This document shows positions 1 through 64,000 of a DNA stretch of 64,000 bases, piece by piece. Within the stretch, counting starts at the first letter, position 1. Every line of letters begins with the position of its first letter. The notes under the pieces were generated by a model. It had not been told where the DNA came from. It made no database searches and saw nothing but the letters and a program-made list of their open reading frames with translations. Source of the DNA: Chelatococcus albus (GTDB taxonomy: Bacteria > Pseudomonadota > Alphaproteobacteria > Rhizobiales > Beijerinckiaceae); NCBI RefSeq assembly GCF_030067675.1, contig NZ_JASJEV010000009.1, positions 62,001 to 126,000 of the forward strand, given 5' to 3'. A program made the translations under genes and the position numbers.

Positions 1-129
1 GACCTGCAGGGTCACGGTCTTGCCGGTACCGGTGGCGCCCGTGACGAGGCCGTGGCGGTTCGCGAGCCGGAGCGTCAGATACTCGGGCTTGGTGCTCTTG
101 CCGATGAGGATCCTGCCGTCTTCAGCCAT
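1..129 (-). CDS. HerA-like helicase/ATPase (DUF853 type), N-terminal fragment
   Basis: The gene runs off the left edge of the window; only its first 43 codons are present. The ATG is at 129 on the minus strand. The translated piece begins MAEDGRILIGKSTKP, continues with a short strand-rich stretch ending LANRHGLVTG, and carries a Walker A loop GATGTGKT at about residues 32-39. This start pattern is typical of the HerA/FtsK-like P-loop ATPases annotated as DUF853 or YjgR. The role of that family is not well defined; a DNA-translocase-like function is inferred from homology only. The rest of the ATPase (Walker B, arginine finger) lies outside the window, so length and integrity cannot be judged. 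Confidence 0.75.
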   Translation of the reverse strand, partial: MAEDGRILIGKSTKPEYLTLRLANRHGLVTGATGTGKTVTLQV

Positions 130-334
130 GCTCGCCTGTCCCGCCTGGTCGTCATGCCCGGCGGCGCGGGCCGCGCCGCCCTCCTTTCGGCTTATAGGTG
201 ATCGGCAGCGCCCTTTCTATAACCGTCTGCGGTAGGCGGGGCACCCTCGGACGCGGTATCGTGATCATGGGCGCCGCTTGATTTTGACGGGGGCAGCCGG
301 GAAGAATGGCGGCTCGTTTCACGAGGAGGAATTG

Positions 335-727
335 ATGGACGAACTGATCGCGCGGATCACCGAGAGCGCCGGGCTCGATGCTGCGGTCGCCCGCAAGGCG
401 GTCGGCATCGTGCTCGCCTTCCTGCAGAAGGAGGGCCCGGCGGCCGAGGTTGGTCAGCTCGTCGCCGCCCTGCCGGGAGCCGAAGCCACCATCGCCGAGG
501 CGCAGGGCGGATCGGGCGGCAACGGCCTCGCCGGCATGATCGGCGGATTGATGGGCAATGCCGGCGGCATCATGGGCCTCGCCGGCCAGCTCACCAGCGC
601 GGGCGTGTCGATGGGCCAGATGCAGCCGCTCGGCAAGGCCCTTTTCGCCTATGCCCGCGAGAAGGCGGGTGAGGACGTCGTCGGCCCCATCGTGGGCGCG
701 GTGCCGGGGCTGTCGCAGTTCGTGTGA
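335..727 (+). CDS. DUF2267-family protein
   Basis: A 130-residue soluble protein. The start at 335 is chosen because a strong ribosome-binding site (GAGGAGG) lies just upstream; the reading frame could be extended upstream to 278, but that part has no family similarity. Residues 1-60 form helices with the DUF2267 look (MDELIARITESAGLD, then KAVGIVLAFLQKEGP). A Gly/Met-rich stretch follows at about 70-95, and the end reads VGAVPGLSQFV, a conserved tail in the alphaproteobacterial members I know. No catalytic motif or signal peptide is visible and the molecular function of the family is unknown. It stands alone between the ATPase gene and a DUF4332 gene. Confidence 0.7.
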   Translation: MDELIARITESAGLDAAVARKAVGIVLAFLQKEGPAAEVGQLVAALPGAEATIAEAQGGSGGNGLAGMIGGLMGNAGGIMGLAGQLTSAGVSMGQMQPLGKALFAYAREKAGEDVVGPIVGAVPGLSQFV

Positions 728-983
728 GGCAGGCGGCCCTCGCCTCTTCCCGGGGCGGCGTGCCGCCGTCCCGGTCCGGAAGCCGCAGGCCCCCGGCCCA
801 GCCTTGGATCGATCCGACTGAAGATCGGCGCACCGTCCGGGCGGATCGCTCCAACCGGGCGGGAGCGACGAAGGGAGACAGGGGAACTCGGGCGCAAGAG
901 ACCGGGAAAGGCCGCGCCCAGGGGGTAACGGCGGGAGACCGATGTGCCCGCCGCAGCGCAACGACCTCAGGGGAGAAGCAGGC

Positions 984-1394
984 ATGTCGTCCTACCCAAT
1001 CGCATCCATCGAGGGGATTGGCCCGGTGATGGCGGAGAAGCTCAGGAAGGTCGGCATCAGGACGACCGGGGCGCTCCTCGAACGCGCCAAGGACGCCAAG
1101 GGGCGCAAGGAGCTCGCCGCAGCGAGCGGCATCGAGGAAAGCAAGATCCTCAAATGGGCCAACATGGCTGACCTGATGCGCATCAGGGGGGTGGCCGAGG
1201 AATATGCCGAGCTTCTTGAGGCGGCGGGGGTGGACACGGTCAAGGAGCTGAGGCACCGCAACGTCGGCAACCTGACGAAGGCGATGGCCGAGGCGAACGA
1301 CAAGCGCAGGCTCGTGCGCCTGCTTCCCGGGGAGAAGGCGGTGGCGAAATGGATCGAAAACGCCAGGACGCTGCCGCCGATGATGAGCTACTGA
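984..1394 (+). CDS. DUF4332 helix-hairpin-helix protein
   Basis: A 136-residue protein starting at ATG 984, which follows GGGGAGAAG at a good ribosome-binding distance. It contains two helix-hairpin-helix-like segments: IEGIGPVMAEKLRKVGI at about residues 9-25 and MRIRGVAEEYAELL at about 62-75. This is the DUF4332 layout. Such proteins are presumed to bind nucleic acid through the hairpins, but no enzymatic activity is known. There is no signal peptide or membrane segment, so it is cytoplasmic. The gene is monocistronic: 256 bases without a gene lie before it and about 340 bases with a dispersed repeat lie after it. Confidence 0.75.
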   Translation: MSSYPIASIEGIGPVMAEKLRKVGIRTTGALLERAKDAKGRKELAAASGIEESKILKWANMADLMRIRGVAEEYAELLEAAGVDTVKELRHRNVGNLTKAMAEANDKRRLVRLLPGEKAVAKWIENARTLPPMMSY

Positions 1395-1565
1395 CGCGCC
1401 GCATCTCCCCTGCCTCCGGCATCCTTTGCAGCTTCCGGGGCGACAGTCAGAGTTCACGCGAAAACCACCACCGTCATCCCGGGGCACACCGCAGGCGTGA
1501 GCCCGGGATCGAGAACCGATGCGGGTGAACCAGAACGCACGGCGCCCGCCGCGCCCTTGCCTGCA

Positions 1566-1640
1566 CCGGGATCGTCTCTGGGCCCCGGACAGCCGCTTCG
1601 CGGCTTCCGGGGTGCCAGGGAGGAGGTTCGCACGAGAACC
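1566..1640. repeat. Dispersed intergenic palindromic repeat, copy 1
   Basis: This 75-base stretch is almost identical to 17480-17554, which has the same length; they share CCGGGATCGT, TCTGGGCCCCGGACAGCC, CTTCCGGGGTG and a GGTTCGC..GA.AACC end. Bases 1583-1612 can fold into a hairpin with about 13 paired bases, one bulged C and a three-base loop. The flanks (1479-1510) carry further CCCGGG-centred sequence of the kind common in rhizobial intergenic repeats. It occupies most of the gap between the DUF4332 gene and folP. Probably a REP/BIME-like element; it has no coding potential. Confidence 0.7.
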
Positions 1641-1733
1641 GGACCACGGCCATCCCGGCCCGGGGCAAGCCGCGTCGGCAGCGACGCCACGCCCTGTTGA
1701 CAGACTCGTGGCGGCGCGGCACGCGACGCGGCG

Positions 1734-2564
1734 ATGAACATGCCGAGACTCTACTGGCGGGACGGCTCGCTGGCGCTCTCACCCACCTGCGTGATGGGCA
1801 TCGTCAACGTCACGCCTGATTCCTTCTTCGGTGGCAGTCGCGCCGCTTCTGTGGAGGCGGCCGTCGCGCGCGCGGCGGCGCTTGCCGCCGAAGGCGCGCA
1901 TGTCATCGACATCGGCGCGGAATCGACGCGCCCCGGCCACGCGCCGGTCTCCGCCGAGGAGGAGCAGGCGCGCCTCCTGCCCGTGCTCGAGGGCATCAGG
2001 GCGCAGCTTGCCCTGCCGATCTCGGTCGATACCTACAAGGCGAGCACCGCCGCCGCCGCCCTTGCCCGGGGTGCGGTGATCGTCAATGACATCCAGGGCC
2101 TGCAGGGCGACCCGGACATGGCGCGCGTGGCGGCCGACCACGGCGCCGCCGTCATCGCCATGCACAACCGCGCCACGGTCGACGCCGACATCGACATCCT
2201 CGCCGACATGGTCGCCTTCTTCGAGCGCACCCTGGCGATCGCCGCGAGGGCCGGCATCGGCGAGGCGAGCCTCGTGCTCGATCCGGGCATCGGCTTCGGC
2301 AAGACGCCGCGACAGAACCTCGTCGTCATCGCTCATCTCGCCGAGCTGCGCGCACGCTTTCACCAGCCGATCCTCGTCGGCGCCTCGCGAAAATCCTTCA
2401 TCAACGCCGTCGTGCCCTCGACGCCGGAGGAGCGGCTGCCGGGCACCCTCGCCACCCATCTCGCCGCCGTCGCGGCGGGATGCGAGATCATCCGCGTGCA
2501 CGACGTCGCCGCCCACGTGCAGGCCTTCGCTGTCGCCGCGGCCATAGGGAACGCCCGATCATGA
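1734..2564 (+). CDS. folP: Dihydropteroate synthase
   Basis: Condenses 6-hydroxymethyl-7,8-dihydropterin pyrophosphate with p-aminobenzoate to give dihydropteroate, a late step of folate synthesis and the sulfonamide target. The 276-residue length is normal for the family. Visible motifs are the first signature MGIVNVTPDSFF at about residues 21-32, IDIGAESTRPG at about 60-70, SVDTYKA near 103, DPGIGFGKT near 183, and the phosphate-binding VGASRKSFI near 216. Two ATGs (1734 and 1740) are possible starts; neither has a clear ribosome-binding site. It is the first gene of folP-folB-folK; its stop overlaps the folB start in an ATGA, indicating translational coupling. Confidence 0.96.
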   Translation: MNMPRLYWRDGSLALSPTCVMGIVNVTPDSFFGGSRAASVEAAVARAAALAAEGAHVIDIGAESTRPGHAPVSAEEEQARLLPVLEGIRAQLALPISVDTYKASTAAAALARGAVIVNDIQGLQGDPDMARVAADHGAAVIAMHNRATVDADIDILADMVAFFERTLAIAARAGIGEASLVLDPGIGFGKTPRQNLVVIAHLAELRARFHQPILVGASRKSFINAVVPSTPEERLPGTLATHLAAVAAGCEIIRVHDVAAHVQAFAVAAAIGNARS

Positions 2565-2941
2565 GCGATCGCATCACCGTCCACGGCCTGACCGTGCGCG
2601 CCAACCACGGCATCATGGCCGAGGAACGCAGCCTCGGACAGCGTTTCGTCCTCGACCTGACGGCGAAGCTCGACCTCGCCGCCGCCATGCGCTCGGACCG
2701 CCTCGCCGATTCCGTCTGCTACGCCACCATGGTGGACGTTGCCGTCGCCGCCTTCTCCGAGCGGCACTACAACCTCATCGAGGCTGCCGCCGGCGCCGTG
2801 GCGGAGGCGATCCTCGGCCGCTTCCCCATCGTCGCCAGCGTCGAGGTGACGGTGGAGAAGCCGAACGCTCCCATCAACGCCGTCTTCCGCACGGTGGCGA
2901 TCACCATCGAACGATCCCGCGAGAGGCCTGCCCGTGACTGA
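2561..2941 (+). CDS. folB: Dihydroneopterin aldolase
   Basis: Converts 7,8-dihydroneopterin to 6-hydroxymethyl-7,8-dihydropterin plus glycolaldehyde, supplying the substrate of FolK. The protein has 126 residues, usual for this octameric tunnelling-fold enzyme. The start at 2561 overlaps the folP stop (ATGA). Recognisable parts are ITVHGLTVRANHGIMAEE at the N-terminus with the family glutamate at about residue 21, a YATMVDV helix, NLIEAAAGAVAEAIL, and VTVEKPNAPI near residue 100, which carries the lysine thought to act in catalysis. It overlaps folK by eight bases. Confidence 0.95.
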   Translation: MSDRITVHGLTVRANHGIMAEERSLGQRFVLDLTAKLDLAAAMRSDRLADSVCYATMVDVAVAAFSERHYNLIEAAAGAVAEAILGRFPIVASVEVTVEKPNAPINAVFRTVAITIERSRERPARD

Positions 2942-3455
2942 TCCCAGCGCTGCGGAGACCGTCGCCGTGGAGGCCGTCCTGGGGCTCGGCTCCAACATGG
3001 GCGACCTGCGCTTCCAGCTCGATTGCGCCGTCGCCGCCCTGCACGCCACGCCCGGCGTCTCGGTGACGCGCCGCTCCGCCTATTACAAGACCGCGCCGTG
3101 GGGCGTCACGGACCAGCCGTTCTTCGTCAACATGTGCGTGGCGGTTGCGACGACGCTCACGCCCCGCGACCTCCTCGCTGCCGCCCTCGCCATCGAGCAG
3201 AAGACCGGTCGCGTGCGGCGGGAGCGCTGGGGCCCGCGCGTCCTCGATATCGACATTCTCACCTACGGCGACCTGAGCATCGACGAGCCGGGACTGCACC
3301 TGCCCCACCCGCACATGCTGGAGCGTGCCTTCGTGCTCGCGCCCCTCGCCGACCTCGGCCCCGAGCGTGTCGTCGCCGGCGTGCGCGTGGCGGACGCGCT
3401 CGCCGCCCTCGGCACCGCGGGCGTCGAGCGGCTGGACTGGGCGCCCGCCGTCTGA
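2934..3455 (+). CDS. folK: 6-hydroxymethyl-7,8-dihydropterin pyrophosphokinase
   Basis: Transfers pyrophosphate from ATP to 6-hydroxymethyl-7,8-dihydropterin, the step directly before FolP. 173 residues with a GTG start at 2934, lying inside the end of folB. The N-terminal LGLGSNMGDLRFQL at about residues 15-28 and the HPPK signature with metal-binding aspartates, RWGPRVLDIDILTYGD at about 94-109, are both intact, followed by LPHPHMLERAFVLAPL. It is the last gene of the folate operon; 164 bases separate it from the mutase gene. Confidence 0.95.
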   Translation: MTDPSAAETVAVEAVLGLGSNMGDLRFQLDCAVAALHATPGVSVTRRSAYYKTAPWGVTDQPFFVNMCVAVATTLTPRDLLAAALAIEQKTGRVRRERWGPRVLDIDILTYGDLSIDEPGLHLPHPHMLERAFVLAPLADLGPERVVAGVRVADALAALGTAGVERLDWAPAV

Positions 3456-3619
3456 ACGGCGCCAGATGGGGCCCGCGGGCCGCCGCCCCGGGGTGCGGTC
3501 GTTCGCGCACGGCGGGTTGGGCATTCGTCCAACGAAGAGATGGTGGCTGTGCCGCGTCCCGCGTGGCATGGTGCGGCGCAAGAAGACGCCGTGAGGAACG
3601 CCGAGGGTCATCGCCTGCC

Positions 3620-5599
3620 ATGACGGATCTGCCGCTCGCCGCCGAATTCCCTCAAGCCACACGCGACCAGTGGATGGCGCTCGTCGAGAAGGTGCTGAAA
3701 GGCGCCGACTTCGACAGGAAACTCGTCTCGCGCACCTATGACGGCATCCGCATCGAGCCGCTCTACGCCAAGGCCGAGGGCGCACGGCCGCGTGCCCTTG
3801 GCGCGGCGGCCGGCATCGCGCCCTGGAGCGTCGTGCAGCGCCTCGACCATCCCGACCCGGGCGAGGCCAATGCGCTCGCCCTCGCCGACCTCGAGGGTGG
3901 GGCGAGCGGGCTCGCCCTCGTCTTCGCCGGCGCACCCGCTGCGCGCGGCTTCGGCCTCGCGGCGCGGACAGCGGCGGATCTCGAGCGCGCGCTCGCCGGG
4001 GCCATGCTCGATCTCGTCCACACCCGCCTCGACGCCGGCGGCATGGGCCGCGGCGCGGCGGCCCTCTTCCTCGCCCTGTGCGAGCGGCGGGGGCACGACC
4101 TCGCGCGGCTCGACGTCGATCTCGGCCTCGATCCGATCGGCGCGCTCGCCGCCGGGGGGCGGATGTCGGCGGACTGGGGCACGGTCGCCCGCCGCTCGGC
4201 CGACACGCTCGCCGCCCTTGCCGCGCGCGGCTTTGGCGGCCGCGCCTTCCTCGCCGACGGGCGGCCCTATCACGAGGCCGGCGCCTCGGAGGCGCAGGAG
4301 CTTGCCGCCGTGCTCGCGACCGCGCTCGCCTATCTCCGGGCGCTCGAGGCGCACGGCCACGGGCTCGCGGCGGCGCGCGACGCCATCGCCTTCCTCCTCG
4401 TCGCCGATGCGGACGAGTTCCTGACCATCGCCAAGTTCCGCGCCCTGCGGCGCCTCTGGGCCCGGGTCGAGGAGGCCTGCGGCCTTGCGCCCAGACCCAT
4501 CCGCCTGCACGCCGAGACGGCCTGGCGCACAACGACGAAGCGCGACCCCTGGGTCAACATGCTGCGCGCGACGGTCGCCGTCTTCTCCGCCGGGCTCGGC
4601 GGCGCCGACAGCGTGACCGTGACGCCCTTCACTGCCGCGCTCGGCCTGCCCGACGCCTTCGCGCGCCGCATCGCGCGCAATACGCAGCTCATCCTGATCG
4701 AGGAATCGAACCTGTGGCGCGTGGCGGATCCCGCCGCCGGCGCCGGCGGGATCGAGGCGCTGACGGACGAGCTCGCGCACCGCGCCTGGGCCCTGTTCCA
4801 GGCGATCGAGGGGGCCGGCGGCATGGTCGAGGCCCTGCGGGCGGGCCTCGTGCAGGACAGGATCGCGAAGGTGCGGGCCGAGCGCGAGGCCGCGGTCGCC
4901 CGTCGCAAGGACCCGATCACGGGTACGAGCGAGTTCCCGGACATCAGGGAAGCGCCCGTGACCGTGCTGCAGCCCGCGACGCCGCCCCCGCCGCCTGCGG
5001 GCAAGCCGCTCGCCCTGCCGGCCGAGGGCAGCGGCGCGGCCTTCGCCGCCATCCTTGACGCCGCCCGCGAGGGTGCGAGCCTTGCCGACATCGCGGCCGG
5101 TGCGCCCATTGCCGGGGGCTTCACCGTCGATCCCCTCCCCTCTCTCCGCGCGGCCGAGCCGTTCGAACGCCTGCGCGACGCCTCCGATGCGCATCTTGCC
5201 GCCACCGGCGCACGCCCAAGGGTATTCCTCGCCAATCTCGGGCCGATCGCCGCCTTCACGGCCCGCGCGACCTTCGCCAAGAACTTCTTCGAGGCCGGCG
5301 GCATCGAGGCCGTGACCAACGACGGCTTCTCGTCCCTCGACGCCCTGGCCAAAGCCTGCGCCGCGTCCGGTGCCCGCATCGCCTGCCTGTGCTCCTCGGA
5401 CGAGATCTATGCCGCCGAGGCGGTCGCCGCCGCCGAACGGCTGCGCTCGCTCGTGCCCGCCCCCGTCCTCTATCTCGCCGGCCGCCCCGGCGAGCTCGAG
5501 GAGGCGTTGAAGGCGAGCGGAGTGGGCCGTTTCATCTTCGTCGGCTGCGATCTCCTGGGCATCCTCGAGACGGCGCAGCGCGAAGCGGCGACGGGATAG
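3620..5599 (+). CDS. mutA: Methylmalonyl-CoA mutase, small (beta) subunit
   Basis: Non-catalytic partner of the B12-dependent mutase that interconverts methylmalonyl-CoA and succinyl-CoA. The 659-residue protein has a TIM-barrel part (WVNMLRATVAVFSAGLGGAD around 315-334, [19 protein letters not shown] around 353-371) and a C-terminal flavodoxin-like domain from about residue 530. That C-terminal domain lacks the cobalamin-ligand DxHxxG motif present in the large subunit, as expected for a beta subunit. The ATG at 3620 is chosen because the upstream 199 in-frame codons are a shadow of folK and its gap. The large subunit follows about 1 kb downstream with a small gene between them, so the two may not be tightly co-transcribed. 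Confidence 0.92.
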   Translation: MTDLPLAAEFPQATRDQWMALVEKVLKGADFDRKLVSRTYDGIRIEPLYAKAEGARPRALGAAAGIAPWSVVQRLDHPDPGEANALALADLEGGASGLALVFAGAPAARGFGLAARTAADLERALAGAMLDLVHTRLDAGGMGRGAAALFLALCERRGHDLARLDVDLGLDPIGALAAGGRMSADWGTVARRSADTLAALAARGFGGRAFLADGRPYHEAGASEAQELAAVLATALAYLRALEAHGHGLAAARDAIAFLLVADADEFLTIAKFRALRRLWARVEEACGLAPRPIRLHAETAWRTTTKRDPWVNMLRATVAVFSAGLGGADSVTVTPFTAALGLPDAFARRIARNTQLILIEESNLWRVADPAAGAGGIEALTDELAHRAWALFQAIEGAGGMVEALRAGLVQDRIAKVRAEREAAVARRKDPITGTSEFPDIREAPVTVLQPATPPPPPAGKPLALPAEGSGAAFAAILDAAREGASLADIAAGAPIAGGFTVDPLPSLRAAEPFERLRDASDAHLAATGARPRVFLANLGPIAAFTARATFAKNFFEAGGIEAVTNDGFSSLDALAKACAASGARIACLCSSDEIYAAEAVAAAERLRSLVPAPVLYLAGRPGELEEALKASGVGRFIFVGCDLLGILETAQREAATG

Positions 5600-5997
5600 G
5601 ACGCCGGACCGAGGGGCGTCCGCCGTCCGCGGAGCCGGGCCGCGAGGCCAGCCACCACACCCACTGAACGGCCGCCTGTCCCCGCGATGCCAATATGCCG
5701 CATGCCGATATCGGTTTCACAAGCTTTTCAGCATATTGCTGCCACACGACGAGCCTATATGTGAACCGCATCAGCGTCATGCCAATCGCTGTTCCCGGTA
5801 TCATTCTACGTATTGAGAAATTTTCATTTGTCATCGCGCATGCAATAGGCAAATAGGCCGTCTTGCATCGGAAGATTTGTGCCGTTTTGGCACTCTCCGA
5901 CGTGGAAATTGGCATGACCGGGCGGATCAGGCGGAGGATTGCGACCTTCGTCGCGGGGGGGGGGCGTGCCCCGGTCCCATGCAAACGAGAGAGACGC
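5600..5997. other. Gene-free gap with an AT-rich core
   Basis: No gene was found here. Bases 5695-5890 are much richer in A and T than the rest of the window, with many T and A runs. A small inverted repeat (GTGCC, five-base loop, GGCAC) lies at 5879-5893. The composition suggests promoter sequence for the downstream secreted-protein gene or a remnant of foreign DNA; I could not identify a confident -35/-10 pair. Confidence 0.4.
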
Positions 5998-6384
5998 ATG
6001 AGGATTGTGATCGTGACGGCGCTGGCGCTCGGCATTGGCGCCGCAGGCGCGACGGGAACCCCGGCCGGCGCGCAGGCGTCTTCCAGCTTCGACGGGCGCT
6101 GGTCGGTGCAGATGGTCACGGACTCGGGGATCTGCGACGCATCCTACCGCTATGCGATCGCCATCGACGACGGTCAGGTGCGCTATATCCCCGAGCCCGG
6201 CGCCAAACCGCCGGCCGTCTCGGGCCAGGTGGCCGCGGACGGCGCGGTCGACCTCGGCATCGTCAAGGGCCTTGCCAAGGTCAACGCCACGGGCAAGCTG
6301 CAGCGCACGTCGGGGGCCGGATCCTGGCGCCTCGGCCTCCTCGGCTGCTCGGGCCGCTGGACGGCGCACAAGCAGGCCGCCTGA
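5998..6384 (+). CDS. Small secreted protein of unknown function
   Basis: A 128-residue protein beginning [14 protein letters not shown] with a clear Sec signal peptide; cleavage is likely after GAQA at about residue 26. The start at 5998 follows GAGAGAGACGC, a good ribosome-binding site. The mature part opens with [23 protein letters not shown] style sequence, a pattern seen in many small periplasmic proteins of rhizobia, and has a cysteine pair (about C42 and C117) that could form a disulfide. No catalytic motif is visible and I cannot assign a function. It sits between the two mutase subunit genes in the same direction, but gaps of about 400 and 180 bases and a downstream hairpin suggest its own transcript. 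Confidence 0.7.
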
Positions 6385-6415
6385 GCGCCCCCGTCCGGTC
6401 GATCGGCAGCTCCCG

Positions 6416-6436
6416 GGGGCCGGCCATGCCGGCCCC
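6416..6436 (+). terminator. Perfect GC hairpin after the secreted-protein gene
   Basis: GGGGCCGGC, loop CAT, GCCGGCCCC gives a perfect 9-base-pair stem 31 bases after the stop of the secreted-protein gene. It is followed by only two T residues, so it is a weak intrinsic terminator or a transcript-end stabiliser. Confidence 0.45.
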
Positions 6437-6565
6437 TTCGTCGTGCGGGGGGCCGTGCGCAAAGCCCCGGTCGGCGATCGGCCGAATAGACGATGGCGGC
6501 GCCCCGCCCGAGGGCTTACATTTCGCGCGTTATCGGATCGTCGAACCGCGAGCGCGCGCAACCCC

Positions 6566-8740
<2,175 letters not shown>

Positions 8741-8761
8741 TGGGCCCGCGCGGCGGCTCTC

Positions 8762-9851
8762 CTAGCGTGCCGTCGGCTGCCCGACCCGTCCGGCCGGAAG
8801 GTTGTCGTTCGCGGCGCGCCCGACGCGGCCGGCGACCGCCTCGCGCGGGGTAACGGCGTCCGGGTAGAGCGCGAGGAGCTTGCGCAAGACCCCGTTGGTC
8901 CAGCCGAAGCCGTCCGGCGTCGGATATTCCCCGCCGCCGGTGGCGAGCTTGTCGTCCACGACGTTGTATTTCTCCATGAGCTTGCCGGTGGCGCGAAAGG
9001 CGACGACGACCCTGGTCGCGAAGCGCTGCGCGATCACCCGGGCGAGATCCTCCTCGCCGTAGTCGCGCAGGCCCTTCACGGCGATCCACTGCAGCGGCGC
9101 CCAGCCGTTCGGCGCATCCCGCTGCTGGCCCGTGTCCGCCCCCTCCATCCAGAAGGCATATTCGCGTGCAAGTGCCGGCAGGCAGGTGGCGAGTGTCGCC
9201 GCGCGGTCGCTGTGGTCGCCTGCGACGAGTTCCACCATGGCGGCGAAGAAGGGTGGCTGCGAGCGGCTCAGATAGCAGCTGCGGATGCCGTTGGGCACAT
9301 GGCCGTAGCGCGTGATGAGGGTCGCGAAATTCTCGACCATGCTCGGCGCCAGCTCGTGGCGCCCGCTCTCCTCGCGGCCCAGCATGGTGAAGTAGGAATC
9401 CCAATGGTAGATCTCGCGGAAGCGCCCGCCCGGGACGATATAGGGCCCCGGCAGGGGCAGGAGCGACGACAGCGGCTCGGCATCGTCCGGCTTGCGCTCG
9501 AGGACCGGCCGCAGCGCGTCGATATGGCTGCAGACGTCGCGGCCGGGGTCGGAGCGGTAGTCGCTCTCGGCGGTGCGCCGCGTGGTGAAATGGCGGGCGA
9601 CGAGGCGGCAAGGTCGAAGCCCGGCCGGCTCCGCTCCTCGTTGTAGCGGTCGACGATGATCGCCGGGGGGCCTTCGGCACGGCGTCGACGAAGGGCTTCC
9701 CGTCGGGGAAGATGCGCTTCATCTGCACGTCTTCGAGAAGCTGCCCATAGAGCACGGCGGGTGTCTCGACCTGCTGCGCGGCTACCGGCAAGGCGAGGGG
9801 GAGGACGACGGCACAGCCGGCGAGCAACGCGCCGAAGATTCTCTTCTTCAC
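8762..9851 (-). pseudogene. treA: Periplasmic trehalase remnant (two frameshifts and a missing core)
   Basis: Glycoside hydrolase family 37 remnant. A GTG at 9851, preceded by AGGGGAG, opens a frame with a signal peptide (VKKRIFGALLAGCAV) and runs to DAVPKAP near 9670. Similarity then continues in a second frame (PAIIVDRYNEERSRPGFDLAA) and from about 9612 in a third (FVARHFTTRR, FREIYHWDSYFTMLG). Each switch fits loss of one base, the first in a run of six G. Further on, EYAFWMEGA is joined directly to TGQQRDAPNGWAPLQW, so roughly 200 residues between the two trehalase signatures are absent, including the segment that carries the general-acid aspartate in E. coli TreA. The final GEYPTPDGFGWTNGV part is kept. 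The frameshifts could be sequencing errors; the internal deletion could not, so I call it a pseudogene. Confidence 0.82.
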
Positions 9852-10003
9852 GGCCCGGCACTCCCCTGTCGGCGATCGACGAGACAAGGGAACAGCCGGC
9901 CGCACCGGCGAGGCGGTATCGGTTTGAGTGCAGGATATGGCGAAACCGCGATGACGCCGCCGCGGGCGGCCCAAACGTCCCCCCCGGAGCCGCGCATGGA
10001 AAC

Positions 10004-10031
10004 GCCGCCGCTCCCCTGCGAGAGCGGCGGC
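10004..10031 (-). terminator. Intrinsic-terminator-like hairpin after the chemoreceptor gene
   Basis: Read on the minus strand, GCCGCCGCTC and GAGCGGCGGC form a perfect 10-base-pair stem with an eight-base loop, followed by GTTTCC. It lies about 43 bases beyond the stop of the chemoreceptor gene at 10075 and before the trehalase remnant, so it probably ends chemoreceptor transcription. Confidence 0.55.
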
Positions 10032-10074
10032 GCTGCCTTCGTCCGACGATGTCGCGCCGGGGGCGCGGGCCGCC

Positions 10075-12060
10075 TCAGGCGGCGGTGCTCCACCAGTCCG
10101 TGCGGTCGGCGGTCTTGGCCCCAGCCTTTGCAGCCGGCCTCGCGCCCGCCTTGCCCGGTGCTGCGGCCGCGGGCGCCGCGCCGCGCCGCGTGCGGAAGGC
10201 CGCAACGAGCTCGTTGAGGCGCTCGATCTGGCTCGCGAGCATGGCCGCGGCGGCGGCGCTCTCCTCGGCGAGAGCGGCGTTCTGCTGCGTCATCTCGTCC
10301 ATATGGGCGACCGCCTGGCTCATTTCCTCGATGCCGTTCGCCTGCTCGCCTGTGGCCGACGAGATCTCGGTCACGGTCTGGGAAACCTTGCCCGCCGCCT
10401 CGACGATCTTGGCGAGCACGTCGCCCGCCGCATGCACGAGCCGCACCCCCTCCGCCACCTCGGCGGTGCTGGAGTTGATGAGATCCGTGATCTCCTTGGC
10501 GGCGTCACCGGAGCGCTGGGCGAGCGTGCGCACCTCCGCCGCCACCACGGCGAAGCCCTTGCCCTGCTCGCCGGCGCGCGCCGCCTCGACCGCTGCGTTG
10601 AGCGCCAGCAGGTTCGTTTGGAAGGCGATGCCGTCGATGACCGTGATGATCTCCGAGATCTTGCGCGAAGCCTGCTCGATCCGCCCCATCGCGTCGATGG
10701 CGTGCTGGACGATCTCGCCGCCCTCTTCCGCGACCTGCTGGGCACCGTGGGCAAGATCGACCGCCTGCCGCGACGACTGGGCGCTCGCCTTCACCGAAGC
10801 GGTCAGCTCCTCGGTCGTCGCCGCCGTCTCCTCCAGGGAGGAGGCCTGGCCCTCGGTGCGCTGCGAGAGGTCGCCCGCACCCGTCTTGATCTCGCTGGCG
10901 GCGGCCGACACCTCCGCCGTCGTCTGCTTGATCGTGTCGACGGTCACCGAAAGGCGCTGGATGGTGTCGTTGATGGCATCGCGCAGCTCGCCGAAGCGGC
11001 CGGAGTAGTTGGTTGTGATCGTACGGGTCAGGTCGCCGCGGGCGATCGCCGCCAGCACGTCGGCGAACTCCACCGTCGCCCGGTCGACGACGGCGTTGAT
11101 CTCGTTGATGCCGGCGACGAGCTGCAGGAGATCGACCTCGATCCCCTCCACGGCGACGCGCGCATTGAAGTCGCCGCGCGCGGCCGCCTCCACGACCCCG
11201 CTCACCTTGCTCACGACGTCGGCCATCGATTCGGCGCGGGAGACGCGTTCGGCGGCCATGGCGCGTTCTTCCGCCTTCAGCCGCTCGGCCTCGCGCAGCG
11301 CGTCGCGCAGCTCGGACGTGGCGTGCCAGATGTCCTCGATCTCGTCGCCCGAGCGCCGGTTGACGATGGCGATGTCGAGGTCGCCCGCCGCCATGCGCTT
11401 CAGTGCCTCCGAGGCCTGCTGCAGGGGGCGGCTCAGGAAGCGCGTCCCGACCCATCCTGCGATGGCGAAGCCGATCAGCGTGCCGACGATCGCCGCGCCG
11501 ATGACGAGCGTCATCATCAGCGGCTTGAAGCGGTTTGCCTCCGCCTGCAGGGTCGCGAACTCGGCCTGGGTCACAGCCTCGAAGGCCTCGATCTTCTCCT
11601 GAAAGGCCTTGCGGTTCGCCCGGTTGGCCTCGTTGTTGCCCTTCTCGTTGGCGGCGGCCGGGCCCACCTGCGTGCCGAGCCGGACGAGCTCCAGCCGCGC
11701 CTCCTTGAAGGCGCCGGCGAGGCGGTGGATCTCCTCGAACTCGGCGCGGCGACCGGGTGAGATGAGCGGCCGCCAGATGACGAGAAGCTCATCCATCTCG
11801 TTCAGGTAGCGTTGCAGCCGCTCGCCGAAGACTTTCGCAGCCTCTTTCGACGGCGCCGCGTAGATGCCGCGCGAATCCATGACGGCCCCTGTCACGAGGC
11901 GGTTCAGACGTTCGGCGTAGAGGGTCGATCGCGCCAAGCGATCTGCTTCGTCCATGCGGGTACCATACTGGACGATGCTGTAAATTGATGCCGTGACGAC
12001 CATGAGCACAGAAAACCCCATGATGCCGACGATCGAGAACAACTTCTCCTTGATGCGCAT
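10075..12060 (-). CDS. Methyl-accepting chemotaxis protein
   Basis: Inner-membrane chemoreceptor of 661 residues. ATG 12060 is preferred over an upstream in-frame ATG at 12093 because MRIKEKLF leads straight into the first membrane helix (about 9-31). A periplasmic helical-bundle-like domain follows (about 35-185), then a second helix (about 186-208), a HAMP domain, a long linker, a second HAMP-like segment (about 330-385), and the signalling domain. The conserved hairpin tip [20 protein letters not shown] is near 480-500, so it should couple to CheA/CheW. The tail is Ala/Pro-rich and ends DWWSTAA, without the CheR-docking pentapeptide. No PAS or other redox domain is seen, yet an FNR/FixK-like box lies upstream. 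Ligand unknown. Confidence 0.93.
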
Positions 12061-12158
12061 TTTTTGCTCTGCCCCTGCCCATATTCGGGGCAAAACTAGG
12101 AACGCGGACTTAACTCAAGGTTACGATCTCACAAATTCGAAACGGTAAAATAAGGCAC

Positions 12159-12172
12159 TTGATTTAGGTCAA
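12159..12172. promoter_or_regulatory. FNR/FixK-like box upstream of the chemoreceptor gene
   Basis: The 14-base palindrome TTGATTTAGGTCAA matches TTGA-N6-TCAA, the site of FNR/FixK-type oxygen-responsive regulators. Its centre is about 105 bases before the chemoreceptor start codon, in an AT-richer patch (12090-12175), which would allow a class II activation site. No convincing -10 element was identified. Confidence 0.5.
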
Positions 12173-12284
12173 TATGCGTGGGGACGACGCTCGAATACCT
12201 GTGTCACGGAGGCCTGTTCGCGAGCCCCAGGCCCGCCGCGCGTGCGGCGGGAGTGTCGACCCCGGGAGACGCCGGAAGCCCGTT

Positions 12285-13298
12285 TCAGCCGCCGAGCTCG
12301 ATGGCCCGCTTGATGACGCCGCGCACGTCCCTGTTCGACAGGAAGAGGTCGTGGCGCAGGATGCCCCAGCCGTAGTCGGAGGCATCCGCCACCTTGACGC
12401 CGAGCGCCTCGAGCGTGGCGCGGTCGGCGGCGCCCGTGCGCGTGACGCCCCCGGCGAGCTGGCGCGAGACGGCGAGCGCGCGGTCGTTCGTGGCGCTGAT
12501 CACCGTCAGGTGCTTCACGAGCGGCCCGATGCGCTGCAGGCTCGCGGCGAACAGATCGACATCGATGTCCGGCGCGGCGAGGACGATGGCGCCGAACCGC
12601 GCGGCGACATCGGCGCTGCCGCTCGCCGACCAGAGCTGGCGGAGCGTCTCGAGCGTGAGCAGCGTGCCCATGCTGTGGGCCACGATGTGCACGCGCCCGA
12701 CCATGGCATTGCGCACCAGCGCCTCGATGAGGTCCTGGAAGGCGTCGCGCGACCACAGCGCGCTCTCCCGGTCGTAGCCGTAGTCGAGCAGCCCCTCCTT
12801 GGACGGCCAGGAGAAGGCGATCGTCGTGCCACGGAAGCCGATGGCGTCGGCGAGGTCCGCGCCGTCGGTGACGGCGGTCTCGAAGGTCTGGTTGTAGCCA
12901 TGCACGTAGATGAGGACATCGCCGCCCGCGACCAGCGAGGAGATGGCGGCGACCGGATCGGTGTCGCCGAGCGTTTCCAGGCGCTTGACGCTCCACCGTC
13001 CCGTGACCGAGGCGGCGGCCCGCCCGACGAGCGAACGCGGCGGCGGGTCGAAGCGCACGCGCACGGCACGCGTGGCGCCGCTGCGCTCGTTGCCGAACCA
13101 CGGCCGCTCCTCGGCCCCGCGCACGGGCTTGCGCGTGGTCACGGCGAGGATCGACGGGTCCGCCTCGCCGCCGACGGCGCGGCCGAGACCGCCCGTCGCC
13201 GCGGACCCGCCGCCGCAGCCGGCGAGCAGGAGGGCGCCGCCGTTGAGGGCAAGCAGACGAAGGGCGGCACGGCGTGTGTGAGCGCGATCGAATGGCAT
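12285..13298 (-). CDS. DUF900 alpha/beta hydrolase, probable lipoprotein
   Basis: 337 residues. The N-terminus is an export signal (LRLLALNGGALLLAGC) with twin arginines near residues 9-10 and a lipobox LAGC, so it is probably lipid-anchored. The fold shows an oxyanion/HG motif VLIYVHGYNQTFE (about 127-139), the nucleophile elbow HIVAHSMGT with its serine at about 201, and an aspartate in VLAAPDIDVD (about 235-244). This matches the DUF900 family of predicted serine hydrolases. Substrate unknown. A paralogue with the same architecture lies directly upstream on the same strand, about 100 bases away, indicating tandem duplication followed by clear divergence. Confidence 0.85.
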   Translation of the reverse strand: MPFDRAHTRRAALRLLALNGGALLLAGCGGGSAATGGLGRAVGGEADPSILAVTTRKPVRGAEERPWFGNERSGATRAVRVRFDPPPRSLVGRAAASVTGRWSVKRLETLGDTDPVAAISSLVAGGDVLIYVHGYNQTFETAVTDGADLADAIGFRGTTIAFSWPSKEGLLDYGYDRESALWSRDAFQDLIEALVRNAMVGRVHIVAHSMGTLLTLETLRQLWSASGSADVAARFGAIVLAAPDIDVDLFAASLQRIGPLVKHLTVISATNDRALAVSRQLAGGVTRTGAADRATLEALGVKVADASDYGWGILRHDLFLSNRDVRGVIKRAIELGG

Positions 13299-13395
13299 GG
13301 CGGCAGTCTTGGCGAGAAGGCCCGCCTAGCAGGCGGTGGTGAAGGCTTCCTAACGCCCTCAAGATCTGGGCAAAGGTGAGGCCGTCCGCGCCCGC

Positions 13396-14589
13396 CTACT
13401 TGAGGGCCCCACCGACGCCGCCGAGCACGTCCCCCGGCGCGCTGATGACGAGATCGGCGGCGTTCATCACCGTGCCGCCGAAGCTCGAGCCGAGCGTGAT
13501 CAAGCGGTCGCCGAGCGTCGGGCCCTTGTCGTTGAGCTGGTCGCCCGCGTTGAGGCGCGCGCCGATGAGCTGCACGATCTGCGGCGCCTGGGCGAACTTG
13601 CCGTGGCCGGTCGGGTCACTCGAATCGACCTTCGTCAGGTCGAAGGCGATGATGCCGAGCTCCGACAGGGTGGCGCTGTCGTCGTACTCGCCGAGCCGCG
13701 TCTTGCCGGCGCGCAGCCGGCTCGACATGGCAAGCGCCCGGTCGTCCTTCGAGATCATCAGGTAGAAGGGCTTCGCCGGCTTGCCGAGACGGCGCATCTG
13801 CGACTTGAACACGTCCACGTCGACATCCGGCGCGGCCATGATGACGTCGCCGAGCTTGCCGTTGAAGGTCGGGTGGCCAGCGATCTTGGCCTGCCTGAGG
13901 GCCTCGAGCGTCACCCAGTTGCCCATGGAATGGGCAAGCACGTTGATGCGCGCCACGGCCGGGTCGGCGGCGAGGATGCGCAGCGTCTCTTCCAGCCGGT
14001 CGCGCGCGGCGGTGGCGGAATCCTCGTCGTAACCGTAGCCGAGCAGGCTGCCGCGCGACGCCCAGGTGAAGAGCACCGGCGTGCCCGCGAAGCCCGAATC
14101 ATGGACGATCTGGGCATAGCGGTAGACCGCCTCGTCGAAGCGGTTGTTGTAGCCGTGAATGAAGAGCAGGACGTCGCGCGCTCCCACCGCGCGGGAGGAT
14201 GCGCTGCGGTGCAGGGCTGCCTTGAACCCGCCTTCTGTCAGATAGTTGCGCTCGAGCGTCACGAAGTTCCTGGCCGGATCGCCCGGCGCGACCTGCGGCC
14301 ACTCGATCTTGCCGGGTTTGTGCGTCGGCGGGATCGCCACGGTGACCGCGGCGAAGCCGAGCTTCTGCGCGCGCTCGCCCGAGAACATCTCGCCCGGCTT
14401 GTCGGCCGCGGCCGTTTCCTGGCGGGTGGTGGCGACGAGGATCGGCACGGGCCTGCCGGCGTTGGTCGGCGCCGCGGCGGACAGCGGCACGAGCGCCCCG
14501 GTTTCCGGCGGCCCGCCGGCACATCCGGCCAGGGCGAGCGCCGCAAGGCCGGCGATCAGAGCCATCGGACGCAGCACCATTCGCCTCAT
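13396..14589 (-). CDS. DUF900 alpha/beta hydrolase, probable lipoprotein (paralogue)
   Basis: 397 residues with a lipoprotein signal ending LALAGC (cysteine at about residue 23). The hydrolase core shows [16 protein letters not shown] (about 141-156), the elbow NVLAHSMGN with the serine at about 216, and [17 protein letters not shown] (about 248-264). The 60-residue C-terminal extension ([17 protein letters not shown] onward) is absent from its neighbour. The gene is followed on the same strand by the shorter paralogue. The family is widespread in rhizobia and other proteobacteria; its substrate is not known. The divergent meaB gene starts about 160 bases away. Confidence 0.86.
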
Positions 14590-14746
14590 GCCCTCACCGC
14601 TCAGCTACGGACCCGGGCAGGAACCTTGGCCACTCCGCCGCGGCGCGTCAATCGGCCCGGGGCGGTGGAGGCTGCGGGTGCGCGGGCCCTTGGCCTTTCG
14701 CCACCCGTTCCCCACGTTGTCGAAGAATGCTCTAAGTGCCCCTGTC

Positions 14747-15757
14747 ATGACGACCCGAGCCCACGCGATTCCCGCTGCACCCCTGCCCGACGTCGAGGCC
14801 ATGGCCGAGCGCCTGCGGGCCGGAGACCGGGCGGCGCTCGCACGCGCCATCACCCTCGTCGAGTCGAAGCGCGCGGACCACAAGGCCAAGGCGCGGGCCC
14901 TCCTGCAGCAGGTCCTGCCGTTCACGGGCGGAGCCGCCCGGGTCGGCATCACGGGCGTGCCGGGCGTCGGCAAGTCGACGACCATCGACACGCTCGGCTC
15001 CAACCTGACCGCGCGCGGCCACAAGGTCGCCGTGCTCGCCGTCGACCCCTCCTCGACGCGCTCGGGCGGTTCGATCCTCGGCGACAAGACGCGCATGGCC
15101 CGCCTCGCGGCCGACCCGAACGCCTTCATCCGCCCCTCGCCGTCGTCGGGCACGCTCGGCGGCGTCGCCGCCAAGACGCGCGAGACCATGCTCCTGTGCG
15201 AGGCGGCCGGCTTCGACGTCATCCTCGTCGAGACAGTCGGCGTCGGCCAGTCGGAGACGGCGGTCGCCGACCTCACCGATTTCTTCCTCGTGCTCATGCT
15301 GCCGGGTGCCGGCGACGAACTGCAGGGCATCAAGAAGGGCATCCTCGAGCTCGCGGATCTGATCGCCGTCAACAAGGCCGACGGCGAGGGCGCCGCCCGC
15401 GCCCGGGCGGCAGCCGCCGACTACAAGGCGGCCCTCCATATCCTCACGCCGGCCTCCGCCTCCTGGACGCCGCCGGTGATCACCGTCTCGGGCCTCGCCA
15501 ACGAAGGGCTCGACCTCTTGTGGGAGCAGGTCGAGAGCCATCGCAAGCGCCTGACCGCCACCGGCGAGCTCGCCGCCAAGCGCCGCGCGCAGGAGGTCAA
15601 GTGGATGTGGGCCATGGTGGAGGATCGCCTGCACGCGCGGCTGCGCTCGGACCCGGGCGTGCGTGCCCGCGTGCCGGCGCTCGAGGCAGAGGTCGCCGCC
15701 GGTCGCCTGGCGCCGACGCTCGCCGCCGACGAAATTGCGCGCCTCCTGGGGCTGTAG
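14747..15757 (+). CDS. meaB: Methylmalonyl-CoA mutase-associated GTPase
   Basis: G-protein chaperone (also annotated argK) that gates adenosylcobalamin loading into methylmalonyl-CoA mutase and protects it from inactivation. 336 residues. Motifs: Walker [10 protein letters not shown] at about residues 66-74, [19 protein letters not shown] at about 95-113, the switch region ETVGVGQSE near 161-169, and the NKAD nucleotide-specificity motif near 210. The C-terminal helices ([12 protein letters not shown] onward) form the dimer arm. The ATG at 14747 has no obvious ribosome-binding site; more than 150 in-frame codons upstream are antisense to the hydrolase gene. Sharing a region with mutA and scpA fits a common B12-dependent pathway. 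Confidence 0.95.
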
Positions 15758-15797
15758 GACTCCCGCCCCGCCGCCGGCGCGGCGCGCGGCACATTCC

Positions 15798-16160
15798 TCA
15801 GTCGCAGCCCCAGACCCGAAGGCTGCACTGCCGGCCGCCGCGTTTGCGGCAGTCGCTCAGCGCCTGGTCCCGCACGGCCGCGGCGGCGGGCCCCTTCACG
15901 AGCGCCTCGGCCGGGCTACCCGTCGTCTGATCGGCGGCATAAGCCGCGCAGCTCTTGCGGAACGTCACGATCACGGTGCATCCGGCCCCGCAACCGCCGA
16001 GCGCCACCTCCCGAGCCTTCTGTTCCGTCGGCTGATTGCGGGAGAAGCCGAAGCGCGTACCTTGCGCATAGTCGACGGCCAACGCCCCGTAGGCTTCGGC
16101 GGCAGAGGGAGCCGCCGCGAAGAGCATGAAGGTCAAGACGAGCGTCGTTCCGTGCCGCAT
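15798..16160 (-). CDS. DUF4189 secreted protein
   Basis: 120 residues with a Sec signal peptide (MRHGTTLVLTFMLFAAA, cleavage likely after AEA at about residue 22). The mature part opens YGALAVDYAQGTRFGFSRNQ, the typical DUF4189 opening, and has six cysteines (GGCGAGC, SCAAY, DCRK, QCSL, GCD) able to form disulfides in the periplasm. Start ATG at 16160; the frame is open upstream to 16283 but without a signal peptide. The function of DUF4189 is unknown. It ends 40 bases from the convergent meaB stop. Confidence 0.82.
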   Translation of the reverse strand: MRHGTTLVLTFMLFAAAPSAAEAYGALAVDYAQGTRFGFSRNQPTEQKAREVALGGCGAGCTVIVTFRKSCAAYAADQTTGSPAEALVKGPAAAAVRDQALSDCRKRGGRQCSLRVWGCD

Positions 16161-16245
16161 GTGCACCCCCAATCGAGATCGCCTCGCATCAATGGGATAC
16201 CGCAACACGCGGAAGGGCAAATCACGATCGGGCGCGCGAATCCGC

Positions 16246-17250
16246 TCAGCCGAGGGCCGCCGCAGGGCGCAGGCCGCCGACATGCCGCCCGTTCCAATTG
16301 TTCAACTGCGGGCGGGCGAGGCTCTCGACAACCGCTCCCTCCTCGCCGGACAGCGGCAGGAAGCGCGCCGTCAGCGCCGCCATCACGACCTCCGCCGCGC
16401 GGCCCGCCCCGTCGTCGCATTTGAGCGCGATCCCAAGGCCGAGCTCGGGCAGGGAGGCGCAGTAGACGCCTTCCGCCCCCACCTTGACGAAGGCACGCGT
16501 GCCGAGCGCCTCCATGAGCAGGGTGTCGAAGCGGCCGGTGCCGGCGACCATGAAGGGATGCGCCGCCACCGCAGCACGGATGCGTGCAGCAGCCGCGGCC
16601 CGCGCGGGAGCGAGCCCTCGTCCGCTGCCGAAGCGGGCGAAGGCGAGCGCCAGCGCCCGGAGCGGCACGGCATAGGTCGGGATCGAGCAGCCGTCCGTGC
16701 CGCGCACGTCCTCGCCGTGGGCGGCTCCGGTCAGCGCCTCCATGGCCGCACGCACCTCGCGCTGCACGGCGTGGGCGGGCTCCACGTAGCCCGAGGGATC
16801 GACGTCGAGCGCGCAGGCGACGCAGATGAAGCCGGCGTGCTTGCCCGAACAGTTGTTATGCAGGGCCGTCGGCGTCGCGCCGCTGCGGGCGAGCGCCTGG
16901 CTCGCCTCCGCCCCCATGGGCCAGTGCGCCCCGCATTCGAGACAGGCGAAGTCGCGGCCGAGCTTCGTCAGCATGCGGGCTGCCGTCTCGGCATGGCGCG
17001 GCTCGCCCGAATGCGAGGCGCAGGCGAGCGCGATCTCCTCCTCGGTGATGCCATAGCGATCCGCCGCGCCCGTCTCGACGAGCGGCAGGGCCTGGATCGC
17101 CTTGACGGCGGAGCGCGGGAACACGCGCTGCTCCACGTCGCCGAGGGCGAGCACGAGCCCGCCGTCTGCATCGACGACCGCAACCGTGCCCCGATGGCGC
17201 GATTCCACCAGCGCTCCGCGCGTCACTTCCACCAGAACCGGATCGTCCAT
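16246..17250 (-). CDS. L-asparaginase of the rhizobial zinc type (Asparaginase_II family)
   Basis: Hydrolyses asparagine to aspartate and ammonia. 334 residues, no signal peptide, so cytoplasmic. It belongs to the family of the Rhizobium etli inducible enzyme ReAV rather than the E. coli types. The residues known to matter in ReAV are present: S47 and K50 in RSAVK, the SHSGE motif at 79-83, the metal-site C134 and K137 in NNCSGKH, and the second cysteine in GTDGCSIP near 188. ATG 17250 follows GAGGGTGGCG. The gene is isolated, with about 700 bases without a gene upstream. No regulator is adjacent. Confidence 0.9.
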   Translation of the reverse strand: MDDPVLVEVTRGALVESRHRGTVAVVDADGGLVLALGDVEQRVFPRSAVKAIQALPLVETGAADRYGITEEEIALACASHSGEPRHAETAARMLTKLGRDFACLECGAHWPMGAEASQALARSGATPTALHNNCSGKHAGFICVACALDVDPSGYVEPAHAVQREVRAAMEALTGAAHGEDVRGTDGCSIPTYAVPLRALALAFARFGSGRGLAPARAAAAARIRAAVAAHPFMVAGTGRFDTLLMEALGTRAFVKVGAEGVYCASLPELGLGIALKCDDGAGRAAEVVMAALTARFLPLSGEEGAVVESLARPQLNNWNGRHVGGLRPAAALG

Positions 17251-17945
17251 CGCCACCCTCGATCGGCATTGCCGTGCGGCGGGCTTGTGCCGCTTGCCGC
17301 CGCGCCTGTCAAAGGCCAGCTCGCCCCTGCGTCGCCTTGTCCGTGCCGCCTGTCCCGCAATCGTCGCGGCACGGGCGCAGGGCGCTGCCATCCCGGGGCG
17401 CCCGCGGCCCGGGCCCGGACGGCAGTTCAACCGATGCCGCGCGTCGGCAAGGCACGACATCCGCCGCGCTCATTCTCCGCCGGGATCGTTTCTGGGCCCC
17501 GGACAGCCGCTCACGGGGCTTCCGGGGTGACGGGAAGAGGTTCGCGCGAAAACCATCCTCAGGTATCCCGGGGCGGGGTCGGCAGGAGTGCGACCGCTTG
17601 ACGACAGCGGGAGCGGTGGCCGGACGGACGGGGGGGTGAACGCACCCCGCCCGCCAGAGCGTTCACGGAGCAAGCCTCAAGCACCGCGGGCGGGAGCCGC
17701 ACCCCCGGCCCCTCTCATGCATGCCCGCATGCGGCACCGCCGGACAGCCGGCGCCCGCCCCGCCGCGAGCCCTCCGCGCCAAACAGGCGGCGGAGACGAA
17801 GGCGCTGGCGGAGCCTGCCTCGTGCCGTCCCCGCCGCTCGGCGGGCCGTCGCAGTCCTCCCTTGCGGAACAGGCCCCGCCTTGCCCGCGCCTCCTCCGGC
17901 GGCTAAAGCCATGGGCCTTCTCGTCGTCCTCGAACGGAATCCCCC
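17251..17945. other. Long gene-free interval before ugd
   Basis: 695 bases between the divergent asparaginase and ugd genes. It holds one copy of the dispersed palindromic repeat (17480-17554). The rest, about 17560-17930, is GC-rich with small inverted repeats such as CATGCATGC..GCATGCGG at 17717-17732. Open frames here lack plausible codon use or start sites, and I found no clear promoter motifs. Confidence 0.45.
17480..17554. repeat. Dispersed intergenic palindromic repeat, copy 2
   Basis: Same length as and near-identical to 1566-1640. The hairpin is kept (CCCCGGA-C-AGCC against GGCTTCCGGGG), but the loop differs (GCTCACG here, GCTTCGC there), as expected if the structure is under selection. 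It is intergenic, with the asparaginase gene 230 bases to the left and ugd 390 bases to the right. Confidence 0.7.
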
Positions 17946-19265
17946 ATGCGCGTCGCGATGATCGGCTCGGGCTACGTCGGCCTCGTCTCCGGAGCCTGTT
18001 TCGCCGATTTCGGCCATGTGGTGGCCTGCATCGACAAGGACCCGGCCAAGATCGCCGCCCTCGAGCGCGGCGAGATCCCGATCTACGAGCCCGGCCTGTC
18101 CGAGCTCGTCGCCAAGAACATGCGCGAGGGGCGGCTCACCTTCGCCACCGACCTCACGGAGGCGGTGCGGGGAGCGGACGCCGTGTTCATCGCCGTGGGC
18201 ACGCCGTCGCGCCGCGGCGACGGCCACGCCGACCTCTCCTACGTCTACCAGGCGGCGCGCGAGATCGCCGCCGTGATGGACGGCTACACGGTCGTCGTCA
18301 CCAAGTCGACGGTGCCGGTCGGCACAGGCGACGAGGTCGAGCGCATCCTGCGCGAGACCCGGCCCGGCGCCAATTTCGCCGTGGTCTCCAACCCGGAGTT
18401 CCTGCGCGAGGGCGCCGCCATTTCCGACTTCAAGCGCCCCGACCGCATCGTCATCGGCACGGACGACCCGCGCGCCCGCGAGGTGATGGCCGAGATCTAC
18501 CGGCCGCTTTACCTCAACCAGGCGCCGCTCCTCTTCACCGGCCGGCGCACGGCCGAGGTGATCAAATATGCCGGCAACGCCTTCCTCGCCACGAAGATCA
18601 CGTTCATCAACGAGATTGCCGACCTGTGTGAGCAGGTGGGCGCCGACGTGCAGGAGGTGGCCCGCGGCATCGGCCTCGACAACCGCATTGGCGCGAAGTT
18701 CCTGCACGCTGGGCCGGGCTTCGGCGGCTCCTGCTTCCCCAAGGACACGCTGGCGCTGATCAAGACGGCGCAGGACGCCGGCACGCCCGTGCGCATCGTC
18801 GAGACTGTGGCGGCGGTCAACGACCAGCGCAAGCGCGCCATGGCGCGCAAGGTCATCGCCGCCTGCGGCGGCACTGTGCGCGGCAAGACGGTGGCGGTGC
18901 TCGGCCTCACCTTCAAGCCCAACACCGACGACATGCGCGAGGCGCCCTCGCTCTCCATCATCACGGCGCTGCAGGACGTCGGCGCCAGCGTCAAGGCCTA
19001 CGACCCCGAGGGCATGACGCAGGCGAAGACGCTGCTCGACGGCGTGACCTACTGCACCGACGCCTATGCCTGCGTCGAGGGCGCCGACGCCCTCGTCATC
19101 GTCACCGAGTGGGACGCCTTCCGCGCCCTCGACCTCGACCGCGTCAAGCGCCTCCTGAAGACACCCGTGGTCGTCGACCTGCGCAATATCTACCGGCCCG
19201 AGGACATGACGAAGCGCGGCTTCACCTATGTCGGCGTCGGGCGCGGCCGCGCGCCCGCCCCCTGA
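17946..19265 (+). CDS. ugd: UDP-glucose 6-dehydrogenase
   Basis: NAD-dependent oxidation of UDP-glucose to UDP-glucuronate, a precursor of exopolysaccharide, capsule or lipid A decorations. 439 residues. The N-terminal NAD fold shows MIGSGYVGLVSGACFADFGH (about 5-24). TKSTVPVGTGD (about 119-129) and EFLREGAAISDFKRPDRIVIG follow. The catalytic cysteine is in GFGGSCFPKDT at about 258-268 (cysteine about 263). The C-terminal UDP-binding part has LGLTFKPNTDDMREAPS. It could supply the four-gene glycosyltransferase operon at 42.7-48.5 kb, but this link is only an inference. A hydrolase gene follows after 47 bases. Confidence 0.96.
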   Translation: MRVAMIGSGYVGLVSGACFADFGHVVACIDKDPAKIAALERGEIPIYEPGLSELVAKNMREGRLTFATDLTEAVRGADAVFIAVGTPSRRGDGHADLSYVYQAAREIAAVMDGYTVVVTKSTVPVGTGDEVERILRETRPGANFAVVSNPEFLREGAAISDFKRPDRIVIGTDDPRAREVMAEIYRPLYLNQAPLLFTGRRTAEVIKYAGNAFLATKITFINEIADLCEQVGADVQEVARGIGLDNRIGAKFLHAGPGFGGSCFPKDTLALIKTAQDAGTPVRIVETVAAVNDQRKRAMARKVIAACGGTVRGKTVAVLGLTFKPNTDDMREAPSLSIITALQDVGASVKAYDPEGMTQAKTLLDGVTYCTDAYACVEGADALVIVTEWDAFRALDLDRVKRLLKTPVVVDLRNIYRPEDMTKRGFTYVGVGRGRAPAP

Positions 19266-19312
19266 CGACTCGCGACGGGGCGGCCGAGGAGGAGGAGGCC
19301 AAGGAGGAGGCG

Positions 19313-20140
19313 ATGAGCGCGATCGACTACGAGGCCGAGTACAACAACCGCGCCCGTGTGCCGGAGCATCCCGGCATCATCGAGGGCTGGGCGCGCGATG
19401 CCGCCGCCTTCCGCGCCGGCGCGACGGCCGAGCTCGGTCTCGCCTACGGCGCGGGCGAGCGCTGCCGGCTCGACCTCTTCCTGCCGGCCGGGGACAGGGG
19501 CCGCGCCGTCGTGGTGTTCATCCACGGGGGCTACTGGCAGGCGCTCGACCGCTCCTTCTTCAGCCACATGGCGCAGGGCCTCGTCGCGTACGGCATCCCG
19601 GTCGCCGTGCCGAGCTACGACCTCTGCCCGCAGGTGCGCATCGGCGACATCGTGGCCGAGATGCGCGCGGCCTGCGCCTTCCTCCGGCGCCGGCTGCAGC
19701 GCCCCCTCGTCGTCGCCGGCCATTCCGCCGGCGGGCACCTCGCCGCCTGCATGCTGGCGACCGACTGGCCCGCGATCGCACCTGATCTGCCGGCGGGAAC
19801 CGTCACGGCCGCCTACGCGATCTCCGGCCTCTTCGACCTTCCGCCGCTCCTCGGCACGAGCATCAACAGCGCGCTCGGCATGGACGAGGCCGAGGCGCGG
19901 CGATGGAGCCCCCTCCTCTGGCCGGCGCCCGCCGGGCGCACGCTCGATGCCGTCGTCGGCGGCGCCGAGAGCGGCGAATATCTGCGCCAGAGCCGCACCA
20001 TCGCCGAGACCTGGGGCGCCGCAGGCACCGCGGCGCGCTGGGAGGCGGTTCCCGGCGCCAATCACTTCACGGTCATCGCCGCCCTGGCCGATCCGGCCTC
20101 GGCAATGACGCGGCGGCTCGCCGATCTCTCCGGCGCCTGA
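19313..20140 (+). CDS. Alpha/beta hydrolase, kynurenine-formamidase-like
   Basis: 275-residue cytoplasmic serine hydrolase. ATG 19313 lies behind a repeated GGAGG stretch (19287-19310), a very strong ribosome-binding site. Motifs: oxyanion-hole FIHGGYWQALD (about 65-75), nucleophile GHSAGGH with the serine near 143, an aspartate in ISGLFDLPPLL, and a C-terminal histidine in PGANHFTVI (about 253-261). HGGYW plus GHSAGGH is typical of the arylformamidase-like group. Kynurenine formamidase activity is possible, but no other kynurenine gene is nearby, so the substrate stays open. It is close behind ugd and may share its transcript. Confidence 0.82.
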   Translation: MSAIDYEAEYNNRARVPEHPGIIEGWARDAAAFRAGATAELGLAYGAGERCRLDLFLPAGDRGRAVVVFIHGGYWQALDRSFFSHMAQGLVAYGIPVAVPSYDLCPQVRIGDIVAEMRAACAFLRRRLQRPLVVAGHSAGGHLAACMLATDWPAIAPDLPAGTVTAAYAISGLFDLPPLLGTSINSALGMDEAEARRWSPLLWPAPAGRTLDAVVGGAESGEYLRQSRTIAETWGAAGTAARWEAVPGANHFTVIAALADPASAMTRRLADLSGA

Positions 20141-20387
20141 GGGGCGCGGCGGGCGCCGCGCCTTCCCGATCACCCGCATCGGTTCCGGGTCCCGGGCCCC
20201 TCGCGCCGCTCGGCCCCGGGATAACGGGGAGGGCTCAGCGGATGCCATGGGAGGCCGATCCCCCCGCACCGCCCGGCGAGGGCCTTCACAACCGAGATAT
20301 TTCAAGCCTAAATTATTTTCGCCATTCGGGTGCGGGTTTCGGCGCAACAAGATTTCAGCCGGTCCGCGCCTCCAGGGAGGAGCCTCG

Positions 20388-21626
20388 ATGACACGTCTCG
20401 CCAAGTCCGCTGGCGCCAAGTCCGCTGGCGCCAAGTCCGCTGGTATCAAGACCGCCGGTCTCTTCGGCGCCGGCCTCACTGCCGCGCTTCTCGCCAGCAC
20501 GGGGCTCGCCGTGGCCCAGACGCCGGGCAAGGTGAAGATCGGGGTCGTCTCGACCCTGTCGGGTCCCTCCGCCGTGCTCGGCCAGCACCTGCGCGACGGC
20601 TTCGCCCTGGGCGTGAAGTCGCTCGGGGGCAAGCTCGGCGGGCTCGAGGCGGAGGTCGTCGTGGTCGACGACGAGCTGAAGCCGGACGTGGCCGTCAACA
20701 AGGTCAAGGGCCTCATCGAGCGCGACAAGGTCGACTTCGTGGTCGGCGTCGTCTTCTCCAACGTGCTCATGGCCGTGCACAAGCCGGTGGTCGAGTCCCA
20801 GACCTTCTTCATCGGCACCAACGCCGGCCCCTCACCCGCCGCCGGCAAGGCCTGCAGCCCCTATTTCTTCTCGACCGCCTACCAGAACGACCAGAACCAC
20901 GAAGTTCTCGGCCAGCACGCGCAGGACCAGGGCTACAAGCGCGTCTTCCTGCTCGCGCCGAACTATCAGGCCGGCAAGGATTCGCTCGCCGGTTTCAAGC
21001 GCTACTTCAAGGGCGAGGTGGTGGACGAGGTCTATACGCCCCTCAACCAGCTCGACTTCTCGGCCGAACTCGCCAAGATCGCCGCGGCCAAGCCTGACGC
21101 CGTCTTCGCCTTCATGCCCGGCGGCATGGGCGTCAATCTCGTCAAGCAGTACAAGCAGGCGGGGCTTGCCGGCAACGTGCCCTTCCTCTCCGCCTTCACC
21201 GTGGACGAGACGACGCTGCCGGCGACACAGGATGCGGCCGTGGGCCTCTTCTCCGGCGCTCAATGGGCGCCCGGTCTCGACAATGCCCAAAGCAAGGCCT
21301 TCGTCGGCGCCTTCGAGAAGGAATACGGCTACGTGCCGGCCATGTACGCCGCCAACAGCTACGACGCCGCCCTCCTCATCGATGCGGCGATCAAGGCGAC
21401 CGGCGGCGACCTGAAGGACAAGGCCAGGCTCGGCGAGGCGCTGAAGACCGCGAAATTCGCCTCGGTGCGCGGCAAGTTCGCCTTCAACAGCAACCAGTTC
21501 CCGAAACAGGATTTCTATCTGGTGAAGGTGGAGAAGCGCGCCGACGGCAAGTTCGAGACGGCGCCGGTCAAGACCGTGTTCAAGGACTACGGCGACGTCT
21601 ACGCCAAGGACTGCACCATGAAGTGA
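20388..21626 (+). CDS. Branched-chain-amino-acid-type ABC transporter binding protein (orphan)
   Basis: Periplasmic ligand-binding protein of the LivJ/Peripla_BP_6 family, 412 residues. The signal peptide is unusually long: its charged front part contains three five-residue units (KSAGA, KSAGA, KSAGI) encoded by a 15-base tandem repeat, then a hydrophobic core and cleavage near AVAQ (about 44). The mature part begins GKVKIGVVSTLSGPSAVLGQ and has GTNAGPSPAAGKAC near 140, with a likely disulfide pair. No permease or ATPase gene is adjacent, so it must use a transporter encoded elsewhere. Ligands of this family include amino acids, amides and aromatic acids. ATG 20388 follows AGGGAGG. A hairpin follows the stop. 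Confidence 0.9.
   Translation: MTRLAKSAGAKSAGAKSAGIKTAGLFGAGLTAALLASTGLAVAQTPGKVKIGVVSTLSGPSAVLGQHLRDGFALGVKSLGGKLGGLEAEVVVVDDELKPDVAVNKVKGLIERDKVDFVVGVVFSNVLMAVHKPVVESQTFFIGTNAGPSPAAGKACSPYFFSTAYQNDQNHEVLGQHAQDQGYKRVFLLAPNYQAGKDSLAGFKRYFKGEVVDEVYTPLNQLDFSAELAKIAAAKPDAVFAFMPGGMGVNLVKQYKQAGLAGNVPFLSAFTVDETTLPATQDAAVGLFSGAQWAPGLDNAQSKAFVGAFEKEYGYVPAMYAANSYDAALLIDAAIKATGGDLKDKARLGEALKTAKFASVRGKFAFNSNQFPKQDFYLVKVEKRADGKFETAPVKTVFKDYGDVYAKDCTMK
20403..20447 (+). repeat. 15-base tandem repeat, three units, inside a signal peptide
   Basis: Units AAGTCCGCTGGCGCC at 20403-20417 and 20418-20432 are identical; the third at 20433-20447 differs at its last bases (GGTATC). They encode KSAGA, KSAGA and KSAGI in the positively charged region of the binding-protein signal peptide. 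The unit length is a multiple of three, so copy-number change keeps the frame. Confidence 0.9.
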
Positions 21627-21633
21627 CCCTTGC

Positions 21634-21661
21634 CCCGGAGCCTGCCTGCGCGGGCTCCGGG
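21634..21661. terminator. Hairpin between convergent binding-protein and deacylase genes
   Basis: CCCGGAGCC and GGCTCCGGG form a perfect 9-base-pair stem with a ten-base loop. It lies between the stop of the binding-protein gene (21626) and that of the convergent deacylase gene (21679), so it could end transcription from both sides. There is no T run on either side, so the assignment is moderate. Confidence 0.5.
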
Positions 21662-21678
21662 CACCGTATTCCGCGCGG

Positions 21679-22842
21679 TCAGCGCGCCCGGCAGTGCTCG
21701 ATGAGCCGCCCGACGAAGGCGGCGCAGCGCTCGAGCTCCGCAACCTCGATGAACTCGTCCGGCTTGTGCGCTTCCCCGATCGAGCCGGGACCGACGATGA
21801 TCGAGGGGATGCCGGCCATGGCGTCGAAAAGCCCGGCCTCCGTGCCGTAGGCCACCTTGGCGTGGTCGTTGCGGCCGGCGAGCGCCTTGGCAAGCGTCGT
21901 CACCTCGGCGTCCGGTGCCGTATCGAGACCGGGAAAGCCGGCATAGACATCGAAGTCGAAGCCCGCCTCCGGGGCAACCGCTCGCATGCGTGGCTCGAGC
22001 TCCTCGCGGGCATGGGCGATGATGCGGTTGACGATCGCATCAGGATCGTCCGCCCCGACCGAGCGCACCTCGAACAGGATCTCGCAGGAGTCGGCCACGA
22101 TGTTGAGTGCGGTGCCCCCGGTGAGCACGCCGACGTGGGCCGTGGTGAAGGGCACGTCGTAGAGTGCGTCGCGCGCGCCGCCCGCGGCGAACTCATCGGC
22201 GATGTCGCGGATCCTGGCGACGAGGCGGGCGCCCCACTCAACCGCGTTGACGCCCTGCGGCGCGAGCGAGGAATGGCAACCGCGCCCGCGCACGTGCACC
22301 TTGACGCTGCGCTTGCCCTTGTGGCCGAGCACGACCTGCATGGAGGTGGGCTCGCCGATGAAGGCGGCGCGCGGCTTCACCGGCTGACGGGAGAGCCTCT
22401 CGAGGAGGCCCCGCACGCCGACGCAGCCCACCTCCTCGTCGTAGGAGAAGGCGAGGTGGATGGGCGCCGCGAGCCCGCCCGCCCGCATCTGCGGCACCAT
22501 GGCGAGGCAGACGGCGAGGAAACCCTTCATGTCGCAGGCGCCGCGACCGTAGAGGCGCCCGTCGCGCTCGGTGAGCGTGAAGGGATCGTTCGTCCACTCC
22601 TGCCCGTCGACGGGCACGACGTCGGTATGGCCCGACAGGACGTAGCCCGGCACGTCCGCGGGGCCGATCGTCGCCCAGAGGTTCGCCTTGCTTCCGGTCG
22701 AATCGTAGATCCGCTCCGACGCCACGCCGTGACGGGCGAGGTACTGCTCCATCCAGGCAATGAGGGCGAGATTGGAATTGCGGCTCGTCGTGTCGAACGA
22801 CACGAGCGCGGACAGGATGTCCGTGATGGCGGCAGTGGTCAT
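21679..22842 (-). CDS. argE: M20 family deacylase, acetylornithine-deacetylase-like
   Basis: Zinc peptidase-family enzyme that removes an acyl group from an N-acyl amino acid; the closest fit is ArgE, which releases ornithine from N-acetylornithine. 387 residues. Metal and catalytic motifs: SGHTDVVPVDG (about 70-80), GRGACDMKG (about 98-106), the acid-base glutamate in SYDEEVGCVG (about 133-142), GEPTSM (about 164-169), and a late histidine in GEAHKPDEF. It follows the lysR gene by 20 bases on the same strand and faces away from the peptide importer. Alphaproteobacteria often make ornithine by the ArgJ route, so a catabolic role on imported acyl amino acids is also possible. Confidence 0.82.
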   Translation of the reverse strand: MTTAAITDILSALVSFDTTSRNSNLALIAWMEQYLARHGVASERIYDSTGSKANLWATIGPADVPGYVLSGHTDVVPVDGQEWTNDPFTLTERDGRLYGRGACDMKGFLAVCLAMVPQMRAGGLAAPIHLAFSYDEEVGCVGVRGLLERLSRQPVKPRAAFIGEPTSMQVVLGHKGKRSVKVHVRGRGCHSSLAPQGVNAVEWGARLVARIRDIADEFAAGGARDALYDVPFTTAHVGVLTGGTALNIVADSCEILFEVRSVGADDPDAIVNRIIAHAREELEPRMRAVAPEAGFDFDVYAGFPGLDTAPDAEVTTLAKALAGRNDHAKVAYGTEAGLFDAMAGIPSIIVGPGSIGEAHKPDEFIEVAELERCAAFVGRLIEHCRAR

Positions 22843-22862
22843 GCAAGGCTCCGGAGGGACCG

Positions 22863-23810
22863 TCAGCGGATCACCGTGACGTAGGGGTTGTCCGGCTGTT
22901 CTGCGCGGATGAGGTCGGCGAAGCGCCGGGCGGCCGGCAGGCTCGCGCCCGTCGACGGCAGGAAGAACGCCGTCTCGTAGGCGATGGCCGGGTCGAACGG
23001 CCGGAAGACTAGGTCGCCCTCCTCGACCAGGGCGAGCGGGAAGGGATTGATGATGGTGAGGCCGACGCGGGCGCGCACCAGCTCGGCCACGAAGGTGGAG
23101 GTCGTCGCCTCGGCGACGATGCGCGGCTCGATGCCGGCATCGGCGAAGGCGCGGTCGAGCTGGGCGCGCGAGGAGAAGCGCCGCGTCACCGCGATCATCG
23201 GCTCCCCGGCGAGGTCGGCGGGCCGGATCAACGCCCGCTCGGCTAGCGGATGCCCGGCCCACAGGGCGCAATGGGCGATCGACACGCAGAAGACGTCCGG
23301 GCGCACGCCCGCATGGGCAAAGGAGGATTCGACGAGGCCGATGCCGAGGTCGACGCTGCCGTCGGCCACCGCCGCCACGACGTCCGCGCCACGCCCGATC
23401 TCCATGAGCACGCGCGTCTCGGGCTCGAGCGCCGCAAAGCGCGCGATGAAGGGCGCGAGAAAGCTGTGGGCGATGGTGGGCGCCGCCGAGACCCGCAGGA
23501 GGCCGCCGGCGTGCGGCGCATGCGGCCAGTTCTCGAGCCGCGCGATCGCGGCGAGGATGGGCGCTGCCTCCGCATCGAGCGACAGGGCATCGGCGGTCGG
23601 CACCAGGCGCCCGCCGTCGCGCTCGAACAGGATGCGGCCGAGTCTCGCCTCGAGCGAGGCAATGGTGCGCGACACGGCCGGCTGCGACACGCCTAGCCGC
23701 TGGGCCGCGGCAGTCGTCTTGCGCGTCAGCACGACGGCATGGAGGACTTCGAGTTCACGCAGGCTCGGCCGGGTCGAGCGCGCCTGACCCAGACTATCCG
23801 GATCGAGCAT
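22863..23810 (-). CDS. LysR-type transcriptional regulator
   Basis: 315 residues. The N-terminal winged helix-turn-helix spans about 18-76, with LRELEVLHAVVLTRKTTAAA, then RLGVSQPAVSRTIASLEARL as recognition region. The effector domain (about 90-300) has the periplasmic-binding fold (LLRVSAAPTIAHSFL, VDLGIGLVE). ATG 23810 is used; a TTG at 23849 would add 13 residues with no gain. The gene is divergent from the peptide-importer operon and is followed at once by the deacylase gene, the usual arrangement for a LysR regulator of its neighbours. A minus-strand TTGATC-18-CATAAC pair in the 280-base divergent region could be its promoter. Confidence 0.92.
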   Translation of the reverse strand: MLDPDSLGQARSTRPSLRELEVLHAVVLTRKTTAAAQRLGVSQPAVSRTIASLEARLGRILFERDGGRLVPTADALSLDAEAAPILAAIARLENWPHAPHAGGLLRVSAAPTIAHSFLAPFIARFAALEPETRVLMEIGRGADVVAAVADGSVDLGIGLVESSFAHAGVRPDVFCVSIAHCALWAGHPLAERALIRPADLAGEPMIAVTRRFSSRAQLDRAFADAGIEPRIVAEATTSTFVAELVRARVGLTIINPFPLALVEEGDLVFRPFDPAIAYETAFFLPSTGASLPAARRFADLIRAEQPDNPYVTVIR

Positions 23811-24090
23811 AGCGGTATGTCGTGAGGTTATGTTGTTGGATCGTGACAATGATCAATCGGCATAATAGCGTTGTGCCCCAGCCGATCAAGCGAAGTGCCG
23901 CGCCCGACGCACAGTGGTGACCTGCGCCGGGCGCGGTGCTTTGCATCCCGGCGCCGGGGCAGGATTGGCCGAGGTGGAAGCGTTTCCGGCCTCGACACCG
24001 GCTCCGATCAGTCGAGAGGGAGCGGCAGGGGGCCGATGCACGCGATCGGGCCAGCTCCGCTCCACGCAAGAACGTCTGAAGGGGAATGGG

Positions 24091-25686
24091 ATGAAGAAAC
24101 TGGGCACCGTGGCGCTGGCGCTGCTGCCGCTCGCGGCAGGCGCGGCCTCCGCGCAGGAGCTGAAGATCGGCGTCGCCTCGGAGGCGACCTCGATCGACCC
24201 GCATTTCCACAACGTTGGCCAGAACAACGCGCTGCGCCGGCACATCTTCGAGGGCCTGGTCACCACCGACCAGAACCAGAAGCTCGTGCCTGCCCTCGCC
24301 GAATCGTGGAAGGCCGTTGACGACACGACCTGGGAGTTCAAGCTCCGGCCGAACGTCAAGTTCTCGAACGGCACGCCCTTCACGGCGACAGACTTCGTCT
24401 ACACGCTCTGCCGCGTGCCCACCGTCGAGAACTCGCCCTCGTCCTTCACGGTCTTCACCCGTGGCTTCGAGACGGTGGAGACGCCCGATCCCCTGACGGT
24501 CCGCATCAAGACCACGACGCCGCAGCCCCTGCTGCCGACGAACATGACGACGATCGGCATCCTCTCCGCCAAGGTCTTCGGCGGCGAGAACGTCAAGTGG
24601 GGCAAGACGGCTTGCGAGAACCTCGGCACCGTGCCGAAGTCCTCCGACTTCAACAGCCCCGAAAAGGCCATCGGCACGGGCGCCTACAGGCTCGTCGAAT
24701 ATACCCGCGGCACCCATGTCGTGCTCGAGCGCAACGAGGACTACTGGGGCACGAAGCCCGAGTGGAAGCGGGTGACCATGCGCCCGATCACCAGCGCCGG
24801 CCCGCGCGTCGCCGCCCTCCTCGCCGGTGACGTCGACCTGATCGAGAACCCGCCGATCCAGGACTTCGCCAAGATCAAGGAGAGCGGCTTCACGGTGGCC
24901 ATGGGCCTGTCGAACCGCGTCATCTACATCCATCTCGACAGCTTCGCCGAGCCGACGCCGGGGGTGAAGGGAGCGGAGAAGAACCCCTTCAAGGACCCGC
25001 GCGTCCGCCTCGCCCTGTCGAAGTCGATCAACCGCGAGGCCATCGTCGAGCGCATCATGGGCCGCGTCGCCCAGCCGGCGGGCGAGCTTCTGCCCCATCC
25101 GCTCTTCGGCACGCGCAAGGATGCCAAGCCCGTGGCCTTCGACCCGGACGGCGCCAAGAAGCTCCTCGCCGAGGCGGGCTACCCGAACGGCTTCGAGCTC
25201 GTGCTCGGCAGCCCGAACGACCGCTACATCAACGACGAGAAGGTGGCGCAGGCGGTGGCCCAGATGTTCACGCGCATCGGCGTCAAGACGACCGTCGATT
25301 CGATGACGGCCTCGACCTTCTTCGGCAAGCGCAACAAGCACGAGTTCTCGGCCTATCTCGCTGGCTGGGGCGCCGATTCGGGCGAGATGTCGAACCCCCT
25401 CACGGCGCTCGTCATGACACCCAACAAGGAGACCGGGGCCGGCAACACCAACTACGGCCGCTACTCCAACAAGGAGCTCGATGCCCTCGTCACCGAGGCC
25501 AAGAGCACCATCGACGACAAGAAGCGCGAGGCGCTCCTGCACAAGGCCTCCGACGTGCTCGAGAAGGACGCGGGCATCATTCCGCTGCACTTCGAGGTGA
25601 CGCCGTGGGCCTTCAAGAAGGGCCTCATCTATGCGCCGCGCGTCGACCAGTACACGATGGCGACCGAGGTCAAGTCGTCGAAATGA
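24091..25686 (+). CDS. Peptide-type ABC importer, substrate-binding protein
   Basis: SBP_bac_5 family periplasmic binding protein of 531 residues. Signal peptide MKKLGTVALALLPLAAGAASA with cleavage near residue 21; the mature protein begins QELKIGVASEATSIDPHFHN. Later family marks include LVPALAESWKAVDDTTWEF, FKLRPNVKFSNGTPF, NEDYWGTKPEWKRV and a proline-rich ADSGEMSNPL loop. ATG 24091 follows AAGGGGAATGGG. It is the first gene of a five-gene operon with two permeases and two ATPases (26070-30015). A large hairpin at 25702-25740 separates it from the permeases, which may let the binding protein be made in excess. Ligand could be oligopeptides or similar; the adjacent deacylase hints at modified amino acids. 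Confidence 0.92.
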   Translation: MKKLGTVALALLPLAAGAASAQELKIGVASEATSIDPHFHNVGQNNALRRHIFEGLVTTDQNQKLVPALAESWKAVDDTTWEFKLRPNVKFSNGTPFTATDFVYTLCRVPTVENSPSSFTVFTRGFETVETPDPLTVRIKTTTPQPLLPTNMTTIGILSAKVFGGENVKWGKTACENLGTVPKSSDFNSPEKAIGTGAYRLVEYTRGTHVVLERNEDYWGTKPEWKRVTMRPITSAGPRVAALLAGDVDLIENPPIQDFAKIKESGFTVAMGLSNRVIYIHLDSFAEPTPGVKGAEKNPFKDPRVRLALSKSINREAIVERIMGRVAQPAGELLPHPLFGTRKDAKPVAFDPDGAKKLLAEAGYPNGFELVLGSPNDRYINDEKVAQAVAQMFTRIGVKTTVDSMTASTFFGKRNKHEFSAYLAGWGADSGEMSNPLTALVMTPNKETGAGNTNYGRYSNKELDALVTEAKSTIDDKKREALLHKASDVLEKDAGIIPLHFEVTPWAFKKGLIYAPRVDQYTMATEVKSSK

Positions 25687-25701
25687 GCGGCTGAGGATCG
25701 C

Positions 25702-25740
25702 GGTGCGGTCTTGCGGAACCCGCTCCCGCAAGGCCGCACC
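25702..25740 (+). terminator. Long hairpin behind the binding-protein gene
   Basis: A 15-base-pair stem (GGTGCGGTCTTGCGG against CCGCAAGGCCGCACC) with one G-U pair and a nine-base loop begins 15 bases after the stop. There is no T run, so it is more likely a transcript stabiliser or attenuator between the binding-protein gene and the permease genes than a full terminator. Confidence 0.55.
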
Positions 25741-26069
25741 CGCGTCGTCCCTTCACGCGTCGAAGCCCCGCAGGCAGCGGCGTCGCGCCGCAGTGACCCG
25801 GGGCCGAGGCTCGTGGGATGGGCCGGCTCCCCTCCCCGCCGGCCGAAGAGCGGGGAGCGGGCGTCCGGCCCAGGCAGCGCCTCCGCTCTGGCGGGCTTCC
25901 GCCCGGCGCGCGCCCCGCACGCGGGGAAAGACCGGTGCCGCGCATCGCGCCCGCGACCGGGCCGAGCGATCGGCGCAAGACCGCAACCTGAAGGCCCAAC
26001 AGTCGACGGTAGTCGCAAGAGGCACTGGCGAGCGCCGCTCGCCCGTGCCGTCATCGGAAAGCACGCGTC
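25741..26069. other. Gap inside the importer operon with a second hairpin
   Basis: No gene seen. Bases 26021-26049 form a hairpin (GGCAC.GGCGAGC, loop GCC, GCTCGCC.GTGCC) with one mismatch, ending 20 bases before the first permease ATG. It could influence permease translation. The remainder is GC-rich with no recognisable motif. Confidence 0.45.
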
Positions 26070-27041
26070 ATGCTCGTCTACATCATCCGGCGCCTCGGCC
26101 AGTCCGCGCTTGTCATCGCCGTGATGGCGACGCTCGTCTTCGTCGCCGTCTATGCCGTGGGCAACCCGGTCGACATCCTGGCGAGCCCGCAGGCCGACCA
26201 GCAGGAGATCGAGGCCATCACCCGCCGCCTCGGCCTCGACCGGCCGCTCTACGAGCAATATGGCCTCTTCGTCTGGAACGCACTGCACGGCGACCTCGGG
26301 CGCTCCTTCGTCTACAACGAGCCGGCGGTGCAGCTCATCCTCAAGCGCCTGCCCGCCACCTTCGAGCTCGCCATGACGGCGCTCGTCATTGCGGTGGGCG
26401 TCGGCATTCCGCTCGGCCTCTACGCCGGCCTGAAGCCGAACTCCCTCGGCGGCCATTCGGTCATGGCCGGCTCCATCCTCGGCTTCAGCCTGCCGAACTT
26501 CTGGCAGGGCCTGATGCTCGTGCTCCTCTTCTCGGTCGTCCTCGGCTGGCTGCCGGCCGGCGGCCGCGGCCAGACGGTGGAGATCCTCGGCCTGCCGGTC
26601 AGCTTTCTCACCGTCGACGGCTTGCAGCACCTGCTCTTGCCGGCGTTGAACCTCGCCCTCTACAAGATGGCGCTCGTCATCCGCCTCACCCGTGCCGGCG
26701 CGCGCGAGGTCATGCTGCAGGACTACGTGCGCTTCGCCCGCGCCAAGGGCCTGAGCCAGGCGCGCGTCATCGGCGTGCACGTGCTCAAGAACATCCTCAT
26801 TCCCGTGGTGACGGTGCTCGGCCTCGAGCTCGGCTCGATGATCGCCTTCGCCGTGGTGACCGAGACGGTCTTCGCCTATCCGGGCATGGGCAAGCTCCTG
26901 ATCGACTCGATCTCGCGCCTCGACCGGCCGGTGATCGTCGCCTACCTCATGATGACGGTGGTGATCTTCGTGGTGATCAACCTCGTCGTCGATCTCATCT
27001 ACGCCGCGATCGACCCGCGCGTGCGCCTGTCGGAGGCCTGA
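26070..27041 (+). CDS. Peptide-type ABC importer, permease 1 (DppB-like)
   Basis: 323-residue inner-membrane permease of the BPD_transp_1 family with six predicted helices. The N-terminus MLVYIIRRLGQSALVIAVM is the family-typical first helix, followed by a periplasmic loop with RLGLDRPLYEQYG. The cytoplasmic coupling loop that docks on the ATPases is near ARAKGLSQARVIGVHVLKN (about 228-246). It pairs with the DppC-like permease, whose gene starts one base after its stop. It begins the permease-ATPase part of the operon after a 383-base gap. Confidence 0.93.
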   Translation: MLVYIIRRLGQSALVIAVMATLVFVAVYAVGNPVDILASPQADQQEIEAITRRLGLDRPLYEQYGLFVWNALHGDLGRSFVYNEPAVQLILKRLPATFELAMTALVIAVGVGIPLGLYAGLKPNSLGGHSVMAGSILGFSLPNFWQGLMLVLLFSVVLGWLPAGGRGQTVEILGLPVSFLTVDGLQHLLLPALNLALYKMALVIRLTRAGAREVMLQDYVRFARAKGLSQARVIGVHVLKNILIPVVTVLGLELGSMIAFAVVTETVFAYPGMGKLLIDSISRLDRPVIVAYLMMTVVIFVVINLVVDLIYAAIDPRVRLSEA

Positions 27042-27042
27042 G

Positions 27043-27981
27043 ATGAGCGATCACGCCGAAACCACAACCTTGGCCGCCGAGGCCGCCGTGGCCGCCACGC
27101 CGGACAAGGGCGAGAGCCTGCTCGCACGGCACGTCGCGGCCTTCTTCGAGAGCCCCCTGGCCGTCGCCGGCCTCGTGACGCTCCTCGCCATGGTGCTTCT
27201 CGCCCTGCTCGCGCCCTTCATCGCGCCGCAGAACCCCTACGACCTGTCGCAGCTCGACATCATGGACGGAACGCTCGCGCCCGGCGCCAAGAGCCTGGCC
27301 GGCTATACCTTCTGGCTCGGCACGGACGAGCAGGGGCGCGACATGCTCTCGGGCATCCTCTACGGGCTCAGGATCTCGCTCGGCGTTGGGGCCGTCTCCA
27401 CCGTCATCGCCTGCGCCCTCGGTGCCTCGATCGGCGTCGTCGCGGCCTATGCCGGCGGGCGCGTCGACACCCTCGTCATGCGCGTCGTGGACCTGCAGCT
27501 CTCCTTCCCGGCGATCCTCGTCGCCCTCGTGCTGCTCGCCGTCTTCGGCCGCGGCGTCGACAAGGTGGTCATCGCCCTCGTCATCGTGCAATGGGCCTAT
27601 TACGCCCGCACGGTGCGCGGCTCGGCCCTCGTCGAGCGCCGGCGCGAATATATCGAGGCGGCGCGCTGCCTCGCCCTGCCGAAGAACCGGGTCGTCTTCC
27701 GGCATCTCCTGCCGAACTGCCTGCCGCCGCTCATCGTCGTGGCGACGGTGCAGGTGGCCCATTCCATCGCGCTTGAATCGACGCTGTCCTTCCTCGGCGT
27801 CGGCGTGCCGGTGACGGAGCCCTCCCTCGGCATGCTGATCGCCAAGGGCTACGACTACCTGCTCTCGGGCAAGTACTGGATCTCGACCTTCCCCGGCGTC
27901 GCGCTCGTCCTCGCCATCGTCGCCATCAACCTGGTGGGCGACCGCCTGCGCGACGTGCTGAACCCGAGGCTGTCGCGGTGA
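27043..27981 (+). CDS. Peptide-type ABC importer, permease 2 (DppC-like)
   Basis: 312 residues. A cytoplasmic N-terminal tail of about 40 residues precedes the first helix (VAGLVTLLAMVLLALLAPFI), followed by the DppC-typical periplasmic stretch LGTDEQGRDMLSGILYGLRI (about 91-110). The ATPase-docking loop is AARCLALPKNRVVFRHLLPN (about 206-225). It starts one base after the stop of permease 1 and ends 40 bases before the first ATPase gene. The two permeases form the membrane channel. Confidence 0.93.
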   Translation: MSDHAETTTLAAEAAVAATPDKGESLLARHVAAFFESPLAVAGLVTLLAMVLLALLAPFIAPQNPYDLSQLDIMDGTLAPGAKSLAGYTFWLGTDEQGRDMLSGILYGLRISLGVGAVSTVIACALGASIGVVAAYAGGRVDTLVMRVVDLQLSFPAILVALVLLAVFGRGVDKVVIALVIVQWAYYARTVRGSALVERRREYIEAARCLALPKNRVVFRHLLPNCLPPLIVVATVQVAHSIALESTLSFLGVGVPVTEPSLGMLIAKGYDYLLSGKYWISTFPGVALVLAIVAINLVGDRLRDVLNPRLSR

Positions 27982-28021
27982 TGCTGCACGCGGCCGATCG
28001 CACCGCGACGGGAGATCTCAC

Positions 28022-29008
28022 ATGACATCCCAACCCATCCTCGAAGTCCGCGACCTCGTCGTCGAGTTCGCCACCCGCGACGGGGTGCTCACGGCCATCA
28101 ATGGCGTGAGCTTCCACGTCGATCGCGGCGAGGTGCTCGGCCTCGTTGGCGAATCGGGCTCCGGCAAGTCGGTGACCGGGCTTGCCATTCTGGGTCTCAT
28201 CGACGCCCCCGGGCGCATCGCCTCGGGCTCCATCCTGCTCGAAGGCGAGGATCTGACGCGGATGCGCGAGGCGCAGCTGCGGCGCCTGAGGGGCAAGCGG
28301 CTCGCCATGATCTTCCAGGATCCGATGACGACGCTCAATCCGGTGCTGCGTGTCGACACCCAGATGATCGAGGCGATCACCGCCCACGAGAAGGTGTCGC
28401 ACAAGGCCGCGCGCGCCAAGGCGCGCGACGCGCTGGCCAAGGTCGGCATCCCCTCGCCCGACGAGCGCCTCGCCTCCTATCCGCACCAGTTCTCCGGCGG
28501 CATGCGCCAGCGCGTGGCCATCGCGATCGCCCTCCTGCACCGGCCTGCCCTCCTGGTGGCGGACGAGCCGACGACCGCCCTCGACGTCACCATCCAGGCC
28601 CAGATCCTGTCCGAGGTGCAGACACTCGCCCAGGAGGCGGGCACCGCGCTCGTCTGGGTGACGCACGACCTGTCGGTGGTCGCCGGCCTCGCCGACCGCG
28701 TCGCCGTCATGTACGCCGGGCGCATCGTCGAGCAGGGCAGCGTCGCCGACGTGCTGGAGAACCCGGCCCACCCCTACACCGCCGGGCTCATCGGTTCCGT
28801 GCCGAGCCGCAACCGGCGCGGCGTGCCGCTCTCGCAGATCCCGGGCATGACGCCCTCCCTCGCCAAGCTGCCACCCGGCTGCGCCTTCGCCCCGCGCTGC
28901 GCGCGCGCCGACGCCGGATGCCGCAACGACCCGCCGGTCGTCGCCTTCGGCACGGCGCGCATGCACCGTTGCTTCCACCCGCTCGTGACCGCGGAGGCCG
29001 CCGCGTGA
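28022..29008 (+). CDS. Peptide-type ABC importer, ATPase 1 (DppD-like)
   Basis: 328-residue nucleotide-binding subunit. Walker A GESGSGKS at about 45-52, Q-loop in MIFQDPMTTLNPVL (about 97-110), signature FSGGMRQR at about 158-165, Walker [14 protein letters not shown] (about 176-188), and the switch histidine in WVTHDLSVV. The C-terminal oligopeptide-transport extension has cysteines in CAFAPRCARADAGC (about 290-303) typical of Dpp/Opp ATPases with an iron-sulfur cluster. Its last codons overlap the GTG start of the next gene. Confidence 0.95.
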   Translation: MTSQPILEVRDLVVEFATRDGVLTAINGVSFHVDRGEVLGLVGESGSGKSVTGLAILGLIDAPGRIASGSILLEGEDLTRMREAQLRRLRGKRLAMIFQDPMTTLNPVLRVDTQMIEAITAHEKVSHKAARAKARDALAKVGIPSPDERLASYPHQFSGGMRQRVAIAIALLHRPALLVADEPTTALDVTIQAQILSEVQTLAQEAGTALVWVTHDLSVVAGLADRVAVMYAGRIVEQGSVADVLENPAHPYTAGLIGSVPSRNRRGVPLSQIPGMTPSLAKLPPGCAFAPRCARADAGCRNDPPVVAFGTARMHRCFHPLVTAEAAA

Positions 29009-30015
29009 CCACTCCCATCCTGTCGCTCGAAGGCGTGTCGAAGCGCTTCGTCAAGCCGCTCGACACCGCCCAGAAGATCGCCCGGCTCCTCGGCTCGCGG
29101 CTCGAAGCCCAGGTCGTGCGCGCCGTCGACGGCATCGACCTTGAGATCGCCGAGGGCGAGGTCGTCGGCCTCGTCGGCGAGTCGGGCTGCGGCAAGTCCA
29201 CCCTCGGACGCGTCGTCGCCGGCATCTATCCGCCGAGCGAGGGCACGGTCCGCTACAAGGGTGCCGACACCGCCACCCTGCACGGCCGCGAGCGGCGGGC
29301 GGCGGAGCTCGCCGTGCAGATGGTCTTCCAGGACCCGATGGCCTCGCTCAACCCCCGCCTGCGCGTCGTCGACATCATCGGCGAGGCGCCGGTGGTGCAC
29401 GGCCTCGTCACGCGCCGCGACGTCGATGCCTACGTCTGCGAGGTCATGACGCGCGTCGGCCTCGATCCGGCGACGCGCAAGCGCTATCCGCACCAGTTCT
29501 CGGGCGGCCAGCGGGCGCGCATCGGCATTGCCCGGGCGCTCGCGGTCAATCCCAAGGTCGTGGTCTGCGACGAATCGACGGCGGCCCTCGACGTGTCGAT
29601 CCAGGCGCAGGTGCTCAACCTGTTCATGAAGCTGCGCGAGGAGCTCGGCCTCACCTATCTCTTCGTCAGCCACGACCTCGGCGTGGTGGAGCACATCGCC
29701 GACCGTGTCGCCGTGATGTACCTCGGCCGCATCGTCGAGCTCGCGCCGGCGGAAGAGCTCTTCCGCAAGCCGAACCACCCCTACACCCAGGCCCTCCTCG
29801 CCGAGGTGCCGCGGCTCGAGCCGAAGAAGAAGACCTTCTCGGCGCTCAAGGGCGAGCTGCCCTCGCCGCTCCACCCGCCGTCGGGCTGCCATTTCCATCC
29901 GCGCTGCCCCTTCGCCATGCCCCGCTGCAAGGCAGAGAAGCCCATGCTGAAGGAGGTCGCGCCCGGGCGCTTCTCGACCTGCCACCTCAATGACGAGCCG
30001 GCGAAGGCGGCCTGA
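29005..30015 (+). CDS. Peptide-type ABC importer, ATPase 2 (DppF-like)
   Basis: 336 residues, GTG start at 29005 overlapping the previous stop (GTGA), so translation is probably coupled. Walker A GESGCGKST at about 58-66, MVFQDPMASLNPRL (about 107-120), signature FSGGQRAR (about 164-171), Walker B VVVCDESTAALDVS and FVSHDLGVVEH. Note the Walker B reads CDES rather than the usual CDEP. The C-terminal cysteine cluster CHFHPRCPFAMPRC (about 293-306) matches the first ATPase. It completes the importer; the downstream otn genes are convergent. Confidence 0.95.
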   Translation: MTTPILSLEGVSKRFVKPLDTAQKIARLLGSRLEAQVVRAVDGIDLEIAEGEVVGLVGESGCGKSTLGRVVAGIYPPSEGTVRYKGADTATLHGRERRAAELAVQMVFQDPMASLNPRLRVVDIIGEAPVVHGLVTRRDVDAYVCEVMTRVGLDPATRKRYPHQFSGGQRARIGIARALAVNPKVVVCDESTAALDVSIQAQVLNLFMKLREELGLTYLFVSHDLGVVEHIADRVAVMYLGRIVELAPAEELFRKPNHPYTQALLAEVPRLEPKKKTFSALKGELPSPLHPPSGCHFHPRCPFAMPRCKAEKPMLKEVAPGRFSTCHLNDEPAKAA

Positions 30016-30063
30016 CGGCGAGACATCGGAATGCGGGAGAGTTCACCGCCGCAGCGGGCTCTC

Positions 30064-30843
30064 TCACGCCACTCCGAGGGCCCTCATCCAGCCGAGCCCG
30101 TCCTCCGTGCGGCCGCGCGGCCTGTATTCGAGGCCGATGGGCTCGTGATAGCCGATCGCCTCCAGCGCGTCGAAGATCGCGCGGTAGGCGACCTCGCCCT
30201 CGTCCGGCTCGTGGCGGGAAGGAACGGCGGCGATCTGCACGTGGCCGATGACATCCCGGTGCCTTTCCAGGCGGCGGATCAGGTCTCCCTCCATGATCTG
30301 CACATGGTAGACATCGAAGAGGAGCTTCACGTTAGCCTCGCCGACGCGGGCGATGAGGTCGGCGATCTCGTCCGAGCGCGACACGAGATAGTCCGGCTTG
30401 TCGCGCACGTTGAGCGGCTCGAGCAGGATGGTGACGCCCGCCGCCGCGGCCTCGCGCGCCGCCCGGCGGATGTTCGCCACATAGGTGTCGAGCGCCGCCG
30501 CCCGGGCCTCCGGCGCAACCACGCCGGCCATGACGTGGATCTTCCCCGTGCCCAGCGCCTGCGCATAGGCGAGTGCGTCGCTCCAGTGCACCGCGAAATC
30601 GGCCTCGCGCCCTGGCATGCCGGCAAGCCCCCACTCGCCGCGCGCCACGTCGCCCGGCGCCGTGTTGAGACCCGTCATGGCAACGCCCGCCCGCGCAAGC
30701 CGCTCCCTCAGGACGGGAATCGGGAACTCGTAGGGAAAGTGGCATTCGACCTTGTCGAAGCCCGCCGCCTTCGCCGCGTCGATGCGGTCGAGAAACGGCC
30801 GGTCGGCGAAGAGGAAGGCGATGTTTGCGGAGAAGCTCGGCAT
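30064..30843 (-). CDS. otnI: 2-oxo-tetronate isomerase (hydroxypyruvate-isomerase-like)
   Basis: 259-residue TIM-barrel isomerase of the Hyi/OtnI family. It converts 2-oxo-tetronate to 3-oxo-tetronate in the breakdown of four-carbon sugar acids (erythronate, threonate). Seen: MPSFSANIAFLFADRPFLDR at the start, CHFPYEFP (about 34-41), catalytic glutamates in ILLEPLNVRDKP (about 140-151) and LEYRPRGRT near the end, and LFDVYHVQIMEGDL (about 174-187). It is the third gene of otnK-otnC-otnI, 77 bases after otnC. Plain hydroxypyruvate isomerase is the alternative, but the neighbours favour OtnI. Confidence 0.9.
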   Translation of the reverse strand: MPSFSANIAFLFADRPFLDRIDAAKAAGFDKVECHFPYEFPIPVLRERLARAGVAMTGLNTAPGDVARGEWGLAGMPGREADFAVHWSDALAYAQALGTGKIHVMAGVVAPEARAAALDTYVANIRRAAREAAAAGVTILLEPLNVRDKPDYLVSRSDEIADLIARVGEANVKLLFDVYHVQIMEGDLIRRLERHRDVIGHVQIAAVPSRHEPDEGEVAYRAIFDALEAIGYHEPIGLEYRPRGRTEDGLGWMRALGVA

Positions 30844-30920
30844 GGGGCGTCCGTCGATCGGGAGTGGGCGGTGGTTCCGGCGCGCCGGCCGTCGGCCAAG
30901 CCGGAGGTGCTGCGGTCTGC

Positions 30921-31571
30921 CTAGCGCGGCGGGCTGAAGACACGCTCCAGTTCCTCGATTTGCGCCGCATCGAGGCGCCGCGCCGGCTGACCGCGCAGGA
31001 CGAGGACGAGTTTCGCCGTCTCCTCCAGTTCCTCGGCAGCGTAGACGGCCGTCTCCACGTCCTTGCCCGCCACCACGGGGCCGTGGTTGGCGAGGAGGAC
31101 GGCGGCGTGGCTGCCGCCCAGCGCGCGGATCATGTGGCCCATGCGCGGGTCGCCGGGACGCACGTAGGGCAGCAGCTTCACGCGCCCGACGCGCATGACG
31201 ACATAGGGCGTGAGCGGAGGAATGCAGTCGTCCGGATCGGTGTCGGCGAGGCAGGAGATCGCCGTGGCATAGGTCGAATGCAGGTGCACCACGGCGCCGG
31301 TGCCCGGCCGCGTCTCGTAGAAGGCGCGATGCAGGAAGACCTCCTTCGAGGGCGGGTCGCCGGCGATGTGCCGCCCGTCCCGATCGAGCTTGGCGATGCG
31401 CGCGGGGTCGAGGAAGCCGAGGCAGGCATTCGTCGGCGTGACGAGCAGCCCGTCTTCCACCGCGGCGCTGATGTTGCCCGAGGAGCCGACGGTGAAACCC
31501 CGCTCGAACATCGAGCGCGCGAAACGCACGATCGTCTCGCGCGTGCGCGCTTCGCTCGCCGCCCCGCTCAT
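30921..31571 (-). CDS. otnC: 3-oxo-tetronate 4-phosphate decarboxylase
   Basis: 216-residue class II aldolase-fold enzyme with a zinc site. It decarboxylates 3-oxo-tetronate 4-phosphate to dihydroxyacetone phosphate. The zinc ligands are in VVHLHSTYATA (two histidines at about 92 and 94) and NHGPVVAG (about 155-162); the catalytic-type glutamate is in SKEVFLHR (about 74-81). GSSGNISA near residue 30 binds the phosphate. The ATG at 31571 overlaps the otnK stop (ATGA), so the two are coupled. Confidence 0.9.
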   Translation of the reverse strand: MSGAASEARTRETIVRFARSMFERGFTVGSSGNISAAVEDGLLVTPTNACLGFLDPARIAKLDRDGRHIAGDPPSKEVFLHRAFYETRPGTGAVVHLHSTYATAISCLADTDPDDCIPPLTPYVVMRVGRVKLLPYVRPGDPRMGHMIRALGGSHAAVLLANHGPVVAGKDVETAVYAAEELEETAKLVLVLRGQPARRLDAAQIEELERVFSPPR

Positions 31572-32860
31572 GCGGCCTCTCCGCGCGCCGGCGCGCCGCC
31601 CAGCACGGCGAGCGCCTTCGAGAAGAAATCTTCCGCCCCGAAGTTGCCGGACTTCAGCGCCAGCGCCAGCGGCTTCTCGCCGTCGGCGACGAGCGCCGGC
31701 ACGCCCGGATCGATCTCCGGGCCGATGGCGAGCGCATCGAGCCCGAGCGCCGAGACGACCGCCCCGGACGTCTCGCCGCCGGCAACGACGAGGCGGCGGA
31801 TACCGCCGGCGACGAGGGCTCGTGCCGTCTCGGCGAAGAGCCCGTCGAGCCTCGTTGCCACGGCCTCGCGGCCATGCGCCGCCTGTAACCTGGCCACCTT
31901 CTCGGGCGATGCCGAGGAGAAGACGAGGGGCGCCCTGCCCGCGTGCCCGCGGACGAAGGCCACGAGGTCGGCAACCGCGACGCGCCCGGCCATCACGGCA
32001 TCGACGTCGATGGGGAGGACCGGATGACCGGCGCGGTGCCGCTCGATCTGGGCGAGGGTCGCGCGCGAGCAGGATCCGGCGAGGATCGCCTCCGGCCCGC
32101 CCACGCCGATGAACGCGGGGCGCCGGCCGCTCGCGAGCCCCGCTGCGATGAAGTTCTGCGGCAGGCCGAGCGCGATCCCCGAACCGCCGGTGACGAGCGG
32201 CGCCTCGGCAGAGGCGGCGCCGATGGCGACGAGGTCCTCGTCCGAAAGCGCGTCGACGATCACGAGCCGTTCGCCGCGTGTGGCCGCGGCCGCGAGCGCG
32301 GCGCGGATCGCGTCGCTCCCGCGACGCACCGTGCCCCAGTCGACGAGGCCGACCGGCTCCTCGCACTGGCGCGCCAGCCAGCGGCGGATGTCGGCATCGG
32401 TCATGGGATTGAGCGGGTGGTGCTCCAGGCCCGACTCGTTGAGGAGCCGGTCGCCGACAAAGAGATGGCCGCGGTAGACCGTCCGCCCCGTCGTCGGAAA
32501 GGCCGGGCAGGCGACGACCCCTTGCGCCCCGAGAGCCTTCGCCAGCGCCTCGCCCACCGGGCCGATGTTGCCCGCCGGCGTCGAGTCGAAGGTCGAGCAG
32601 TATTTGAAGACGATCTGCCGGCAGCCCTGAGCCCGCAGCCAGGCGAGCGCGGCCAGCGACTGGGCGACCGCCTCGGCCACCGGGATCGACCGGCTCTTGA
32701 GCGAGACGACTCCTGCCTCGCAATCGACCGCGGCGGGGCGGGAGGGAACGCCGAGGAACTGGGTGGTCGCGAGACCGCCGCTGCCGGGCAGGCCCTTGGC
32801 CAGGGTGTTGGCGATGTCGCTCGCCCCCGTGAAGTCGTCCGCGATCACGCCGAGCAGCAT
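31568..32860 (-). CDS. otnK: 3-oxo-tetronate kinase
   Basis: Four-carbon acid-sugar kinase (DUF1537 family), 430 residues. It phosphorylates 3-oxo-tetronate at O4 for OtnC. The N-terminal domain has GVIADDFTGASDIANTL (about 4-20) and FKYCSTFDSTPAGNIGP (about 87-103); the C-terminal nucleotide-binding domain has VVAGGETSGAVVSALG near 355-370. ATG 32860 is used; a GTG nine bases upstream is possible. It is the first gene of the otn set. The dehydrogenase that usually feeds this pathway is not in the set. Confidence 0.9.
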   Translation of the reverse strand: MLLGVIADDFTGASDIANTLAKGLPGSGGLATTQFLGVPSRPAAVDCEAGVVSLKSRSIPVAEAVAQSLAALAWLRAQGCRQIVFKYCSTFDSTPAGNIGPVGEALAKALGAQGVVACPAFPTTGRTVYRGHLFVGDRLLNESGLEHHPLNPMTDADIRRWLARQCEEPVGLVDWGTVRRGSDAIRAALAAAATRGERLVIVDALSDEDLVAIGAASAEAPLVTGGSGIALGLPQNFIAAGLASGRRPAFIGVGGPEAILAGSCSRATLAQIERHRAGHPVLPIDVDAVMAGRVAVADLVAFVRGHAGRAPLVFSSASPEKVARLQAAHGREAVATRLDGLFAETARALVAGGIRRLVVAGGETSGAVVSALGLDALAIGPEIDPGVPALVADGEKPLALALKSGNFGAEDFFSKALAVLGGAPARGEAA

Positions 32861-33043
32861 GCGTTTCACCCCGTCATCCCTGTATGCAGAGCACAGAATG
32901 TATGCTCCCTCCCCCGTGCTCAAGCCGCCGCCGGCGAAACGGGCGATGCGCCTTGCGCATGACGACTTGCCCCGGCCGGCCGGCAGGTTCTGCAAGGCGC
33001 CCGCTGCGACCCGACCGGCAGCGACGCGAACCCGCCGGCGCGC

Positions 33044-34252
33044 TCACCCTTCCGCTACCGGCCAGGACCAGAAGTCGCGGCCACGCTCGTTCAGGAAGCG
33101 GTTGAGCACCATGCGGTGCACCTCGCTCGCACCGTCCACGAGCCGCGCCTGACGGGCGTAGCGGTAGATCCATTCGAGCACAGTGTCCTTGGAATAGCCG
33201 CGGGCGCCGTTGAGCTGGATGGCGACGTCTGCAGCCTCGTGCAGCGTGTCGGCGACGTGGATCTTCGCCATGGAGATCTCGCTGCGGGCGAAGCCCCCGC
33301 GGTCGAGTTCCCAGGAGGCCTTCATGACGAGCAGGCGGCCGATCTCGATGTTCATGGCGAGCCGGCCGAGCATCATCTGCACGCTCTCGCGGTCGGCGAG
33401 CCGCACGCCGAAGCTCTGGCGCTCGGCGACATAGGCCTGCGCGATCTCCACGCAGCGCTTGGCAAGTCCGAGCCATCGCATGCAATGGGTGAGCCGCGCC
33501 GGGCCGAGGCGGATCTGCGTTACCTTCAGGCCATCGCCGTCGCCGAGAAGCACGTTCTCGGCCGGGATCCGCAGGCCGTCGAATTCCAGCTCGCAATGGC
33601 CGCCGTGCTCCTCCGGGCCCATGATCGCGATGCGCCGCAGAATGCGCCAGCCGGGGTCATCCCTGTGGAACAGGAAGGCAGTAAGGCCGCGGCGCGCGTC
33701 GTCGGAGGTGCGGGCGATCAGGATGAAATGCGCCGCCTCCTCGGCCCCGGTGATGAACCACTTGCGGCCGTGCACGACGTAGGCGTCGCCGCGCCGCTCC
33801 GCCCGCGTGCGGATCATCGTGGGATCCGAGCCCCCGCCGGGATGCGGCTCGGTCATGGCGAAGGCGGAGCGCACGGCCCCCTCGGCCAGTGGCCTCAGCC
33901 AGCGCTCCTTCTGCGCCTCGGTACCAACCGCCTCCAGCAGCATCATGTTGCCATCGTCCGGGGCGGCGCAGTTGAAGACCACGGGGCCGAAGAGCGAGCG
34001 GTTCATCGCCTCGTAGCAGGCCGCCATGCCGACCTTGCCGAGGCCCTGCCCGCCCCACTCCGGCGAAAGCTGCAGGCACCACAGGCCCTCGGCCCTCGCC
34101 TTGTCCCGCAACTCGTCGAGCAGTTCGAGACGGATATTCTCGTGTTCGTCGTAGCTCGCCGGATGCGGCTCGAGCGGGATGAGCTCGCGCTCGACGAAGT
34201 CGGCGATGCGGGCTCGCAAGTCGTCGACCTCGGGAGAGATGGTGAAGTCCAT
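33044..34252 (-). CDS. Acyl-CoA dehydrogenase
   Basis: FAD enzyme of 402 residues that introduces a double bond into an acyl-CoA. N-terminal helices start MDFTISPEVDDLRARIADFV; the FAD/substrate segment reads FAMTEPHPGGGSDPTMIRT (about 131-149); WFITGAEEAAHFI (about 165-177) and GMLG-like helices follow; the C-terminus has LNGARGYSKDTVLEWIYRYA (about 348-367). The sequence resembles the ACAD10/11-like and phosphotransferase-associated acyl-CoA dehydrogenases more than the short-chain butyryl group. It follows the SDR gene by 43 bases on the same strand; together they suggest oxidation of an unusual acyl or hydroxyacyl substrate that I cannot name. Confidence 0.9.
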   Translation of the reverse strand: MDFTISPEVDDLRARIADFVERELIPLEPHPASYDEHENIRLELLDELRDKARAEGLWCLQLSPEWGGQGLGKVGMAACYEAMNRSLFGPVVFNCAAPDDGNMMLLEAVGTEAQKERWLRPLAEGAVRSAFAMTEPHPGGGSDPTMIRTRAERRGDAYVVHGRKWFITGAEEAAHFILIARTSDDARRGLTAFLFHRDDPGWRILRRIAIMGPEEHGGHCELEFDGLRIPAENVLLGDGDGLKVTQIRLGPARLTHCMRWLGLAKRCVEIAQAYVAERQSFGVRLADRESVQMMLGRLAMNIEIGRLLVMKASWELDRGGFARSEISMAKIHVADTLHEAADVAIQLNGARGYSKDTVLEWIYRYARQARLVDGASEVHRMVLNRFLNERGRDFWSWPVAEG

Positions 34253-34295
34253 GGCGTGTCACCTCCATCGGAGCGCTTGTCCCCGAACTCCCCCG

Positions 34296-35069
34296 TCACA
34301 GCGACGACACGAGATGACCGCCGTCGACGGTCACCACGGAGCCGGTCATCCAGGCGGAAGCATCGGTCGCTAGCAGAAGAAAGGGGCCGTCGAGGTCGTC
34401 CGGCGTGCCGGCGCGGCGCATGGGGATGCGCTTGAGGAGCGCCTGGCCCGCCTCGCTCGCCAGGAAGCCGGCGTTGATGTCGGTCTCGATGTAGCCCGGG
34501 GCGAGCGCGTTGACGCGGATGCCGTGCCGCGCCCACTCGAGCGCCAGCGTCTTGGTCATCTGCACGACGCCCGCCTTCGACACACAGTAGGGCGCCACGT
34601 GGCCTGCGACCCGCAGCCCGAGGATCGAGGCGATGTTGACGATCGTTCCGCCCCTTCCCGCCGCGCGCCAGCGTCGCGCGGCCTCGGTCGCCACGAGCCA
34701 GACGCCCCGCAGGTTCGTCGCCATCACGGCATCGAAGTCGCTCGCCGCGGTCTCGACGGCCGCACGTCCTTCCCCGCCGATGCCAGCGTTGTTCACCACG
34801 ACGTCCAGGGGCCCGACGGCATCCTCGGCCGCGCTGAGGGCTGCGGCAACGGAGACCTCGTCCGCCACATCGAGATCGACGGCGACGGCGGCCGCCGCGC
34901 CGAGCCCGCCGAGGTCTGCCACCAATGCGTCGAGCCGTGCGCGCCGGCGGGCGCCGACCACGACGGCGGCGCCGTGGCGCGCGGCGAGCGTGGCGAAATG
35001 GGCGCCGAGACCGCCCGAGGCGCCGGTGACGAACAACCGCTTGCCCCGCAGCCGCGCGCCCAGATCCAT
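34296..35069 (-). CDS. Short-chain dehydrogenase/reductase
   Basis: 257-residue classical SDR. Cofactor loop VTGASGGLGAHF (about 14-25), an arginine pair after the second strand (VGARRRARL) that suggests NADP or mixed preference, NNAGIGG (about 92-98), catalytic serine in IVNIASILG (about 144-152), and the YCVSKAG motif (about 162-168) with catalytic tyrosine and lysine. ATG 35069 is chosen since upstream codons lack the fold. It is the first gene of a two-gene set with the acyl-CoA dehydrogenase, so a 3-hydroxyacyl-type substrate is plausible. Confidence 0.9.
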   Translation of the reverse strand: MDLGARLRGKRLFVTGASGGLGAHFATLAARHGAAVVVGARRRARLDALVADLGGLGAAAAVAVDLDVADEVSVAAALSAAEDAVGPLDVVVNNAGIGGEGRAAVETAASDFDAVMATNLRGVWLVATEAARRWRAAGRGGTIVNIASILGLRVAGHVAPYCVSKAGVVQMTKTLALEWARHGIRVNALAPGYIETDINAGFLASEAGQALLKRIPMRRAGTPDDLDGPFLLLATDASAWMTGSVVTVDGGHLVSSL

Positions 35070-35155
35070 GACCGCCCCCTCGCCCCGCGCCGGAGCAGGG
35101 CCTATCTCTCGTGTTCCGCAGGAGGAGGCTCGCCTTGGGTGCACGAGAGGTCAAG

Positions 35156-35899
35156 ATGGGCGCTGTCGCCCTCGCGGTCGCCGATGACCAGCCGACCTAT
35201 TGGGACCGCGTCGCCGCCGGCCTCTGGGAACCCGGCACCCTGGCCGTGCTCGATCGCTGGCTCGATGGCGACACCGTCTTCGTCGACCTCGGTGCCTGGG
35301 TCGGGCCGACCGCGCTCTATGCCGCAGCCCTTGGCGCGCGCGTCTTCGCCGTGGAGGCGGATCCGGCGGCGCTCGATCAGCTCGCGCGCAATCTCGCCGC
35401 CAATCCGACGCTCGCCGAGCGCATCACGGTGATCGACCGCGCCATCCATCCCCATGCCGGCACCGTGACCTTCGGTGCCCGACGCAAGCCCGGTGATTCG
35501 ATGTCGAGCCTGCTCCTCGCCGGCGCGCCCACGACCTGGTCGGCCGAGACGATCACGCCGGCCGAACTGGCGGCCCTGCTGCCGTGCGACGGTCGGCGCT
35601 TCGTCAAGATCGACATCGAAGGGGCGGAATACGATCTCCTGCCCCATCTCGGCCCGCTCATGGACCGATCGGAGGCGGCGGTCCTTCTGTCCCTGCATCC
35701 GGGGATCCTCGCCGCCGGCCGCGGCCTCGACGCCAATGAGATCATACGCAGGACGGCGGCTGCTCTTGCACCCTTCCGCGGCTGGGGCGCCCACGCCGTG
35801 ACAAGCGCCGGCGCCGAATGGCGCACGGACGATGCCGCCAGCCTCGACCCGCGACGCGAAGTCCCGGAAACGGACGAGTGGCTCCTCGTCAGGTGCTGA
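35156..35899 (+). CDS. FkbM-family methyltransferase
   Basis: 247 residues from ATG 35156, which follows GAGAGG at normal distance; a TTG at 35135 behind AGGAGGAGG and a GTG at 35111 are in-frame alternatives. SAM-binding motif I is VFVDLGAWVGPTALYAAALG (about 40-59), followed by VFAVEADPAALDQLARNL and, later, RFVKIDIEGAEYDLLPHLG (about 143-161), the FkbM hallmark. Such enzymes O-methylate sugars or other small groups; substrate unknown. It is divergent from the SDR gene and its end overlaps the end of the convergent ferredoxin-cyclase gene by 11 bases. Confidence 0.85.
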   Translation: MGAVALAVADDQPTYWDRVAAGLWEPGTLAVLDRWLDGDTVFVDLGAWVGPTALYAAALGARVFAVEADPAALDQLARNLAANPTLAERITVIDRAIHPHAGTVTFGARRKPGDSMSSLLLAGAPTTWSAETITPAELAALLPCDGRRFVKIDIEGAEYDLLPHLGPLMDRSEAAVLLSLHPGILAAGRGLDANEIIRRTAAALAPFRGWGAHAVTSAGAEWRTDDAASLDPRREVPETDEWLLVRC

Positions 35900-37613
35900 C
35901 GACCTTCTTCGCAGGCGCCTCCGCGAGGAGCGCGAAATCCGGCACGACATAGACATGGATCCGCTCCCTGCGGCCGCGCACGGCGATCTCGTGCACGTCG
36001 CAGCCGGGCAGCGCAAAGCCCGACCCCTTGAGTGTCGCCTCGGACACGACGGCGAGGGAGCCATAGTCCTTCGTCAAGGTCTCGAGCCGGCTTGCGATAT
36101 TGACCGTGTCGCCGAGGGCAGTGAGCGCGGCATCGGTTCCCCCGGCAGCGGCCGACCCGACACGGCCGAGGACCGCAGGGCCGGTGTGGATGCCGATTCC
36201 CATCCGCAGGGGCTGCGGCAGGGTCATGGCGAACTCGGCGTTGAGCTCGGCAAGCGCCGCCTGCATGGCGCGCGCAGCGACGATGGCGTCACGGCTGCCG
36301 GCCCCTGGGGCCGGATCGACGCCGAAGAGGGCCATGATGCCGTCGCCCAGGAACTTGTCGACCATCCCGCCGCTGCCGCGAATGATCTCCCCCATCACCT
36401 CGAAATAGCGGTTGAGCAGGAACACGGAGTCGTAGGGATAGAGCTGTTCCGCGAGCGTCGTGAAGGCGCGCAGGTCCGCGAACATCACCGTCACGCGTCG
36501 CTCGACGCCCCAGCGATAGGGGTCGCGGGCGCGCCCGGTCGGCTCCGCTGGCACAACGGGCACGAGCTTGCGCACCGTCACGTCACGTTGCGGCCTGATC
36601 TGGCAGGCGAGGCGCACGCCTTCGGGCGCGCTGATGCGCGCGAGTGCCGCCGCCTCGGCCCCTTCGGCCGCCGGGAACTGGTCAGCGCCGTCGGTCACCA
36701 GCACACGGCAGGTGGTGCAGCGCCCCCGGCCGCCGCAGACCGAGGCGTGCGGAATGCCGTTCGCCCGACTGATCTCGAGGAGCGTCGGACCGGGACGGGC
36801 GCGGACGACCCTTCCCCCTGCGTAGCGCACGAGAAAGCCGCCCCCGAGCCGCGTGACCACGCGACGCGCCGCGATGGCGAGCACCGTCGCCAACGCCAGG
36901 GCGATGAGCAGGACATGGCCGCGGTTGATCATGCCTTGGGCGGCGAAGAATTGCTCGCGCGTCCAGGCTGGGGCCTCGAACTCGAACTCCTCCAGACGCC
37001 GTGCCGCCTCGATCCAGCCGGCCGTGGCCGTCACCGGCACGAGCACGGCAAGGCCGAGCAGCCAGGGCGCCCAACGCTCGTACCACGACTTGGTGTTGAG
37101 CCAGTGGTGAATGCCGATGCAGCCGTGCAGCCAGACGATGTAGAGCAGGAGCGTCTGTTGCAGCGCGGTCGACGGCCAGAGGATGCGCAGCTCGCGCGTA
37201 TAGGTATCGTCGATGCCAAAGGCGAGGTTCATGCCACGCGTGGCGACCACATGCTGCATGAGCCACACCGGGATGAGCAGACCGAGGCCGATCTGCAGAG
37301 CCTCCCACAGCGGCATGCGCCAGGTGTTGCGCCGGACGAGCTTGAACAGGCCGAGCCCGACGTGGAGGACGAGCGCGCCGTAGAGCAGCACGGTGCCGGG
37401 CGGAGAGCGCCAGAAGGCACGCCGGACGGCCTGCGCAGCATCCATCCACGTGACGTCGACGAGCCCGAGCGCATGGTTGAGAAAATGGGTCGCCGCGAAG
37501 GCGAAGAGCACGAGACCCGAGGCGAGGCGCAGGCGCTGGCGGTCGATGCGCAGGCCCGCTCGCCCGGCTGCCGACACCGCCCTGTCCTCGTGGCGTTCCG
37601 CCGTCTCGGTCAC
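35889..37613 (-). CDS. Adenylate cyclase fused to a His-rich membrane domain and a 2Fe-2S ferredoxin domain
   Basis: 574 residues in three parts. Residues 30-250 hold about six membrane helices with many histidines at helix positions (H43, H47, H84, H121, H163, H169, H170), resembling the diheme cytochrome b anchor of fumarate reductase/SdhC; heme binding is inferred. Residues 258-350 are a plant-type ferredoxin domain with C293, C299, C302 and C337 (C-x5-C-x2-C-x34-C), enough for one 2Fe-2S cluster. Residues 368-560 are a class III cyclase with metal aspartates D380 and D424 and transition-state N505 and R509 in GDTVNIASRLE, so it should be active. GTG start at 37613 overlaps the upstream cyclase stop. 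Probably makes cAMP under redox or electron-transport control. Confidence 0.9.
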   Translation of the reverse strand: MTETAERHEDRAVSAAGRAGLRIDRQRLRLASGLVLFAFAATHFLNHALGLVDVTWMDAAQAVRRAFWRSPPGTVLLYGALVLHVGLGLFKLVRRNTWRMPLWEALQIGLGLLIPVWLMQHVVATRGMNLAFGIDDTYTRELRILWPSTALQQTLLLYIVWLHGCIGIHHWLNTKSWYERWAPWLLGLAVLVPVTATAGWIEAARRLEEFEFEAPAWTREQFFAAQGMINRGHVLLIALALATVLAIAARRVVTRLGGGFLVRYAGGRVVRARPGPTLLEISRANGIPHASVCGGRGRCTTCRVLVTDGADQFPAAEGAEAAALARISAPEGVRLACQIRPQRDVTVRKLVPVVPAEPTGRARDPYRWGVERRVTVMFADLRAFTTLAEQLYPYDSVFLLNRYFEVMGEIIRGSGGMVDKFLGDGIMALFGVDPAPGAGSRDAIVAARAMQAALAELNAEFAMTLPQPLRMGIGIHTGPAVLGRVGSAAAGGTDAALTALGDTVNIASRLETLTKDYGSLAVVSEATLKGSGFALPGCDVHEIAVRGRRERIHVYVVPDFALLAEAPAKKVVST

Positions 37614-39028
37614 GCCGGTCGCCCCCCTTCGAGCGCCGCGCCGTCGGCTCTGCTCCGGCCGCCATCCCGGCGCGGAAGATAGACCAGATCGAGGGGCTCT
37701 TCGATGCCCGGCACCTGCTCGCCGGGCGCTGCCGCAAATAGGGCCGCGCCGGCAAAGCCCTGCGCCTCTGCAAGGGTGAAGGTGTTCCTGTCGGTGACGG
37801 CGCGGGCACCGAGCCGGCGATTGTGCTTCTCAAGCTTGGTGACGCGGTTCACCGGCTCGCCGATCACCGTGAATTCCAGCCGGTCCCCATCGCCGACAGT
37901 CCCGAAGATCACTTGGCCGGCGGCGACGGCGATACCGATCTCGACCGGCTCCCTGCCCTCGGCCGCAAGCTCGGCGGCGAAGCGCTCGGCCTCGGCGTCG
38001 AGGTCGAGCATCGCCTGCAGGGCCTGGGCGGCTGCGGCCGCGCTCTCGTGGGCGCAGCCGAAGGTCGCGAGGATGCCGTCTCCAAGGAACTTGTCGATGG
38101 TGCCGCCGTGCGCCGTGATCACGGCTGTCATGCGGCGCTGGTAGGCGACGAGGAGGCGGATGACCTCGCTCGGCGGCAGACGGGCGGCAAGTGTCGTGAA
38201 GCCGCGGATGTCGGTCATCAGGATAGCCCCCGCGCGGGTCTCGCCGCGCCCGGGGGCAAGCTCCTCGGCACGCGTGATGCGCTCGGCGATCTCCGGGTCG
38301 AAGAAGCGCGACAGATCTTCGGTGACGGTGTGGCCGATGGCGGCCGTGAGCAGCGCCCGCCGCGCCCGCGCGATCGACAGGGTGAGCACGGCGGTGAAGA
38401 GGAGGATCGCGACGATCTTCTCAACCTCGGCGCCGATGAGCATCGCGTTCGAGGTCATGTAGACGACGAAGTCGCGGGTCACGGCGGAACGCGCATCGGT
38501 GAAGACGAGCCATGCCATCACGGCCCAGCCGATCGCGGCAGTCAGCCCGGCCATGACGACGACGCGCGGCTCGAAGCGCAGCGTGCGCACGGCGATGAGA
38601 AGGAATGTGAAAAGGAAGCTCGGCGCCTTGAGCGAGAACGCGGGAGGTTGCCAGTACTGCAGATGGAAGGTCCAGATGAGGCCGTAGAGAAGCGCGAAAT
38701 CCGCCACGGTGAACAAGGTGACGGCGATGCCGTGCATGCGGCCGGTGTGCGCGAGCGTCAGGCGCAGCATGCCGAGCATCAGGCCGATGGAGACTGCGAT
38801 CGGTACCGGGCGCAGCTCACTGACGGCGTCGAGCGCCTTCGGCGTCAGGAGATAGAGGAGGCCGAGCAGCAGCACGATGCCGAAGACGAGCCAGGCCGAC
38901 AGGATCTCGGCCGCCTGTGTCTCGCCATCGACGATGGCCTGGACGCGTGCCGGCAGGCGGCCGAAGCGGCCGAAGAGCCTGCCCGCGAGACGCGCGCCGC
39001 GGCTGTCCTGCAGTTGCGAGAGCGTCAT
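37610..39028 (-). CDS. Membrane adenylate cyclase (class III, six helices)
   Basis: 472 residues. Six predicted membrane helices span about 42-220, then a linker (HTVTEDLSRFFDPEIAERI, about 233-251) and the catalytic domain (about 262-440). Metal aspartates D273 (ILMTDIRGF) and D317 (DKFLGDGI) are present. At the transition-state position the sequence is VNRVTKLE, with asparagine N394 but lysine K398 where the canonical arginine sits; related rhizobial cyclases also show lysine here, as far as I recall. Activity is likely but not certain. It lies between the cyclic-nucleotide-binding gene (122 bases upstream) and the ferredoxin-cyclase gene (4-base overlap). Confidence 0.88.
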   Translation of the reverse strand: MTLSQLQDSRGARLAGRLFGRFGRLPARVQAIVDGETQAAEILSAWLVFGIVLLLGLLYLLTPKALDAVSELRPVPIAVSIGLMLGMLRLTLAHTGRMHGIAVTLFTVADFALLYGLIWTFHLQYWQPPAFSLKAPSFLFTFLLIAVRTLRFEPRVVVMAGLTAAIGWAVMAWLVFTDARSAVTRDFVVYMTSNAMLIGAEVEKIVAILLFTAVLTLSIARARRALLTAAIGHTVTEDLSRFFDPEIAERITRAEELAPGRGETRAGAILMTDIRGFTTLAARLPPSEVIRLLVAYQRRMTAVITAHGGTIDKFLGDGILATFGCAHESAAAAAQALQAMLDLDAEAERFAAELAAEGREPVEIGIAVAAGQVIFGTVGDGDRLEFTVIGEPVNRVTKLEKHNRRLGARAVTDRNTFTLAEAQGFAGAALFAAAPGEQVPGIEEPLDLVYLPRRDGGRSRADGAALEGGRPA

Positions 39029-39150
39029 CCAGTCCGTCCACTCGGCGCGAATTGCGAGGCCAATCTACCGCGCGACGGTGCAAGCGACAGCAGCCATCGG
39101 GCAATCGTGATGCCGCGTGAGCTGCGGGGGCGGAGCGGACCGGGCCCGGC

Positions 39151-39594
39151 TCAGGAAGCGCGGCCAGCGAGTTGCGCGTTGGTGCGCTCCAGGCGCTTGG
39201 CGAGCTCGCGCATGACAGCGATGGACATCTGCGGGAATTGGCCGAGCAGCTCGAGAAACACGCGCTTGTCGATGCGCAGCGCGATGATGTCCGTATCGGC
39301 GAGCACGGTGGCGGAGCGCGGCGTCTCGGACAGGATGCCCATCTCGCCAACGAGATCGTTGCGGCCGAGCTCTGCGACCTTGATGACGCCCGTCGGGGCC
39401 TCGAGCATCACGTGCGCGCGGCCTTCGAGAATGACGTAGGCGGCGTCCGAAAGGTCGCCCTGGGAGAAGAAGCGCTGTCCCGGCGCGAAGGTCACGCGCT
39501 CGCTGGTGAAGGCGAGGAGCTTCAGGCGCGCGGGGTCGATGTCCTTGAACATCGGCACCTGCCGCAGGGACTGGACTTCGGTGTCGAGCGTCAT
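39151..39594 (-). CDS. Stand-alone cyclic-nucleotide-binding domain protein
   Basis: 147 residues that are little more than one CNB/CRP-type beta-roll plus the C-terminal helix; there is no DNA-binding domain and no membrane segment. The phosphate-binding cassette reads GEMGILSETPRSATV (83-97), with E84 and R93-S94 at the positions that hold cAMP ribose and phosphate in CRP, so binding should be intact. ATG 39594 overlaps the stop of the upstream ABC gene (ATGA), indicating coupling. Being encoded with two cyclases and the ABC protein, it probably reports cAMP level to that membrane protein; this is inference. Confidence 0.88.
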   Translation of the reverse strand: MTLDTEVQSLRQVPMFKDIDPARLKLLAFTSERVTFAPGQRFFSQGDLSDAAYVILEGRAHVMLEAPTGVIKVAELGRNDLVGEMGILSETPRSATVLADTDIIALRIDKRVFLELLGQFPQMSIAVMRELAKRLERTNAQLAGRAS

Positions 39595-42371
39595 GGCGTC
39601 TGCCTCTCAAACTCCGGTTCTGTTGTTGCCTTGTCGCTATCACGCAGAGGTTGCTGGACCGTGCCGGCGCCGACACCCGCCTCGCCGCCCTCGGCGGCGG
39701 GCGCCAGCGGCCCGCGGACCTGCTGCGGTCGGGGGCCCGTGAAGCGCACGAGGATATCGAAGTCGGCCGCCTGCGCCTCGTCGCGCAGGACGGCCACCAG
39801 ACTGCGGCCGCGGTAGGCCTCGGTGATCGTGGCGAGGAGGCTTGCCGCCTGCGCGTCGCCGTAGGACGCGAGGGCGCCGTCGAGCACGAGGATGTCCGGT
39901 TGTTTCACCAGGCAACGCACGAGCGCGACGCTGGCGCGCTGCTGGGCCGTGAGCAGACGTCCGCCCGGCCCGACCTGGAAGTCGAGCCCCACCCGGGCGA
40001 TGTCGTCGCGCATGCCGAGTTCGGAAATCACCTCGCCGGCGACCTTGGTCACCCGTTCGCGCGCATCCGCGATGCCGTGCGCCACGCGTCCGAAGAGGAG
40101 ATTGTCCCGGAGCGGCGCGGCGCCGCACACGCGCTCGGCGTCGTAGAGCTCGACCTCCTGCTCCCAGAGTGTGCCGCGCAGCTCGCGGCGGAAGCGCATC
40201 CGCGCCTCCACGATACGCGCCTTCAGCACGTCGTCGATGAGCCCGAGGCGATGCCGCGGCTCGACATAGTCGAGCGGCAGGACGAGGAGGCGGTTGCGGT
40301 CCTCGCGGGTCAGGCCCGACGCCCGCCGCGTTGCCCAGCGACGCACGATGTCCTCGTATTCGGGCAGGTCGTCCGCCGCGATGAAGGAGAATTGCTCGAA
40401 CAGCGGGTGCCCCGGCGGCAGGCCGCGGAAGATCTCCGTCATCGTCTGCGCGATGTCGCCCCCCATGCGCACGAGTTCGTCGGTGAGGTCCTCGGCGTCG
40501 AGCACGCGCCGCACCAGCGGATTGACGGCGCGAGCCCGCCCCGCAAAGGCGCCGCCCACCGACGCGCCGAACAGGAGGTTCTCGCCGATCGTCGCCTGGT
40601 TGTTGTAGCGCGCGGGATCGAAGGGCTCGACCAGCTGGCGCATGTCGCGGTCGGCAAGCTTGGCGCGCAGGAGGCCGCGGGCCTCGACGAGCTTTTCCGC
40701 GAGATGCGGATAGCGCGCCGGATCGACCCGGCCCGACAGGCCGAAACGATAGACGTCATCGCGCATGCCGACGAGCGCCAGCTCCTCGAGCAGCCGGTGA
40801 TCGAGCTCGTCCGCACCCTCAAGGCCCAGGGCGGCGTAGTCGATCCATTCGTCGTCCGGGCTCGCCTCGGGGTTGCCGGTGCGCGAGGCCTCGAGCCGGC
40901 GCCGGCGCTGTTCCGCGTCGTCCCCAGCGGCCCCGGGGCGCACCGGCCTGTGGCGCAGCCCATAGACGAGGTTGTCCCGCAGGGTCCCCGGAAAGAGGAT
41001 CGGATCGACACCCGCATAGGTGAGACGACGGCCCGTCACCGCTTCCGGCAGGCGCCTCAGATCCCGCCCGCCGATCGAGATCTGGCCGGTGAAATCGTCG
41101 ATCCGCCGCGCCAGCACCCGCGCCAGCACGCTCGGGCCGCCGCCCCCGTCCCCGACGAGGGCGATCCGCGCCGGCAGGTCCCAGGCGAAGGACGCGCCCT
41201 CGACCAGCGGCGAGCCGTGGCTGTCCATGACCCGCAGGTCCTTGACCACGAGCGGGCCCCGCAGCGGCTCGGCATCGGCTTCGGCGCCGGCGAAGACCTC
41301 CTCGGGAATGAGGCGCTCGGGCGCGAACTGCTGCGTGATCTGATCGTACTTGATCTGCACGTCGAGGCGCTGCTGATCCCAGTCGATCAGTTCCTTGAGC
41401 GGCGGCGGCAGCTCGCGATAGGCGGCGATGACGGCGACAAGCTGGCCGATGTCGAGCTTGCCCTTGAGCGCGAAATAGCCGCCGACCGAGTAGAAGAAGA
41501 ACGGCGTGATCTGCGCGAGCAGGTTGTTCAGGAACTTGACCGCGAACTTCCACTTGTAGATGCGGAAGCGCAGATCGAAGAGGTGGAAGAGCCGCTCGCC
41601 GATCTCGGCCTTCTCCCAGGCCGTGGCGTCGTGCACGTGCACGGCCTCCATGCCGTCGACGATCTCGCCGACGCGGCCTGCAAGCTTGCGTGAGGCGATC
41701 TGCCGCTCCTTGCCGAGACGCAGCTGTACGCGCCTGAGGCGCGGGATGACGACGAACTGGATGCCGACGATCGAGGCCGCGATGATGCCGAGCCAGACAT
41801 TCTGCAGCAGGATGAAGAGCATCGCGGTCGCGGCCTGCGTGCCAAGGAACATCGGCTGGATGAAGGCATCGCCGATGAAGCCGCCGATGGGCTCGACCTC
41901 GTCCTTGATGATGGTTGCCGTCTCTGACGCCTTGACCGTGCGCAGCGTCTCGGGCGGGAATCTGAATGTCAGCGAGAAGAGATCGAAGCGCATGCGCCGC
42001 AGCATGCGCTCCCCCAGTGCTCCTTTCGCCACATTGATCCAGTATTTGAAGGCGCCATTGACGAGGACGAGCACCAGGAACAACGTCGACAGGCCGAACA
42101 GGAGGCCGAGCTGGCCGACCGTGAAGCCTTCGAAGAAGGTGACGCGCGGCCCGCCCCCGAAAAGGGCTGGAGGGGTCGCGCCGATCTCGAGAAAGGTCGC
42201 CGTCGCCCGGCCGTCCTTGAACGCGCCGCCTTGAATCGCTTCGTTGACGATGCGCTTGGGCAGGTCGAGGGACCAGAAATAGAACGGCAGCGACGCGAGG
42301 ACCGCGGCAAAGATCACCAGCTGTTCGCGCCGCGTGTGTCGCCAGATGTAGCGAAAGAGGCTCTTCTCCAA
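39591..42371 (-). CDS. ABC-exporter-like membrane protein with degenerate, repeat-expanded nucleotide-binding domain
   Basis: 926 residues. TTG 42371 is chosen because AAGGAG lies six bases before it; an upstream in-frame ATG at 42464 has no such site. Residues 1-350 resemble an exporter membrane domain with six helices. The NBD begins near 370, but the Walker A place reads GDGGGGPS (407-414) with proline for lysine, the signature place reads LTAQQ (807-811), and Walker B ends ILVLDG (827-832) without the catalytic glutamate. Between them lie about 300 extra residues, and the post-Q-loop motif occurs three times: FPGTLRDNLVYG (460-471), QATIGENLLFG (592-602), AAPLRDNLLFG (751-761). It is unlikely to hydrolyse ATP in the normal way. 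First gene of the cAMP operon. Confidence 0.85.
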   Translation of the reverse strand: MEKSLFRYIWRHTRREQLVIFAAVLASLPFYFWSLDLPKRIVNEAIQGGAFKDGRATATFLEIGATPPALFGGGPRVTFFEGFTVGQLGLLFGLSTLFLVLVLVNGAFKYWINVAKGALGERMLRRMRFDLFSLTFRFPPETLRTVKASETATIIKDEVEPIGGFIGDAFIQPMFLGTQAATAMLFILLQNVWLGIIAASIVGIQFVVIPRLRRVQLRLGKERQIASRKLAGRVGEIVDGMEAVHVHDATAWEKAEIGERLFHLFDLRFRIYKWKFAVKFLNNLLAQITPFFFYSVGGYFALKGKLDIGQLVAVIAAYRELPPPLKELIDWDQQRLDVQIKYDQITQQFAPERLIPEEVFAGAEADAEPLRGPLVVKDLRVMDSHGSPLVEGASFAWDLPARIALVGDGGGGPSVLARVLARRIDDFTGQISIGGRDLRRLPEAVTGRRLTYAGVDPILFPGTLRDNLVYGLRHRPVRPGAAGDDAEQRRRRLEASRTGNPEASPDDEWIDYAALGLEGADELDHRLLEELALVGMRDDVYRFGLSGRVDPARYPHLAEKLVEARGLLRAKLADRDMRQLVEPFDPARYNNQATIGENLLFGASVGGAFAGRARAVNPLVRRVLDAEDLTDELVRMGGDIAQTMTEIFRGLPPGHPLFEQFSFIAADDLPEYEDIVRRWATRRASGLTREDRNRLLVLPLDYVEPRHRLGLIDDVLKARIVEARMRFRRELRGTLWEQEVELYDAERVCGAAPLRDNLLFGRVAHGIADARERVTKVAGEVISELGMRDDIARVGLDFQVGPGGRLLTAQQRASVALVRCLVKQPDILVLDGALASYGDAQAASLLATITEAYRGRSLVAVLRDEAQAADFDILVRFTGPRPQQVRGPLAPAAEGGEAGVGAGTVQQPLRDSDKATTEPEFERQTP

Positions 42372-42728
42372 GCCTTTCTCCTTGTCCGACCGCGGCCGTT
42401 CCAGCTCTTGGCGCCAGGCCGGGACCGGATCACGGCGCCTGCCAGAAAGGGGATGCGTCCCCAAATCGGCATGCTAGAAGATAGACGAGCACGCGGGAAC
42501 GCTCCATAACCCGCCGCTCCGGTGGGCCACCCTGCCGCGGATCCCGTGCAGCGGTGGTGGCGCACATCGGTGACGGTCAGGGTACAGCTACTGGATTTCG
42601 GATCGGCTGCTCCGGCGATGGGTACCATTCTGCCGGCCCAGCGATCCATATGGCGTGGGTGAGGGGGTTCACGATCGCGGCACCTCCTTGCCCATTTCCT
42701 TGGGGGCACGGTTGCCAGGAGCCTGCCT
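42372..42728. other. Divergent intergenic region between the cAMP operon and the glycosyltransferase operon
   Basis: 357 bases that must carry the promoters of both operons. CAGGAG at 42717-42722 is the ribosome-binding site of the first glycosyltransferase gene. Composition is mixed, with an AT-richer spot near 42465-42485. No known operator palindrome (including a CRP-type TGTGA-N6-TCACA) was seen and no convincing sigma-70 pair could be assigned. Confidence 0.4.
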
Positions 42729-43988
42729 ATGGCGGCAGCGACGAGGGTAGAGGGGGCGGGATCGGCCGGCGGCGGGTCGGAGAGCGCGCGGGTGCTCATC
42801 TACAGCCACGACACGTTCGGGCTGGGGCATCTGCGCCGTTCGCGCGCCATCGCCAACGCGCTGGTGACGGACCGGCCCGGGGTATCCGTCGTCATCATCT
42901 CCGGCTCGCCGGTCATCGGCAATTTCGAGTTCGGCTCCGGCGTCGACTACGTGCGCGTGCCCGGCGTGGTGAAGCTGCCGAACGGTGACTATCGCAGCCT
43001 CAACCTCAACGTCGAGCTCGACGAGGCGGTCGGCCTGCGGGCGGCCATCATCCAGCAGACGGCCGACACCTTCGGCCCGGACCTCGTCATCGTCGACAAG
43101 GAGCCGACCGGCTTTCGCGGCGAGATCGTGCCGGCGCTCGAGCGGCTGAAGGAGCGGGGCACGCGCATCGTGCTCGGCGTGCGGGACGTCATGGACGAGC
43201 CGGCGCTGCTCGTGCCCGAGTGGGAGCGCAAGGGCGCGGTCGACGCCCTCGCCGCCTATTACGACGAGACCTGGGTCTACGGTCTCAGGGAGATCTACGA
43301 GCCGCTGTCGGGCCTCGCCCTGCCTGGAGAGGTCCGACAGCGCATCGCCTATACCGGCTACCTGCGGCGCAGCCTGCCGCAGGAGCCCGGGTTCATGCGC
43401 TATCCCAAGAGTACCAAGGGCCCCTTCATCCTGCTGACGACGGGCGGCGGCGGCGACGGAGACGACCTGATCGACTGGGTGATCTCCGCCTACGAGACCG
43501 ATGCCGGTCTCGACCTGCCGGCCGTGATCGTCTTCGGCCCCTTCATCAACCGCGACCGGCGGCGCAGCTTCGCCGAGCGCATCGCCCGGCACCCGAAGCT
43601 CGACGCCATCGCCTTCGACACCAAGCTCGAATATCTCATGAACCGGGCCACGGCGGTGGTGGCCATGGGCGGCTACAACACCTTCTGCGAGGTGCTGTCG
43701 CTCGACAAGCCGGCCCTGATCGTGCCGCGCACGAGCCCGCGGCTCGAACAATACATCCGGGCCATGCACGCCGAGCGCCTGGGCCTCGTGCGCATGCTCG
43801 TCGACGACGAGGCCGAGCGCGATCCGGCCCGCATGGCGGCGGCCCTGCGGGCATTGCCGGCGCAGAAGCGCCCCTCGCAGGTCATCGTGCCGGGTCTCCT
43901 CGACGGGCTCGACGTCATCCAACGGCGTTTCGCCGGCTGGCTGGCCGAGCGCCCCCGCCGCATCGCCATAAGTGAGGCCGCAGAGTGA
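42729..43988 (+). CDS. Glycosyltransferase, GT-B fold (MurG/GT28-like)
   Basis: 419 residues. The N-terminal half has SHDTFGLGHLRRSRAIANAL (about 26-45), the glycine-rich acceptor loop of MurG-like enzymes, and the C-terminal half has VVAMGGYNTFCEVLSLDKP (about 312-330) and LIVPRTSPRLEQYIRA, the donor-nucleotide site. No membrane segment. ATG 42729 follows CAGGAG. It is the first of four collinear genes ending at 48467, and is paralogous to the first half of the fourth gene (LGVGHLARAAAIARAL, SQAGYNTVVDL). Donor and acceptor unknown; assembly of a surface or storage glycan is likely. Confidence 0.85.
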   Translation: MAAATRVEGAGSAGGGSESARVLIYSHDTFGLGHLRRSRAIANALVTDRPGVSVVIISGSPVIGNFEFGSGVDYVRVPGVVKLPNGDYRSLNLNVELDEAVGLRAAIIQQTADTFGPDLVIVDKEPTGFRGEIVPALERLKERGTRIVLGVRDVMDEPALLVPEWERKGAVDALAAYYDETWVYGLREIYEPLSGLALPGEVRQRIAYTGYLRRSLPQEPGFMRYPKSTKGPFILLTTGGGGDGDDLIDWVISAYETDAGLDLPAVIVFGPFINRDRRRSFAERIARHPKLDAIAFDTKLEYLMNRATAVVAMGGYNTFCEVLSLDKPALIVPRTSPRLEQYIRAMHAERLGLVRMLVDDEAERDPARMAAALRALPAQKRPSQVIVPGLLDGLDVIQRRFAGWLAERPRRIAISEAAE

Positions 43989-44065
43989 GCGCGCGTCCTC
44001 GCTGCCCGTTGGCGGCCCACCGCTGTCGACCATCCGCGGATGATGAGCATGGCTGAGAGAAACGT

Positions 44066-45370
44066 GTGACCGGTCCTCGTTCCGACATCGGCCGCATCGC
44101 CGTCGTGGTGAAGGGCTATCCGCGCCTGTCGGAAACCTTCATCGCGCAGGAGATCCTGGCGCTCGAGGAGCGCGGGCTGCCCCTCGACATCTGGTCGCTT
44201 CGCCACCCGACCGAGCGCGTCGTGCATCCGATGCACGAGCGCATCCGGGCGCGCCCCACCTATCTTCCGGAGTATCTCTACCAGGAGCCCCTGCGCGTCC
44301 TGCGCGGCCTCCTGTGGAGCCTGCGCCAGCCGGGGTTCCGCCGGCTTATCCGCATCTTCCTGCAGGATCTGAAGCGCGACCCCACTCCGAACCGCGGGCG
44401 CCGGCTCGGTCAGGCCTGCGTGATGGCGCGGGAGCTGCCCGCCGGCGTGCGCCACCTGCATGTGCATTATCTGCACACGCCGGCGTCGGTGGTGCGCTAT
44501 GCCGCCATCCTGCGCGGGCTCGCCTGGTCCTTCTCGGCCCATGCCAAGGACATCTGGACGACGCCCGACTGGGAGAAGCGCGAGAAGATCGCGGAAGCCG
44601 CCTGGGGCGTCACCTGCACGGCCGCCGGCCACGCGCATCTCGCCATGCTCGCCCCGCCGGCGGACCCTGCGCGCGTGGCCCTCGCCTATCACGGGCTCGA
44701 CCTGTCGCGCTTTCCCAGCCCCCCGCAGCGGCCGGCGCGCGACGGCTCGGACCCGGCCGATCCCGTGCGCATCGTCTCGGTGGGCCGGGCAGTGGCGAAG
44801 AAGGGCTTCGACGACCTGCTCAACGCCCTCGCCGCGCTGCCTGAGGACCTCAACTGGCGCTTCGCCCATATCGGCGGCGGCGAGATGCTGGGCGCGCTGA
44901 AGAGGCAGGCCGAGGCAGCCGGCGTCGCCGGCAAGGTCGCGTTCCTCGGCGCCAAGGCCCAGCCCGAGGTGATCGCGCTGATGCGCGAGGCGGACGTCTT
45001 CGTGCTGCCGGCCAAGCGCGCCCGCTCGGGCGACCAGGACGGTCTGCCGAACGTGGTCATGGAGGCGGCGAGCCAGGAACTCGCCATCGTGGCGAGCGAT
45101 TTCGCCGGCATTCCGGAATTCGTGCGGGATGGCCGCGAGGGCGTGCTCGTGTCGCCCGGCGACTGGGAGGCCCTCGCCAACGCCCTCAATCTCATCGCCC
45201 GCGAGCCCGCACGGCGCGCCGCCCTCGGCCGGGCCGCGCACGCGCGGCTGCGCGAGGCCTTTTCCATCGACGCCGGCCTCGACCTCATCGAGGCACGGCT
45301 GCGCCACTCGCTCGGGCAGATGCCGCTCGCGGACGGGTACCGGGAGCCCGCGGAGGCGACGGCCCCGTGA
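44066..45370 (+). CDS. Glycosyltransferase family 4 protein
   Basis: 434 residues, GTG start at 44066. GT-B fold: N-terminal VVVKGYPRLSETFIAQEI (about 12-29), which is typical of GT4 enzymes of exopolysaccharide clusters, HLHVHYLHTPASVVRYAAIL (about 131-150), and the C-terminal donor site with SVGRAVAKKGFDDLL (about 236-250) and AKRARSGDQDGLPNVVMEA (about 316-334), where the E-x7-E motif lies. Cytoplasmic or membrane-associated. It begins 77 bases after the first gene and overlaps the third by four bases. Confidence 0.9.
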   Translation: MTGPRSDIGRIAVVVKGYPRLSETFIAQEILALEERGLPLDIWSLRHPTERVVHPMHERIRARPTYLPEYLYQEPLRVLRGLLWSLRQPGFRRLIRIFLQDLKRDPTPNRGRRLGQACVMARELPAGVRHLHVHYLHTPASVVRYAAILRGLAWSFSAHAKDIWTTPDWEKREKIAEAAWGVTCTAAGHAHLAMLAPPADPARVALAYHGLDLSRFPSPPQRPARDGSDPADPVRIVSVGRAVAKKGFDDLLNALAALPEDLNWRFAHIGGGEMLGALKRQAEAAGVAGKVAFLGAKAQPEVIALMREADVFVLPAKRARSGDQDGLPNVVMEAASQELAIVASDFAGIPEFVRDGREGVLVSPGDWEALANALNLIAREPARRAALGRAAHARLREAFSIDAGLDLIEARLRHSLGQMPLADGYREPAEATAP

Positions 45371-46497
45371 GCGGCGGCTTCCCCATCGCCTTCTACGCGC
45401 CGCTGAAGGCGCCCGACCACCCCTCGCCCTCGGGCGACCGCCGCATGGCGCAGCTCCTGATGCAGGCCCTGACGCAGGCCGGCTTCGTGCCGGGCCTCGC
45501 GAGCCACCTGCGCACGCTTGACCTCGTCGGCGATGCCGTGGCGCAGGAGCATCTGGCGGCCGAGGGCCGCGCCGAAGCGGAGCGGCTCGTTGCCGTCTAT
45601 CGCGCGCTCGCGCCCGAGGCGCGGCCGCGGCTGTGGTTCACCTACCACGTCTATTACAAGGCCCCGGACTGGATCGGGCCGCGCGTCGCGCGCGCGCTCG
45701 CCATCCCCTACGTGGTGGCGGAAGGGTCGCGCGCGGCCAAGCGCGCGCGCGGCCCCTGGGCCATCGCCAACCAGGCGGCCGAGGCTGCGCTCGATGCCGC
45801 GGACGTGATCTTCGTCATGACGGAGGCCGACCGGCCGGCCCTCGAAGCAGCGCGCCCGGCGCGCCAGAGCCTCGTCGCCCTGCCGCCCTTCATCGACTGG
45901 CCCTGCCATGCCGCCGGCGCCGGACGGCCGCCCACAGGGGGCGCCCACCTCCTCACCGTCGCCATGATGCGGCGGGGCGACAAGCTCGCGAGCTATCGCC
46001 TGCTCGCCGAGAGCCTCGCCAGCCTTGCGGATCTGGCATGGCATCTCACCATCGTGGGCGACGGCGAGGCGCGGTCGGAGGTGGAAGCTCTCTTCGCCCC
46101 CCTGGCCGGGCGCGTGACCTTCCGCGGACTGGTGGGAGAGGAGGCCGTGCTCGCGCGCCTCTATGCGGGGGCCGACCTCTTCCTGTGGCCGGCCGTCAAC
46201 GAAGCCTACGGCATGGCCTTCCTCGAGGCACAGGCCTGCGGCTGCCCCGTCGTGGCCGGCCACTTCGGCGGCGTCGCCGACGCATTGCGCGACGGGGAGA
46301 CGGGGCTTCTCGTCGAGCCAGGCAATGCCGCCGTCTTCGCCGATGCCGTGCGCGGACTCCTCGCCGCGCCGGCACGGCGGGAGGCGATGGCCGCGGCCGC
46401 GCGACGCTTCATTGCGGAAGAGCGCACCGTGGCGGGCGCCGCAGCGATCCTGCGGCGCGCGCTTCTGCCGCTCCTCGCCGAGGAGCCGACGGCATGA
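45367..46497 (+). CDS. Glycosyltransferase family 4 protein
   Basis: 376 residues, GTG start at 45367 overlapping the previous stop. GT-B fold with an N-terminal FYAPLKAPDHPSPSGDRRMAQ (split here as FYAPLKAPDHPSPSGDRR) typical of a subgroup of proteobacterial GT4 enzymes, LTVAMMRRGDKLASY (donor domain start, about 196-210), FLWPAVNEAYGMAFLEAQAC (about 271-290) with the E-x7-E motif, and PGNAAVFADAVRGLL near 320. It precedes the fusion gene with an ATGA overlap. Substrate unknown. Confidence 0.88.
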   Translation: MSGGFPIAFYAPLKAPDHPSPSGDRRMAQLLMQALTQAGFVPGLASHLRTLDLVGDAVAQEHLAAEGRAEAERLVAVYRALAPEARPRLWFTYHVYYKAPDWIGPRVARALAIPYVVAEGSRAAKRARGPWAIANQAAEAALDAADVIFVMTEADRPALEAARPARQSLVALPPFIDWPCHAAGAGRPPTGGAHLLTVAMMRRGDKLASYRLLAESLASLADLAWHLTIVGDGEARSEVEALFAPLAGRVTFRGLVGEEAVLARLYAGADLFLWPAVNEAYGMAFLEAQACGCPVVAGHFGGVADALRDGETGLLVEPGNAAVFADAVRGLLAAPARREAMAAAARRFIAEERTVAGAAAILRRALLPLLAEEPTA

Positions 46498-48467
46498 GCC
46501 TGAGTGTCCTCATCACCGTCACGCATCTGCTCGGCGTCGGCCATCTCGCCCGCGCGGCGGCGATCGCCCGCGCGCTCGCCGCGGCAGGCCACGACGTGAC
46601 GCTCGTGTCCGGCGGCATGCCGGCGCCGCTCGTACGCACCGGACGGCTGCGCTTCGTGCAGCTGCCGCCTGTGCGCTCCGCCGGCACAGCCTTCTCGACA
46701 CTCCTCGACGAGGACGGTCGTCCGGCCTCCTCCGCGCTCCTCGCCGAACGCCGCCGCGAGCTCACGGCCATCTTCGCCCGGATGCGACCGGACGTGATGG
46801 TCACCGAACTCTTCCCCTTCGGGCGGCGGATGCTCGCGGACGAGTTCATGGCCCTCCTCGCCGCGGCGGAGGCCTGCCGACCGCGCCCGGTCACCCTCGC
46901 TTCCGTGCGCGACGTGCTGGTCGCGCCGGCCAAGCCCGAACGCATCGCCGAGGCGCACCGGCGCCTGTTCCGCCACTACGACGGCGTGCTCGTGCACGGC
47001 GATCCGGCCATATTGCCGCTCGAGGCCTCCTGGCCGCTCGATGCGACCCTTGCCCCGCTCCTGCGCTACACGGGCTACGTCGGCGAGCCGGCGCCAGAGG
47101 ACGACGAACCCGCCGGCGACGGCCGCGACGAGATCGTCGTTTCAGGCGGGGGCAGCGCCGCCGCCCTGCCGCTCTACCGCGCCGCGGCGGAGGCGGCGCG
47201 CCTCGTGCGCGAGAAGCGCTGGCGCCTTCTCCTCGGCGCAGGCGTGGTCCAGGCGGATTTCGCCGCCGTCGCGGCGCGCGCCACGGACAACCTCGTCGTC
47301 GAGCGCGCCCGCCCGGATTTTCCCCTTCTCGTCGGCCGCTCGGCCGTCTCGGTGAGCCAGGCGGGCTACAACACCGTCGTTGACCTCTTCGGCACCGGCG
47401 TGAAAGCGGTGCTCGTACCCTTCGAGGAAGGCAACGAGACCGAGCAGCGGCTGCGCGCCGACCGTCTGGCGAGCCACGGCCTCGTCACCGTCCTGCCGCA
47501 GGGCGAGCTGACCGCCGGCAATCTCGCCCGCGCCGTGCGTGCGGCCCTCGCCCTGCCTCCACCCGAGGCGACGGCGATCGACTGCGGCGGGCTCGCGACG
47601 ACGGTTCGCCTCGTCGAGGAATTCGCGAGGCGGCGGGGAGGCCTGGCCGCGCCCGCCCTCGCCGCGAACAGCGCGGAGAGCGCGTGGCGCCGCCTCGACG
47701 ATGCGCTGGCCACGGCGGTGGCGTCCGGCGACACGCTCGCCTTCTGGTGGCGCGACGACGACGCGACGGCGCCGACGCCGGCCCTCGACCGTCTCCTGAC
47801 CCTCGCCCGCCGTCACGCCGCGCCGGTGGCGCTCGCCGCGATCCCCGCCGCTGCGACGCGGGCATTGGCGGAGCGGCTGGCCGACGAACCTCTGGCGAGC
47901 CCGCTGGTGCACGGCCTCTCCCACCGCAACCATGCCCCGGCAGACGAGAAGAAGGCGGAGTTCGGCGCCCATCGGCCGACGGCCGCGCTGGTCGCCGATG
48001 CCGAGCGGGCGCTCGCCACCGCGCGCGAGCGTTTCGGAGCCCGGCTCTTGCCCATCTTCGTGCCGCCCTGGAACCGCATCGCGCCGGCACTCGTCGCCGA
48101 ACTGCCTGCGCTCGGCTTCTGCGGGCTGTCCACCTTCCGCGACCGGCCGGCAACCGAGGCCGCCCCAGGGCTCATCCAGGTGAACACGCATCTCGATCCG
48201 GTCGACTGGCACGGTAGCCGCAGCCTCGTCGCCGAGGACATGCTGCTCGACGGGCTGGTCCGGGCGATCGCGGCCCGCCGCCGTGCCGACGATACTCTCG
48301 AGCCGATCGGTCTCCTCACCCACCATCTCGTCCATGACGAGGCGATCTGGTCGTTCTGCGAGCGCCTGATCGAGCGTCTCTGCCGGCACGCAGGGGTTCG
48401 CATCCATGCGGCACGCGAGGTCTTTGCCGCTCCGTCGGCGGGAAGCGGCGTCGATGGTCCGGCCTAG
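46494..48467 (+). CDS. Fusion of a MurG-like glycosyltransferase and a polysaccharide-deacetylase-like domain
   Basis: 657 residues. Residues 1-380 are a GT-B enzyme with VTHLLGVGHLARAAAIARAL (about 9-28) and SVSQAGYNTVVDLFG (about 285-299), paralogous to the first gene of this operon. From about 400 a NodB/CE4-like domain begins: FWWRDDDA at 417-424 gives the aspartate pair, HGLSHRNH at 473-480 gives H473, H477 and H480 as possible metal ligands, and FVPPWNRIAP near 522 matches the CE4 active-site arginine/tryptophan strand. One protein may therefore add and then deacetylate a sugar. ATG 46494 overlaps the previous stop. Alternative: the second domain may be an inactive relative. Confidence 0.82.
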   Translation: MSLSVLITVTHLLGVGHLARAAAIARALAAAGHDVTLVSGGMPAPLVRTGRLRFVQLPPVRSAGTAFSTLLDEDGRPASSALLAERRRELTAIFARMRPDVMVTELFPFGRRMLADEFMALLAAAEACRPRPVTLASVRDVLVAPAKPERIAEAHRRLFRHYDGVLVHGDPAILPLEASWPLDATLAPLLRYTGYVGEPAPEDDEPAGDGRDEIVVSGGGSAAALPLYRAAAEAARLVREKRWRLLLGAGVVQADFAAVAARATDNLVVERARPDFPLLVGRSAVSVSQAGYNTVVDLFGTGVKAVLVPFEEGNETEQRLRADRLASHGLVTVLPQGELTAGNLARAVRAALALPPPEATAIDCGGLATTVRLVEEFARRRGGLAAPALAANSAESAWRRLDDALATAVASGDTLAFWWRDDDATAPTPALDRLLTLARRHAAPVALAAIPAAATRALAERLADEPLASPLVHGLSHRNHAPADEKKAEFGAHRPTAALVADAERALATARERFGARLLPIFVPPWNRIAPALVAELPALGFCGLSTFRDRPATEAAPGLIQVNTHLDPVDWHGSRSLVAEDMLLDGLVRAIAARRRADDTLEPIGLLTHHLVHDEAIWSFCERLIERLCRHAGVRIHAAREVFAAPSAGSGVDGPA

Positions 48468-48711
48468 CCGCTGCACCCGCATCTGTTCACGGCCCCGGCG
48501 CGACCAGGGCCGGTGCGGTGCGGAGGGTCGTCCCGGGCACGCCCGGAGGGGACGCGCGCGGTACGGGCTCGGCGCCGTCAGGCCATCATCAGATTCTCGT
48601 CATGACCGGAGACGATCGACGCGAGGGCCCGCGCGACGGCTTGCAAAATATGGCGTCATCACCTCGTAATCGTCTAATGTTTCGCCACTCGGTGCAAAGG
48701 GGACACCGACC

Positions 48712-50601
48712 GTGACGGCAGGGGCGACGGCGGGCAAGCCGCTTCTTTCGATCCGCGACCTCGTGGTGGATTTCGCGAGCGACGGCGGCACCTTCCGTGC
48801 GGTCGACGGCATCTCGTTCGACATTCCGCGTGGACGCACGGTGGCGCTCGTCGGCGAGTCCGGGTCGGGCAAATCCGTCACGGCGCAGGCGATCCTGCGC
48901 ATCCTGCCGAAGGCGGCGCGCATCGCCGGCGGCGCCATCCTCTTCGACGATCCGGCGAACGGCCGCGGCCCCACCGACATCGCGGCGCTCGCCGCGGACG
49001 GCGCGCCAATGCGGGCCCTGCGCGGCGGCCGTATCGCCATGATCTTCCAGGAGCCGATGACCTCGCTGTCGCCGCTGCACACCATCGGCAACCAGGTGAT
49101 CGAGGCGCTTCGCCTGCACCGCAAGGTGTCACCGGAGGAGGAACGCGCCGCGGCGGAGGAGGTGTTCGCGCACGTCGGCTTTCCCGATCCCAAGCGCGCC
49201 TTCGTGACCTATCCCTTCGAGCTGTCGGGCGGCATGCGCCAGCGCGCCATGATCGCCATGGCACTCATCTGCCGCCCGGCGCTGCTCATCGCCGACGAGC
49301 CGACGACCGCCCTCGACGTGACGACGCAGGCCCAGATCCTCGACCTCATGCGCTCGCTCCAGGCCGAGACGGGGATGGCCATCCTCCTGATCACGCACGA
49401 TCTCGGCGTCGTGGCCAACATGGCCGACGATGTGGTCGTCATGTATCGCGGCCGCATCATGGAGACGGGCTCGCGCAAGGAGATCTTCCACGATCCACGG
49501 CACCCCTACCTCAAGGCGCTCATGCACGCCGTACCCCGCTTCGGCATGGCGCCGGGCGAGCGGCTGACGCCTCTGCGCGAGGTGGCGAGCGCCGGCATCA
49601 TCGCGGCCACGCCGAAGCTGCATCGTCCGAAGCCGGCCGGGCCGGTGCTGCAGGCGGAGGGCCTGTCCAAGCGCTACACGCTGCGCTCGGGCTGGTTCCT
49701 CGGCCAGACCCACCACGTGAAGGCCGTGAACAACGTCAGCCTGACCTTGGCCCCGGGCAAGACGCTCGGCCTCGTCGGCGAATCCGGCTGCGGCAAGACG
49801 ACCGTCTCTAAGATCATCATGCGCGCGATGGCGCCGGACACCGGCCGCGTGCTCTTCGACGACGGCACGGGCCCGCGCGACGTGCACGGCCTCGACGGCG
49901 ACGACCTGTTCGCCTACCGGCGCGCGGTGCAGTTCGTGTTCCAGGATCCGTTCTCGTCGCTCAACCCGCGCATGACGGTCTACGAGATCCTCACCGAGCC
50001 GCTCGTCATCCACGAGCTCGGCACCCCGGAGGAGCGTTTCGCCAAGGCGAAGATGCTCATCGAGCTCGTCGGTCTCGACAAGCGCCACCTGCGCCGCTAT
50101 CCGCACTCCTTCTCCGGCGGACAGCGCCAGCGGCTCGGCATCGCCCGGGCGCTCGCCCTGTCGCCGCGCGTCCTGCTCTGCGACGAGCCCGTGTCGGCGC
50201 TCGACGTCTCGGTGCAGGCGCAGATCCTCAACCTGCTCAAGGACCTGCAGGCGGCTCTCGGCCTGTCCTACCTCTTCGTCTCCCACAATCTCGCGGTCGT
50301 CGATTACATCGCTGACACCATTGCCGTCATGTGCCGCGGCTACATCGTCGAGGAGGCACCGAAGGCGACGCTGTTCAGGAACCCGCGGCATCCCTACACG
50401 CAGGCGCTCCTCGCCGCCGTTCCGAGCCCGGATCTCGACCATCCGCTGGATTTCGACAAGCTGCGCAGCGACCGCTTCTCCGATCCCTCCGACTGGCCGG
50501 AGCCCTATCGGCTCGTCGCAGGCAGCGCCGGTGTCATGCGCGAGGTCGAGCCCGGCCATCGCGTGCGCATAGCGGCCGGTCATGCCCGGGAGGCGGCGTG
50601 A
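48712..50601 (+). CDS. Yej-like peptide importer ATPase with two nucleotide-binding domains
   Basis: 629 residues, GTG start 48712. Domain 1: Walker A GESGSGKS (about 47-54), signature LSGGMRQR (about 172-179), Walker [14 protein letters not shown]. Domain 2 from about 310: Walker A GESGCGKT (about 357-364), [12 protein letters not shown], signature FSGGQRQR (about 470-477), Walker [14 protein letters not shown]. Both sets are canonical. The tandem arrangement equals YejF, or a DppD-DppF fusion. It is the first gene of the operon ATPase-binding protein-permease-permease; its stop overlaps the next start (TGATG). Confidence 0.94.
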
Positions 50602-52604
50602 TGAGCGTGCTGCCGCGCATGAGCCCGCCGCACCCGGTGCGCCGAACCGGCGCCGGGCACCACCGTCCGATCCGCCGTGCGGCGATCTTTGGAGCCGCGC
50701 TCGCGGTCATTGTCCTCGCCGCCCTTCCCGCTGCCGCGCAGGCGCCGGCCTATCGCGAGACCCCCTTCTTCGCCGAGCAGGTGGCGAAGGGAGCGCTGCC
50801 GCCGGTCGCGGAGCGGGTACCGGCGCGGCCCCTCGTCGTCGATCTCGCCGAGCGCGGCAAGCGCATCGGCACGCCCGGCGGCGAGATGGTGACCCTCGTG
50901 GGCAAGGCGCGCGACATCCGCTATGTTTCCGTCTACGCTTACACGCGTCTCGTCGGCTACGATGAGAACCTCGACCTGAAGCCCGATCTTCTGGAACGGG
51001 TCGATGTCGAGGAGGAGCGCGTCTTCACCCTGCACATCCGCCCCGGGCACCGCTGGTCGGACGGCCGCGCCTTCACCGCCGAGGACCTCCGCTACTGGTG
51101 GGAGGACGTGGCGCTGAACAAGCACCTGAGCCCGCAGGGGCCACCCGATTTCCTCATCGTCGATGGCGAGCGCCCACGTTTCGACGTGCTCGACGAGTTC
51201 ACCGTCCGCTACTCGTGGTCGAAGCCCAATCCTCGCTTCCTGCCGATGCTCGCCGCGCCGCGCGACCCCTTCATCTACCGCCCGGCGCACTACATGAAGG
51301 CCTTCCACGCGAAATATACCGATCCGGCGTCGCTGGCGCAGGCGGCGGCACGGGCCAAGCTCAAGTCCTGGGCGGCCCTGCACAACCGCCTCGACGACAT
51401 GTTCGAGAACTCCAACCCGGACCTGCCGACGCTGCAGGCCTGGAAGGTGATGAATGCCGCCCCCGCGAGCCGCTTCGTCTTCGAGCGCAACCCCTACTAT
51501 CACCGCGTCGACGCCGCGGGGCAGCAGCTTCCCTATATCGACCGGATCGTCATCGACGTCGCCTCCGGCGGTCTGATGGCGGCCAAGGCCAATGCCGGCG
51601 AGGTCGACTTCCTCGCCCGCGGCCTGACCATGGCCGACATCCCCGTGCTCAAGGAAGGGGAGAGGGCCAAGGGCTACAAGACGATGCTCTGGCCCATCGC
51701 GCGCGGCTCGGAAGTCGCCCTCTATCCCAACCTGACCGTGACCGACCCGGTCTGGCGCAAGCTCAACCGGGACGTCCGCTTCCGCCGGGCGCTCTCCCTC
51801 GGCATCGACCGGCGCACCATCAACAACGCGCTGTTCTTCGGCCTCGGCATGGAGGGCAACAATACCGTGCGTGAGGGCTCGCGCCTGTTCGAGCCTTCCT
51901 TCCGGAATCGCTTCGGCACCTACGACCCGGCCGAGGCGGGCAGGCTCCTCGACGAGATCGGGCTGACGCAGCGCGACGGCGACGGCACGCGGCTGCTGCC
52001 CGACGGGCGGCCGCTCGAGATCGTCGTCGAGGTGAACGGCGAAGCGGCCATGGCGATCGACGCCCTGCAGCTCATCACCGAGTTCTGGCGCGAGATCGGC
52101 GTCAAGCTCTTCATCAAGCCGCAGGACATCACCGTGCTCCGCAACCGCGCCTACGCCGGCCTGCCCGTGATGGTGGCCTCGACCGGCCTTGACAACGCCA
52201 TGCCGACCCCGGCCATGCCGCCGGCCGAGCTCGCCCCCGTGCGGCAGGACAACTACGCCTGGCCGAAATGGGGCCAGTATGTGGAGACGCAGGGCCGGGT
52301 GGGCGAAGCCTGCGACATGCAGAACCCGCTTAAGCTCATGAAGCTCTACGAGGAGTGGCTCGCTTCCGACGAGGAGGGCGAGAAGGCCGCCATCTGGCGC
52401 CAGATGCTGGCGCTGCACGCGGAGAACCAGTGGAGCATCGGCACCGTGGCCGGCGCCATCCAGCCCGTCGTGGTGCGCCAGGGGCTCACCAATCTCGCCG
52501 GGAACCCGATCTACAGCTGGGAGCCGACGGCGCTCGGCGGCATCTACCGCATCGACGAAGTCTTCTGGGACCGCGCCGACCGGCGCGTGGCGAGCGTGCA
52601 ATGA
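50601..52604 (+). CDS. Yej-like peptide importer, substrate-binding protein
   Basis: 667 residues, longer than DppA-type proteins and in the range of YejA-like members. A signal peptide with a long charged start ([15 protein letters not shown]..) has its hydrophobic core at about 30-50 and cleavage near AAAQ. Family marks: FTLHIRPGHRWSDGRAFTAE (about 145-164), RYWWEDVALNKHL, NPYYHRVDAAGQQLPYIDRI (about 299-318), RFRRALSLGIDRRTINNALF. A GTG three bases upstream is an alternative start, with GGGAGG at normal distance. Ligand probably oligopeptide; microcin-type uptake is known for Yej. Confidence 0.92.
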   Translation: MSVLPRMSPPHPVRRTGAGHHRPIRRAAIFGAALAVIVLAALPAAAQAPAYRETPFFAEQVAKGALPPVAERVPARPLVVDLAERGKRIGTPGGEMVTLVGKARDIRYVSVYAYTRLVGYDENLDLKPDLLERVDVEEERVFTLHIRPGHRWSDGRAFTAEDLRYWWEDVALNKHLSPQGPPDFLIVDGERPRFDVLDEFTVRYSWSKPNPRFLPMLAAPRDPFIYRPAHYMKAFHAKYTDPASLAQAAARAKLKSWAALHNRLDDMFENSNPDLPTLQAWKVMNAAPASRFVFERNPYYHRVDAAGQQLPYIDRIVIDVASGGLMAAKANAGEVDFLARGLTMADIPVLKEGERAKGYKTMLWPIARGSEVALYPNLTVTDPVWRKLNRDVRFRRALSLGIDRRTINNALFFGLGMEGNNTVREGSRLFEPSFRNRFGTYDPAEAGRLLDEIGLTQRDGDGTRLLPDGRPLEIVVEVNGEAAMAIDALQLITEFWREIGVKLFIKPQDITVLRNRAYAGLPVMVASTGLDNAMPTPAMPPAELAPVRQDNYAWPKWGQYVETQGRVGEACDMQNPLKLMKLYEEWLASDEEGEKAAIWRQMLALHAENQWSIGTVAGAIQPVVVRQGLTNLAGNPIYSWEPTALGGIYRIDEVFWDRADRRVASVQ

Positions 52605-53617
52605 TCGGCTTCCTCGCCCGCCGACTCGTCACGATGGCGATGACGCTCCTCGTCATCAGCGCCCTCGTCTTCCTCATCATCAAGCTGCCGCCGGGCGACT
52701 TTCTCTCGAACCAGATCGCCGAGCTGAGGGCGCAGGGCGAGGCAGCCTCCGCCGCCAAGGCCGAGTTCCTGATCAAGCAATACGGCCTCGACAGGCCCGC
52801 CTGGGAGCAATACCTCGTGTGGATCGGCATATGGCCGGGTCCGGCCGGCTTTTCCGGCCTGCTGCAGGGCGACTGGGGCTGGTCCTTCGAATACGACAAG
52901 CCGGTCCGCGACGTGGTCGGCGACGCCCTGTGGCTGACGTTGCTCGTCAACCTCGCCGTCGTCGTCTTCGTCCACCTGATGTCGATCCCGATCGCCATCT
53001 ATTCGGCGACGCGCCAGTATTCCTGGGGCGACTATGTCGCCACCTTCATCGGCTACATCGGCCTCGCCACGCCGAACTTCCTGCTTGCGCTCATCCTGCT
53101 CTATTACTTCAATCGCTGGTTCGGCATTTCCATCGGTGGGCTCTTCGACGCACAATACGCCAATGCGCCGTGGAGCTGGGGCAAGTTCGTCTCGCTCCTG
53201 CAGCACCTCATCGTGCCGACCATCGTCATCGGGCTCGCCGGCACCGCGGCGATGATCCGGCGCATGCGCGCCAACCTGCTCGACGAACTCGGCAAGCAGT
53301 ATTACATTACCGCGAAGGCGAAGGGCGTGCCGCCGACGAGGGCGCTGCTCAAATATCCCTTCCGCATGGCGCTCAACCCGTTCATTGCCGACATCGGCAA
53401 CCTCCTGCCGCACCTCGTCTCAGGGTCGGTGCTGGTGTCGCTCGTGCTGAGCCTGCCCACGGTCGGGCCGATCCTGCTCGCGGCGCTGAAATCGCAGGAC
53501 CAGTTCCTCGCCGGTTTCATCCTGATGTTCGTGGCGCTGCTCACGGTCGTGGGCATGCTCATTTCCGACCTGATGCTCGCGTGGCTCGACCCGCGCATCC
53601 GGCTCGGGCAGCGGTGA
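52601..53617 (+). CDS. Yej-like peptide importer, permease 1
   Basis: 338-residue BPD_transp_1 permease, ATG 52601 overlapping the binding-protein stop. First helix GFLARRLVTMAMTLLVISAL (about 3-22), then a periplasmic segment with IKQYGLDRPAWEQYL (about 62-76) and GDWGWSFEYDKPVRDVVGD, and a cytoplasmic docking loop TAKAKGVPPTRALLKYPFRM (about 239-258). It ends DPRIRLGQR. Forms the channel with the next gene product. Confidence 0.93.
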   Translation: MIGFLARRLVTMAMTLLVISALVFLIIKLPPGDFLSNQIAELRAQGEAASAAKAEFLIKQYGLDRPAWEQYLVWIGIWPGPAGFSGLLQGDWGWSFEYDKPVRDVVGDALWLTLLVNLAVVVFVHLMSIPIAIYSATRQYSWGDYVATFIGYIGLATPNFLLALILLYYFNRWFGISIGGLFDAQYANAPWSWGKFVSLLQHLIVPTIVIGLAGTAAMIRRMRANLLDELGKQYYITAKAKGVPPTRALLKYPFRMALNPFIADIGNLLPHLVSGSVLVSLVLSLPTVGPILLAALKSQDQFLAGFILMFVALLTVVGMLISDLMLAWLDPRIRLGQR

Positions 53618-53624
53618 GGGCCTC

Positions 53625-54794
53625 ATGAACGTCGACGCCCTGCCTCCCCGCAACGGCCGCTATGTCGACAGCGCGCCCTTCGACCCGGGCGCCAGCGAAC
53701 CCATGGGCCGCGACGACGAGCGCTATTACCAGGCTTCGTCGCTGACCCTCATCTGGTGGAAGTTCAGGCGCCACCGGCTCGCCGTCGTCTCGGCGGTGGT
53801 GCTCCTCGCCTTCTATCTCGCCGTGCCTTTCGTCGAGCTCATCGCCCCCTACGGCCAGAGCCAGCGCAACGGCAATTTCCTCTATGCCCCGCCGCAGCGG
53901 GTGCACCTCGTCCATGGCGGGGCCTTCGTCGGGCCCTTCGTCTATCCCTATTCCTTCACCTTCAATCTTGAGACCTTCCGGCGCGACTACGTCGTCGACG
54001 AGACGAAACCGCAGCCGATCCGCTTCTTCTGCCGCGGCACGCCCTATCGCTTCTGGGGCCTCGTCGAGACCGACCGCCACCTCTTCTGCCCGCCGGAGGG
54101 GGGTACGCTGTTCCTCATGGGCACGGACCGGCTCGGCCGCGACATCTTCTCGCGCATCGTCTACGGGGCGCGCATCTCGCTCACCATCGGTCTCGTGGGC
54201 ATTGCGGTTTCCTTCACGCTCGGCCTCTTCTTCGGTGGCATCGCCGGCTACCTTGGCGGCTGGGTGGATCATGCCGTGCAGCGTCTCATCGAGATCCTGC
54301 GCTCGCTGCCCGAGCTGCCGCTGTGGCTCGCCCTGTCGGCGGCACTGCCGCCCAACTGGAGCCCGCTCCTCGTCTTCTTCGGCATCACCATCATCCTCGG
54401 CCTTCTCGACTGGCCGGGGCTGGCACGCGCGGTCCGCTCGAAGCTGCTCGCGCTGCGCGCGGAGGAATTCGTCAAGGCGGCCGAGCTCATGGGCGCCTCA
54501 CGGGCACGCATCATCGGGCGCCACCTCATCCCGAACTTCATGAGCCACCTCATCGCCTCGGCGACCCTGTCGATCCCCTCGATGATCCTCGGTGAAACAG
54601 CGCTCTCCTTCCTCGGCCTCGGCCTGCGCCCGCCGATCACGAGCTGGGGCGTGCTGCTCAACGAGGCGCAGAACCTCGCCGCCGTGAACCTGCACCCCTG
54701 GCTCTTGTGGCCGATCGTGCCGGTGGTGATCGTCGTCCTCGCCTTCAACTTCATGGGCGACGGCCTTCGGGACGCGGCCGATCCCTATCATTGA
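53625..54794 (+). CDS. Yej-like peptide importer, permease 2
   Basis: 389 residues, eight bases after permease 1. It has a long N-terminal tail (about 50 residues) and a large periplasmic insert between helices 1 and 2 (about 70-165, containing FFCRGTPYRFWG and LFCPPEGG with a possible disulfide) before the conserved LMGTDRLGRDIFSRIVYG (about 164-181). This insert is the mark of YejE-type permeases compared with DppC. Docking loop: AAELMGASRARIIGRHLIPN (about 286-305). It ends the operon, 88 bases from the convergent adenine deaminase gene. Confidence 0.93.
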   Translation: MNVDALPPRNGRYVDSAPFDPGASEPMGRDDERYYQASSLTLIWWKFRRHRLAVVSAVVLLAFYLAVPFVELIAPYGQSQRNGNFLYAPPQRVHLVHGGAFVGPFVYPYSFTFNLETFRRDYVVDETKPQPIRFFCRGTPYRFWGLVETDRHLFCPPEGGTLFLMGTDRLGRDIFSRIVYGARISLTIGLVGIAVSFTLGLFFGGIAGYLGGWVDHAVQRLIEILRSLPELPLWLALSAALPPNWSPLLVFFGITIILGLLDWPGLARAVRSKLLALRAEEFVKAAELMGASRARIIGRHLIPNFMSHLIASATLSIPSMILGETALSFLGLGLRPPITSWGVLLNEAQNLAAVNLHPWLLWPIVPVVIVVLAFNFMGDGLRDAADPYH

Positions 54795-54882
54795 CGGCGC
54801 GAGCCTGCTCTCGCTGAGTAAGGCTCTCGGAGTGGCACGGCGAAGGACCGCGCGACTTGCCCCGGCCGCGGCCCCTGTCCGC

Positions 54883-56583
54883 TCAGACGAGCTCCATCCG
54901 GTCCACGTCCACCACCCCGAAATCCGTGATCTTCAGGTGGGGGATCACGGGCAGGGGCAGGAAGGCGACCTGCAGGAAGGGCTCGGCAAGCGTCACGCCC
55001 AGACCGCGGGCGGCGGCGCGCAGCGGCACGAGGCCCATGCGCACCTCCTCGTAAGAGCGGTCGCTCATCAAGCCGGCGACGGGCAGCGGCAGTTCGGCCC
55101 GCACCGCGCCGCCCTCGACCACGACGAAGCCGCCACGGATCTCGCCGAGCCGGTTCACCGCCACCGCCATGTCCGCGTCGTTCATGCCGACGACGCAGAT
55201 GTTGTGGCTGTCGTGCCCGACGGAGGAGGCGATGGCGCCGCGCTTCATGCCGAAGCCCTTGACGAAGCCGCGGCCGATGTTCCGGTTGACCCCGTGGCGG
55301 GCGACGACGGCAACCTTGGCGACATCCTGCTCCACGTCGACCGTGCGGGCGCAGTCGCGCAGGGGTAGTGCGAGGTCCTGCCGGGTGGTGATGATCTTGC
55401 CCGGTACCACTCCCATGACCGGAAGGGTGCCCTCGCCACCCGGGATTCGGAAGTCGGAAGCCGCGACGCGCGCAGCCTTCATGCTGTCGAGACCGATGGC
55501 CGCGACGGGCTCGCGCGCGGCGAACAGCGCCTCGTCCACGATGCGCCCGGCCGAGACCACCTGCGACACGGCGCAGGCTTCCAGGTCGTCGAGGAGCACG
55601 ATGTCCGCCCGCTTGCCCGGCGCGACAATGCCCCGGTCCCTCAGGCCGAAGGCGGTGGCGGCCGTCAGCGAGGCCGCGCGATAGGCAGCGAGCGGCGGCG
55701 CGCCGAGGGCGATCGCCGTGCGGATGAGGTAGTCGAGGTGCCCCTCCTCCGCGATGTCGAGAGGATTGCGATCATCCGTGCAGAACGCGAGGAAGGGCGA
55801 GGTCTCGACAGTGAGCAGCGGTGCGAGCGCATGAAGGTCCTTGGAGACGGAGCCTTCGCGGATCAGCACGGTCATGCCCTTGCGGATCTTTTCCAGCGCC
55901 TCCTCGGCGCTCGTCGCCTCGTGCTCGGTGCGGATGCCGGCGGCGCAATAGCCGTTGAGGTCGAGGCCGCGCAGGAGAGGAGCGTGCCCGTCCACATGGC
56001 CGGGCAGGAAGGCTTCAAGCTTGGCGAGGCAGCCGGCGTCGCCGCCGAGCACGCCGGGAAAGTTCATGAACTCGGCGAGGCCGATCACCTTGGGATGATT
56101 GCGGTAGGGCACCAGGTCTGCCGCCTCGAGGCGTGCACCCGCCGTCTCCAGCGCCGTTGCCGGCACACAGCTCGACAGCTGCACGCGCAGGTCCATGATC
56201 GTGCGCTCGGCCGAGGCAAGGAAGAAGTCGAAGGCCGGCGCGCCGAGCACGTTCGCCATTTCGTGCGGATCGCAGATGGCCGTCGTGACGCCGTGCGGCA
56301 GCACGCAGCGATCGAACTCGTGCGGCGTGACCAGGGACGATTCGACGTGGCAGTGCGTGTCGATGAAGCCTGGCACGGCGAAGCGACCGCCGCCGTCGAT
56401 CTCGCGTCGCCCCCGATATGTGCCGTAGGTGCCGACGATCGTGTCGCCGCAGACGGCGATGTCGGTGGCAACGATCGCCCCCGTCACCAGATCGAGGAGG
56501 CGGACGTTCTTGATGACGAGGTCCGCCGCCTCCATCCCTCGACCCTGGCGAATACGTCGGGCAAGATGCTGCGCGTCGGTCAT
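54883..56583 (-). CDS. ade: Adenine deaminase
   Basis: Hydrolyses adenine to hypoxanthine and ammonia in purine salvage. 566 residues, normal length. Amidohydrolase metal motif [20 protein letters not shown] (about 69-88), [13 protein letters not shown] (about 101-113), [10 protein letters not shown] and [11 protein letters not shown] later; the family C-terminal part contains [19 protein letters not shown] and [18 protein letters not shown] (about 440-457). ATG 56583 follows AAAGGGGACAGGG. It stands alone; gpt, another purine-salvage gene, lies 6 kb away and is not linked to it. Confidence 0.95.
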
Positions 56584-56710
56584 CCCTGTCCCCTTTCGGC
56601 GGCGCCTCCCTCCAGCCATAGGCGCATTCGCGCGCATGGTCGAGAGAGGGCGGAACCCGCCCGCGGGGGCTGCGTTACCGGTTCGTCAGGACCAATCCGG
56701 GAGAGGGCCC

Positions 56711-57055
56711 ATGTACGCGCATGCCACCACTGCCGGTCCGCGCCACCAGGATTGCATCGATGCCTGCTCCGCCTGCCTTTCGGCCTGCGCCTTCTGCCTC
56801 GACGCCTGCGCCGGCCGCGAGGATATGGTGGCCTGCGTGCGCACCTGCCGCGACTGCATAGCGATCTGCGGCGCCTGCCAGGAACCGCTGTCGGCCGACA
56901 GCGACCTGTCGGCGAAGCTGTGCGCGCTCTGCGCCGAGGCCTGCGAGCGCTGCGCGGAAGAATGCGGCAAGCGCGATCACGAGGCCTGCCGGCGCTGCGC
57001 CGGCGCCGCGACGCGCTGCGCCAAGGCCTGTCGCGCGGTGGCCCAGGCCGCATGA
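56711..57055 (+). CDS. Cysteine-rich four-helix-bundle copper-storage protein (Csp3-like)
   Basis: 114 residues with 20 cysteines, most in C-x2-C or C-x3-C spacing along predicted helices (CIDACSACLSACAFCLDAC, CRDCIAICGAC, CALCAEACERCAEEC, CRRCAGAATRCAKAC). This is the DUF326/Csp pattern, in which cysteines line the core of a four-helix bundle and hold many Cu(I) ions. There is no signal peptide, so it matches the cytosolic Csp3 type rather than exported Csp1. ATG 56711 follows GAGAGGGCCC. Divergent from adenine deaminase; no copper regulator or exporter gene is adjacent. Confidence 0.88.
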   Translation: MYAHATTAGPRHQDCIDACSACLSACAFCLDACAGREDMVACVRTCRDCIAICGACQEPLSADSDLSAKLCALCAEACERCAEECGKRDHEACRRCAGAATRCAKACRAVAQAA

Positions 57056-57099
57056 GCCTCCACCCGAGGGTCGGCACCCGCATCGGCGCGCCTCCAGCG

Positions 57100-57600
57100 T
57101 CAGGTAGTCGCCGGCACGAACTTCAGCGCCACGCCGTTCATGCAGTAGCGCAGGCCGGTTGGCGGTGGGCCGTCCTCGAAGACATGGCCCAGATGTCCGC
57201 CACAGCGGCTGCAATGCACCTCGGTGCGGGTCATGAACAAGCTGCGGTCGATGGTCGTGCCCACCGCACCGTCGAGCGGCCTGAAGAAGCTCGGCCATCC
57301 GGTGCCGCTGTCGAACTTCGCCTCCGACGAGAACAGCGGCTGGTCGCAGCCGGCGCAATGAAAAATGCCTGGGCGCTTCTCACGACCGAGCGGGCTCGAC
57401 CCCGCCCGCTCCGTGCCGTGCGTGCGCAGCACGGCATATTGCTCGGGCGTCAGCCTCGCGCGCCATTCGGCGTCGGAGAGATTGACCTCGAACGCCTTGT
57501 CCTTGGACGTCGCCTGAGACGTCCCGCCGAACAGTCTGATCATGGCTCCCGCTCCGACTGCCGCCGTCCCGGCGAGCAGGATCGCGCGTCGTGAAAGCAT
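57100..57600 (-). CDS. msrB: Peptide-methionine (R)-S-oxide reductase, Tat-exported
   Basis: Reduces methionine-R-sulfoxide in proteins. 166 residues. The first 30 residues (MLSRRAILLAGTAAVGAG) look like a Tat or Sec signal with an RR pair, so repair occurs in the periplasm. The catalytic domain has the zinc-binding pairs CAGC (about 82-85) and CSRC (about 131-134), GTGWPSFF (about 98-105), GHLGHVFEDGP (about 136-146) and the catalytic cysteine in RYCMNGVAL near 153. ATG 57600. Its neighbours are unrelated, though methionine repair and copper storage both serve oxidative-stress defence. Confidence 0.93.
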   Translation of the reverse strand: MLSRRAILLAGTAAVGAGAMIRLFGGTSQATSKDKAFEVNLSDAEWRARLTPEQYAVLRTHGTERAGSSPLGREKRPGIFHCAGCDQPLFSSEAKFDSGTGWPSFFRPLDGAVGTTIDRSLFMTRTEVHCSRCGGHLGHVFEDGPPPTGLRYCMNGVALKFVPATT

Positions 57601-57830
57601 GGCATCCTCGCTCGAGATCGGCCGAACGCTCGGGACCCGCGGCCCACCCGCGGTCACGAGGTTCTTACGACCAAACGCGATCCCGCGTTACGGCCGCAGC
57701 CTTCACGAATTGGGGAAGCGGCGCGACCGATCGGCCGGTCGCGACAGGCGGCAGGTCCGCGCAAGCCGCGCTCGCGCATCACCGCGCCAGGACGCGGCTG
57801 GCCCATCAGCCCTGACATGGGGAGAACCGG

Positions 57831-57915
57831 TGGTGGCCTCGGCGGGGATCGAACCCGCACACCCGAAGGTCCCGAATTTTAAGTTCGGTGCGTCTACCAG
57901 TTTCGCCACGAGGCC
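57831..57915 (-). tRNA. tRNA-Leu, anticodon UAA
   Basis: On the minus strand GGCCTCG-T-GGCGAAACTGGTAGACGC opens the gene; the anticodon stem CCGAA/TTCGG encloses loop CTTAAAA, giving anticodon TAA. A variable arm (GACCTTCGGGT region), T-arm GGTTCGATCC and acceptor CGAGGCC followed by A and CCA complete 85 bases with the CCA encoded. The long variable arm and GACGC D-loop are tRNA-Leu marks. Confidence 0.95.
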
Positions 57916-58070
57916 GCCGCAGCGCGCGGCCTCTTGTCTTGCCCAAAGGGCAGACCTGCGCAAGCCGGCAAGCGGACGTTCCACCGAAACGCGCGACAAG
58001 CGGCGGAGCGCACGGGCGCCGTCTTCCCGCGGCAAACCGGGCGCGACGGCGCGCCCTGCCGATTGACAGC

Positions 58071-58277
58071 CTATTGCTTGGCGAGATCGAGGTCCGGCGA
58101 ATACTCTGCCCCTTCGACCTCCTTGACGATCACCTGACCGCAGATGCCCCGCCTGGCTTCCGGGTCATAGGTGAGCGTGGGCGATCCGTACAGCTGCCAG
58201 CCGCGGTTGAGGGCTTCGGTGACGCGATGACAGAAGCTCGCGTCGTCGGGACCCGTGAGATAGCGATAAAGCTTCAT
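58071..58277 (-). CDS. DUF1737 small protein
   Basis: 68 residues beginning MKLYRYLTGPDDASFCHRVT and including LNRGWQLYGSPTLTYD (about 23-38), the DUF1737 core; these proteins have one short alpha-beta domain of unknown function. The end GQVIVKEVEGAEY fits other alphaproteobacterial members. ATG 58277. No membrane segment. It follows, on the same strand, the 37-codon membrane-protein gene at 58445-58558, with a gap of about 170 bases. Confidence 0.8.
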   Translation of the reverse strand: MKLYRYLTGPDDASFCHRVTEALNRGWQLYGSPTLTYDPEARRGICGQVIVKEVEGAEYSPDLDLAKQ

Positions 58278-58444
58278 GAGGTTCTACCGGAACGAGGAAC
58301 CGGGAAGGACAGGCTGGACAGCGCCCGCAGCCCTGACCCAGCCGGCAAGACCGAAGACGAGACGTGCGCCGCCCCGGCGCACCGGCGAGCGGACGAGGGC
58401 GACCGCGTCAGCCGCCCATGTCGCCAATTCGAGCAGGGCGCCCT

Positions 58445-58558
58445 TCACAGAAGCAGCGCGCAGACTGTCGCCACCAGGGCTACGGCACCCAGCAGGGCCC
58501 CCATCGCGAAATAGCTGCTGTCGCGCGCCTTGCTTTCCGTCAGGTCGAAATCCAACAC
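58445..58558 (-). CDS. Small single-span membrane protein (37 residues)
   Basis: GTG at 58558, preceded by GAGGG seven bases away, opens a 37-codon frame: a charged head (LDFDLTESKARDSSYF) followed by one hydrophobic helix from about residue 19 to the end (GALLGAVALVATVCALLL). Size, ribosome-binding site and the sharp split between charged and hydrophobic parts make it look real, but I know no family for it. It could be an undescribed small membrane protein or chance. Confidence 0.5.
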   Translation of the reverse strand: MLDFDLTESKARDSSYFAMGALLGAVALVATVCALLL

Positions 58559-58896
58559 CGCTCAACCCTCGCTGTCGATGACGGCTCCCTAGCCTCTTCA
58601 CATGACCGTGACATGTCGTCAGCGTCGCATGCCGCGGGTCGGCTTGAAAAGACCAAATCAGCGCCTCTGCGGCCGAGATTCGCGGCACATCGCCCGGAAG
58701 ACGTCGCTGATCCACAGGCTTTCGACGTCCGCCACATCGGCGCGGCGCGCGGGCGAGGCCGCGTGACCGCCGCGACATCAACGCCGCTCGGAGGGCGATG
58801 TTCCGTCCTCCGGCGCTCTCCGCTCCGGCCGGGGCGCTCGCCCTTCACCTGCCGGACGGCTACGCGCGGGTTCGGACCCAGCGCGGTGCGCCAAGG
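58559..58896. other. Gene-free interval before cobC
   Basis: 338 bases between the small membrane-protein gene and the end of cobC, both on the minus strand. Nothing convincing was found: open frames have poor codon use, no cobalamin riboswitch conserved elements are recognisable, and no strong hairpin stands out. Confidence 0.4.
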
Positions 58897-59958
58897 TCAG
58901 GGCGAGCAGCCCAATGCTGCAGCCAGCCGTCGCCACCCGGCCTCCGTTCCCGGAAGCCCGAAGCGCAGGTGCCGGTGATCCTCCCCGAAACGCCGGACGA
59001 GGATGCCTGCCCGTCCGAGATGCTCGAACCAGGCCTGCGCGTGCTCCGTCTCGACGAGGCGGAACAGCGTGGTGCCGCCGCGCACGGGAAGGCCAGCTTC
59101 GGCAAGCATCGCGTCGAGCCGCAGGGCGTCGCAGGCGAGCCGGAATCGCGTGTTTGCCTGCCAGTCGCCGTCCCCGAGCGCCCGGGTGCCGACGGCGAGC
59201 GTCGGGCCGGAAACCGCCCAGGGGCCGATCATCTGGCGCAGACCGTCCGCGAGCGGCACGTCGCCCGTCACCGCGAAGCCGAGGCGCACGCCCGCAAGAC
59301 CGAAGAACTTGCCGAAGGAGCGCAGCACCACGGTTGGCGGTGCTCCCGCGCCGAGCCGAGGCAGAAGGCTCGTGCCAGCAGGAGCGACATCGGCGAAAGC
59401 CTCGTCCACGACGAGAAGCCCGTCGCGCTCGGCAAGGCGCCGCGCCAGCGCCATGAGGTCGTCGGCCGATATCGTGCGCCCGTCCGGATTGTTGGGGTTG
59501 ACGACGACGGCGACATCCGCGGCAGCGAGGTCCTCGAACCGCGAGACCACCGTCACAGCGTGGCCGTCCGCCTGCCAGCGATACGCATGCTCGGCATAGG
59601 TCGGGCCGAGCACGGCGACGCGGCCGGGCGGGCGCAGGCGCGGCAACAACTGGATGAGCGCCTGGGTGCCCGGCGCAGCGACGACCTGCGCCTCCCGGCC
59701 TGCCGCATAGGCGCGCGCGGCCGCGGCCTCCAGCAGGGCCTGCTCGCCCCTGTCCGGCAGGCGTTGCCACAGCTCGGGCGCGATGTCGGGAAGCGGAAAG
59801 GGAACCGGGTTGATGCCGGTCGAGAGATCAAGCCAGGGTTCGGGAGCCAGCGGAAAGGCCGCGCGGGCGGCGCCGAGATCCCCGCCGTGGAGGACGATCG
59901 TCCCCCTCCGAACGAAGGGTGGGCCGCCGGGCTCGACCGTGCTAGGGGCGCGCTTCAT
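58897..59958 (-). CDS. cobC: Threonine-phosphate decarboxylase, cobalamin synthesis
   Basis: PLP enzyme that makes (R)-1-amino-2-propanol phosphate, the linker for the nucleotide loop of cobalamin (called CobD in Salmonella naming). 353 residues of the aminotransferase class I/II fold. Seen: LHGGDLGAARAAFPLAPEPW (about 23-42), LSTGINPVPFP (about 44-54), VVVNPNNPDGRT (about 148-159), VVDEAFADVAP (about 183-193) and the PLP lysine in VLRSFGKFFGLAGVRLG (about 209-225). Its ATG (59958-59956) overlaps the ATG of the divergent cobD gene. Confidence 0.9.
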   Translation of the reverse strand: MKRAPSTVEPGGPPFVRRGTIVLHGGDLGAARAAFPLAPEPWLDLSTGINPVPFPLPDIAPELWQRLPDRGEQALLEAAAARAYAAGREAQVVAAPGTQALIQLLPRLRPPGRVAVLGPTYAEHAYRWQADGHAVTVVSRFEDLAAADVAVVVNPNNPDGRTISADDLMALARRLAERDGLLVVDEAFADVAPAGTSLLPRLGAGAPPTVVLRSFGKFFGLAGVRLGFAVTGDVPLADGLRQMIGPWAVSGPTLAVGTRALGDGDWQANTRFRLACDALRLDAMLAEAGLPVRGGTTLFRLVETEHAQAWFEHLGRAGILVRRFGEDHRHLRFGLPGTEAGWRRLAAALGCSP

Positions 59959-60928
59959 GGGCCTCTCGTCGTTCCTTCTCCTGAGCCTCGCGCTCGCCTA
60001 CGAAGCTGCCGTGGGCTATCCGAAGGCGCTGTTTCGCGCTGTCGGCCATCCGGTCACGTGGATGGGTAGCCTGATCGCATGCCTCGACCGCGGGCTCAAC
60101 CGTGACGAAGACCCGCCGCAGGCCCGGCGAACGAAGGGCGTTCTCGCGCTCATTGTGCTCATCGCCATTGCCGGCGGCACGGCATGGGTCCTGCAAGCGA
60201 CGATGGACGTCCTGCCCTTCGGCATCCTCCTCGTCGCGCTTCTCGCGGCGAGCCTCCTCGCCCAGCGCAGCCTGCGCGAGCACGTCGAGGCGGTGGCCGC
60301 CGGCCTCGAGAAGGAAGGACTGGCCGGCGGACGCCGGGCCGTCTCGATGATCGTCGGGCGCAATCCCGAGACGCTCGACGAGGCAGGCGTCTGCCGCGCC
60401 GCTATCGAGAGCCTCGCGGAGAACTTCTCCGACGGTGTGGTGGCGCCTGCCTTCTGGCTCGGTGTGGCCGGCCTGCCCGGCATCGTGCTCTACAAGGCGA
60501 TCAACACCGCCGACAGCATGATCGGCCACAAGACCGAGCGTCACCGCGCCTTCGGGTGGGCTTCTGCCCGTCTCGACGATCTCGTCAACCTGCCGGCCTC
60601 GCGCCTCACCGCATTGCTTGTCGTCGCCGCGGCGATCGTCACGCCGGGCGCCGACGCCGCCGCCGCCTGGCGGGCCGTGCGACGCGACGCACGGCACCAC
60701 CGTTCCCCGAATGCCGGCTGGCCGGAAGCAGCCATGGCGGGCGCGCTCGGGCTGCGCCTCGCCGGGCCGCGTGTCTACGGCAGCACGCTCGTCGAGGACT
60801 TCTGGATGGGTGATGGCCGCGCCGAGGCGACCGTGGACGATATCCGGCGCGCACTGCAGCTGAACCGCATGGCCTACGTGATGATGTTCGGCCTCGCCGC
60901 CATGTTGCCGGGCTTGCTGTTCGTCTGA
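59957..60928 (+). CDS. cobD: Adenosylcobinamide-phosphate synthase
   Basis: Membrane enzyme that attaches the aminopropanol (or its phosphate) to adenosylcobyric acid (CbiB in Salmonella). 323 residues with several membrane helices (about 2-20, 58-80, 84-98, 215-230, 300-320). Family motifs: GHPVTWMGSLIACLDRGLN (about 29-47), ENFSDGVVAPAFWLGVAGLP (about 156-175), INTADSMIGHK (about 183-193) and RSPNAGWPEAAMAGALGLRL (about 251-270). ATG 59957 follows AGGGGC. Together with cobC it supplies cofactor for the mutase encoded earlier in the window. Confidence 0.93.
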   Translation: MGLSSFLLLSLALAYEAAVGYPKALFRAVGHPVTWMGSLIACLDRGLNRDEDPPQARRTKGVLALIVLIAIAGGTAWVLQATMDVLPFGILLVALLAASLLAQRSLREHVEAVAAGLEKEGLAGGRRAVSMIVGRNPETLDEAGVCRAAIESLAENFSDGVVAPAFWLGVAGLPGIVLYKAINTADSMIGHKTERHRAFGWASARLDDLVNLPASRLTALLVVAAAIVTPGADAAAAWRAVRRDARHHRSPNAGWPEAAMAGALGLRLAGPRVYGSTLVEDFWMGDGRAEATVDDIRRALQLNRMAYVMMFGLAAMLPGLLFV

Positions 60929-61065
60929 CCCTCCGGCCCGGCGAGCGGGCATGGCGCGAGACGCATCGCAGCGTCGTCGCAGAGGCCCCGCATCGATCGG
61001 GGTACCGTGTGCCGTCCGGTCGGCCATCATGAGGGACGTTCGATTCGCATCGACGGAGGCCCGTG

Positions 61066-62241
61066 ATGGAGATCGAGTCCGTGCGCGCGCTCAAACGCGA
61101 AATCATCGCGAGGGTGTTGCGCCCCCTGCTCCTGCGCAGTTTCGAGCTTGAGCAGAAGAGGCGGGCGGCCGAGCCCCGCCGCCTGCCGCTGCGCGAAGTC
61201 GCGCCCATCGCGCTGGGGATCGCGCCGGGTGGGCTCCTCGCGGTGCGCGTCCAACAACGCAACGCCGCCACCGCCCGCCTTGTCGAGGAGATGCGCTCCA
61301 TGGCGCACGAGGAGGTCGAGGTGCGCTACGTCGGCTCGATCCGCAGCTTCGCCCGTGCGGGTGGCGCCGCCTGGCTGAGGGCGCGGCGGCGGCCGCTCGT
61401 CATCGGCGCCTCCATCGGCCATTTCGCCGTAACCGCTGGCACGCTCGGTGCCTTCGCCACCGAGCGCAAGACGGGCGCCACAGTCATCCTCGGCAACAAC
61501 CATGTCCTCGCCGACGAGGATCGCGGACGCATAGGCGACGCGGTGCTGCAACCGGGAGCAGCCGACGGCGGCAGCCGCGCGAATGATCGGGTCGGCGCGC
61601 TCCTGCATTTCGTGGCGCTGAACCGCGAGAGCACGAATATCGTCGATGCGGCCGTCGCCACGATCGATGCGGACGTCGCCTTCGACGCCACGACGCTCAC
61701 CGGATTCGGCAAGGTGAACGGCGCACGCGAGGAGCCGCTCCTCCCCGGCACGCCCGTCGCCAAGCTCGGCCGCACGACCGGACTGACACGCGGCATCGTC
61801 ACCGCCATCGAGGTCGACGACGTCAGGGTCGACTACGATTCGGGCCGCCTCGTCTTCGACGACCAGATCGAGATCGAGGGCACCGACGGCGTTTTCAGCC
61901 GCGGCGGCGATTCCGGCTCCCTCATCGTCGACGAGAGAGGGCACGGATGCGGGCTCCTCTTCGCCGGCAGCACCACCGGCGGCAGCAACGGCCGCGGCCT
62001 CACCTACGCCAATCCGATCGATCGGGTGCTCGGAGCCCTCGGCCTCGCGTTGCCGGCGTTAGGCACGAGGCTTAGATTCTCGGCATGGCGACCGAGCTCG
62101 AGCGCGTCCGGCGGACCAAGGACAAGCTGCGCGAAAGCCTGCGCAACGACCCGCGTTGCGTCGGCATCGGCATCACGCGCGTCGGCAACCTCCTCGCCGT
62201 CAAGATCAACTGGCGCGAAGGCCCCTGCGAACCGGGCGTGA
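61066..62241 (+). CDS. Trypsin-fold serine peptidase-like protein
   Basis: 391 residues from ATG 61066, which follows GGAGG. The first ~100 residues contain an ALGIAPGGLLAVRVQQ segment and VRYVGSIRSF, a small domain seen before the protease in related proteins. The chymotrypsin-like part has the catalytic histidine in ILGNNHVLADED (about 143-154), an aspartate in NIVDAAVATID (about 191-201) and the serine in SRGGDSGSLIVDERG (about 280-294). No signal peptide is visible. The last 55 residues (after about 62075) are low-complexity and lie in a different frame over the following gene, so they may not be functional. Substrate unknown. Confidence 0.8.
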   Translation: MEIESVRALKREIIARVLRPLLLRSFELEQKRRAAEPRRLPLREVAPIALGIAPGGLLAVRVQQRNAATARLVEEMRSMAHEEVEVRYVGSIRSFARAGGAAWLRARRRPLVIGASIGHFAVTAGTLGAFATERKTGATVILGNNHVLADEDRGRIGDAVLQPGAADGGSRANDRVGALLHFVALNRESTNIVDAAVATIDADVAFDATTLTGFGKVNGAREEPLLPGTPVAKLGRTTGLTRGIVTAIEVDDVRVDYDSGRLVFDDQIEIEGTDGVFSRGGDSGSLIVDERGHGCGLLFAGSTTGGSNGRGLTYANPIDRVLGALGLALPALGTRLRFSAWRPSSSASGGPRTSCAKACATTRVASASASRASATSSPSRSTGAKAPANRA

Positions 62242-62342
62242 CCACCGTCGACGGCGTGCCCGTCGTCAACGAGGTCGTCGGCCCGATCAAGGCACGCCGC
62301 CTCAGCCAGCCACGCCCTCGCGGATCGGCGGCTGGAAGGTGA
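62085..62342 (+). CDS. Small protein resembling the N-terminal domain of the adjacent peptidase
   Basis: 85 residues, ATG 62085. It starts [20 protein letters not shown] and contains [19 protein letters not shown] (about 25-43) and [16 protein letters not shown] (about 54-69). This strand-rich layout resembles the leading domain of many trypsin-like bacterial proteins (VGVG..., then V.GVPVV.E..G) and of the upstream peptidase. It overlaps the peptidase end by 157 bases in another frame and overlaps the end of the convergent gpt gene by 41 bases. Codon use looks real. It may be a detached inhibitor-like or folding domain; function unproven. Confidence 0.6.
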
Positions 62343-62808
62343 GCCCCATGTCCCAGGGGAAATAGATCCAGGTGTCCTGCGACACCTCGGTGACGAAGGT
62401 GTCAACCATGGGCCGGCCCTGCGGCTTGGCGTAAACCGTGGCGAAATGGGCATTCGGCAGCATCTCGCGCACGATGCGCGCCGTCTTGCCCGTGTCGACG
62501 AGGTCGTCCACGACGAGGACCCCCTTGCCGGTGCCATCGCCGAGCGCCTTGATCTTCTCGTCGATGCCCTTGAGCACGACAAGCTCGCCCTGATTCTTGT
62601 AGTCGTGGTAGCTCGCGATGCACACGCTCTCGATGAGCCGGATCTCAAGCTCGCGCGCCACGATGGCGGCAGGCACGAGCCCGCCGCGCGTGATGCAGAC
62701 GATGGCCTCGAACGGCCCCTCGCTGTGGATGCGCCAGGCGAGCGCCCGCGCATCGCGGTGGAACTGATCCCACGAAACGGGAAAGGCTTTCTGGGATGGG
62801 GGAACCAT
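62302..62808 (-). CDS. gpt: Xanthine-guanine phosphoribosyltransferase
   Basis: Purine salvage enzyme that joins xanthine or guanine with PRPP to give XMP or GMP. 168 residues. The PRPP loop is [15 protein letters not shown] (about 95-109), the N-terminal [14 protein letters not shown] (about 38-51) binds pyrophosphate, and [15 protein letters not shown] near the end is the family C-terminal mark (base-binding tryptophan and hood). ATG 62808. It is a stand-alone gene; the small peptidase-like gene runs into its end. Confidence 0.95.
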
Positions 62809-62938
62809 GCTCGAACCTCTGTTCCTCAGAGCGGGATGAGGAAGGGCGGAAGCCGGTCTGCCGTCCCATCCCCCTCTGGCTTGTTGGAATTGATCACGTT
62901 GCCGATCGCGGATCGCCTCTGCCCAGGATCATCGGGAT

Positions 62939-63691
62939 CTATGCCGCGCGTCCGTGCCAGGCCGCGAGCATGGCCTCGACGGCCGCCTGGGCCGCCCGCA
63001 GCTTCGCCTCGTCGCGCGCGCGGACGACGACGTTCGTATTGAAGCCGCGCTCGTCGTTGAACGGATAGCTGCCGATGATCACGTCCGGATGCGCCTTGGC
63101 GATCTCGCCGAGCGGAATCGCGATGTCGCCTTCCTTGGCATCGGCGCGGATCGAGACGGACTGCATCTTCACACCGGTCTTCAGCTTCGGCGCCACCTCG
63201 TCGAGCATCGCCTGCATGATGGCGGGCACGCCGGCCATGACGATGACATTGCCGATCCAGAAGCCCGGCGCCTTCGACACGCTGTTCGCCACCAGCTCGG
63301 CGCCGTGCGGAATGCGCGCCATGCGCCGGCGCGCCGCGTTGAGGTCCTCCGGCCTGATCCGCTCAAGCAGCATGGCGATGGCGCGCGGATCCTCGTCGAT
63401 CGGCACGCCGAAGGCCTTGGCGACACTGTCGGCGGTGATGTCGTCGTGGGTCGGGCCGATACCGCCCGTGGTGAAGAGATAGGTGTAGCGCTGCCGCAAT
63501 GCGTTCACGGCCGCGACGATCTCGTCCTCCTCGTCCGGCACGACGCGGACCTCCTTGAGGTCGATGCCGATCGCGGTGAGATAGTCGGCAATGTAGCCGA
63601 TGTTCCTGTCCTTGGTGCGCCCCGAGAGAATCTCGTCGCCGATGACGAGGAGGGCGGCGGTGACGGGTGCGGTTGCTGCGGCGTCGGCCAT
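62939..63691 (-). CDS. Molybdopterin-binding-domain protein (CinA N-terminal-like)
   Basis: 250 residues, MoCF_biosynth domain without the C-terminal deamidase part of CinA. Motifs: LVIGDEILSGRTKDRN (about 15-30), FTTGGIGPTHDDITADSVA (about 73-91), RMARIPHGAELV (about 123-134) and APGFWIGNVIVMAGVP (about 140-155). The family is common in alphaproteobacteria as a short stand-alone form; the role is uncertain (pyridine-nucleotide repair or molybdopterin-related are the guesses). ATG 63691. It is divergent from the sfsA gene. Confidence 0.88.
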   Translation of the reverse strand: MADAAATAPVTAALLVIGDEILSGRTKDRNIGYIADYLTAIGIDLKEVRVVPDEEDEIVAAVNALRQRYTYLFTTGGIGPTHDDITADSVAKAFGVPIDEDPRAIAMLLERIRPEDLNAARRRMARIPHGAELVANSVSKAPGFWIGNVIVMAGVPAIMQAMLDEVAPKLKTGVKMQSVSIRADAKEGDIAIPLGEIAKAHPDVIIGSYPFNDERGFNTNVVVRARDEAKLRAAQAAVEAMLAAWHGRAA

Positions 63692-63807
63692 GGGGCTCTC
63701 CTTGATCGGCCTTTACCGTCAAGCGCGCCGCCCCTCAAGCGCCTTCGCCGGGTTGAGGGAGCACCTGTCCCCTGCTACGTCGGACCGTTCTCTCGATCGG
63801 ACCGCCC

Positions 63808-64000
63808 ATGCGCTTCCCCTCCCCGCTCGTCGAAGGCCGCCTTGTTCGCCGCTACAAGCGCTTCCTTGCCGACGTGGCGCTGCCGACGGGCGAGGAGATC
63901 ACCGTTCATTGCGCCAATCCGGGATCCATGCTCGGCCTGACCGCCCCGGGCAATCGCGTGTTCCTGTCCCGCTCGTCGAACCCGGCGCGCAAGCTCGCGC
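63808..64000 (+). CDS. sfsA: SfsA family protein, N-terminal fragment
   Basis: Cut by the right edge; the first 64 codons are present. It begins [20 protein letters not shown], followed by [19 protein letters not shown], both hallmarks of SfsA (sugar fermentation stimulation protein, with an OB-fold/nuclease-like region thought to bind DNA). ATG 63808 lies about 115 bases from the divergent CinA-like gene. Nothing can be said about the C-terminal catalytic-like part. Confidence 0.9.

Follow-up and report, generated by a model that had tools for sequence, protein, structure and literature searches.

A conserved pair of an ABC exporter-fold protein with a degenerate ATPase site and a cyclic-nucleotide-binding protein: a possible cAMP-controlled membrane switch

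Transcription factors are the main known route by which cAMP acts in bacteria. Direct action of a second messenger on membrane machinery for glycans is known from c-di-GMP-controlled glycan synthesis and export; these systems follow the same logic as the switch proposed here but use another messenger, another receptor domain and another family of membrane protein. Proteins of the family TIGR03896 (bacteriocin-type transport-associated protein), which we take to be cyclic-nucleotide-binding (CNB) proteins encoded near exporter genes, resemble the CNB protein analyzed in this work, which matched the family profile at 6.7e-10, far below cut-off; unlike it, they presumably carry two CNB copies and stand beside active exporters. 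ABC exporters of the ABCB/MsbA type have the transmembrane-domain fold and both ends of the nucleotide-binding domain in common with the ABC protein analyzed here, which differs from them in about 280 extra residues, forming repeated helical segments, within the nucleotide-binding domain and in the loss of catalytic residues. HetC of Nostoc PCC 7120 combines an ABC exporter and a peptidase with a cyclic-nucleotide-binding domain that is required in vivo; its ATPase residue is likewise required, and the CNB-type domain, located at the N-terminus, bound ppGpp rather than cAMP (PMC10986499). HetC and the present system have in common the union of an ABC exporter fold with a domain of the CNB type, whereas the present system has lost the ATPase site and has its CNB either separate or C-terminal, with a cAMP cassette. 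No C39 peptidase was found among the Pfam matches of the present ABC protein up to E 1, and a Peptidase_M41 match (0.046) was below cut-off; with the ATPase residues lost as well, the combination of peptidase domain and active ATPase typical of HetC was not found. Ferredoxin-type class IIIb adenylate cyclases have succinate-dehydrogenase-like 6TM anchors (PMC4821796). An anchor with conserved histidines, a ferredoxin domain and a class III catalytic domain are shared by these enzymes, by CyaC of Sinorhizobium meliloti (PMC10463352) and by a cyclase of the present locus; as described in these sources, however, the known cyclases are associated with predicted haem binding, with the redox state of quinones and with transcription factors rather than with an ABC–CNB pair or with glycosyltransferases (PMC4821796, PMC10463352). 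No description of the pair was found in the open-access literature searched by titles and abstract openings.

The stretch analyzed (the window) consists of 64,000 nucleotides of Chelatococcus albus (NZ_JASJEV010000009.1). Four of its genes, all on the minus strand, encode an ABC exporter-like protein with a non-functional ATPase site (39591–42371; 926 aa; defined by Pfam, orthologues and an AlphaFold2 model), the stand-alone CNB protein (39151–39594; 147 aa), a membrane class III cyclase (37610–39028; 472 aa) and a 6TM-[2Fe-2S]-class III cyclase, hereafter the redox cyclase (35889–37613; 574 aa, GTG start). The first two are core genes and the others optional partners, of which the redox cyclase is a frequent one. 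Four-base overlaps link the ABC and CNB genes (39591–39594) and the two cyclase genes (37610–37613), and a 122-base gap (39029–39150) separates CNB from the membrane cyclase, an arrangement that the first-pass annotation had described correctly. A consensus scan of the gap, which is weak since other promoter types escape such scans, revealed neither a sigma-70-like promoter nor a terminator-like hairpin. The ABC gene starts with TTG at 42371 behind AAGGAG, and an alternative TTG at 42464 is also open. Counting Pfam domains only above curated cut-offs, the ABC protein contains ABC_membrane (2.2e-12) and, in two stretches, ABC_tran (1.7e-8); CNB contains cNMP_binding (6.7e-19); the membrane cyclase contains Guanylate_cyc (1.6e-11; about 37823–38227); and the redox cyclase contains Guanylate_cyc (1.3e-17) and Fer2 (6.9e-9). 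Both products previously taken for cyclases thus carry a class III catalytic domain.

The ABC–CNB pair is the core of the system. Among 185 distinct ABC loci, CNB is encoded directly downstream of the ABC gene in 152 and fused to it in 22, and neither arrangement is seen in 11, of which seven are named Methylobacterium; the ABC protein therefore need not adjoin a CNB. Changes between the fused and unfused states occurred at least three times on the ABC tree. As the genome of C. albus contains eight CNB-domain matches in 4.0 Mb, the chance of a same-strand CNB within 700 bases downstream was estimated at about 0.0007, and adjacency or fusion in 174 of the 185 loci is therefore not attributable to chance. 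The earlier proposal that CNB goes with the ABC protein is borne out by these loci, the 22 single-chain fusions included. A search of 60 relatives for orthologues of CNB (E up to 1e-20) found them in 24/24 ABC-positive versus 2/36 ABC-negative genomes (Fisher 9e-15; this and all other Fisher values for gene co-occurrence ignore kinship). In control stretches fetched around ABC paralogues (nine loci) or around genes for the transmembrane domain alone (ten loci), neither a CNB nor a cyclase match was found, so that no CNB partner of the transmembrane-only relatives was seen within these stretches. A small gene beside one transmembrane-only locus (L209) shows weak similarity to copper chaperones (PCuAC, 7e-6, below cut-off). 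ABC profile matches were present in 124/397 genomes sampled from the order and 132/385 sampled from the class, figures in which genomes whose sole matches are paralogous or partial are also counted, and in 32/398 sampled from the phylum, 31 of them from the same class or nearer. The system is also found in 277 plasmid records, among them 144 from Rhizobium and 80 from Sinorhizobium, both experimentally tractable legume symbionts; in the laboratory strain S. meliloti 2011 the locus lies on pSymB.

The ABC proteins form a coherent family, and random decay of the gene is ruled out by conservation to class level together with a confident predicted fold (918-residue AlphaFold2 model, pLDDT 90.2, pTM 0.86). 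The window protein has an exporter-type transmembrane domain like that of ABCB/MsbA-type proteins (about residues 5–348, 41328–42359), as indicated by Pfam ABC_membrane (residues 94–316) and the helices of the model. Its Walker A motif, GDGGGGPS (residues 407–414, 41130–41153; residues are counted from the TTG start at 42371), is degenerate, with Pro413 at the position where lysine is required. Walker B (residues 827–832, 39876–39893) keeps Asp831, while Gly832 replaces the catalytic glutamate and Arg863 the switch histidine. With P, D, G and R in place of the Lys, Asp, Glu and His of ABCB/MsbA-type exporters, the protein is predicted to lack an ordinary ATPase site, in agreement with the first-pass annotation. 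The nucleotide-binding domain of the family contains, besides its own Q-loop/helical segment, two further copies of that segment. By profile–profile comparison, the first copy (residues 444–560, 40692–41042) matches the third (E 1.8e-7, probability 90); the second (residues 568–720, 40212–40670), in which the repeat spans about the first half, matches the third (E 5e-13, probability 98) and the first (E 5.5e-6, probability 69); and the third (residues 728–812, 39936–40190) runs into the signature region. The domain is interrupted by this repeat insert, and the best stretches of match to solved ABC proteins stop near profile position 470–516 or start near 745–795.

CNB was said to bind cyclic nucleotide without any output domain, and a Pfam search of its 147 residues indeed found the CNB fold alone. 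Its phosphate-binding cassette, VGEMGILSETPRSATVLAD (39295–39351), is conserved across 174 loci: glycine is present in 174/174, the acidic residue in 174/174 (Glu in 163, Asp in 11) and arginine in 163/174. A cassette with Gly-Glu and Arg is that of the cAMP-binding CNB fold of the CRP/PKA-R type, and the regulatory domains of PKA and PKG are among the relatives of known structure. The labels given to one annotated legume-symbiont plasmid copy of the pair are ABC transporter ATP-binding protein and Crp/Fnr regulator; identification of CNB as a CRP/FNR transcription factor is rejected, the C-terminal DNA-binding domain being missing.

The four genes had been regarded as a closed unit, with conservation of their order across related genomes as the check. 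This part of the proposal fails across the 185 distinct loci: four (the window, L038, L039 and L045) have both cyclases, and 37 have a cyclase of any kind encoded on the same strand no more than 4 kb downstream. When the range is widened to 6 kb in both directions, for the 162 loci whose downstream sequence exceeds 4 kb, 48 have a cyclase, and the tree requires at least 23 gains or losses of this neighbour. By the neighbour test proposed with the closed unit, cyclases seldom accompany the pair and are therefore optional partners. What stands is the link between the pair and a cyclase of the redox type, which was found in 19/24 ABC-positive versus 2/36 ABC-negative relatives (Fisher 3.4e-9, kinship ignored), or 18/23 versus 2/21 among genomes of 3.4 Mb or more (Fisher 4.3e-6, kinship ignored). 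Five of the 24 ABC-positive relatives lack it, and among the other 19 it is non-adjacent in 11; it lies within 6 kb of the ABC gene in 28/162 loci, a proximity that changed at least 11 times on the tree.

Judged from its domains and residues, the redox cyclase is a haem/[2Fe-2S] cyclase of an already described kind, in which haem binding and redox control are putative. Thirty loci with a redox cyclase within 6 kb of the ABC gene were compared. The membrane anchor (36849–37532) carries His 43, 47, 84, 121 and 163, putative haem ligands, all five of which are conserved in 29/30 loci, in line with the four or more that characterize class IIIb enzymes of the ferredoxin type; the Pfam-defined Fer2 [2Fe-2S] domain (36588–36812) has its four cysteines in 30/30. 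The residues D, K, D, T, N and R, which we take to be catalytic, are all present in the window, and the site is intact, scored as presence of all metal, Lys and Asn residues, in 16/30 loci. The pocket arginine of CNB is present in 16/16 loci with an intact cyclase versus 7/14 with a degenerate one (Fisher 0.0017, kinship ignored), and a wider cassette pattern, fixed after 25 of the 30 loci had been inspected, is intact in 16/16 versus 0/14. Cyclase site and cAMP pocket thus appear to have decayed together in one clade, each trait changing once on the tree, which excludes many independent events; the redox centres persist despite this decay.

Divergent from the four genes, on the plus strand, lies a glycosyltransferase cluster (42792–48467) consisting of GTa (42792–43988), GTb (44066–45370), GTc (45367–46497) and GTd (46494–48467), identified from families, co-occurrence of GTa and neighbourhoods. 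GTa, its lead gene, was found in 23/24 ABC-positive versus 2/36 ABC-negative genomes (Fisher 2.9e-13, kinship ignored) and, among genomes of 3.4 Mb or more, in 22/23 versus 0/21. Of the 170 loci whose upstream sequence exceeds 3 kb, 119 have GTa or GTb within 8 kb of the ABC gene. The cluster is a candidate output of the switch. In other lineages CNB is followed by a metallo-beta-lactamase-fold hydrolase, for which ribonuclease Z models (7.6e-19) scored better than a cyclic-nucleotide phosphodiesterase model (4.5e-13), all below cut-off; a role as cAMP phosphodiesterase is thus not supported, and the hydrolase tells little about the system. Cluster, hydrolase and nucleotide-binding-domain repeats are features that the first-pass annotation did not mention.

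Pairing and fusions, repeat architecture, loss of ATPase residues, a conserved cAMP pocket and the co-occurrence of glycosyltransferase and redox cyclase, all read from sequence, are the basis on which we tentatively propose, with a probability just under one half (about 0.48), a cAMP-controlled membrane switch leading from redox-driven cAMP through CNB and a non-hydrolysing ABC-fold protein to surface glycan. Redox-driven cAMP, the presumed ligand, would bind CNB, the second membrane cyclase serving as an extra input in the window's genus and a few other lineages. CNB would sense cAMP as the regulatory subunit of a protein with the ABC exporter fold in which ordinary ATP hydrolysis has been lost, with signalling presumably directed from cAMP to the ABC protein. 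Loaded with cAMP, it would dock on the ABC cytoplasmic domain, a physical contact presumed where the two are unfused, or be built into it, and the repeated helical segments may offer a large docking or coupling surface. Docking would alter the state of the transmembrane domain, which would gate glycan handling (flipping, export or enzyme recruitment), the glycan, as presumed output, being the product of the glycosyltransferase cluster; whether the ABC protein transports anything at all is, in this scheme, a matter of inference.

It is somewhat unlikely that the ABC protein is instead a cAMP-gated exporter that still transports, either paired with an active half-transporter encoded elsewhere or handling nucleotide unusually through its repeats, and flips or exports the glycosyltransferase product. 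Some known exporters are heterodimers in which one of the two sites is inactive, the matches include TM0288 and TmrAB, and the invariant columns of the family lie mostly in the transmembrane domain. Single ATPase residues also survive, Lys at the Walker A position in 47/185 loci and the Walker B Asp in 72/185 and in the window, and such members of the family may therefore bind nucleotide; all four catalytic residues, however, are kept in just two of the 185 loci (L252 and L259). A reverse direction, in which the ABC protein senses a membrane-associated ligand and sets local cAMP or cyclase activity through CNB as a feedback scaffold, would fit cyclases that vary around a constant pair, and CNB proteins can buffer cAMP; given that 114/162 loci have no cyclase within 6 kb and that the near-constant companion is a glycosyltransferase, we consider it distinctly unlikely. 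Very unlikely is an ordinary, independent small CNB effector kept beside a degenerate passenger by operon inertia, for, although the S. meliloti CNB is publicly annotated as a Crp/Fnr family transcriptional regulator, 11 loci have no CNB nearby and one ABC-negative relative (G011) has an orphan CNB (67% identity) with no labelled partner around, CNB has no DNA-binding domain, fusions recur in 22 loci, the ABC protein is conserved with a confident fold, and pairing is still present at 30% ABC identity (L031).

Should the proposed cAMP-controlled switch be correct, it would provide cAMP with a widespread membrane effector that works by other means than transcription, present also on plasmids of legume symbionts; it would offer redox-sensing cyclases a candidate target, and the ABC protein would be a case of an ABC fold retained without its motor. 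A further-reaching interpretation, which we hold to be doubtful, is that of a new class of second-messenger effector, in which an ABC-fold membrane protein has given up ATP hydrolysis and come under cAMP control by way of a CNB, either paired or fused, and respiratory redox state gates surface glycan with no ATP-driven transport involved; in one lineage, where joint decay of cyclase site and cAMP pocket left the redox centres in place, it would have become a purely protein-to-protein redox switch. The usual glycosyltransferase and frequent redox-cyclase company of the family suggests an as yet unnamed respiratory control of the cell surface.

The unit formed by the ABC exporter-like protein and the stand-alone cyclic-nucleotide-binding protein (ABC and CNB, minus strand, 39591-42371 and 39151-39594) is the ABC-CNB pair. 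A full-length ABC orthologue was found in 24 of 60 searched genomes, the own genome included, and CNB followed ABC in all 24, being fused to it in G013 and G037. A wider sample of 204 loci comprised the window, 23 relatives, 80 named loci (the best 80 of 575 confirmed) and 100 stretches picked from search lists; leaving out 10 transmembrane-only loci and removing 9 near-duplicates gave 185 distinct loci. CNB was adjacent to ABC in 152 of these (the named ones drawn from the best 80 of 575), fused in 22 and missing in 11. By source, adjacent, fused and CNB-less loci numbered 22, 2 and 0 among the relatives (n = 24), 63, 1 and 10 among the named loci (n = 74, from the best 80 of 575), 57, 0 and 1 among order and class loci taken by score (n = 58), and 10, 19 and 0 among hand-picked long frames and second copies (n = 29); because 19 fused loci come from this last source, the proportion of fusions cannot be read as a frequency. 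Not even a weak CNB match was present in the fetched stretches of the 11 CNB-less loci, which are seven named Methylobacterium, one Phreatobacter, and L166, L195 and L252, the last three retaining more of the ATPase motifs. The FastTree phylogeny needed 2 changes to explain the absence of CNB and 3 to explain fusion. Using the same models, CNB or cyclase matches were found in 0 of 9 paralogue loci and 0 of 10 transmembrane-only loci (stretches of 3-18 kb). Records L164 and L174, which carry the pair, are labelled as Betaproteobacteria metagenome bins, and an orphan CNB with 67% identity to that of the window (L317, G011:C1:2685885) comes from a genome that lacks any full-length orthologue of ABC.

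By sequence and predicted fold (pLDDT 90.2, pTM 0.86), ABC is an ABCB-like half exporter, its best Foldseek matches being structures of P-glycoprotein, Atm1-type proteins, MsbA and TmrAB; TM-scores over the query were low (0.24-0.39). The nucleotide-binding domain is split between Q-loop and signature by an insert of about 280 residues, inside which the domain's segment bearing the motif N-L-L-F-G recurs in two extra copies. When the copies were compared by profile, E-values were 5e-13 (2 versus 3), 1.8e-7 (1 versus 3) and 5.5e-6 (1 versus 2, probability 69), and repeat residues Asn 598, Asn 757 and Gly 761 were retained in 185, 184 and 185 of the 185 proteins. Among the same proteins, Walker A Lys was kept in 47, Walker B Asp in 72, the Glu after it in 38 and the switch His in 18, all four together in 2. 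In many Lys-bearing members an acid comes after the Lys and the Walker B Asp is replaced by Asn, as if Mg-ATP hydrolysis had been abandoned first. The repeat-insert protein has a paralogue family (G000:C34:145047-147524, L061, and L062-L069), in which the next gene is sugar epimerase-like in L061 and Glycos_transf_4 in L062. Other relatives consist of the transmembrane domain alone (L209-L218, the called ones having about 330-450 aa); they are followed in L209 by a weakly PCuAC-like gene and in L213 and L216 by one of similar size.

The four genes of the first-pass annotation were all borne out on re-inspection, with their coordinates, two 4-base overlaps and 122-base gap. Downstream of CNB lie a class III membrane cyclase (37610-39028) and a redox cyclase of 6TM-[2Fe-2S]-class III type (35889-37613), and the Pfam domains above cut-off in the four products were ABC_membrane with a split ABC_tran; cNMP_binding; Guanylate_cyc; and Guanylate_cyc with Fer2. 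CNB had been described as devoid of an output domain, and the Pfam search turned up none; its S. meliloti counterpart is named a Crp/Fnr transcriptional regulator in one public record. In the phosphate-binding cassette of 174 CNBs, the Gly was invariant (174), the acidic position was always Glu or Asp (174), and the Arg was retained in 163. In the predicted structure of a natural fusion (L219; mean pLDDT 82.8, pTM 0.69), CNB forms the C-terminal domain. The proposal that CNB would be a regulatory subunit of the ABC-like protein is well supported. The own genome (4.0 Mb) contains 8 matches for CNB and 13 for cyclases. A convergent FkbM-type methyltransferase gene overlaps the redox cyclase gene by 11 bases (35889-35899), as in relative L039, and an FkbM gene comes after CNB in S. 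meliloti. At gathering thresholds, the only RNA family match of the window was a tRNA-Leu (taa) at 57831-57915.

Redox cyclases were present in 19 of 24 ABC-positive versus 2 of 36 ABC-negative genomes (Fisher 3.4e-9, ignoring kinship), and the other membrane cyclase in 11 of the 24 and 1 of the 36 (Fisher 6.6e-5, likewise ignoring kinship). The redox cyclase adjoined the pair in 8 of the 19 genomes having it. Six of the 11 non-adjacent ones were fetched: L321 lies beside glycosyltransferases GTc and GTd and a metallo-beta-lactamase-fold hydrolase, for L322 there is a weak match to the nucleotide-binding domain, and the other four had no labelled neighbour from the set. Rhizobium sp. FKY42 (L180) has, in this order, the hydrolase, the redox cyclase, a DUF3095 protein, a cyclase, ABC and CNB; Agrobacterium vitis (L201) shares this arrangement minus the DUF3095 gene. 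The DUF3095 protein (L180:6019-7182, E 1.5e-136) stands between two cyclases, upstream of ABC-CNB. The hydrolase gene followed in the same orientation, no more than 4 kb downstream, in 19 of the 185 loci, and a metallo-beta-lactamase-fold gene is also found in 8 of 9 paralogue stretches; the best NCBIfam score of the hydrolase was for ribonuclease Z, followed by cyclic-nucleotide phosphodiesterase, all below cut-off.

PMC4821796 describes the ferredoxin class IIIb cyclases as having four intramembrane His and, by prediction, two haems. Residues were counted in 30 loci with a redox cyclase within 6 kb, excluding L156 (its frame stops short of the catalytic part), an additional anchor gene in L227 (no catalytic part) and L197 (8.4 kb away). 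The set of five anchor His was complete in 29 loci and that of four Cys in 30; in 16, the metal, Lys and Asn residues were intact. In both cyclases, the roles of these and of the substrate and transition-state residues are presumed ones. The neighbouring CNB carried the pocket Arg beside 16 of 16 intact versus 7 of 14 degenerate cyclases (Fisher 0.0017, ignoring kinship), and a wider cassette pattern, fixed after 25 of the 30 loci were already known, was intact beside 16 of 16 versus 0 of 14, a co-decay amounting to one natural experiment, not fourteen, because each trait changes once on the tree. Across all CNBs the wider pattern was intact in 149 of 174, with 5 changes on the tree. In 10 of 10 cases the membrane cyclase retained the residues for metal and substrate, the transition-state Arg being Lys in all 10. 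It is fairly supported that the redox cyclase would be a frequent source of the putative ligand of CNB.

A near-constant companion of ABC-CNB is a glycosyltransferase. GTa, one of four divergent glycosyltransferase genes (GTa-GTd, plus strand, 42792-48467), was present in 23 of 24 ABC-positive versus 2 of 36 ABC-negative genomes (Fisher 2.9e-13, ignoring kinship), and GTa or GTb lay within 8 kb in 119 of the 170 loci having more than 3 kb upstream. Glycosyltransferases lead into ABC-CNB in the same direction in several Rhizobium loci, and also in S. meliloti, with a reverse-strand methyltransferase gene in between. Behind the glycosyltransferases of the window are oligopeptide-type ABC importer genes (48712-54794); related ones adjoin the glycosyltransferase, ABC and CNB genes of S. 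meliloti, the window's gene at 53625 being 64% identical to its relative there. In deeper lineages (L254, L271, L285 and similar) a Methyltransf_17 gene comes after CNB (tested in L285), and the glycosyltransferase operon includes a histidine phosphatase (tested in L267).

No published description of the ABC-CNB system was found by title and start of abstract in searches of an open-access library. Going by co-occurrence alone, its candidate output is likely a surface glycan. The known kinds to which the ABC-CNB finding relates are the CNB-coupled ABC exporter and the messenger-controlled glycan machine.
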